The position numbers and the translations under genes were made by a program. DNA of 32,055 bases from Hydrogenophaga sp. (GTDB taxonomy: Bacteria > Pseudomonadota > Gammaproteobacteria > Burkholderiales > Burkholderiaceae_C): contig JAUYSB010000078.1 of the NCBI GenBank assembly GCA_030696525.1, positions 1-32,055 of the forward strand, written 5' to 3'. A model generated the notes under the pieces. The model saw only the letters and a list, made by a program, of their open reading frames with translations. It was not told where the DNA came from and did not search any database. Of the stretch, positions 1 through 32,055 are shown one piece after another. Position 1 is the stretch's first letter; each line of letters begins with the position of its first letter.

Positions 1-395
1 TCCACCGTGGCCTTGATGAGTTCGATGGGGGTGAGCATGTTGGCGTCGATGGCGGCGATCCACGCATCGCGGTCCCAGGCGCGGAAGTCGCCGGGCGGCG
101 GGCCGCCGGCGTTGGTCACCACGATGTCGAAATCGCGGCCCGGGCCACCGGCCACGCTGAAGGCGGCGTCGCGGCCTTGCGCGTGCGTGATGTCGGCGGC
201 CACCGCCAGCACCTGCTGACCCGCGCGCGTGGCCTGGGCTCGCAAGCCGGCCGCAGCGGCGTTGAGCGCGTCGGCGCCACGCGCCACCATCACCACGTTC
301 ACGCCCTCCTGCACCAGGGCCGCTGCGCAGCCCCAGCCCAAGCCCTTGCTGGCGCCGCCCACCAGCGCCCATTTGCCTGTCAGTCCCAAGTCCAT
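1..395 (-). CDS. SDR family oxidoreductase, partial (C-terminus off window)
   Basis: Reads from an ATG at 395 leftwards off the window, giving 131 residues without a stop. The N-terminus has a Rossmann nucleotide-binding loop GGASKGLG (residues about 13-20), and the NAG motif of classical short-chain dehydrogenases follows in VTNAGGPPPG. The catalytic YxxxK would lie beyond the window. The GG start of the glycine motif, in place of the usual TG, is common in FabG-like 3-oxoacyl reductase homologues. Its start lies 24 bases downstream of the DMT permease gene on the same strand, so the two are probably co-transcribed. The substrate cannot be told from the fragment. Confidence 0.85.
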   Translation of the reverse strand, partial: MDLGLTGKWALVGGASKGLGWGCAAALVQEGVNVVMVARGADALNAAAAGLRAQATRAGQQVLAVAADITHAQGRDAAFSVAGGPGRDFDIVVTNAGGPPPGDFRAWDRDAWIAAIDANMLTPIELIKATV

Positions 396-419
396 GTGTC
401 TATCTCCAATAAAAAATGT

Positions 420-1307
420 TCAGCGCGCGCGCGTCACCAGCACCACGCCACCCAGCACCAGCGCGGTGCCCGCAATGATCCACACATTGAAAGGTTCGTC
501 CAGCAGCACCACACCCATGGCGATGGTGGACAAGGGTCCGATCATGCCGGTTTGTGCGGTCAGGCCGGCGCCGATGCGTTCAATGGCCATCATCACCAGC
601 AGCACCGGCGTGACGGTGCAGGCCACGGCGTTGAGCACCGACAACCAGATCACTTCGGGCGCCACCAGGGCCGCGTCCAGCGGGCGCAGCAGCACAAACT
701 GCAGGATGCACAGGAGGCAGGCCACGCTGGAAGCCAGGCCCACCAGGCGAAGCGAGCCCAGGCGCTTGACCATCTCGCCGCTGTAGACGAGGTAGATGGC
801 GTAGCTCACCGCGCTGCCAAACACCAGCAGCGCGCCGAATGCGCCCCAGCCGCCCTGGAACTGCACCTCGTGGCCCAGCACCAGCAGCATGCCCGCGTAG
901 CTGACCGCCATGGCCACGCCCTGGCGCAGCGTGATGCGCCGGCCATACAACAGCCAGCCCAGCACCAGCACCAGCGTGGGGTTGAGGTAGAGGATGAGGC
1001 GCTCCAGGCTGGCGCTGATGTACTGCAGGCCCCAGAAGTCGAGAAAACTCGCCAGGTAGTAGCCGCTGAAACCCAGGCCGAGGATGCCCCAGCGGTCGCG
1101 TTTTGACAGCGCCGGCTGGCCCCGGCTGGCCCACCAGGCCATGGCCACAAACAGCGGCAGCGCAAACAGCATGCGGTACATGATCAGCGTGACCGCGTCG
1201 ACCCCGTGGCGGTAGGCCAGCTTGACGATGATGGCCTTGCCGCTGAAGGCAATGGAACCCGCGCCCGCGAGCAGCAGGCCGGTGGTGAGGGAGCGAGGAG
1301 GGGTCAC
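420..1307 (-). CDS. DMT superfamily permease (EamA family)
   Basis: The product of 295 residues is almost wholly hydrophobic, with about ten membrane segments arranged as two EamA repeats, the usual size for this family of inner-membrane drug/metabolite exporters. The N-terminal segment GSIAFSGKAIIVKLAYRHG and the later IGPLSTIAMGVVLLDEPF are typical EamA sequence; the latter resembles the conserved 'P' and 'E' patch near the ninth helix. The start is the first ATG of the frame at 1307. It lies upstream of the SDR gene with a 24-base gap. Substrate is unknown; members export amino acids, nucleosides or other metabolites. Confidence 0.85.
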   Translation of the reverse strand: MTPPRSLTTGLLLAGAGSIAFSGKAIIVKLAYRHGVDAVTLIMYRMLFALPLFVAMAWWASRGQPALSKRDRWGILGLGFSGYYLASFLDFWGLQYISASLERLILYLNPTLVLVLGWLLYGRRITLRQGVAMAVSYAGMLLVLGHEVQFQGGWGAFGALLVFGSAVSYAIYLVYSGEMVKRLGSLRLVGLASSVACLLCILQFVLLRPLDAALVAPEVIWLSVLNAVACTVTPVLLVMMAIERIGAGLTAQTGMIGPLSTIAMGVVLLDEPFNVWIIAGTALVLGGVVLVTRAR

Positions 1308-1391
1308 AACAGACGGCGCGCGCGACGCGCCGGTACCGAAACAAAATCAGCCGGCAAGCCTAGCACAGGCCTTGGGCGTGTGGGGTCTGTG

Positions 1392-1418
1392 GGCCCATCG
1401 CCGATGGCGATGTGGGCC
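1392..1418. promoter_or_regulatory. Inverted repeat between divergent permease and PQQ dehydrogenase genes
   Basis: GGCCCATCGCC (1392-1402) and GGCGA + TGGGCC (1406-1410, 1413-1418) form an 11-bp stem with a GAT loop and a 2-base bulge. It lies between divergent genes, so it is not a terminator of either. It could be a protein-binding site or a structured 5' leader of the dehydrogenase mRNA; its function is unknown. Confidence 0.35.
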
Positions 1419-1454
1419 ATCGTTCACAATGGTTTTTTCTGTTTGGAGACGGCC

Positions 1455-2582
1455 ATGTGGAGCAGCAGACAGTGTTGTGTGGCGATCGGTTTCTTGTGGG
1501 CTCTGGCCTGGGGCGCAGCGGCCCAGCAGGTGCGCCCCGAGGTGGTGGCCACAGGCCTGCAAAACCCCTGGGGCATGGCTTTTGTGGACGGCGGCGTGCT
1601 CGTGACCGAACGCCCGGGCCGGCTGCGCTGGGTGTCGCCTGCGGGCACGGTGGGCGAACCCATTGCTGGCCTGCCCACCATTGAGGCCGGCGGGCAGGGC
1701 GGTTTGCTCGACATCGCGGCCGACAGCGCCTTCGCCAGCAACCGGCGCATCTACCTGTGCTATGCCGAGCCGGCTTCGGATGGCAGCGGCAACTCCACCG
1801 CGCTGGGCAGCGCTCGGCTGTCCGACGATGGCCGCCGGCTGGAACAGTGGACCGTCTTGTTCAGTCAGCGCCCCAAGGTGGCCAGCCGCCTGCACTTTGG
1901 CTGCCGCATCGTCGAGTCGCCCGACGGCCACCTTTTTCTGGCCCTGGGCGACCGCTTTCACCGCATGGCCGATGCGCAGACGCTGGACAACCACCACGGC
2001 AAGGTGCTGCGCCTGCGCAAGGACGGCAGCGCCGCGCCGGGCAACCCGTTGATCGGGCGCGCCGGTGCCTTGCCCGAGATCTGGAGCTGGGGCCACCGCA
2101 ACCCGCAAGGCGCCACCTGGGGGCCTGACAACCGCCTCTGGGTGGGCGAACACGGCCCGCAGGGTGGCGACGAAATCAACCGCCCCGAAGCGGGCAAGAA
2201 CTACGGCTGGCCGGTCATCACCTACGGCGAAAACTACGGCGGCGGCAAGATCGGCGAGGGCCTCACGCAGCGGGCCGGCATGGAGCAGCCGCTGCACCAG
2301 TGGACACCCTCGATCGCGCCGGCCGGCATGGCTTTTCTGCGCAGCAGCCGCTACGGCAGCGCCTGGCAGGGGCAGCTGTTCGTCGCCTCGCTCAAGTTCC
2401 GCTACCTGGCGCGGCTGGAGCTGGACCAGGGTGGCGCGGCGCCCAAGGTGCTGCGCGAACACCGGCTGCTGCCCGACCTGGGCCAGCGCGTGCGCGACGT
2501 GCGCGAAGGCCCGGACGGCCTGCTCTACCTGCTGACCGACGAACGCAATGGCCAGCTGATCCGTTTGTTGCCCCCGGGTTGA
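1455..2582 (+). CDS. PQQ-dependent aldose sugar dehydrogenase (soluble, secreted)
   Basis: The 375-residue product belongs to the six-bladed beta-propeller soluble glucose/sorbosone dehydrogenase family (YliI-like), which oxidises aldoses in the periplasm using pyrroloquinoline quinone. The start at 1455 is chosen because it gives a signal peptide (residues 1-23, ending AWGAAA) and has GGAGA 5-10 bases upstream; longer in-frame starts run into the neighbouring promoter. Family hallmarks are GLQNPWGMAF near the start, GHRNPQG around residue 215, EHGPQGGDEIN around residue 232, and NYGWPVITYGENY. Length is normal. It stands alone, divergent from the permease gene. No PQQ biosynthesis genes are in the window. 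Confidence 0.9.
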   Translation: MWSSRQCCVAIGFLWALAWGAAAQQVRPEVVATGLQNPWGMAFVDGGVLVTERPGRLRWVSPAGTVGEPIAGLPTIEAGGQGGLLDIAADSAFASNRRIYLCYAEPASDGSGNSTALGSARLSDDGRRLEQWTVLFSQRPKVASRLHFGCRIVESPDGHLFLALGDRFHRMADAQTLDNHHGKVLRLRKDGSAAPGNPLIGRAGALPEIWSWGHRNPQGATWGPDNRLWVGEHGPQGGDEINRPEAGKNYGWPVITYGENYGGGKIGEGLTQRAGMEQPLHQWTPSIAPAGMAFLRSSRYGSAWQGQLFVASLKFRYLARLELDQGGAAPKVLREHRLLPDLGQRVRDVREGPDGLLYLLTDERNGQLIRLLPPG

Positions 2583-2669
2583 TGCCGCAGTGCGGGGCGG
2601 CGGCAGGCACAATGTCGGCCTGTGCCGACCGCACCCCGACGAACGCCGCAAACAACCACCACCGCCACC

Positions 2670-3607
2670 ATGAACCCGGAGACAAGCGACTTCCTGGCCG
2701 GTCTGCCCCGCCAGCCCCGGCTGCTGGTGGTGGACGACCAGGCCATCCAGATCCAGGTGCTGTACCGCGCGCTGGCGCCCGACTGCCAGGTGCTCATGGC
2801 CACCAGCGGCGAAGCGGCGCTGCGCCTGTGCCACGAGCGCCTGCCCGACCTGGTGCTGCTGGACGTGGAGATGCCGGGCATGGACGGCTTCGACGTGCTG
2901 CGCCAGCTCAAGGCCGACCCGGCCACACGCGAGCTGCCGGTGATTTTTGTGACGGGCCACACCAGCGACGACGTCGAGTCGCGCTGCCTGGAGGCCGGCG
3001 CTGTGGACTACATCTCCAAGCCCATCAACCCGCGCGTGGTGCGCTCGCGCGTCAAGACGCACCTGATGCTCAAGTTCCAGTCGGACCTGCTGCGCGACAT
3101 GGTGTTTGTCGATCCGCTGACCAACAGCTACAACCGGCGCTACTTCGACCAGCGCCTGGCGGTGGAGTGGTCGCGCGCGCGGCGCAGCGGCACGCCGCTG
3201 TCGCTGCTGATGATTGATGTGGACCACTTCAAGCCCTACAACGACCACTACGGCCACCCGGCCGGTGACAAGGCCTTGCGCGATGTGGTGCGCGCCCTCA
3301 CGCGCCACCTGCAGCGCCCAGGCGACACCGTGGCGCGCTACGGCGGCGAGGAGTTCGCCTGCCTGCTGCCCGAAACCGACCACGCCGCCGCGCTGATGCT
3401 GGCCGGCCGGCTGGAGCTGTGTGTGCGCGAACTGGCGCTGCCCCACGCGCATTCGGGCGCGGCCGATGTGGTCACCGTCAGCGTGGGCGTGGGCACCGCC
3501 GTGCCACCGCTGGAGGGCGAAGCGCAGTCGCTGGTGCAGGAGGCCGACGCGGCCCTCTACCGCGCCAAACACGGCGGGCGCGGCCGCGCCCTGGGCCGGG
3601 CAGAGGC

Positions 3608-3626
<19 letters not shown>
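2670..3626 (+). CDS. PleD-like response regulator with GGDEF diguanylate cyclase domain
   Basis: The 318-residue protein has an N-terminal receiver domain (about 16-130) with acidic pair VDD at 21-23, phospho-acceptor Asp65 in LLDVEMPGMDGF and Lys117 in SKPIN. The C-terminal GGDEF domain (about 147-310) carries GGEEF at 225-229, the active form of the motif. An RPGD sequence at 216-219 sits five residues before it, which is the RxxD inhibitory c-di-GMP site. It should therefore be a feedback-inhibited cyclic-di-GMP synthase switched by phosphorylation. The ATG at 2670 follows the Met-free linker and places the receiver 15 residues in. Its 3' end overlaps the convergent hybrid kinase gene by 19 bases, so that kinase is a likely partner. 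Confidence 0.93.
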
Positions 3627-8365
<4,739 letters not shown>

Positions 8366-8458
8366 GCCGGGCGGCGCGGCAAAGCCTGTCGAAGGGGGTG
8401 ACTGATTTTGACAATCATTGACATAATGGTTCTATCGTAGCCACAGAAAGGGCCGTCC
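8366..8458. promoter_or_regulatory. Divergent promoter region of hybrid kinase and chemoreceptor
   Basis: This 93-base AT-richer gap separates two divergently read signalling genes. It holds two overlapping TTGACA boxes (8408-8413 and 8418-8423). The first is followed after 17 bases by TCTATC (8431-8436), a modest -10 match for the chemoreceptor gene. A GAAAGGG ribosome-binding sequence sits just before the ATG at 8459. Confidence 0.4.
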
Positions 8459-10270
8459 ATGAACGCCTTCGCCAAGCTGTCGTTGAAGCTGCGTCTGATC
8501 GTGACCACGGCGGTGCTGGTGGTGATCAGCGTGGCGGTGGTGTCCGTCTTCAACTTTTTCACGGTGCGCAGTTCGGCCATGGCCACGCTGACCCAGAGCA
8601 CCCATGCCCTGGCCGAAGCGCGAGCGGCGGGCATTGCCGAATGGGTCAAGAGCCGGGCGGCGGTGGTGGCGGCTTTGGCGCCGGCCACTGCGGTGGAAGA
8701 CCCGCTGCCGGCGCTGACGCAGGGCGTGCGCAGCGGCGGTTTTGACACCACCTACATCGGCTACGCGAGCAAGAAGGCCATCTTCTCCAGCCCGCAGAAC
8801 CTGCCGCCCGACTGGGACCCGACCGCGCGGCCCTGGTACACCCAGGCCAGCGCCACCCAGGGCGTGGCCCTGACCGAACCCTATGTGGACGCCGGCAGCA
8901 AGAAGCTGGTGATGACCTTTGCGCTGGCCGTGAAGAACGGCGGCCAGACCGCTGCCGTGGCCGCAGGCGACGTGTTCATGGACGTGGTGGCCAGCAGCGT
9001 CACGGCCATCAGCCCCACCCCGTCGAGCAACGCCTTCATCGTCTCGCGGGCCGGCAAGCTGCTGGTGCACCAGAACCTGGAGCTGGTGCTCAAGGATGCG
9101 ACCGCGCTGGCGCCTGGGCTGAACGCCGCCGGCATCGGCAGCATGGTCGCCGGCCAGCAGCTCACGCGCATGGACATCGAGGGCACCGATCGCCTGCTGT
9201 CGGCCACACCGATTGCCGGCACCGACTGGGTGCTGGTGGTGGCGCTGCACCGGGCCGAGGCGCTGGCCGGCCTGCGCCAGCTGCTGGTCAATGCGCTGCT
9301 GGGCGGCCTGGTGGTGGCGGCCATCAGCGTGCTGGTGGCCGCTGCTGTGGTGGCCACCGCCGTGGCCGGCCTGGGCCGGCTGGAACGGGCGATGCTGGAC
9401 GTGGCCTCGGGCGACGGTGACCTGACCCGCCGCCTGCAGGTGTTGGGCCACGACGAGCTGGCCCGCATCGCCCAGGGTTTCAACGACTTTGTGGAGAAGA
9501 TACGCACCACGCTGGTGGACATCCGGCAGACCAGCCAGTCGGTGCACCAGGCGTCGGACGAAATCGCCACCGGCAACCACGATTTGTCCGCCCGCACCGA
9601 ACAGACCGCCTCCAGCCTGGAAGAGACCGCCTCCACCATGGAGGAGATGACGGGCGCGGTGGCGCAGTCGGCACAGACCGCCGAAGAAGCCAACCGCATC
9701 GCGGCCGCGGCGGCCGAGTCGGCCGCGCGTGGCGGCGAAGTGGTGGCTCGTGTGGTGGGCAGCATGGAGGAGATCACCCACAGCTCGCGCAAGATCAACG
9801 ACATCATCACCGTCATCGACGGCATCGCCTTCCAGACCAACATCCTGGCGCTCAACGCGGCGGTGGAAGCCGCCCGTGCTGGCGAGCAAGGCCGGGGCTT
9901 TGCCGTGGTGGCCGGCGAGGTGCGCACCCTGGCCCAGCGCAGCGCCGAGGCGGCCAAGGAAATCAAGACGCTGATCGGGCGCTCCTCGCAGGCGGTGGAC
10001 GCCGGCTCGGCCCTGGTCAATGAGACCGGCACCGCCATGCAGGACATCGTCGATCAGGTGCGGCGGGTCTCGCAGATGATGCAGGAGATATCGGCGGCGG
10101 CCAACGAGCAGCGCTCCGGCATCACCCAGGTGGGCGCGGCCATCGGCAACCTCGACCAGATGACACAGCAGAACGCCGCGCTGGTGGAGCAGAGTGCGGC
10201 CGCCGCGTCCAGCCTCAAGGACCAGGCCGAACACCTGGCGCAGACGGTGGGGCAGTTCAAGGTGGGTTGA
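8459..10270 (+). CDS. Methyl-accepting chemotaxis protein with periplasmic Cache sensor
   Basis: The 603-residue chemoreceptor has a first membrane segment (about 10-33), a periplasmic double-Cache-like ligand domain (about 35-270, with RPWYTQA and [16 protein letters not shown] typical of Cache domains), a second membrane segment (about 277-303), HAMP (about 304-356) and a long coiled-coil signalling domain. The hairpin tip is intact ([20 protein letters not shown], then [19 protein letters not shown]), the part that binds CheA and CheW. It ends in GQFKVG and lacks a C-terminal NWETF-type CheR tether. Cache domains often sense small organic acids or amino acids; a link to the catabolic block further right is possible but unproven. 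Confidence 0.94.
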
Positions 10271-10370
10271 TGGCGCGCCGTGGCGGCTGGTGTGCCGCCC
10301 GTTGGCGCCGCACCATGGGTCTGGGGTATCGTCGACGCAGGCCGTTGAAGCGGTCGCACAGGGAGCCAGC

Positions 10371-11462
10371 ATGGAAGTTGTGATCGGGGTGGGCGTGGCG
10401 CTGGTGGCCATGGCACTGGGCCTGCAATGGCGTCGGCGCGCCCGGCCACAGCGGGACCTCAGGCAGGCGGCCACCGTGGCCGCGCCCGCGCAGCCCATGG
10501 CGGCGGCGCCCGAGCGCGAGGCAGAGCCGCCGGCCACGCTGGTGTGGCCTGACTTCAGACCCCAGCGCGCACGCGACCTGCCCCCCGAACGGCAGCGCCA
10601 GCTGCTGGCCACGCTGGTGGCGGTGCCGCGACCGTCGCGGCTGCTCGACCAGTTGCTCTCACCCGAGTTCATCAACCAGGCCAGTGCCCGGCAACTGGCC
10701 GAGCTGGTGGCCGGCGAGCCCCTGCTGGCCGCGCGCGTGCTCAAGGCGGTCAACGCGCCTTTCTACGGCCTGCCCCAGCCTGTGAACAGCATCGCGCAGG
10801 CGGTCACGTTTCTGGGCGTCACCTCGGTGCGCATCACCTGCCTGCGCTACATCTTCATCGCCGCCTTCAAGACCAGCGACCCGCAGCGCCAGCTGGCCAT
10901 CGACCGGCTGTGGCAGGCCAGTGCCCTGGCCAGCGAACTGATGGCGCGCGCCGCCACCGCCTTGCAACTGCCCGACGCCGGGCGCTGGTCCAGCGCGGTG
11001 CTGCTGTCCTTTCTGGGGCGGCTGGCGGTGCTGGCCAGCGCGCCGGCCGAGGGTCTGCCCGAGTTGTGCGATGCGCCGGCGGTCCAGCGCATCGAAGCCG
11101 AACAAGCGCAAATGGGCCTGTGCGCGGCCGAACTGGGGCGCCTGCTCATGACCGACTGGGGTTTGCCCGCCGCCGTGGTGAACGACGCGGTGGACATCGA
11201 GTGGCTGTTGTTTGACCCGCCGATCGGACAAGAGGATGCGCGCGGCGAGGCGCTGGCGCTGTGCGCGCTGTGTGTGCGCCTGAGTGAGCGCGCAAGCCCA
11301 TCCGTGGCGGCTGGGTCGGCCTGGGATTTTGATACCGACCCCACACACGACATCGCCTGCCTGCGCGTGCGCATGGGCGGGGCAAGGCGTGCGGCGCTGC
11401 GCGGCTGGCTGACCACGCCAACGGTGGCGCAGTTGCTGCAGGGGCGGGGCGCGTCAGCCTGA
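10371..11462 (+). CDS. HDOD domain protein with N-terminal membrane anchor
   Basis: The 363-residue product starts at the ATG at 10371 (GGGAG 5 bases upstream), giving one N-terminal hydrophobic helix (residues about 3-17, VVIGVGVALVAMALGL) and then a basic linker. The HDOD domain covers about 90-290, with the typical LLSPEFINQASARQLAELVA, VLKAVNAPFYGLPQPVNSI and AVTFLGVTSVR. HDOD domains are catalytically silent relatives of HD phosphohydrolases and act as signalling scaffolds, often near c-di-GMP and chemotaxis genes as here. Its stop codon overlaps the tail of a convergent broken GGDEF fragment, suggesting that a complete diguanylate cyclase gene once faced it. Confidence 0.88.
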   Translation: MEVVIGVGVALVAMALGLQWRRRARPQRDLRQAATVAAPAQPMAAAPEREAEPPATLVWPDFRPQRARDLPPERQRQLLATLVAVPRPSRLLDQLLSPEFINQASARQLAELVAGEPLLAARVLKAVNAPFYGLPQPVNSIAQAVTFLGVTSVRITCLRYIFIAAFKTSDPQRQLAIDRLWQASALASELMARAATALQLPDAGRWSSAVLLSFLGRLAVLASAPAEGLPELCDAPAVQRIEAEQAQMGLCAAELGRLLMTDWGLPAAVVNDAVDIEWLLFDPPIGQEDARGEALALCALCVRLSERASPSVAAGSAWDFDTDPTHDIACLRVRMGGARRAALRGWLTTPTVAQLLQGRGASA

Positions 11463-11630
11463 GGGGCTGCCGTACACCACGACGCGCCCCCGCCCGAGGC
11501 GCTTGGCCAGGTAACACGCCCAATCCGCATCGTGCAGCAGTGCATCGGCGCTGTCGGCACCTTGCAACGAAAGCAGCCGAGCCGCCAGGTAGCCGCCCAC
11601 CGCGCCGGTGCCGAACACACAGAGCTTCAT
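11454..11630 (-). pseudogene. Chimeric remnant: ketopantoate-reductase N-terminus fused to GGDEF C-terminus
   Basis: A 58-codon open frame starts at ATG 11630, two bases after the stop of the aldolase gene. Residues 1-19 read MKLCVFGTGAVGGYLAARL, the dinucleotide-binding start of a 2-dehydropantoate 2-reductase-family enzyme (normally about 300-350 residues). From about residue 21 the sequence changes to SLQGADSADALLHDADWACY and LAKRLGRGRVVVY, which matches the end of a GGDEF domain (pattern ADxALYxAKxxGRNRV). The join lies at about 11564-11573 and happens to stay in frame. Neither half can work. It marks a deletion or insertion junction between the signalling region and the catabolic block. 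Confidence 0.8.
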
Positions 11631-11632
11631 GT

Positions 11633-12340
11633 TCAGTCGTCGAAGGCCGCGTCGATTTCCTGTATGTCCATGCCGGCATAGATGGCGGCCGCGCCGCTCA
11701 GGTCCCACACCGCGCCGCCGGCACGCACTTTCTCTGCGGCCTCGTCTTCCCTGCGCATCTTGGCGTGGGCCGCGTCAATGATCGTTGCGGCCTCGTCGCG
11801 TGGCACGCAGATCACCGCGTCGCCATCGGCCACGATGAGGTCGCCTGGGCGCACCTCCACGCCTTCGCACACCACCGGCGCGTTCACGAAGCCATGCCCG
11901 CTTTTGTCGGGGTGTATGGGCCAGATGTGGGTGGACCAGACCGGGAAACCCAGCGCCCGCACCTGGTCCACGTCACGCACACAGCCCTGCACCACGACGC
12001 CGGCCAGGCCCTTTTGCTGCGCGTAGCGTGTGGCCAGATCGCCCCACTGCGCGCCCGACAGCTCGGCCTGACACACCACCACCAGCACGTCGCCGGGCTG
12101 GGCCAGGTAGAGGGCGCGGTGCATCATGAGGTTGTCGCCAGGCCAGCAGAAGGCGGTGACCGCCGGCCCGGCGACGCGGGCCTGGCCTTCCTTGATCGGG
12201 CGCATGCGTGCGCCCAGCAGCGCGCTGCGTCCGCGTGTGCCCATGGACTCGTGGATGTCGGCCACGGTCACGTCGCGTGCGCGGGCCACGGTGCCCGGAT
12301 CGACCCGGCGCACCTTGAGAAAAACCTGGGACGCGCTCAT
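11633..12340 (-). CDS. RraA/HMG-CHA aldolase family protein
   Basis: The 235-residue product belongs to the RraA-like family, which includes 4-hydroxy-4-methyl-2-oxoglutarate/4-carboxy-4-hydroxy-2-oxoadipate aldolases. These cleave a 2-oxo-4-hydroxy acid to pyruvate and can decarboxylate oxaloacetate, using a divalent metal. The core AQWGDLATRYAQQKGLAGVV and GCVRDVDQV includes the Arg122-Asp123 pair that binds substrate and metal. The acidic residue that in active aldolases follows this pair by two positions appears to be Gln126. Start 12340 is chosen because the longer frame runs into the dioxygenase gene. It is the last intact gene of the unit. Either a real aldolase or decarboxylase, or a non-catalytic RraA relative. 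Confidence 0.85.
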   Translation of the reverse strand: MSASQVFLKVRRVDPGTVARARDVTVADIHESMGTRGRSALLGARMRPIKEGQARVAGPAVTAFCWPGDNLMMHRALYLAQPGDVLVVVCQAELSGAQWGDLATRYAQQKGLAGVVVQGCVRDVDQVRALGFPVWSTHIWPIHPDKSGHGFVNAPVVCEGVEVRPGDLIVADGDAVICVPRDEAATIIDAAHAKMRREDEAAEKVRAGGAVWDLSGAAAIYAGMDIQEIDAAFDD

Positions 12341-12357
12341 GTCAACCCGTCCCTTGC

Positions 12358-13236
12358 TCAGACCTGCGGCACGCAGTAGTCGTCTGCGGACAGACGGAAA
12401 GTGGTGCGCTTCATCAGGCGGGGCTGATCGATGCGCATCACGTCGCGACGGTGCAGCGTGCAGCCGTTGTCCCACATCATCATGTCGCCGTTGCGCACCT
12501 TGTGGCGGTAGGCGTGATCGGGGTGTCCGCCTGCCTCGAACAGTATGGGCATCACGCGCGCAGCTTCTTCATCGGACAGCCCATCGATCGAAACGAGGGT
12601 GGTCTGGTCGGCGTACAGCGACTTGCGACCGGTTTTAGGGTGGGTCAGCACCAGAGGATGGCGCGCGTCGGGCAGGCTCAGCATCGCGTTGGACGCTTCC
12701 TTGCCCTTGAGCTCCAGCGTGCTGAGCATCGCGTAGCGCTTGGCGTAGCGGTAGGTGCCCATGCGGCCTTCGATGAGCTGCTGGATGTCCTTGGGCAGCC
12801 GGTCCCAGGCCGCGTACTGGTTGGCCCAGTAGATGTCGCCGCCGTCGCGCGGCACTTCCGTGCCGTACAGGATGGCGCCGGTGGCCGGGCGCACCTGGTA
12901 GGTCTGGTCCGAGTGCCAGTCCACATCCTCGCCGCCAGCAAAACCGCCGACAAAGCGGCCGTCCGAGTACTTCAGGGTGCTGAAATAGATGATCTCGTCA
13001 TGGTAGGGCGACTGGATGTCCTTGCGTCCGGTGCTCTCACATCTGCCGAAATACTCGCTGAAGCGCACGAGCTCGGATTCGTCCAGCGACTGGCGCCGGA
13101 AAATCATCACGGGCGACTTCTGCCAGATGGCCTTGAGTTCGGCCATGGCGTCGGCGTTGTCCAGGATGTCCGGGATGAACACGTTGACCTCGACGGCGAA
13201 GTCGGAATGCAGGGGGCTGGTGGTGATGGTGGTCAT
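12358..13236 (-). CDS. TauD/TfdA family Fe(II)/2-oxoglutarate dioxygenase
   Basis: The 292-residue enzyme has the 2-His-1-carboxylate iron triad: His108 and Asp110 in DWHSD, and His262 in GCTLHRRD. Arg277 in MKRTTF is the likely 2-oxoglutarate carboxylate anchor. The family hydroxylates a substrate with loss of CO2 from 2-oxoglutarate, often breaking C-S, C-O or C-N bonds (taurine, phenoxyacetates) by making an unstable hydroxylated carbon. Start 13236 has GGAG eight bases upstream. It lies 20 bases after the Bug receptor and 17 before the aldolase, so the three form one transcript. Substrate unknown; the neighbouring alpha-hydroxy-acid and aldolase enzymes suggest it frees a small hydroxy or keto acid. 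Confidence 0.9.
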   Translation of the reverse strand: MTTITTSPLHSDFAVEVNVFIPDILDNADAMAELKAIWQKSPVMIFRRQSLDESELVRFSEYFGRCESTGRKDIQSPYHDEIIYFSTLKYSDGRFVGGFAGGEDVDWHSDQTYQVRPATGAILYGTEVPRDGGDIYWANQYAAWDRLPKDIQQLIEGRMGTYRYAKRYAMLSTLELKGKEASNAMLSLPDARHPLVLTHPKTGRKSLYADQTTLVSIDGLSDEEAARVMPILFEAGGHPDHAYRHKVRNGDMMMWDNGCTLHRRDVMRIDQPRLMKRTTFRLSADDYCVPQV

Positions 13237-13256
13237 GCAGAGGTCTCCAGTGTTGT

Positions 13257-14237
13257 TCAATCGGGTTTCATGTTGGCGGTCTTGATCACATGTGCGTAGT
13301 TGCGACGTTCTTCGCGCAACCAGGCGGTGAGTTCGGTGGGGGTGAGCACGGGTGCGCGCTCAAAGCCCAGGTCGCCCATGGCTTTTTGGGTCTCGGGCAG
13401 GTCGAGGATTTTTCGCATCTCGGCGGCCAGCTTGGCCTGGATCTCGGCGGGCACACCACGCGGCACCATCAGGGCGTTCCAGGCCGCGATGGTGAAGTTG
13501 GGCAGGCCTTGTTCGCTGGCGGTTTTCACGCCGGGCATGGAGGCCATGGGCGCACTGGTGGTCACGGCCAGCACTTTGATCTTGCCGAGCTGGTTGCGGG
13601 TGGCGGCCACGGTGTCGATGAGCACCGGAACGTGGCCACCGAGCACGGCGGTCATGGCGTCGGCCGAGCCCTTGAAGCGCACACCGAACAAGGGCACCTC
13701 ACGTTGCCTGAGCATCTCCATGACCAGTTGACCGGTCACGCTGGGGATGGCGGCATCCACCTGGCCGGACTTGGATTTGGTCAGCGCGATCAGATCAGTC
13801 AAGGAGTTGACGGGCGCTTGTGGACCGGCAGAGATGGCGAACGGAATCAGCGCCGTCAGTGCGATGGCATCGAAGTCCTTGTCGGCGTCGTAGCCGACGT
13901 TCGGGTAGAGCGCCGGGTTCATGGCGTGGGTGCCCGACGCGCCCATGACCAGTGTGTAGCCGTCGGGCGTGGCACGTGCCGCAGCTGCGGTGCCGATGTT
14001 GCCCGCCGCACCTGGGCGGTTCTCCACCACGAAGCCCTGGCCCAGGTTCTTGGTGAGCTTGTCGGCGAAGTAGCGGGTGGCGATGTCGGTGCTCTGGCCG
14101 GCCGGGTAGGCGACGATGATCTTGACCGGCCGGTTGGGCCAGTCGGCGTGGGCCTGGGCCAGTACCTGTGTGCTGAAAGTGGCCAGCGGCAAGGTGGACA
14201 GCAGGCCCAAAAACAGGCGGCGAGGGGTGGTGTTCAT
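13257..14237 (-). CDS. Bug-type tripartite tricarboxylate transporter substrate-binding protein (unit C)
   Basis: The 326-residue periplasmic receptor starts with an export signal (about 1-29) that contains TPRRLFLGLL, close to a twin-arginine motif. The family signature follows in WPNRPVKIIVAYPAGQSTD and the Bug-typical ENRPGAAGNIG and GTHAMNPALYP. Bug proteins bind carboxylic acids in a Venus-flytrap fold. No TctA/TctB membrane partners occur in the window, which is usual for orphan Bug receptors in Burkholderiales. The start at 14237 has GGAGA upstream; the longer frame overlaps the operator. It heads the dioxygenase-aldolase transcript and has its own operator-like repeat at 14318-14333. 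Confidence 0.92.
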   Translation of the reverse strand: MNTTPRRLFLGLLSTLPLATFSTQVLAQAHADWPNRPVKIIVAYPAGQSTDIATRYFADKLTKNLGQGFVVENRPGAAGNIGTAAAARATPDGYTLVMGASGTHAMNPALYPNVGYDADKDFDAIALTALIPFAISAGPQAPVNSLTDLIALTKSKSGQVDAAIPSVTGQLVMEMLRQREVPLFGVRFKGSADAMTAVLGGHVPVLIDTVAATRNQLGKIKVLAVTTSAPMASMPGVKTASEQGLPNFTIAAWNALMVPRGVPAEIQAKLAAEMRKILDLPETQKAMGDLGFERAPVLTPTELTAWLREERRNYAHVIKTANMKPD

Positions 14238-14280
14238 GTCGTGTCTCCGTTGTGTTGTTGAACGCCGTTGCAAGGTACCG

Positions 14281-15507
14281 TCAGACCGATCCAGTGCGAA
14301 CGAATGGGCGCACGGAGGTTTCACATGTTGAACTTGCAGGGTGGGGCAGGGCGGTGTCGCGGTCCCAGAGGTAGCTTCTGTTCAGCCGGTCGAATTCGCC
14401 GCATCCCATCTGGGCCAGCACCATGTCGATTTCGTTGCGCATGAGTTGCAGCACACGCGCCACGCCAGCCTGCCCTGCAGCGGCCACGGCGTACAGCGAA
14501 GGCCGCCCAAAGATGCAGGCGCGAGCGCCCAGGCAGCGCGCAATCACCACGTCGGAGCCCCGTCGCACGCCGCTGTCCAGCAGCAACTCCACCTGATCGC
14601 CCACCGCCGCGTGGATGGCCGGCAGCATCTCCAGCGGGGACGGGGCCACATCGAGTTGGCGCCCGCCGTGGTTGGACACCACCAGCGCGTTGGCGCCGAG
14701 ACTGACCGCTTCGCGGGCGTCGTCCGGGTGCAGCAGGCCCTTGATCACCAGGGGCCCCTTCCACGCATCGCGGATGCGGCGCAGGTGGTCCCAGTTGACC
14801 ATGGGTGCAGGGGTCAGCGTGCCGTACATGTCAGCCACCTGCGCGGCGTCGGCGCCATCGGGCGCATAGGGCTTCCAGGTCCGCATCATCGGTATGCCCC
14901 CGGTGCGCAGGTAGCGCAGCACCCAGGCCGGGTGGCCCAGGGCTTCCAGCACCACGGCCGGCGTCATGCGGAAGGGGCGTGAAAAGCCATTGCGTTTGTT
15001 GCGCTCGCGGTTCGAGTTGACCGGCACATCCACCGACACCACCAGCACGCCCACCTGGGCCTGGGTGGCGCGGCGCACCAGGTCGGCATTGATTTTTTCG
15101 TCGGTGGTGCAGTACATCTGAAACCACGTGTGTTCCGGCGCCACCGCCATCACGTCTTCGAGCGAGGCGTTGCCCGCGCTGGAGAGCAGAAAGGGCACGT
15201 TGGCGTCGCGTGCGGCGGCGGCCTGCATCAGGTCGGCGTCGGGTCGCCACAGGCCGGCCAGGCCGGTGGGCGAGATGCCGATGGGACTAGCGTACTCGCG
15301 ACCCAGCAGCGTCACGCGCTGGTCACGGTGGCTCACGTCGCGCAGGTAGCGCGGCACGATGCGGTGCTGTGCGAAAGCCTCGCGGTTGCGCTTCAAGCAC
15401 AGCTCGTCGTCCACGCCACCGTCGATGAAATCGAAGGCGATGCGGGGCAGACTGCGCCGCGCGAGTTCGCGCATGTCGTCCAGGTTGATGGCGGATTGGA
15501 GGTTCAT
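14281..15507 (-). CDS. FMN-dependent alpha-hydroxy-acid oxidase/dehydrogenase
   Basis: The 408-residue TIM-barrel flavoenzyme belongs to the lactate/mandelate dehydrogenase and glycolate oxidase family, turning a 2-hydroxy acid into a 2-oxo acid. Visible active-site residues: Tyr132 in WFQMYCT, Lys256 in LVIKGLLHPDDA, the catalytic His280 and Arg283 in VSNHGGRQLD, and the phosphate-binding DSGVRRGSDV. The domain ends around residue 385 (NRSYLWDRDTALP). The remaining 20 residues are polar and unlike the family and are encoded across an operator-like repeat. ATG 15507 has no good ribosome-binding site; it is abutted by a 9-bp inverted repeat. The gene lies between IclR1 and the Bug receptor and is probably its own transcription unit. 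Confidence 0.92.
   Translation of the reverse strand: MNLQSAINLDDMRELARRSLPRIAFDFIDGGVDDELCLKRNREAFAQHRIVPRYLRDVSHRDQRVTLLGREYASPIGISPTGLAGLWRPDADLMQAAAARDANVPFLLSSAGNASLEDVMAVAPEHTWFQMYCTTDEKINADLVRRATQAQVGVLVVSVDVPVNSNRERNKRNGFSRPFRMTPAVVLEALGHPAWVLRYLRTGGIPMMRTWKPYAPDGADAAQVADMYGTLTPAPMVNWDHLRRIRDAWKGPLVIKGLLHPDDAREAVSLGANALVVSNHGGRQLDVAPSPLEMLPAIHAAVGDQVELLLDSGVRRGSDVVIARCLGARACIFGRPSLYAVAAAGQAGVARVLQLMRNEIDMVLAQMGCGEFDRLNRSYLWDRDTALPHPASSTCETSVRPFVRTGSV
14318..14337 (-). promoter_or_regulatory. Operator-like repeat upstream of Bug receptor (copy 1)
   Basis: GTTTCACATGTTGAACTTGC on the plus strand, 19 of 20 identical to the copy at 15580-15599. On the minus strand it contains TTCAACATGTGAAAC. 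It ends 81 bases upstream of the Bug receptor start, inside the last codons of the FMN enzyme. It is probably an IclR-family binding site. Confidence 0.65.
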
Positions 15508-15535
15508 GTATCGGCAATGAATGTTGTGCCGATAC
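15508..15535 (-). promoter_or_regulatory. Perfect 9-bp inverted repeat abutting the FMN enzyme start codon
   Basis: GTATCGGCA (15508-15516) and TGCCGATAC (15527-15535) are perfect inverted repeats separated by 10 bases, so half-site centres lie 19 bp apart. On the coding strand the right arm ends immediately before the ATG at 15507 and replaces any clear Shine-Dalgarno sequence. It is either an operator for a dimeric regulator or an mRNA hairpin that hides the start site. Confidence 0.6.
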
Positions 15536-15579
15536 CTTAAGCGCGGGTGGTGCCGTTGCGACGTCGCACCACGTTATTG

Positions 15580-15599
15580 GTTTCACATATTGAACTTGC
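15580..15599 (-). promoter_or_regulatory. Operator-like repeat upstream of FMN enzyme (copy 2)
   Basis: GTTTCACATATTGAACTTGC, nearly identical to 14318-14337; the minus strand holds TTCAATATGTGAAAC. It ends 73 bases upstream of the FMN enzyme start, in the gap after the IclR1 gene. A likely IclR1 target. Confidence 0.65.
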
Positions 15600-15624
15600 G
15601 TGTGATGGCCCGGCGGCCACACGT

Positions 15625-16440
15625 TCAGACGTTGAGGGCGTCCGCGTCTGCGTTCAGCAGTGCAGCCGTGTCCAGCAGTTGCTGGTGCAGCTCGTCCAGC
15701 CGGTCTTCGCCATACAGCTCGGCGGTGCCAATGAGGCACAGCGCGGCAAAGGCATCACCACGGCCATCGAGCACGGGCACCGCGAGGGCATGCAGGCCAG
15801 GCACCACGTCACCGAGGTTGACACCAAAGCCGTGGCGGTCAGAGCGCTCACGCATCTTTTGCAAGGCTTCCAGTCGGCCGGTGCCCCGGCGTGCGATCTC
15901 TTGAGCCACGTTGTCGAGCAGCACCTCGCGCACCTCGTCTTCGGGCCGTGTCTGCAGGATGGCCACGCCACCCACCGACGTGAACAGCGGGCGGCGCGTG
16001 CCGGGGTGGATCATGAGGCCGGACAGCGGCAGGCTGCCTGCGCGTACGGTGCACACGTATTCGTTGCCGCTGCGCAGCAGCAGCAGCGCGAGGCCAGCCA
16101 GGCGGCGGGCAAAGCTGCGCACGGTGGCCTCGGCACGGCGCTGAAACTGCCCCCGGTGGGGCAGCGCAAACCCCAGTTCGTGCATGAGCGGGCCAGGCAG
16201 GTAGTGGCGGTCGCTGGCGCGTTGTTCCACCAGGCGCTCGTCCACCAGGCAGGCCAGCATGCGGTGCACGGTGGCCTTGTCCTGCTGGCAGGCCGCTGCC
16301 AGGTCAGACAGGCGCCAGCCGAAGCCGGGCCGCATGGCGATCATGCGCATGAGCTTGATGCCACGGCCCAGGCTTTGGGTGCCGCTGCGGTCGGGGCCGG
16401 CCGTCACGGGGGCTTGTTGCGCAAGGTGGGCGAGGTTCAT
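15625..16440 (-). CDS. IclR family transcriptional regulator (IclR1)
   Basis: The 271-residue product has the winged helix-turn-helix of IclR proteins (about 30-85: LGRGIKLMRMIA, WRLSDLAAACQQDKATVHRML) followed by the effector-binding domain (about 100-265), with RRGTGRLEALQKMRERSDRHG, GFGVNLGDVVPGLHALAVPV and FAALCLIGTAELYGEDRL. The start at 16440 gives a normal-length N-terminus. An ATG at 16479 in the same frame is possible; neither has a clear ribosome-binding site. It stands upstream of the FMN enzyme on the same strand and divergent from a small hypothetical gene. A motif at 16566-16580 shared with the promoters downstream suggests autoregulation and control of unit C. Confidence 0.88.
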   Translation of the reverse strand: MNLAHLAQQAPVTAGPDRSGTQSLGRGIKLMRMIAMRPGFGWRLSDLAAACQQDKATVHRMLACLVDERLVEQRASDRHYLPGPLMHELGFALPHRGQFQRRAEATVRSFARRLAGLALLLLRSGNEYVCTVRAGSLPLSGLMIHPGTRRPLFTSVGGVAILQTRPEDEVREVLLDNVAQEIARRGTGRLEALQKMRERSDRHGFGVNLGDVVPGLHALAVPVLDGRGDAFAALCLIGTAELYGEDRLDELHQQLLDTAALLNADADALNV

Positions 16441-16563
16441 GGTCAAAAGATTTTGCAATGGACGACGCAGGTAAGCCATTCAGGTTTGCACCAAGCCGAG
16501 GTCCGTGATGGTCTGTGTCAGGACAGTCCGCGGCGATTCTTGTGGCGGCTGCTTTGGACGTTA

Positions 16564-16580
16564 GTTTCAACATCTGAAAC
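16564..16580. promoter_or_regulatory. Palindromic operator-like site upstream of IclR1 (copy 3)
   Basis: GTTTCA-ACATC-TGAAAC is a perfect 6-bp palindrome. Its TTCAACATCTGAAAC core (16566-16580) differs at one or two of 15 positions from the minus-strand cores at 14318 and 15580. It lies 124 bases upstream of IclR1 and 53 bases upstream of the divergent hypothetical gene. Confidence 0.6.
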
Positions 16581-16633
16581 CTCTGACCTGGGCGCACGCG
16601 TTGGGTGGCGCGGTGCCCTTCACACTGACCGGC

Positions 16634-16954
16634 ATGGAAACAAGCACCTTCCCACCGATGAAGCGAGCCACTGTCAGGGCCCTCAAACGCGCGGTGCGCC
16701 AAGGCTCTCACAACGGCTCACCACCGCTTCAGAACGCGGCGCTGGCCCTGCTGTCGCGCAGTGTGGTGTTCGGGCATGGACGCCTGGCGGTGATGCGGCT
16801 CAAGCTGGCGGTGGAGGCGGGTGCGCAGGTGCCTCACGAACTGTGGGCCTATTGCGCACGGGCCGCCGGTGCCAGCCAGGACGCGAAGGTGCAGGGCCTG
16901 TACCGCGAGGCGGCCCTGCTGGCGACGCAGCGACGTGCCGAAGCTGCCGCTTGA
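16634..16954 (+). CDS. Small conserved-looking hypothetical protein
   Basis: A 106-residue product starting METSTFPPMKRATVRALKRA. It is helical in character, basic at the N-terminus and Ala-rich at the C-terminus, with no signal peptide or membrane segment. I do not recognise the family. Coding support comes from its position: it fills the gap between IclR1 and the decayed MFS gene on the opposite strand, with no better frame there. Start 16634 is preferred to the upstream ATG at 16601, which lies closer to the operator; neither has a strong ribosome-binding site. It could be a regulator or a cargo gene unrelated to the catabolic units. No function is proposed. Confidence 0.5.
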   Translation: METSTFPPMKRATVRALKRAVRQGSHNGSPPLQNAALALLSRSVVFGHGRLAVMRLKLAVEAGAQVPHELWAYCARAAGASQDAKVQGLYREAALLATQRRAEAAA

Positions 16955-16961
16955 GCTGGCC

Positions 16962-17797
16962 TCACGATGAGGCGCCGTCGGACCTCGTCTTCGCCAACAG
17001 CCACGCGCAGCACGCCGCAGGGATCGCCAACAACAGGTAGCCCGCGCGGTAGCTGCCGAAGGCACTGGCGATGCCACCAAACACCATGGGCCCGAGCACG
17101 ACACCGAAGAAGGTGATCGCCAGCGAGCCTCCGGTGGCCGCACTCGCCATGCCGGGTGGTGCCAGCCGCGCGACCTCGGCCAGGTAGACCCCGTTCCAAC
17201 CCGTGGCAGAGGCACCAAAGGCCACCAGCAGTGCCAGCACCAGCGCCTGCGGCGCGGCGGGCGCGAGGCAGGCGTTGGCGATGGCGGACAAGGCCATCAG
17301 GCCGGCCACCAGCGCCAGCGCAGGGCAGAGAACACCAGCGAGCAAGCGGCCAGGCGCGCCAGTGTGGGTTGCCGGGCGACCAGCAACACGGGTGCCACCA
17401 GGCGCGCGATGTCGATGGCGTGACCGTGTTCGCGATCGGCGTCCAGTGGCCCGCGTGTGACTTGTGCCAGCAGAACGCACGCGATGCAGCCTGCTGCCAC
17501 ACTCCACAACGCCGCCGCCACGCCACCCATCACCACCAACGGTGGCACCAGGGCGCCGGCCAGCAGCCCGAGCTGCCTGACGCGGATGGCGCCACGGCGC
17601 ACCACCAGCGGGCCCGAGGCCATGCTGGCCACCATGGCACCCACGTAGAGGATGGCGATGTAGACACCGATCAGGCCCGGCGACGCGCGCAAGGCCTCGC
17701 CCAGTGCCGGTGCCATGGCCGGCACCGCCAGCACGGCCATGGACACCAGCGCCTGGATGGCCAGCGTGGTGGCCAGCACGCCCCAGGGGCCGGTCAT
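16962..17797 (-). pseudogene. Decayed MFS transporter
   Basis: Two minus-strand frames together resemble one major facilitator permease. The 5' part (17797 to about 17320) begins MTGPWGVLATTLAIQALVSM; the 3' part (about 17320 to 16962) contains ASATGWNGVYLAEVARLAPP and SLAITFFGVVLGPMVFGGIA. The frames differ, and the total of about 278 codons is roughly 120 short of a normal 390-400-residue MFS protein. Two segments seem missing: one after QLGLLAGA (the expected helices 4-5) and one at SLVFSAL/ALALVAG (about 17320), where the frame also shifts. It is the last gene of unit B, 12 bases after the Bug receptor, so its loss does not break upstream genes. Confidence 0.8.
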
Positions 17798-17809
17798 CTC
17801 ATGCGCCTT

Positions 17810-18775
17810 TCAGTCCAGGCTGGCGCCCGAGGCTTTCACCACCTGGCCCCACTTGGCGATGTCGGCGTGCAGCACCTGGGCAAACTGCTGCGGGTCGGTG
17901 ATGTAGGGCTCGGCACCCTGCGCCATGAAGCGTTCGACCACGTCCCTGGACTTGAGCAACTCGTTCACGTCGGCGTTGATTTTGCGCACCACGGCGGCCG
18001 GCACCTTGGCCGGCGCGAACAGACCGAACCAGGGGTTGACGTCGAAGTCCTTGAAACCGGCTTCGGCAATTGTCGGGATCTGGCCGAAGGCGGCTGCGCG
18101 TTTGGCGCTGGTCACGGCCACCGGGTGCAGCGTGCCCTGTTTGATGGCGCCCGCCACGGACGGCAGGCTGGTGAAGACCAGGTGGATCTGACCGCCCATG
18201 AGGTCTTGCATGGCGGGCGCAGCACCCCGGTAGGGCACGTGCACCAGCTTCACCCCGGCGGCGGTGTTGAACATCTCGCCCAGCAGGTGGTTGACCGAGC
18301 CATTGCCGGCCGAACCGTAGGTGAGCTGGCCCGCTTTGGCCGCCGACACCAGGTCGGCGATGGTCTTGATGGGCGAGTCGGCCTTGGTCACGGCCACGAA
18401 GGGCAGCGTGGCCAGGGTGGCCACGGGGGCGAAATCCTTTTCCGGGTCGAAGGGCAGCTTTTTGTAGAGCGAGCCGTTGATGGCGTGGGTGCCCACATAG
18501 CTCATGAGCAGGGTGTGGCCGTCGGCGGGTGCCGCAGCCACCACCTCCATGCCCAGGTTGCCACCGGCGCCGGCGCGGTTCTCGACCACCACCGGCTGGC
18601 CCCATTTTTCGCTGAGCTTTTGCGCGATGGTGCGCGCCAGCGCGTCGGATGCACCGCCGGGTGTCTGCGGCACCACGATCTTGACCGGCCTGTTCGGAAA
18701 ATCCTGGGCCTGGCCCAACAGGGCGAAAGCGGCCAGCACGAGGCCACTGCCCCAGGTCACAACACGTTTCATCAT
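17810..18775 (-). CDS. Bug-type tripartite tricarboxylate transporter substrate-binding protein (unit B)
   Basis: The 321-residue periplasmic receptor has a Sec signal peptide (MMKRVVTWGSGLVLAAFALL, cleaved near GQAQ) and the family pattern FPNRPVKIVVPQTPGGASD, VENRAGAGGNLGMEVVA and SYVGTHAINGSLYKKLPFDP. The start at 18775 has GGAGACAAGACC just upstream; a second ATG follows immediately. It lies 25 bases after meaB in the B12 mutase unit, which suggests that it binds the carboxylic acid processed by that unit. No TctAB permease is nearby. It is clearly distinct from the Bug receptor at 13257, so the two probably bind different ligands. Confidence 0.92.
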   Translation of the reverse strand: MMKRVVTWGSGLVLAAFALLGQAQDFPNRPVKIVVPQTPGGASDALARTIAQKLSEKWGQPVVVENRAGAGGNLGMEVVAAAPADGHTLLMSYVGTHAINGSLYKKLPFDPEKDFAPVATLATLPFVAVTKADSPIKTIADLVSAAKAGQLTYGSAGNGSVNHLLGEMFNTAAGVKLVHVPYRGAAPAMQDLMGGQIHLVFTSLPSVAGAIKQGTLHPVAVTSAKRAAAFGQIPTIAEAGFKDFDVNPWFGLFAPAKVPAAVVRKINADVNELLKSRDVVERFMAQGAEPYITDPQQFAQVLHADIAKWGQVVKASGASLD

Positions 18776-18800
18776 GGTCTTGTCTCCGGTTGAAAACACG

Positions 18801-19709
18801 TCAGCGCGGGGTGGCCAGGGTGCTGAGCACCGCGTCCACCTGCTGCAGCAGGGGCGCCTGCAACTGCGCGCTGTCCAGGCTGCGCACGGCCTCGCCCACG
18901 CGCCTTTCGATGAGGCGGCGCAGTCGGTAGCGGGCGCGGCCGTCGAGCAGGGCGGCGCGGCGCTCGGTCTGGGCCAGCCACTGCTGGTGGCGGTCGATGG
19001 CGTCGGACAGCGCGGCCACCGATTCGGGCTGGCGCACGGCGGTCAGCAGCACCGGCGGGCGCCAAGCGCCCACCGGGTGGCGCGACACGGCGGCGATGCG
19101 CTGGATGTCGGTGACCATGCGGTGGGCACCGGGCAGGTCGGCCTTGTTGACCACGAAGATGTCGGCCATTTCCATGATGCCGGCCTTCATGGCCTGCACC
19201 ACGTCGCCGCTGTCGGGCAGCAGCACCAGCACCAAGGTGTCCACCTGCCCACGCGCGGCGTACTCGGCCTGGCCCACGCCCACGGTTTCCAGCACCACCT
19301 CGTCGAAGCCGTGGGCGTCCATCAGGTCCAGCATCTCGGGCAGGTTGTCCGACAGGCCGTCGGAGGTGGAGCGCGAACCGAGCGAACGGATGTAAAGCTC
19401 GGCGCTGCCCGGCAGTTCGTCCATGCGGATGCGGTCGCCCAGGATGGCGCCGCCGGATTTGGGGCTGCTCGGGTCCACCGCCAGCACACCCACGCGTTGG
19501 TCTGGGCGTGGCGTGTTCAGACGGTGCAAGGCCAGTTGCCCGGCCAGCGTGCTTTTGCCCGCGCCGGGGGCACCGGTCAGGCCGATGCGCCGAGCCAGGT
19601 GGGTCGGTGATGGCGTCAGTGCCTGCCGCAACAGGTGGTCCGCGCTGGCGTTGGCCAATTGGCTGAGCGCCCGGCCGAGGGCGTGGCGGTCCAGCGGGGC
19701 GCGGCTCAC
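18801..19709 (-). CDS. meaB: MeaB/ArgK-type GTPase chaperone of B12 acyl-CoA mutase
   Basis: The 302-residue G3E-type GTPase has Walker A GAPGAGKST at 46-54, switch sequence DPSSPKSGGAILGDRIRM, Walker B region ETVGVGQAEY and the guanine-specificity motif NKAD. MeaB proteins gate loading of adenosylcobalamin into acyl-CoA mutases and protect them from inactivation. At 302 residues it is a little shorter than most homologues (about 330). Its start overlaps the CoA transferase stop by 4 bases, so translation is coupled. Its presence in the same unit as both mutase subunits shows that the mutase there is a functioning B12 enzyme. Confidence 0.93.
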   Translation of the reverse strand: MSRAPLDRHALGRALSQLANASADHLLRQALTPSPTHLARRIGLTGAPGAGKSTLAGQLALHRLNTPRPDQRVGVLAVDPSSPKSGGAILGDRIRMDELPGSAELYIRSLGSRSTSDGLSDNLPEMLDLMDAHGFDEVVLETVGVGQAEYAARGQVDTLVLVLLPDSGDVVQAMKAGIMEMADIFVVNKADLPGAHRMVTDIQRIAAVSRHPVGAWRPPVLLTAVRQPESVAALSDAIDRHQQWLAQTERRAALLDGRARYRLRRLIERRVGEAVRSLDSAQLQAPLLQQVDAVLSTLATPR

Positions 19710-20836
19710 GCGCTCACGCTCCCCAGCACCTCGGCATGGTGCTGGTCCAGCAGTGGCGGCAGGCCGTAGCGGGTCGTGTGGCCGTCGAACTTGAGCGGGC
19801 TGGCCACGGCGCGCAGCGGGTACTCGCCGTCACCCAGCGGCACCACCATGTCGCGGGCGCGGGTGAGCTCGCTGTCAAGCGCCTGCGACAGGCTGCCGAT
19901 CTCGGAGGCCACCACCCCCAGCGGCGTCAGGCGGCGCACCCAATCCGCGGCCGATGCCGTCATCAGCACCTCGCCGATGGCCGCGAGCACGGGCACGCGG
20001 TGCTCGCGCCGTGCCGCCATGGTGGCAAACATCGGGTCGGTGGCCCACTGGGGGCGGCCGATCTCGGTGCAGAAGGTTTGCCAGAACTTGTCGTGGGTGA
20101 TGAAGAGGGTGAGCCAGCCGTCGGCGGTGGGGAAGATCTGTGCCGGCACCATGTAGGGGTGCGACGAATTGGCCAGGCGCTCCATCACCTCGCCCGCGTT
20201 CAGCGTGGCGCCGGCCAGGTAGTTGAGCTGCGAGAGCATGACGTCGTACATGGCCACGTCCACCTGGCCGCCCCGGCCTTCCACGATTTTGGCCAGCAGG
20301 CCCAGCGCGGCCACGATGCCGGCCGAGTTGTCCACCGCCGAGTAGCCGGCCTTGGTGGGTGGCGCGCTGGGGTCACCGGTGAGCGACATCACGCCGGTGA
20401 TGGCCTGGATCACGTAGTCGTAGGCGGGGCTTTCGGCGTAGGGGCCGTCCAGCCCGTAGCCGGTGAGGGCCACACACACCAGTTTGGGGTTGCAGGTGTT
20501 CAGCGAATCGTAGGTCAGGCCCAGCTTCTTGATGGCCGATGGCCGCAGGTTGGTCACCAGTGCGTGGGCCGTGGATGCCAGCGACTCGAGCGCGGCACGG
20601 CCCTCGGCCGAGGCCAGGTCGAGCACCACACTTTTTTTGTTGCGGTTGAGGCTGGTGAAGTAAGCGTTGTGCGGGCCGATGAAATGGGGGCTGACCTTGC
20701 GCGCGATGTCGCCCTCGGGCGGTTCGATCTTGATGACCTCGGCGCCCATGTCGGCCAGCAGCAGGCCACAGTACGGCCCGGCCAGCATGTGGCCGACTTC
20801 GATGACGCGTATGCCCGCCAGCGGCCCTGAGCTCAC
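19706..20836 (-). CDS. Family III CoA transferase (CaiB/BaiF)
   Basis: The 376-residue enzyme moves CoA between carboxylic acids through an aspartyl-CoA mixed anhydride. Family features are GIRVIEVGHMLAGPYCG at the start, ADMGAEVIKIEPPEGD (29-43), LNRNKKSVVLDL (63-74), NLRPSAIKKLGL and the catalytic Asp169 in YSAVDNSAG, the same number as in formyl-CoA transferase. Length is normal for the shorter members. It overlaps the small mutase subunit gene at one end and meaB at the other by 4 bases each. It most likely activates the acid imported for this unit, with succinyl-CoA or another acyl-CoA as donor. The acid is not identifiable from sequence alone. Confidence 0.92.
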   Translation of the reverse strand: MSSGPLAGIRVIEVGHMLAGPYCGLLLADMGAEVIKIEPPEGDIARKVSPHFIGPHNAYFTSLNRNKKSVVLDLASAEGRAALESLASTAHALVTNLRPSAIKKLGLTYDSLNTCNPKLVCVALTGYGLDGPYAESPAYDYVIQAITGVMSLTGDPSAPPTKAGYSAVDNSAGIVAALGLLAKIVEGRGGQVDVAMYDVMLSQLNYLAGATLNAGEVMERLANSSHPYMVPAQIFPTADGWLTLFITHDKFWQTFCTEIGRPQWATDPMFATMAARREHRVPVLAAIGEVLMTASAADWVRRLTPLGVVASEIGSLSQALDSELTRARDMVVPLGDGEYPLRAVASPLKFDGHTTRYGLPPLLDQHHAEVLGSVSA

Positions 20837-21245
20837 GACAACCTCGCGGCCAGCCCGGCCACCACCGTGTCCAGCGGCATGTCGGCGGTGAAGATGGCGG
20901 CCACCCCCAGTTGGTGGAGCATGTCGTGGTCTTCGGCCGGTATGGTGCCGCCCACGAACACCTTCACGTCGCCCGCGCCGGCTTCGCGCAGCGCGGCCAT
21001 CACGTCGGTGACCAGCTCTTTGTGGCTGCCTGAGAGGATGCTCAGGCCCACCGCGTCCACGCCTTCGTCCACCGCCACCTGGGCAATCTGCCCGGGGCTG
21101 CGGCGCAGGCCGGTGTAGATCACCTCGGCCCCGGCGTCGCGCAGGGTGAGGGCGACGATCTTGGCGCCGATGTCGTGGCCGTCCAGGCCGGGTTTGCCGA
21201 TCAGGATGCGGCGGCCCGCCAGCGGGCGTTGTTGTGTGACTGTGT

Positions 21246-21249
<4 letters not shown>
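20833..21249 (-). CDS. B12-binding small subunit of acyl-CoA mutase
   Basis: The 138-residue product is a stand-alone cobalamin-binding domain with DGHDIG (motif DxHxxG, His the lower cobalt ligand) in GKPGLDGHDIGAK, then GLSILSGSHKELV and VFVGGTIPAED, the SxL and GG motifs of this fold. Start 21249 overlaps the large-subunit stop by 4 bases, so both are made together. A separate small subunit of about 136 residues is known for isobutyryl-CoA and 2-hydroxyisobutyryl-CoA mutases and some archaeal methylmalonyl-CoA mutases, whereas the common bacterial methylmalonyl-CoA mutase carries this domain fused. Confidence 0.93.
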
Positions 21250-22870
<1,621 letters not shown>

Positions 22871-22871
<1 letters not shown>

Positions 22872-23671
22872 CACGAACCTTTGGAAAGAAGCTTGTCGGC
22901 GGCGGCCCAGTGGTCGTCGTGCAACCACGTGCGGGCCAGGTGGTGTTGTTCCACGCGGCGGTGGGCTTCCCAGCCCAGGCCTTGGCGCGCGGCCAGGGCC
23001 TGGGCCTTGATGCCGCGCAGCACCTGCGGTGGGCAGCTGTTCAGCGGCCGGGTGAAGGCGGCCATGTCGGCGCCTTGTGGGCCGTCGCTGATGACGGCAT
23101 CGGCCAGGCCCCAGGCCAGGGCCTGGTCGGCGGCCACGAGTTCGGTGCGGGCCATCATGCGCATGGCACGGGCTGGGCCCACCAGGCGGAACAGGTCGGG
23201 CCCGCCGCCCCAGGCCGAGGTGATGGCCAGCTTGGCCTGGATATAGCCGATGCGCGCGTGTGTGGCCTGCAGCCGCATGTCACAGGCCAGGGCCAGCTCG
23301 GCCCCACCGCCGATGGCGTCGCCGTTGAGGTAGGCCAGCACCGGCACCGGGCAGTGGCGCAGCGCGTCCAGCGCGTCGCAGGCCTCGTCCATCATGGCAA
23401 ACACGGCGGCCTCATCGCGCACGTCGGCCAGGTCGTGCAGGTCGCCGCCGGCGGCAAAGTAGCGCTCGCCCGCGCCGCTGAGCACGATGTAGCGCAGGTC
23501 GGTGCGGTCGCCAGCGGCGCGCACGGTGGCGGCCAGTTCGGCCAGCACCGGGCGGGCCAGTGCGTTGTGTTTGTGGGCGCGGTCCACGGTCAGCCACAGG
23601 GCGCCGGGGGCGGGTTCTTCGGCCCGGATGTGAACGGGCGTGTGGGTGGGTGTGTCTTGCATGGTGCTCAT
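22871..23671 (-). CDS. Enoyl-CoA hydratase/isomerase (crotonase) family protein
   Basis: The 266-residue product has the crotonase oxyanion-hole segments ERYFAAGGDLHD (69-80) and LNGDAIGGGAELALACD (115-131). Glu125 is present at the first catalytic position. At the second, where hydratases have Glu in GxPE, the sequence is GYIQAK with Gln145. A plain hydratase is therefore doubtful; an isomerase, decarboxylase or hydrolase of the superfamily is possible. It is the first gene of the mutase unit and its stop overlaps the mutase start (TGATG), so it should act on the same CoA intermediates. An alternative start is at 23662. Operator-like sites lie just upstream. Confidence 0.9.
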
Positions 23672-23685
23672 GCTAGGGCTGATTT

Positions 23686-23701
23686 GTTCTTGTGCAAGAA
23701 C
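23686..23701. promoter_or_regulatory. GTTC-N8-GAAC operator-like site 1, before mutase unit
   Basis: GTTCTTGTGCAAGAAC: 7-bp arms with a 2-base centre. It ends 15 bases upstream of the crotonase start and lies exactly 20 bp from site 2. The form fits IclR-family half-sites (GTTC/GAAC). Confidence 0.65.
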
Positions 23702-23705
23702 GTGT

Positions 23706-23721
23706 GTTCTGTATTTGGAAC
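23706..23721. promoter_or_regulatory. GTTC-N8-GAAC operator-like site 2, before mutase unit
   Basis: GTTCTGTATTTGGAAC, the same 16-bp frame as site 1, displaced by 20 bp (about two helical turns), so two dimers could bind the same DNA face. Confidence 0.62.
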
Positions 23722-23766
23722 AAAGAGGCGCTTGCGTGGGCTGTGAGCCAACATGGGACGCAGCTT

Positions 23767-23782
23767 GTTCGGCATGTCGAAC
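23767..23782. promoter_or_regulatory. GTTC-N8-GAAC operator-like site 3, before mutase unit
   Basis: GTTCGGCATGTCGAAC, with 5-bp GTTCG/CGAAC arms. Its centre is 61 bp (close to six helical turns) upstream of site 2, in the gap between the dctM end and the crotonase start. Confidence 0.55.
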
Positions 23783-23794
23783 CGGCAGGGGGTG

Positions 23795-25066
23795 TCAGCG
23801 CACCAGCGCGAGCGAGAAGATGGGCAGGTAGGTGACGAGCACCAGCACCACCAGCATCATCAGCACGAAGGGCGTGATGGCGCGCGCCACCGGCGCCAGC
23901 TTCATGCCGCTGATGGCCATGCCCACAAACAGGCAGTAGCCAATGGGTGGGGCGGCCATGCCTATGGCCACGTTGGTGACCATCATGGAACCGAAGTGGA
24001 TGGGATCGACGCCGAACTGGTTGGCGATGCCGATCAGCATGGGCCCTAGGATGACCATGATGGCGATCTCGTCCATCACCGCCGCCAGCACGAAAAAGCC
24101 CAGGTTCAGCGCCATCAGCATCATCCATTTTTCGTCGATGTGCTGGGCCAGCCAGCCTGCGAGTCGGGTGGCCATCTGCTCCTGCGCCACCAGAAAGCTG
24201 AAGCCGTTGGACACCGCCACGATGGCCATCACGATGGCACTGATGGCCATGGCGCTGGCGATCACCTGGGGCAGTTGCTTGAGCGTCAGCCGCTTTTCGA
24301 CCACGGTGCCCACAAACAGCGCGTACACACAGGCGACCACGGCCGACTCGGTGGGCGTGAACGCGCCCCCGTAAATGCCGCCCAGCACCACCACCGGCGC
24401 CAGCAGCGCCCAGATGCCGTCGCGCAACGCGGCCTTGATGTCGGCCAGGCTGGCGCGGGGTTCGCGCGGGCGCTGGCTGCGCAAGCCCTTGGTCACCACG
24501 ATGGCCGCCATGCCCAGCGCCATCATGGCGCCGGGCAACACCCCCGACAGGAACAGTTTGGTGATGGATTGCTCGGCAATCACACCCCAGATCACGAAGG
24601 CGATGGAGGGCGGGATGAGCGGCGCCAGGATGCCGGCGCTGACCACCAGGGCGGTGGCGTAGGCCTTGTCGTGGCCCCGCTCGACCATGGCCGGGATCAT
24701 CACCGCACCGATGGCGGCGGTGGTGGCCGGGGCCGAGCCGCTGACGGCCGCGAAGATCAGCGCGGCGCCGATCACGGCCAGCTCCATGCCGCCGGGCAGG
24801 TGGCGCACGAACACATCGGCCACCCGCACCATGCGCTGCGACAGGCCGCCGGCGCTCATGAGTTCGCCCGCCAGCATGAAGAAGGGAATGGCCAGCAGCG
24901 AGAAGCTTTGTGTGCCGGCCACCAGGGTTTGGGGCAGCAGCATGGGCTCGATGCCCGCGCTGAGCAAGACCACGATCACGCAGACCGCGATGGCAAACGC
25001 GAAGGGCATGCCCAGCGCCACGAGGGCGGCAAAGCCGGCCGAGAGTATCCAGGCGGTCAGGGACAT
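23795..25066 (-). CDS. dctM: TRAP transporter large permease (DctM family)
   Basis: The 423-residue inner-membrane protein has about twelve hydrophobic segments and the DctM pattern: LGMPFAFAI near the start, SFSLLAIPFFMLAGELMSAGG, GSAPATTAAIGAVMIPAM (the conserved SGSxxA-like helix-turn), and IPPSIAFVIWGVIAE. It forms the ion-coupled channel that takes a substrate from DctP with the help of DctQ. Start 25066 follows the dctQ stop by 7 bases; the longer frame overlaps dctQ. It is the last gene of unit A. TRAP systems with this receptor type usually carry C4-dicarboxylates, 2-oxo acids, sugar acids or similar organic acids. Confidence 0.94.
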   Translation of the reverse strand: MSLTAWILSAGFAALVALGMPFAFAIAVCVIVVLLSAGIEPMLLPQTLVAGTQSFSLLAIPFFMLAGELMSAGGLSQRMVRVADVFVRHLPGGMELAVIGAALIFAAVSGSAPATTAAIGAVMIPAMVERGHDKAYATALVVSAGILAPLIPPSIAFVIWGVIAEQSITKLFLSGVLPGAMMALGMAAIVVTKGLRSQRPREPRASLADIKAALRDGIWALLAPVVVLGGIYGGAFTPTESAVVACVYALFVGTVVEKRLTLKQLPQVIASAMAISAIVMAIVAVSNGFSFLVAQEQMATRLAGWLAQHIDEKWMMLMALNLGFFVLAAVMDEIAIMVILGPMLIGIANQFGVDPIHFGSMMVTNVAIGMAAPPIGYCLFVGMAISGMKLAPVARAITPFVLMMLVVLVLVTYLPIFSLALVR

Positions 25067-25073
25067 GGTGTCC

Positions 25074-25586
25074 TCATGGCGAGGAGGGGGTGGACGGGGC
25101 GACGGGACCACGCAGCACGTGTTCCAGGGCAAAGACGGCCATCAGCGCACCACAGGCCGGGGCGCTGGCGTAGAGCCAGGCCAGCGGGTAGCCGATGGCG
25201 GCCGAACGGCTGCCGCCCGAGTCCAGCACGTACAACACGCCGTACCAGGCAATGAAGGCACCGGCCAGGGCGATGGCCAGCGTGACCAGGCGGTCCACCC
25301 ACCGACGCAACGCCGGTGGCAGGTGGTCCACCAGCAGCTCCATGCGCACGTGGATGGCGTGCCGCACCCCCAGGCCGATGCTGAGCAGCATGCACCAGCT
25401 GAAGCAGGTGACGGCGAGTTCCTCGGTCCAGGTGGGGGCCTGGTTGAACACGTAGCGCATCAGCACCTGCAGCGTCAGCGAAGCCAGCATGGCCAGGGCC
25501 AGCAGCAGCACCGCCAGCTGCACGGCGCGAGCCAGGCCGTTGCAGCCTGTCACCAGGGCCCTGGACAGGGCACCCTGGGGGCTCAC
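25074..25586 (-). CDS. dctQ: TRAP transporter small permease (DctQ family)
   Basis: The 170-residue protein has four hydrophobic segments, with the DctQ signature RYVFNQAPTWTEELAVTCFSW (about 44-64) after the first. It bridges the DctP receptor and the DctM channel. The start codon is GTG at 25586, forming a GTGA overlap with the dctP stop, so the two are translated together. The C-terminus is a short Pro/Ser tail. Length is normal for the family. Confidence 0.92.
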   Translation of the reverse strand: MSPQGALSRALVTGCNGLARAVQLAVLLLALAMLASLTLQVLMRYVFNQAPTWTEELAVTCFSWCMLLSIGLGVRHAIHVRMELLVDHLPPALRRWVDRLVTLAIALAGAFIAWYGVLYVLDSGGSRSAAIGYPLAWLYASAPACGALMAVFALEHVLRGPVAPSTPSSP

Positions 25587-26584
25587 TTGACTTGGTCCAG
25601 CGCCGAGGCCAGCAGGTCCGGGCCGATGCTGGTGCGGAACTTCTCGTACACCGGCAACACGGCCTTGCGGAAGGCAGCAGGGTCCTGCACGGCGTTGACC
25701 ACCATGCCCTTGCCTTTGAGCACCTCGATCATCTGCTGGGTGTGTTCGAAGTTGACCTTGCGCTGCTCGGCCACGGCCAGCTTGGCCGCCTCCGTCACGG
25801 CGCTGCGCTGCTCGGCCGTGAGTTTGCCCAGGGTGCGCTTGCTCACCAGCAGCTCCAGCGCGGTGTAGGTGTGGTTGGTCTGGGACAGGTACTTGGTCAC
25901 CTCATAGACCTTGAGCGAGTCGATGAAGGCCAGCGGCAGTTCCAGGCCGTCGATCATGCCTTGTTGCACGGCGGTGAAGGTCTCGCCCCAGGCCATGGGC
26001 ACGGCCGAGCCGCCGAGTGCAGTGAACATGTCGATGAAGACCGGGTTCTGCATCACCCGGTACTTCACGCCCACCACGTCGCCCGGCGTGGTCACCGGCT
26101 TCTTGTTGTTGATCATGTTGCGAAAGCCCGCCTCCATGTAGCCCAGCACCACCACGCCCTTGGCGTCCAGGCGGCGGCCCATTTCGGCGCCCACGCTGCC
26201 GTCGAGCACCTTGCGGGCTTGGGTTTCGTTGGCATAGAGGAAGGGCAGGTCGTTGAGCTGGAAGGCGGGCTCCAGCTGGGCCACCACCGCGTTGGTGATG
26301 ATGGCCGCGTCCACCGTGCCAAAGCGCAGGCCTTCCACCATGGGTTTTTCGTCACCCAACTGGCGGTTGGGGAACAGCTGCACCTCGATGCTGCCCTTGC
26401 TGGCCGCTTCCAGTGCGGTCTTGAAGGCGCGCGCGCCGATGGCGGACGGGTCCTGCGGGCTGTCGGCCGTGGCCCAGCCCAGCTTGATGACCGTTTTGCC
26501 CTGCTGGGCAAAGGCCGCAGGCAGCGTGGCCACGGTGGCGAGGGAGGCCATGCAGGCGGCGAGAAAGGTCTTGCGGAACATCAT
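25583..26584 (-). CDS. dctP: TRAP transporter periplasmic substrate-binding protein (DctP family)
   Basis: The 333-residue receptor has a signal peptide (MMFRKTFLAACMASLATVAT, cut near AFAQQ) and then the DctP fold: IKLGWATADSPQDP, VQLFPNRQLGDEKPMVEGLR, and GYMEAGFRNMINNKKPVTTP, which holds the Arg residue expected to bind the ligand carboxylate (FRNM). The start at 26584 has AAGGAG eight bases upstream. The in-frame extension beyond it overlaps the amidohydrolase gene and is spurious. It lies 35 bases after that gene and overlaps dctQ. The ligand is likely a carboxylic acid or lactone-derived acid used by the two enzymes upstream in the same unit. Confidence 0.94.
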   Translation of the reverse strand: MMFRKTFLAACMASLATVATLPAAFAQQGKTVIKLGWATADSPQDPSAIGARAFKTALEAASKGSIEVQLFPNRQLGDEKPMVEGLRFGTVDAAIITNAVVAQLEPAFQLNDLPFLYANETQARKVLDGSVGAEMGRRLDAKGVVVLGYMEAGFRNMINNKKPVTTPGDVVGVKYRVMQNPVFIDMFTALGGSAVPMAWGETFTAVQQGMIDGLELPLAFIDSLKVYEVTKYLSQTNHTYTALELLVSKRTLGKLTAEQRSAVTEAAKLAVAEQRKVNFEHTQQMIEVLKGKGMVVNAVQDPAAFRKAVLPVYEKFRTSIGPDLLASALDQVK

Positions 26585-26619
26585 CAAAGTCTCCTTGTGG
26601 GTATGGGAAGCAGGGTGGG

Positions 26620-27513
26620 TCACCCCGGTGGGGTGTCGGCCCAATACAGGCGCGTGGGGTTGTGCACCAGCACCGTGGTTTGCAAGGCCTTGTCCGGCAG
26701 CCAGTCGGCCACCAGCGAGACCAGTTGCGCGTCGTCCGGCACCGCGTGGGGGCTGGCCGGGTGGGGCCAGTCCGTGCCCCACACCAGGCGGTGCGGGTTG
26801 GCCTGGACATAACGTTCGGCCAGGCGGCGCACATCGGCGTCGTTGTGGCTGTGTGGCGAGATGCGGTAGGGCGCAGACAGCTTGAGCCACACGCTGCCCT
26901 CTGCGAGCTGCGACAGCAGGTTGGCGAAACCCTGGCTTTGGGTGATGGCCGATGCGGCGTGGTGGCCCAGGTGGTCCACCACCACCGTCACACCCATGGC
27001 CAGCACGCGCGCGACCAGCTCGGGTTGTTGCGCCACGTCCACCAGCAGCTGCACATGCCAGCCAAAGGGTTTGATCCTGGCCACGATCTGCTCGACCGCC
27101 GACAGGTCGGCGCCGCCGGTGAACACCGTGGTGATGCGCGTGCCCCTCGCGCCCAGCGCGTGCCAGCGGGCGATGTCGGCCTCGGGTGTGGTGGGCGACA
27201 CCACGGCCACACCGCGCATGTGATCGCCGTGTGCCGAGAGGATGTCTTCGAAGCTGCGGTGGTCGGCGCCGAAGACCGTGGGATGGATGAGCACGCTGCG
27301 GTCCATGCCGAAGCGCTGGCACAAGGCCAGGTAGTCGGCCAGCGGGGCATCGGGTGGCGTGTAGTGGCGCGCGGGTGCGTAGGGGTAGCGTGCCGCGTCG
27401 AAGACGTGGAAGTGGCAGTCGCAGGCGCCAGGGGGCAGGCGTTGCGGGCGCACTGGTACGCCTTCGGCTTCGCCTGCGGAGCGAGCGCCTTCGGGCGGCC
27501 GTGCTGCGCTCAT
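26620..27513 (-). CDS. Amidohydrolase-2 family hydrolase (2-pyrone-4,6-dicarboxylate lactonase-like)
   Basis: The 297-residue TIM-barrel enzyme belongs to the COG3618 amidohydrolases, which hydrolyse lactones such as 2-pyrone-4,6-dicarboxylate, often with little or no metal. Motifs: CDCHFHVF with His34 and His36 (HxH), QLLVDVAQQPEL, VVVDHLGHH with His181, and WGTDWPHP with Asp248, the general base. The first 25 residues are an extra hydrophilic leader. Its ATG overlaps the reductase stop by 4 bases (ATGA). Together with the reductase and TRAP genes it suggests import and opening of a lactone or decarboxylation of a dicarboxylate; the true substrate is unknown. Confidence 0.88.
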   Translation of the reverse strand: MSAARPPEGARSAGEAEGVPVRPQRLPPGACDCHFHVFDAARYPYAPARHYTPPDAPLADYLALCQRFGMDRSVLIHPTVFGADHRSFEDILSAHGDHMRGVAVVSPTTPEADIARWHALGARGTRITTVFTGGADLSAVEQIVARIKPFGWHVQLLVDVAQQPELVARVLAMGVTVVVDHLGHHAASAITQSQGFANLLSQLAEGSVWLKLSAPYRISPHSHNDADVRRLAERYVQANPHRLVWGTDWPHPASPHAVPDDAQLVSLVADWLPDKALQTTVLVHNPTRLYWADTPPG

Positions 27514-28562
27514 TCGACGATGGCCCCCAGCAGATCGGGGCTGGGCGCGATCTCGCCGCGTTCGATGCGGCGTATGGTCTCGTTCACGCGCCGGTGCAAG
27601 GTGACGTCGATGCCCACTTCATCGCCACGCCGCGCCACCAGGCCGTTGATGCCATCGGTCTCGGTGCGCCGGCCTTTGCCAATGTCCTGGCCCATGGAGG
27701 GGCGCTGCGCGTCGCTGCGCGACTGAGCCACGTCCATGATCATGCGGGTGATGGCGTCGTAGGCGGCCGGGTCGTCTTCCGAGCGCGCCAGCAGGTCCAG
27801 GTCCAGCCCGCCCACCGGTTCGAGCGCCAGGCCCAGCGCGCGGCCCACCCGTATGCAGGAGCTGCCCAGGCGGATGCTCAAGTTGCGCGCCACCTCGTTG
27901 TGGTCGCGCTGTTTGCCGGTCAGGCCGGTGAGCGCACACACGCCGTTGCGCATGGCGTTGATGGTCAGCTTGGACCAGCGCTCGCCCCACAGGTTGGTGG
28001 TCACCTTGCAGCTGTCACCGTGGGCCAGCAACTGGCCGATCAGCTCGGCCCTGGGCGTGACCTGGCCGTGCACCTCGCCGATGCGCATGCCCGGCTTCTT
28101 GTCGTCGCCCAGCGGCGAGTTGCGCACGATCTGGCCGGGCCCCACCAGCTCGGCCGCCAGCGCGCTGACCGAACAGCCCAGCACCCGGCCCCAGCCGGCC
28201 ACGCTGGCGATGCTGTCTTCGTTGATGCCGTTCTGCAGCGAGACCAGGCAGCCCGTGGGCGCCAGGTAGGGCAGGATGAGCTGGGTGGCCCACAGCGTGT
28301 CGTAGGACTTCACCGCGATGAAGGCCACGTCAATCGGTTGTTCGCGCACCAGCTGCTGCACCTCGCCCACGTGCAGCGCGCGCACCGGCGTGGCCACCGA
28401 ACCGGCGCCGTTCATGCCGCTCACCTTGAGGCCGTGCTCGCGCATGGCCAGCACATGCTCGGGCCAGGCATCGACCAGCACCGTGTCCACCCCGGCATGC
28501 GTTGTATGGGCACCCACATAGCCACCCACCGCACCCGCGCCCACCACACACACTCGTGTCAT
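27510..28562 (-). CDS. 2-Dehydropantoate 2-reductase (ketopantoate reductase) family protein
   Basis: The 350-residue NAD(P)-dependent enzyme opens with the Rossmann motif VVGAGAVGGYVGAH (6-19). It has Lys85 in FIAVKSYDT, the NGIN stretch that follows strand 5 of the family, and the C-terminal helical domain with WSKLTINAMRNGVCALTG and RRTETDGINGLV, where Lys and Glu are the usual catalytic and substrate residues. Housekeeping PanE is near 300 residues; this longer, operon-borne form more likely reduces another 2-oxo acid or oxidises a 2-hydroxy acid in catabolism. It heads unit A, divergent from IclR2, with a pair of operator-like sites between them. Confidence 0.9.
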   Translation of the reverse strand: MTRVCVVGAGAVGGYVGAHTTHAGVDTVLVDAWPEHVLAMREHGLKVSGMNGAGSVATPVRALHVGEVQQLVREQPIDVAFIAVKSYDTLWATQLILPYLAPTGCLVSLQNGINEDSIASVAGWGRVLGCSVSALAAELVGPGQIVRNSPLGDDKKPGMRIGEVHGQVTPRAELIGQLLAHGDSCKVTTNLWGERWSKLTINAMRNGVCALTGLTGKQRDHNEVARNLSIRLGSSCIRVGRALGLALEPVGGLDLDLLARSEDDPAAYDAITRMIMDVAQSRSDAQRPSMGQDIGKGRRTETDGINGLVARRGDEVGIDVTLHRRVNETIRRIERGEIAPSPDLLGAIVE

Positions 28563-28644
28563 CGTTTGTCCTCGGAACCATTGCTCAACACTGGGCCAGC
28601 CCCGTGTCGGGGCCGCAGTGAGGGCGGATGGTAGGAAGATGGCA

Positions 28645-28660
28645 GTTCCAAAACAAGAAT
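28645..28660. promoter_or_regulatory. GTTC-N8-GAAC-type site 4, between unit A and IclR2
   Basis: GTTCCAAAACAAGAAT fits the 16-bp frame with one mismatch in the outer half-site. It lies 20 bp from site 5, the same spacing as sites 1 and 2. Confidence 0.55.
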
Positions 28661-28664
28661 AAAA

Positions 28665-28680
28665 GTTTTATATTTCGAAC
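28665..28680. promoter_or_regulatory. GTTC-N8-GAAC-type site 5, between unit A and IclR2
   Basis: GTTTTATATTTCGAAC fits the frame with one mismatch. It lies in a short AT-rich stretch 27 bases upstream of the IclR2 start and about 100 bases upstream of the reductase start, where it could repress both directions. Confidence 0.55.
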
Positions 28681-28707
28681 AACAATGGCTTATCAACGGG
28701 GTTCAAC

Positions 28708-29526
28708 TTGAATAACGAATTAGATGTTCAGCCGGCCGAACAAGTGATATCGGCCGAGCCCAGCCCGCCAGCGGTCGGGGGCGTGGCCGTGACGGCGGTG
28801 GGGCGGGTGCTCGACATCTTCGAGGCCTTCCAGAAGGTGCAGAAGCCTTTGTCGCTGACCGACCTGGCCGAACTCACCAGCATCCCCAAAAGCAGCTGCC
28901 ACGCCATCGTGGCCACGCTGATTTCGCGGGGTTACCTGTATTCCCTGAGCCGGCCGCGCGCGCTCTACCCGACGCGGCGCTTCTTTGACATCGCCAGCGA
29001 CATCCACGCCCACGACCCCTTCGTCGAACACGTGATGCCCATGCTGGAGCGGCTGCGCGACGCCTCGCGCGAGACCGTCATCCTGGGCAAGCGCCAGGGC
29101 GATGCGGTGATCTACCTGCAGGTGGTGGAGGGGCCACACTCCATCCGCTATTCGGCCAAACCCGGCCAGTTCAAACCGCTGCACTCCAGCTCCATCGGCA
29201 AGGCGCTGATGGGCAGCCTCAAGGAGGCCGAGCTGCGGACGCAACTGGCCGCGCGCGAGCTCACGCCGGTGACCTCGGCCACCATCACCGACCACGAGGC
29301 CCTGGTCACCGACATCCTGGAAAGCCGCCGCCGGGGCTACTTCGTGACGCGGGGTGAAAACGTGCCCGACGTCTGGGCTGTCTCGGCCTTCCTGAATGTG
29401 CAATCCGAAACCCTGGCGGTGGCGATTGCCGGGCCGCGTCACCGCATGGAAAACAACGTGGTGGAGTGCGCGCAACTGCTGCTGGCGACCTGCAGCTTCA
29501 TCTCACGCCAATGGGCGCGCAGCTGA
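28708..29526 (+). CDS. IclR family transcriptional regulator (IclR2)
   Basis: The 272-residue regulator has an N-terminal winged helix (about 30-90: VGRVLDIFEAFQ, LSLTDLAELTSIPKSSCHAI) and an effector domain (about 105-265) containing DASRETVILGKRQGDAVIYL, HSSSIGKALMGSL and SRRRGYFVTRGENVPDVWAV. The start is TTG at 28708: the only upstream ATG (28685) runs into a stop at once, and GGGG lies about 7 bases before the TTG. It is divergent from unit A, whose promoter shares a paired operator pattern with the mutase unit, so it probably controls both. Its 3' end overlaps the hydrolase gene by 16 bases. Confidence 0.9.
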   Translation: MNNELDVQPAEQVISAEPSPPAVGGVAVTAVGRVLDIFEAFQKVQKPLSLTDLAELTSIPKSSCHAIVATLISRGYLYSLSRPRALYPTRRFFDIASDIHAHDPFVEHVMPMLERLRDASRETVILGKRQGDAVIYLQVVEGPHSIRYSAKPGQFKPLHSSSIGKALMGSLKEAELRTQLAARELTPVTSATITDHEALVTDILESRRRGYFVTRGENVPDVWAVSAFLNVQSETLAVAIAGPRHRMENNVVECAQLLLATCSFISRQWARS

Positions 29527-30335
29527 GGGCGCCTGACCAGCTCCTGAACACGCCCTGCGGCGAGGGCGTGGTGGTGTGGCGCTGCTGGGGCGCGGCATCG
29601 GCGCGGCCGGTGTTGCTGCTGCACGGCGGCAGCGGCAGCTGGACACACTGGATTCGCAACATCCCGGCGCTGCTGGCCGCAGGGCACCAGGTGTGGGTGC
29701 CCGACCTGCCGGGTTTCGGCGAATCGGCCAGCCTGCCCGAGGGCAGCGACGCCGATGCCGTTGTGCCCCATCTGCTGGCGGGCTTGCGCGCGCTGCCCGT
29801 GGTGGGGCCGTGGGAGGTGGTGGCGTTTTCCTTCGGTTCGCTGGTGGCCTGCCTGCTGGCCAGCGCGCATCCAGACGTGGTGTCGCGCCTGTTGCTGGTG
29901 GGCCTGCCCATCCTGCCGCTGGCAACGGGCAGGGGCGTGCGGCTGGCGCCGGTGGGCGCGGCGGCCACGCCGGCCGAGCGCGTGGCGGCCCACCGCGCCA
30001 ACCTCGCGGCCATCATGCTGCACCGTGCCGACAGCATCGACGACGACACCGTGGCCCTGCAGGCCGTCAACGCCGCGCGCGACCGCATGCGCACCCGCCG
30101 CCTGGTGACCACCGACGCCTGCCACAAGGCGCTGTTGTCGCTGCGCTGCCCCTTTGCCTGCATCTGGGGCCGGGAGGACGTGCTGTACCGCGAGCGTTGG
30201 GATCAGGTCCGCGCCGCCTGCCTGGGCAACACGCTGTGCGCCGGTCTGCACCTCGTGCCCGACGCTGGCCATTGGGTGCAGTACGAGGCGGCGGATGTGT
30301 TCGATCGCCACATGCTGGCCTGGCTCAGCCCGTGA
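29511..30335 (+). CDS. Alpha/beta hydrolase
   Basis: The 274-residue hydrolase has the oxyanion region LLLHGGSGSWTHW (35-47), PDLPGFGES, a nucleophile elbow AFSFGS with Ser107, an acid Asp223 in WGREDVLY and His254 in DAGHWVQYE. The elbow lacks the first Gly of the usual GxSxG (Ala-Phe-Ser-Phe-Gly), seen in some C-C bond hydrolases and esterases. Start 29511 lies inside the end of the IclR2 gene and is the only ATG that begins just before the fold, so expression is coupled to the regulator. Substrate unknown; ester, lactone or thioester hydrolysis would fit the neighbourhood. Confidence 0.87.
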   Translation: MGAQLRAPDQLLNTPCGEGVVVWRCWGAASARPVLLLHGGSGSWTHWIRNIPALLAAGHQVWVPDLPGFGESASLPEGSDADAVVPHLLAGLRALPVVGPWEVVAFSFGSLVACLLASAHPDVVSRLLLVGLPILPLATGRGVRLAPVGAAATPAERVAAHRANLAAIMLHRADSIDDDTVALQAVNAARDRMRTRRLVTTDACHKALLSLRCPFACIWGREDVLYRERWDQVRAACLGNTLCAGLHLVPDAGHWVQYEAADVFDRHMLAWLSP

Positions 30336-30343
30336 CGCCCTGA

Positions 30344-30490
30344 GCCATCAGCCGATCGACGCTGCGGCGTGCGAGGTTTTTCATCCAGGTGTTCCCGACC
30401 CGCCAGCACGTATCGGCCAAAACGCGAGCGTTGGTGGACCACCTGTTGGACGCTTTTGTGTCTTGGCGAACAACACCCAGCAGGGGCTAG
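30344..30490 (+). pseudogene. LysR-type regulator C-terminal remnant
   Basis: Right after the hydrolase stop a 48-codon open stretch encodes FFIQVFPTRQHVSAKTRALV then DHLLDAF from 30377, ending in TAG at 30488-30490. This matches the end of LysR regulators (a tyrosine- or phenylalanine-rich strand, then P-x-R-x-H-x-SAK-x-R-x-FVDHL). Nothing upstream supplies the other 250 or so residues, and there is no start. It is the debris of a LysR gene cut by the arrival or rearrangement of the IclR2-hydrolase block. Confidence 0.72.
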
Positions 30491-30762
30491 GCCAGGCGAC
30501 ACATCAGGCGGTGGCCAGTCCGTCTCGATGTTTTTTAAAAAGACAATAAGTTGTCTTAAATACCGGTGTTGATTAAGCATGAGGAAACCTGCGTTCAGGC
30601 AACATTTTGCCATTTCAATAGTATAAACCCCTAGTGATAAACGCTTAATGGGGTTTGACGTGAATTTTTTTGCATCCTAGACTAAGCAACATATTGTCGT
30701 AATTGACCATTCAAGCATCTGGTCGGTTGACGGTGTCTTGTCCACATTCACAGGAGCAAACC
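30491..30762. promoter_or_regulatory. AT-rich promoter region of badHI
   Basis: This gap is markedly AT-richer than its surroundings. It contains a good sigma-70-like promoter, TTGACG (30655-30660), 17 bases, then TAGACT (30678-30683), and a perfect 7-bp inverted repeat AAGACAA-TAAG-TTGTCTT at 30540-30557. An interrupted pair GACCA (30705-30709) and TGGTC (30720-30724) lies downstream of the -10 box. No gene was found in it. Confidence 0.55.
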
Positions 30763-31530
30763 ATGCGCACTTTCGAAGGAAAAACAGTTGTTGTCACCGG
30801 TGGTGGTGGTGGCATTGGTGGCGCCACCTGCCGCCGCTTTGCGGGCGAGGGCGCGCAGGTCGCCGTTTTTGACATGAACCTGGCCGCCGCGCAGAAGGTG
30901 GTCGATGGCATTCGCGCCGCCGGCGGCGTGGCGCAGGCCTTCCAGTGCAACATCACCGACCGTGCCGAAGTGGACGCGGCCGTGGCCGCCACCGAGGCCA
31001 CACTGGGCCCCATCGACGTGCTGGTCAACAACGCCGGCTGGGACGTGTTCAAGCCCTTCACCAAAACCGTGCCGGCCGAGTGGGACAAGCTCATCGCCAT
31101 CAACCTCACCGGCGCCCTGCACATGCACCACGCGGTGCTGCCGGGCATGGCGGCGCGCAAGCGCGGTCGCATCGTCAACATCGCGTCCGACGCCGCCCGT
31201 GTGGGCTCCTCGGGCGAAGCCGTTTACGCCGCCTGCAAGGGCGGCCTGGTGGCCTTCTCCAAGACCATTGCCCGCGAACACGCGCGCCACAACATCACGG
31301 TCAATGTGGTCTGCCCTGGCCCCACCGACACCGCCTTGTTCGACGACTACAAGCAGGGCGCGGGCAACCCCGAGAAGCTGATGGAGGCCTTCACCCGCTC
31401 CATCCCGCTGGGCCGCATCGGCCAGCCCGACGACCTGCCCGGCGCCATCGTCTTCTTCGCCAGCGATGCCGCCGGCTTCATCACCGGCCAGGTGCTCAGC
31501 GTGTCGGGCGGCCTGACCATGAACGGCTGA
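30763..31530 (+). CDS. badH: 2-Hydroxycyclohexanecarboxyl-CoA dehydrogenase (BadH)
   Basis: The 255-residue SDR enzyme closely resembles BadH of Rhodopseudomonas palustris, which oxidises 2-hydroxycyclohexane-1-carboxyl-CoA to the 2-keto compound with NAD. Seen: TGGGGGIGGATCRRFA (12-27), NNAGWDVFKPFTKT (89-102), Ser142, and Tyr155-x3-Lys159 in GEAVYAACKGG, ending SVSGGLTMNG as in BadH. The start at 30763 has CAGGAG six bases upstream. The next gene, 32 bases on, is badI, the enzyme that uses its product, so the pair is diagnostic of alicyclic acid (cyclohexanecarboxylate) or benzoyl-CoA-type degradation. It faces away from the IclR2 block and is likely a separate unit. Confidence 0.92.
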   Translation: MRTFEGKTVVVTGGGGGIGGATCRRFAGEGAQVAVFDMNLAAAQKVVDGIRAAGGVAQAFQCNITDRAEVDAAVAATEATLGPIDVLVNNAGWDVFKPFTKTVPAEWDKLIAINLTGALHMHHAVLPGMAARKRGRIVNIASDAARVGSSGEAVYAACKGGLVAFSKTIAREHARHNITVNVVCPGPTDTALFDDYKQGAGNPEKLMEAFTRSIPLGRIGQPDDLPGAIVFFASDAAGFITGQVLSVSGGLTMNG

Positions 31531-31562
31531 GGCCGTTCCCTTAACACAGCAAAGGAAACACC

Positions 31563-32055
31563 ATGGACTTCCAAGACATCCTGTACGAAGTGCGCAACGG
31601 CGTGGCGTGGGTCACCATCAACCGGCCCGAGAAGATGAACGCGTTTCGCGGCACCACCTGCGACGAAATCATCAAGGCCATGAACAAGGCGGGCTACGAC
31701 CGCAGCGTGGGCTGCATCGTGCTGGCCGGCGCGGGCGAGAAGGCCTTCTGCACCGGCGGTGACCAGTCGGCCCACGACGGCAACTACGACGGTCGCGGCA
31801 CCATCGGCCTGCCCATGGAGGAACTGCACGACGCCATCCGCAACGTGCCCAAGCCGGTGATCGCCCGCGTGCAGGGTTTTGCCATCGGCGGCGGCAACGT
31901 GTTGTGCACCATCTGCGACCTGACCATCGCCTCCGAAAAGGCCATCTTCGGCCAGGTCGGCCCCAAGATGGGCTCGGTCGATCCGGGCTACGGCACCGCC
32001 TTCCTGGCGCGTGTGGTGGGCGAGAAAAAGGCGCGCGAGATCTGGTACCTGAACA
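31563..32055 (+). CDS. badI: 2-Ketocyclohexanecarboxyl-CoA hydrolase (BadI), partial
   Basis: An open frame from ATG 31563 (AAAGGAA upstream) runs off the window after 164 codons; the family is about 260 residues. It is a crotonase-fold ring-cleaving hydrolase related to MenB, which opens 2-ketocyclohexanecarboxyl-CoA to pimelyl-CoA. Diagnostic segments: NRPEKMNAFRGTTCDEIIKA, AFCTGGDQSAHDGNYDGRG, RVQGFAIGGGNVLCTICDL and FGQVGPKMGSVDPGYGTAFL. The last, with SVDPGYG, is characteristic of BadI/MenB. With badH it gives consecutive steps of the beta-oxidation-like route; badJ or ali genes may follow outside the window. Confidence 0.93.
   Translation, partial: MDFQDILYEVRNGVAWVTINRPEKMNAFRGTTCDEIIKAMNKAGYDRSVGCIVLAGAGEKAFCTGGDQSAHDGNYDGRGTIGLPMEELHDAIRNVPKPVIARVQGFAIGGGNVLCTICDLTIASEKAIFGQVGPKMGSVDPGYGTAFLARVVGEKKAREIWYLN

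What the first reader, a model, noticed from the sequence alone, without database searches (positions are those of the whole stretch)
16962..28562. Candidate undescribed acid-catabolism system: TRAP + lactonase-like + reductase + CoA transferase + split B12 mutase
Seen: one operon has a TRAP transporter, an amidohydrolase-2 enzyme and a ketopantoate-reductase homologue; the next has a crotonase, both mutase subunits, a family III CoA transferase, MeaB and a Bug receptor. Shared operator-like sites join them. I know no described pathway with this combination. Inference: an imported acid or lactone is opened and redox-adjusted, made into a CoA ester by transfer, rearranged by the mutase and sent to central metabolism, plausibly as succinyl-CoA or another linear acyl-CoA. 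Branched or quaternary-carbon dicarboxylates are good guesses.
Basis: inference. Interest (0 to 1): 0.8.

Follow-up and report, generated by a model that had tools for sequence, protein, structure and literature searches.

The report
Unassigned B12-mutase acid-degradation gene cluster
This bacterium carries a rare, apparently mobile set of genes that seems to import unusual organic acids and rearrange their carbon skeleton with a vitamin B12 enzyme whose active site differs from the known mutases it was compared with, so the compound it degrades is still unknown.

Summary
In detail: a KPR–amidohydrolase–TRAP operon and a crotonase–mutase(large, small)–family III CoA transferase–MeaB–Bug operon, with similar operator-like sites upstream of both. 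Two corrections. (1) The system is larger: an IclR gene at 28708-29526, and RraA–TauD–Bug–FMN dehydrogenase–IclR at 11633-16479, are linked to the mutase in two related genomes as well. (2) KPR is not a conserved partner (found in 1 of 6 mutase genomes tested). The recurring unit is mutase–MeaB, mostly with the crotonase, and in 11 of 15 loci with the CoA transferase; acid transporters vary.

The mutase belongs to a well-supported clade of its own. It keeps MCM's Tyr89, Arg207 and His244, so a carboxylated substrate is likely, but has Ala243, Val330 and Cys/Ala366 (43 rows; 0 of 71 others have Ala243). It is not 2-hydroxyisobutyryl-CoA mutase, and the host has a separate MCM-type gene. The nearest working models are the E. 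coli Sbm operon and the IaaL/IaaGH steps of indoleacetate degradation.

Best reading: CoA transfer to a substituted dicarboxylate, succinyl-/malonyl-type rearrangement, then a crotonase step, possibly decarboxylation. The substrate is not identified. Ten literature searches found no description of this gene set.

The parts
27510..28562 (-). ketopantoate-reductase-like oxidoreductase (KPR)
   Evidence: TIGR00745 141.8 bits against cut-off 141.35; Pfam ApbA and ApbA_C; GxGxxG at residue 8
26620..27513 (-). amidohydrolase-2, LigI / sulfomuconolactone-hydrolase-like
   Evidence: Pfam Amidohydro_2; best PDB matches are named 2-pyrone-4,6-dicarboxylate hydrolase
25583..26581 (-). TRAP solute receptor DctP
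   Evidence: Pfam DctP
25074..25586 (-). TRAP small permease DctQ
   Evidence: Pfam DctQ
23795..25066 (-). TRAP large permease DctM
   Evidence: TIGR00786 407.5 bits against 268.45
22871..23671 (-). crotonase-superfamily enzyme, first gene of the mutase operon
   Evidence: Pfam ECH_1; first hydratase Glu kept (E125), second replaced by Gln (Q145) in 21 of 21 rows, window included
21246..22874 (-). AdoCbl-dependent acyl-CoA mutase, large subunit, distinct active-site class
   Evidence: TIGR00641 633.5 bits against 303.8; Y89/R207/H244 kept, A243/V330/C366; tree
20833..21249 (-). mutase small, B12-binding subunit
   Evidence: TIGR00640 130.8 bits against 57.45; DGHDIG motif
19706..20836 (-). family III CoA transferase
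   Evidence: Pfam CoA_transf_3; Asp of the PAYD motif kept in 10 of 10 rows, window included
18801..19709 (-). MeaB-type GTPase chaperone
   Evidence: Pfam MeaB; TIGR00750 228.4 bits, slightly under its cut-off of 240.75; Walker A
17810..18772 (-). Bug/TctC solute receptor
   Evidence: Pfam TctC
16962..17797 (-). MFS-like transporter gene split over two frames (remnant or assembly fault)
   Evidence: ORFs 16962-17507 and 17297-17797; MFS_1 below its cut-off for the first, nothing for the second
15625..16479 (-). IclR-family regulator 2
   Evidence: Pfam HTH_IclR and IclR_C; follows the mutase operon in L102
14281..15507 (-). FMN-dependent 2-hydroxyacid dehydrogenase
   Evidence: Pfam FMN_dh; linked in L101 and L102
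13257..14237 (-). second Bug/TctC receptor
   Evidence: Pfam TctC
12358..13236 (-). TauD/TfdA-family 2-oxoglutarate dioxygenase
   Evidence: Pfam TauD; HSD motif; orthologue in 3 of 6 mutase genomes and 0 of 5 others, E up to 1e-40
11633..12340 (-). RraA-like aldolase/decarboxylase (LigK-like)
   Evidence: Pfam RraA-like; PRK09262 178.8 bits against 179
28708..29526 (+). IclR-family regulator 1, divergent from KPR
   Evidence: NCBIfam BhcR/PcaR-type IclR models, below their cut-offs; 47-78% relatives near the mutase operon elsewhere
29511..30335 (+). alpha/beta hydrolase overlapping the end of IclR1
   Evidence: Pfam Abhydrolase_1 for ORF 29466-30335; 73% relative beside IclR1 in L102
28665..28682 (+). 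operator-like site GTTTTATATTTCGAACAA
23706..23723 (+). operator-like site GTTCTGTATTTGGAACAA
23686..23701 (.). GTTCTTGTGCAAGAAC: 7-base perfect inverted arms around two bases
   Evidence: sequence; L102 has GTTCTTGTGTGAGAAC in the matching region
23767..23782 (.). operator-like site GTTCGGCATGTCGAAC
   Evidence: with two flanking bases, 16/18 to L102, 0 of 300 shuffles

Best explanation
An IclR1-controlled catabolic regulon imports unusual carboxylic acids (TRAP, Bug). Accessory enzymes (alpha/beta hydrolase, LigI-like amidohydrolase, TauD dioxygenase, FMN hydroxyacid dehydrogenase, RraA-like aldolase, here also KPR) trim them to a substituted dicarboxylate. The family III transferase moves CoA onto it, probably from succinyl-CoA. 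The split AdoCbl mutase, kept active by its own MeaB, then interconverts an R-succinyl-CoA and an R-malonyl-CoA type ester, where R is bulkier than in methylmalonyl/succinyl-CoA. The crotonase acts on the mutase product, possibly as a non-oxidative decarboxylase, releasing an acyl-CoA for beta-oxidation. Shown by sequence: gene content, recurring linkage, distinct active-site class, similar operator-like sites. Inferred: a carboxylated bulky substrate, CoA donor, import, regulator action. Guess: direction, decarboxylation, identity of R.
For: Five-gene order crotonase-mutL-mutS-CoA transferase-MeaB in 11 of 15 sequences compared, window included, L098 being a near-copy of L097. Crotonase beside the mutase without a transferase in L005, L007, L104 and in 5 of 10 f93 stretches, so the two probably act on one compound. 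Tyr89, Arg207, His244 kept and V330, C/A366 present in all 43 rows that have Ala243; 0 of 71 other rows have Ala243. The iaa-like mutase L088, in a cluster with hydantoinase A/B, acyl-CoA dehydrogenase and molybdenum hydroxylase, also lost Gln330 and Asn366 and is the weakly supported sister; in A. aromaticum IaaL and IaaGH are assigned to phenylsuccinyl-CoA and benzylmalonyl-CoA (PMC8360864). Sbm precedent for mutase + crotonase-superfamily decarboxylase + CoA transfer + MeaB-type protein. Varied acid transporters beside the unit. G360 has TRAP, amidohydrolase and TauD in the same gene run as the mutase. A partial MCM-type gene (QTSGW) and a MeaB-like gene lie on another contig of the host.
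Against: The crotonase lacks ScpB's H66 and Y140 (G and S align there; that these are catalytic is recalled), and its best structural matches are hydratases such as LiuC, so decarboxylation is not shown. The 243/330/366 changes may alter adenosyl or cobalamin packing rather than substrate room; no coordinates were examined. TauD is absent from 3 of 6 mutase genomes, so accessory enzymes may belong to other pathways. The CoA donor is not tested.
Confidence: 0.45

Rival explanations
1. The same machinery runs branched to linear: a quaternary or branched malonyl-type ester such as dimethylmalonyl-CoA is rearranged to a substituted succinyl-CoA, and the crotonase is a hydratase of a later unsaturated CoA ester. 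This is.
For: Two loci (L096, L004) pair the unit with a 2OG-Fe(II) oxygenase, an aldehyde dehydrogenase and an SDR, a set able to turn a methyl group into a carboxylate; crotonase structure matches are hydratases.
Against: The crotonase has lost the second hydratase Glu in 21 of 21 rows; no acyl-CoA dehydrogenase was found among the window ORFs scanned; no direct evidence for gem-dimethyl substrates.
Confidence: 0.25
2. The neighbouring operons are separate pathways gathered on a catabolic island; only mutase, MeaB, crotonase, CoA transferase and a transporter form one system. (Compatible with either reading of the mutase step.)
For: KPR orthologue only in this genome (1 of 11); TauD absent from G018, G489 and G610, and the TauD block present without the mutase nearby on a Variovorax plasmid.
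Against: TauD block linked to the mutase in 3 of 3 loci where both were found, in different arrangements; similar operator-like sites at both operons.
Confidence: 0.4
3. It is an ordinary extra methylmalonyl-CoA mutase for propionate metabolism.
For: Tyr89 and Arg207 kept; TIGR00641 and TIGR00640 above cut-off.
Against: Ala243 and Val330 absent from the 71 other rows compared; separate clade; MCM-type gene elsewhere in the host; the 4 listed same-genus genomes have no match at E up to 1e-150.
Confidence: 0.07
4. It is a mutase for a non-carboxylated acid (2-hydroxyisobutyryl, isobutyryl or pivalyl type).
For: The HCM clade is a near neighbour in the tree (97/93); split subunits; branched-acid theme.
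Against: HCM has Ile and Gln where this clade has Tyr89 and Arg207; Ala at the position of HCM's Asp117 (alignment; the role of Asp117 is recalled); no CoA ligase in the operon.
Confidence: 0.05

Closest known systems
iaa operon of Aromatoleum aromaticum (IaaL, IaaGH, IaaF; indoleacetate degradation)
   Same: CoA transferase followed by a split B12 mutase on an aryl-substituted succinyl/malonyl-CoA; the iaa-like mutase in L115 is the weak sister and also lost Gln330 and Asn366
   Different: The iaa-like mutase has Tyr243, Asn287, Gly330; no hydantoinase, molybdenum hydroxylase or acyl-CoA dehydrogenase among the window ORFs scanned; transferases 25-29% identical. IaaG of A. aromaticum itself was not obtained
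E. coli Sbm operon (scpA, argK, scpB, scpC)
   Same: Same four functions: mutase, MeaB-type GTPase, crotonase-superfamily enzyme, CoA transferase
   Different: ScpA is fused and canonical; ScpB residues H66/Y140 not matched; ScpC is a different kind of transferase (no real alignment)
2-hydroxyisobutyryl-CoA mutase system (HcmAB, HCL, MeaH) of Aquincola tertiaricarbonis
   Same: Split mutase and MeaB-type chaperone in Burkholderiales, for an unusual branched acid
   Different: Ile/Gln instead of Tyr89/Arg207; uses a CoA ligase, not a transferase (PMC7176365, passages)
Anaerobic (1-methylalkyl)succinate pathway
   Same: CoA activation, succinyl-to-malonyl rearrangement, decarboxylation (mentioned in the PMC8360864 introduction; detail recalled)
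   Different: Anaerobic fumarate-addition context; its mutase was not compared here
2-pyrone-4,6-dicarboxylate hydrolase LigI and aldolase LigK
   Same: Families of the amidohydrolase and the RraA protein
   Different: Both below or at the edge of NCBIfam cut-offs; no further lig genes noticed among the ORFs scanned

Membership tests
AdoCbl acyl-CoA mutase superfamily, split type | Catalytic large subunit plus B12-binding small subunit with DxHxxG, and a MeaB-type chaperone | tested here: met
Methylmalonyl-CoA mutase (canonical) | Tyr89 and Arg207 for the carboxylate (role recalled) | tested here: met
   43 of 43 rows with Ala243
Methylmalonyl-CoA mutase (canonical) | Tyr243, Gln330, Asn366 | tested here: not met
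   A, V, C in the window; among 43 rows V330 in 43, C366 in 28, A366 in 15
2-hydroxyisobutyryl-CoA mutase | Ile90, Gln208, Asp117 (HCM numbering, roles recalled) | tested here: not met
   Tyr, Arg, Ala
2-hydroxyisobutyryl-CoA mutase | adjacent CoA ligase (HCL) | tested here: not met
   CoA transferase instead; no AMP-binding match among the operon's genes
IaaGH benzylmalonyl-CoA mutase | in a cluster with hydantoinase, molybdenum hydroxylase and IaaF-type dehydrogenase (in part recalled; seen in L115) | tested here: not met
   window ORFs scanned; L115
IaaGH benzylmalonyl-CoA mutase | activity on phenylsuccinyl-CoA / benzylmalonyl-CoA | not testable with these tools
   needs enzyme assay
Sbm-type operon | mutase, MeaB-type GTPase, crotonase-superfamily gene and CoA transferase together | tested here: met
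Sbm-type operon | crotonase is a ScpB-type methylmalonyl-CoA decarboxylase (H66, Y140; recalled as catalytic) | tested here: not met
   Gly and Ser align there
Enoyl-CoA hydratase | two catalytic Glu (recalled) | tested here: not met
   second Glu is Gln in 21 of 21 rows, window included
Family III CoA transferase | CoA_transf_3 domain and catalytic Asp | tested here: met
   (that this Asp is the catalytic one is recalled)
4-sulfomuconolactone hydrolase / LigI | score above the NCBIfam cut-off | tested here: not met
   162 bits against 500
Ethylmalonyl-CoA mutase | ECM active-site signature | not tested
   no ECM reference sequence was obtained

The most novel reading that the evidence does not exclude
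The Ala243/Val330 mutase clade, found in Proteobacteria and Actinobacteria, catalyses a B12 carbon-skeleton rearrangement of a bulky carboxylated acyl-CoA not yet assigned to any enzyme, and with its crotonase forms an 'activate, rearrange, remove CO2' route that lets aerobic bacteria degrade substituted or quaternary-carbon dicarboxylates.
Probability: 0.42. Interest if true: 0.75.

Novelty: new variant of a known kind. Interest (0 to 1): 0.6.

Why it matters
B12 acyl-CoA mutases with a known substrate are few (recalled), and each has explained how bacteria handle compounds that ordinary beta-oxidation cannot. A patchily distributed clade (some copies on plasmids among IS elements, none found in the four listed same-genus genomes) with its own active-site signature and a recurring operon gives a directly testable target: substrate screening of one enzyme could assign many genomes, and may explain removal of branched, terpenoid-derived or aryl-substituted dicarboxylates in nature.

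Tried and rejected
Rejected: canonical MCM and HCM (active-site residues, tree). Left open: ethylmalonyl-CoA mutase (no reference sequence obtained; of 414 plasmid records with a match, the 60 shown had none annotated as such). Pantoate or 3,3-dimethylmalate catabolism as a reading of KPR + FMN dehydrogenase + RraA: only a thought, because KPR is not conserved. Involvement of the BadH/BadI genes at the right edge: no evidence.

Led nowhere: literature searches on quaternary dicarboxylates, mutase + TauD + IclR clusters, MCM residue numbers, HCM residues and annotation terms of the cluster (0 papers). The genome-wide operator search was not specific; three of its other hits were looked at and gave nothing linked. 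The structure search returned general crotonases in the 50 rows shown; four of the five models had mean pLDDT of 58-68, and only the best (84.7) was used. The second Diaphorobacter mutase (L096_b) is a different, very divergent type.

Limits: neighbourhoods rest on crude ORF picking, tblastn and Pfam scans of chosen ORFs (not every ORF of the window or loci was scanned). Rows and loci are related and include near-copies. The 43 mutase rows were gathered by their Ala243, so only the other positions are independent of that choice; 23 of them were put in the tree and fall in one clade. The best shared stretch of L101 and L102 (17/18) lies at the start of IclR1 and may reflect related coding sequence rather than an operator. 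The host is an 80% complete MAG. On checking, the crotonase proved to be missing beside the mutase in more loci than first written, so the odds of the best explanation went from 0.5 to 0.45 and of the novel case from 0.45 to 0.42.

Full report
Observation. The window is one contig of an 80% complete metagenome-assembled genome (GC about 68%). Two minus-strand operons run KPR–amidohydrolase–DctP–DctQ–DctM and crotonase–mutase large–mutase small–family III CoA transferase–MeaB–Bug. Within them genes overlap by four bases or lie 7 to 38 bases apart. The 123-base gap between DctM and the crotonase, and the gap upstream of KPR, hold operator-like sites.

Shared sites. GTTCTGTATTTGGAACAA (23706) and GTTTTATATTTCGAACAA (28665) are the only two places in the window within three mismatches of the joint pattern, and none of 100 shuffles gave two (the pattern was built from the sites). 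Comparing whole regions, the two share at best 15 of 18 bases, reached in 7 of 300 shuffled pairs. A third site (23765-23782, upstream of the crotonase) and the IclR1/crotonase region of relative L102 share 16 of 18 (0 of 300). L102 and L101 share 17 of 18 (0 of 300), but that stretch lies at the start of IclR1 in both and may be coding. The weakest of the ten pairs, KPR/IclR1 against L096, gave 14 of 18, reached in 37 of 300 (sequences). In the genome the short motif is common: 11 hits against 6 for the reversed control. The shared sites are probably real and sit near an IclR gene, but the motif alone does not define a regulon.

The system is larger than stated. A divergent IclR gene (IclR1, 28708-29526) and an alpha/beta hydrolase lie at the upstream end. 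Relatives of IclR1 (47-78%) sit near the mutase operon elsewhere. In relative G131 (L102) the order is alpha/beta hydrolase–IclR1, then divergently crotonase–mutase–CoA transferase–MeaB–Bug, then IclR2–FMN dehydrogenase–Bug2–TauD–RraA; the last block corresponds to window 11633-16479 (81-94% identity). In G360 (L101) the run is MeaB–CoA transferase–mutase–crotonase–DctM–DctQ–DctP–amidohydrolase (64%)–TauD (77%), facing IclR1, with RraA, FMN dehydrogenase, a gluconolactonase-like gene, an esterase-like gene and a second TRAP permease and receptor beyond MeaB. At E up to 1e-40 a TauD orthologue is in 3 of 6 mutase-bearing genomes and 0 of 5 others tested. At E up to 1e-60 KPR is in this genome only (1 of 11). 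The amidohydrolase has a 64% relative in G360; weaker ones (36-41%) are widespread: 9 of 11 genomes had a match, with or without the mutase. On a Variovorax plasmid the IclR2–FMN dehydrogenase–Bug2–TauD–RraA block stands beside a CoA transferase and two CoA ester lyases, with no mutase in the 24 kb shown, and a 79% KPR lies about 93 kb away next to an IclR2-like gene. So TauD–FMN dehydrogenase–RraA is a module of its own that has joined the mutase module in more than one arrangement.

The recurring unit. Among 15 sequences compared (14 loci and the window), 11 have the five-gene order crotonase–mutL–mutS–CoA transferase–MeaB (L098 is a near-copy of L097). L005, L007 and L104 lack the transferase; L103 lacks transferase and crotonase. 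An IclR gene is near in 9 of these 11; none was seen in L100, and L004 is cut by its contig end. Transporters differ: TRAP DctPQM (Paraburkholderia), TAXI-type TRAP (Sulfitobacter plasmid), Bug plus an ABC receptor (Diaphorobacter plasmid), TRAP and Bug here. The Marinobacter plasmid copy has IS elements within a few kilobases and a cobalamin adenosyltransferase next to MeaB. In a gammaproteobacterial family (f93), 17 of 36 genomes carry a close mutase, and 0 of 60 genomes of other families in the same search. In ten f93 stretches read, the crotonase is beside the mutase in five (L145-L148, L151), not in four (L143, L144, L149, L150), and one is cut (L152). L143 and L144 have an IclR gene (50-51% to the Paraburkholderia one); L149 and L150 have a 30% CoA transferase some kilobases off; the five crotonase-bearing stretches gave no match to the transferases, transporters or IclR genes used as queries. 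In the window's own family 4 of 399 genomes (own included) have a homologue of 86% or more, and the four listed same-genus genomes have no match at E up to 1e-150; 3 of 369 genomes match in a class-wide draw, own included. This is a patchy, probably horizontally moved cassette.

The mutase. Against solved structures the best match is 2-hydroxyisobutyryl-CoA mutase, then MCM. Aligned to MCM, the window has Tyr89, Arg207 and His244, but Ala243, Val330 and Cys366. In an alignment of 114 rows, 43 have Ala243; all 43 have Tyr89, Arg207, His244 and Val330, with Cys (28) or Ala (15) at 366. Of the 71 other rows none has Ala243 or Val330; 68 have Gln330 and 67 have Asn366 (first seen). That Tyr89 and Arg207 bind the substrate carboxylate is recalled from MCM work, not tested. 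The tree puts 15 proteobacterial and 8 actinobacterial members in one clade (100/96), with the iaa-like L088 as weak sister (88/73, long branch) and HCM next (97/93). L088 lies in a cluster with hydantoinase A and B, acyl-CoA dehydrogenase, molybdenum hydroxylase and a distant family III transferase, which I take, partly from recall, for an iaa-type indoleacetate cluster. It too has lost Gln330 and Asn366, but keeps Tyr243. In A. aromaticum IaaL and IaaGH are assigned to the phenylsuccinyl-CoA and benzylmalonyl-CoA steps (PMC8360864: abstract, introduction and passages read). The host also has a partial QTSGW-type mutase gene and a MeaB-like gene on another contig.

The crotonase and transferase. 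The crotonase keeps one hydratase Glu (E125) and has Gln for the second (Q145) in 21 of 21 rows, window included. It lacks the H66 and Y140 of E. coli ScpB. Its model (mean pLDDT 84.7) matches LiuC and other hydratases best. Hydration, decarboxylation and other chemistry remain open. The transferase keeps its presumed catalytic Asp in 10 of 10 rows and is below the cut-off of each NCBIfam model listed, with succinate–glutarate CoA-transferase on top.

Mechanism. The best reading is CoA transfer to a substituted dicarboxylate, rearrangement between succinyl- and malonyl-type esters, and a crotonase step, in the manner of the Sbm operon (PMC3850637, passages) and of IaaL/IaaGH. Direction, decarboxylation and substrate are not shown. 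The genes beside the unit (2OG oxygenases, aldehyde dehydrogenase, lactonase-like enzymes, aldolases, flavin monooxygenases in L103) suggest that it receives fragments of larger or branched compounds, perhaps different ones in different hosts.

Literature. Ten searches, seen as listings, showed no description of this gene set. Four papers were opened in part: PMC8360864, PMC3850637, PMC7176365 and PMC11599936. The library holds only open-licence papers, so print elsewhere cannot be excluded.

Noticed in passing
window 30763-32055, + strand: BadH (473.8 bits against cut-off 431.2) and the start of BadI, cut by the contig end: cyclohexanecarboxylate degradation genes beside the cluster. Link to the mutase system untested.
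   Followed up: partly
L096:897-4190: Diaphorobacter plasmid carries a second, very divergent split mutase with its own MeaB and an AMP-binding gene about 11 kb from the clade mutase; Leu89/Asn207/Gln243 fits neither MCM nor HCM.
   Followed up: partly
L116 (G017): Another Burkholderiales split mutase with Ser287/Gly330/Ala366 near a carboxyltransferase and a nitroreductase: possibly a further substrate class.
   Followed up: no
L010: Actinomadura member of the clade: a luciferase-like monooxygenase lies between mutase small subunit and CoA transferase, followed by a CoA ligase, two acyl-CoA dehydrogenases and an enoyl-CoA hydratase. Other actinobacterial loci were not annotated in this way.
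   Followed up: partly
L103 (G489): A 90% mutase in a distant family sits among two FMO-like monooxygenases, a luciferase-like monooxygenase and a FAD_binding_2 oxidoreductase, with no CoA transferase or crotonase match nearby.
   Followed up: partly
window 3608-8365, - strand: 1585-aa hybrid sensor kinase with CHASE, several PAS, receiver and Hpt domains.
   Followed up: no
window 16962-17797, - strand: MFS-like gene split over two frames, remnant or assembly fault.
   Followed up: no
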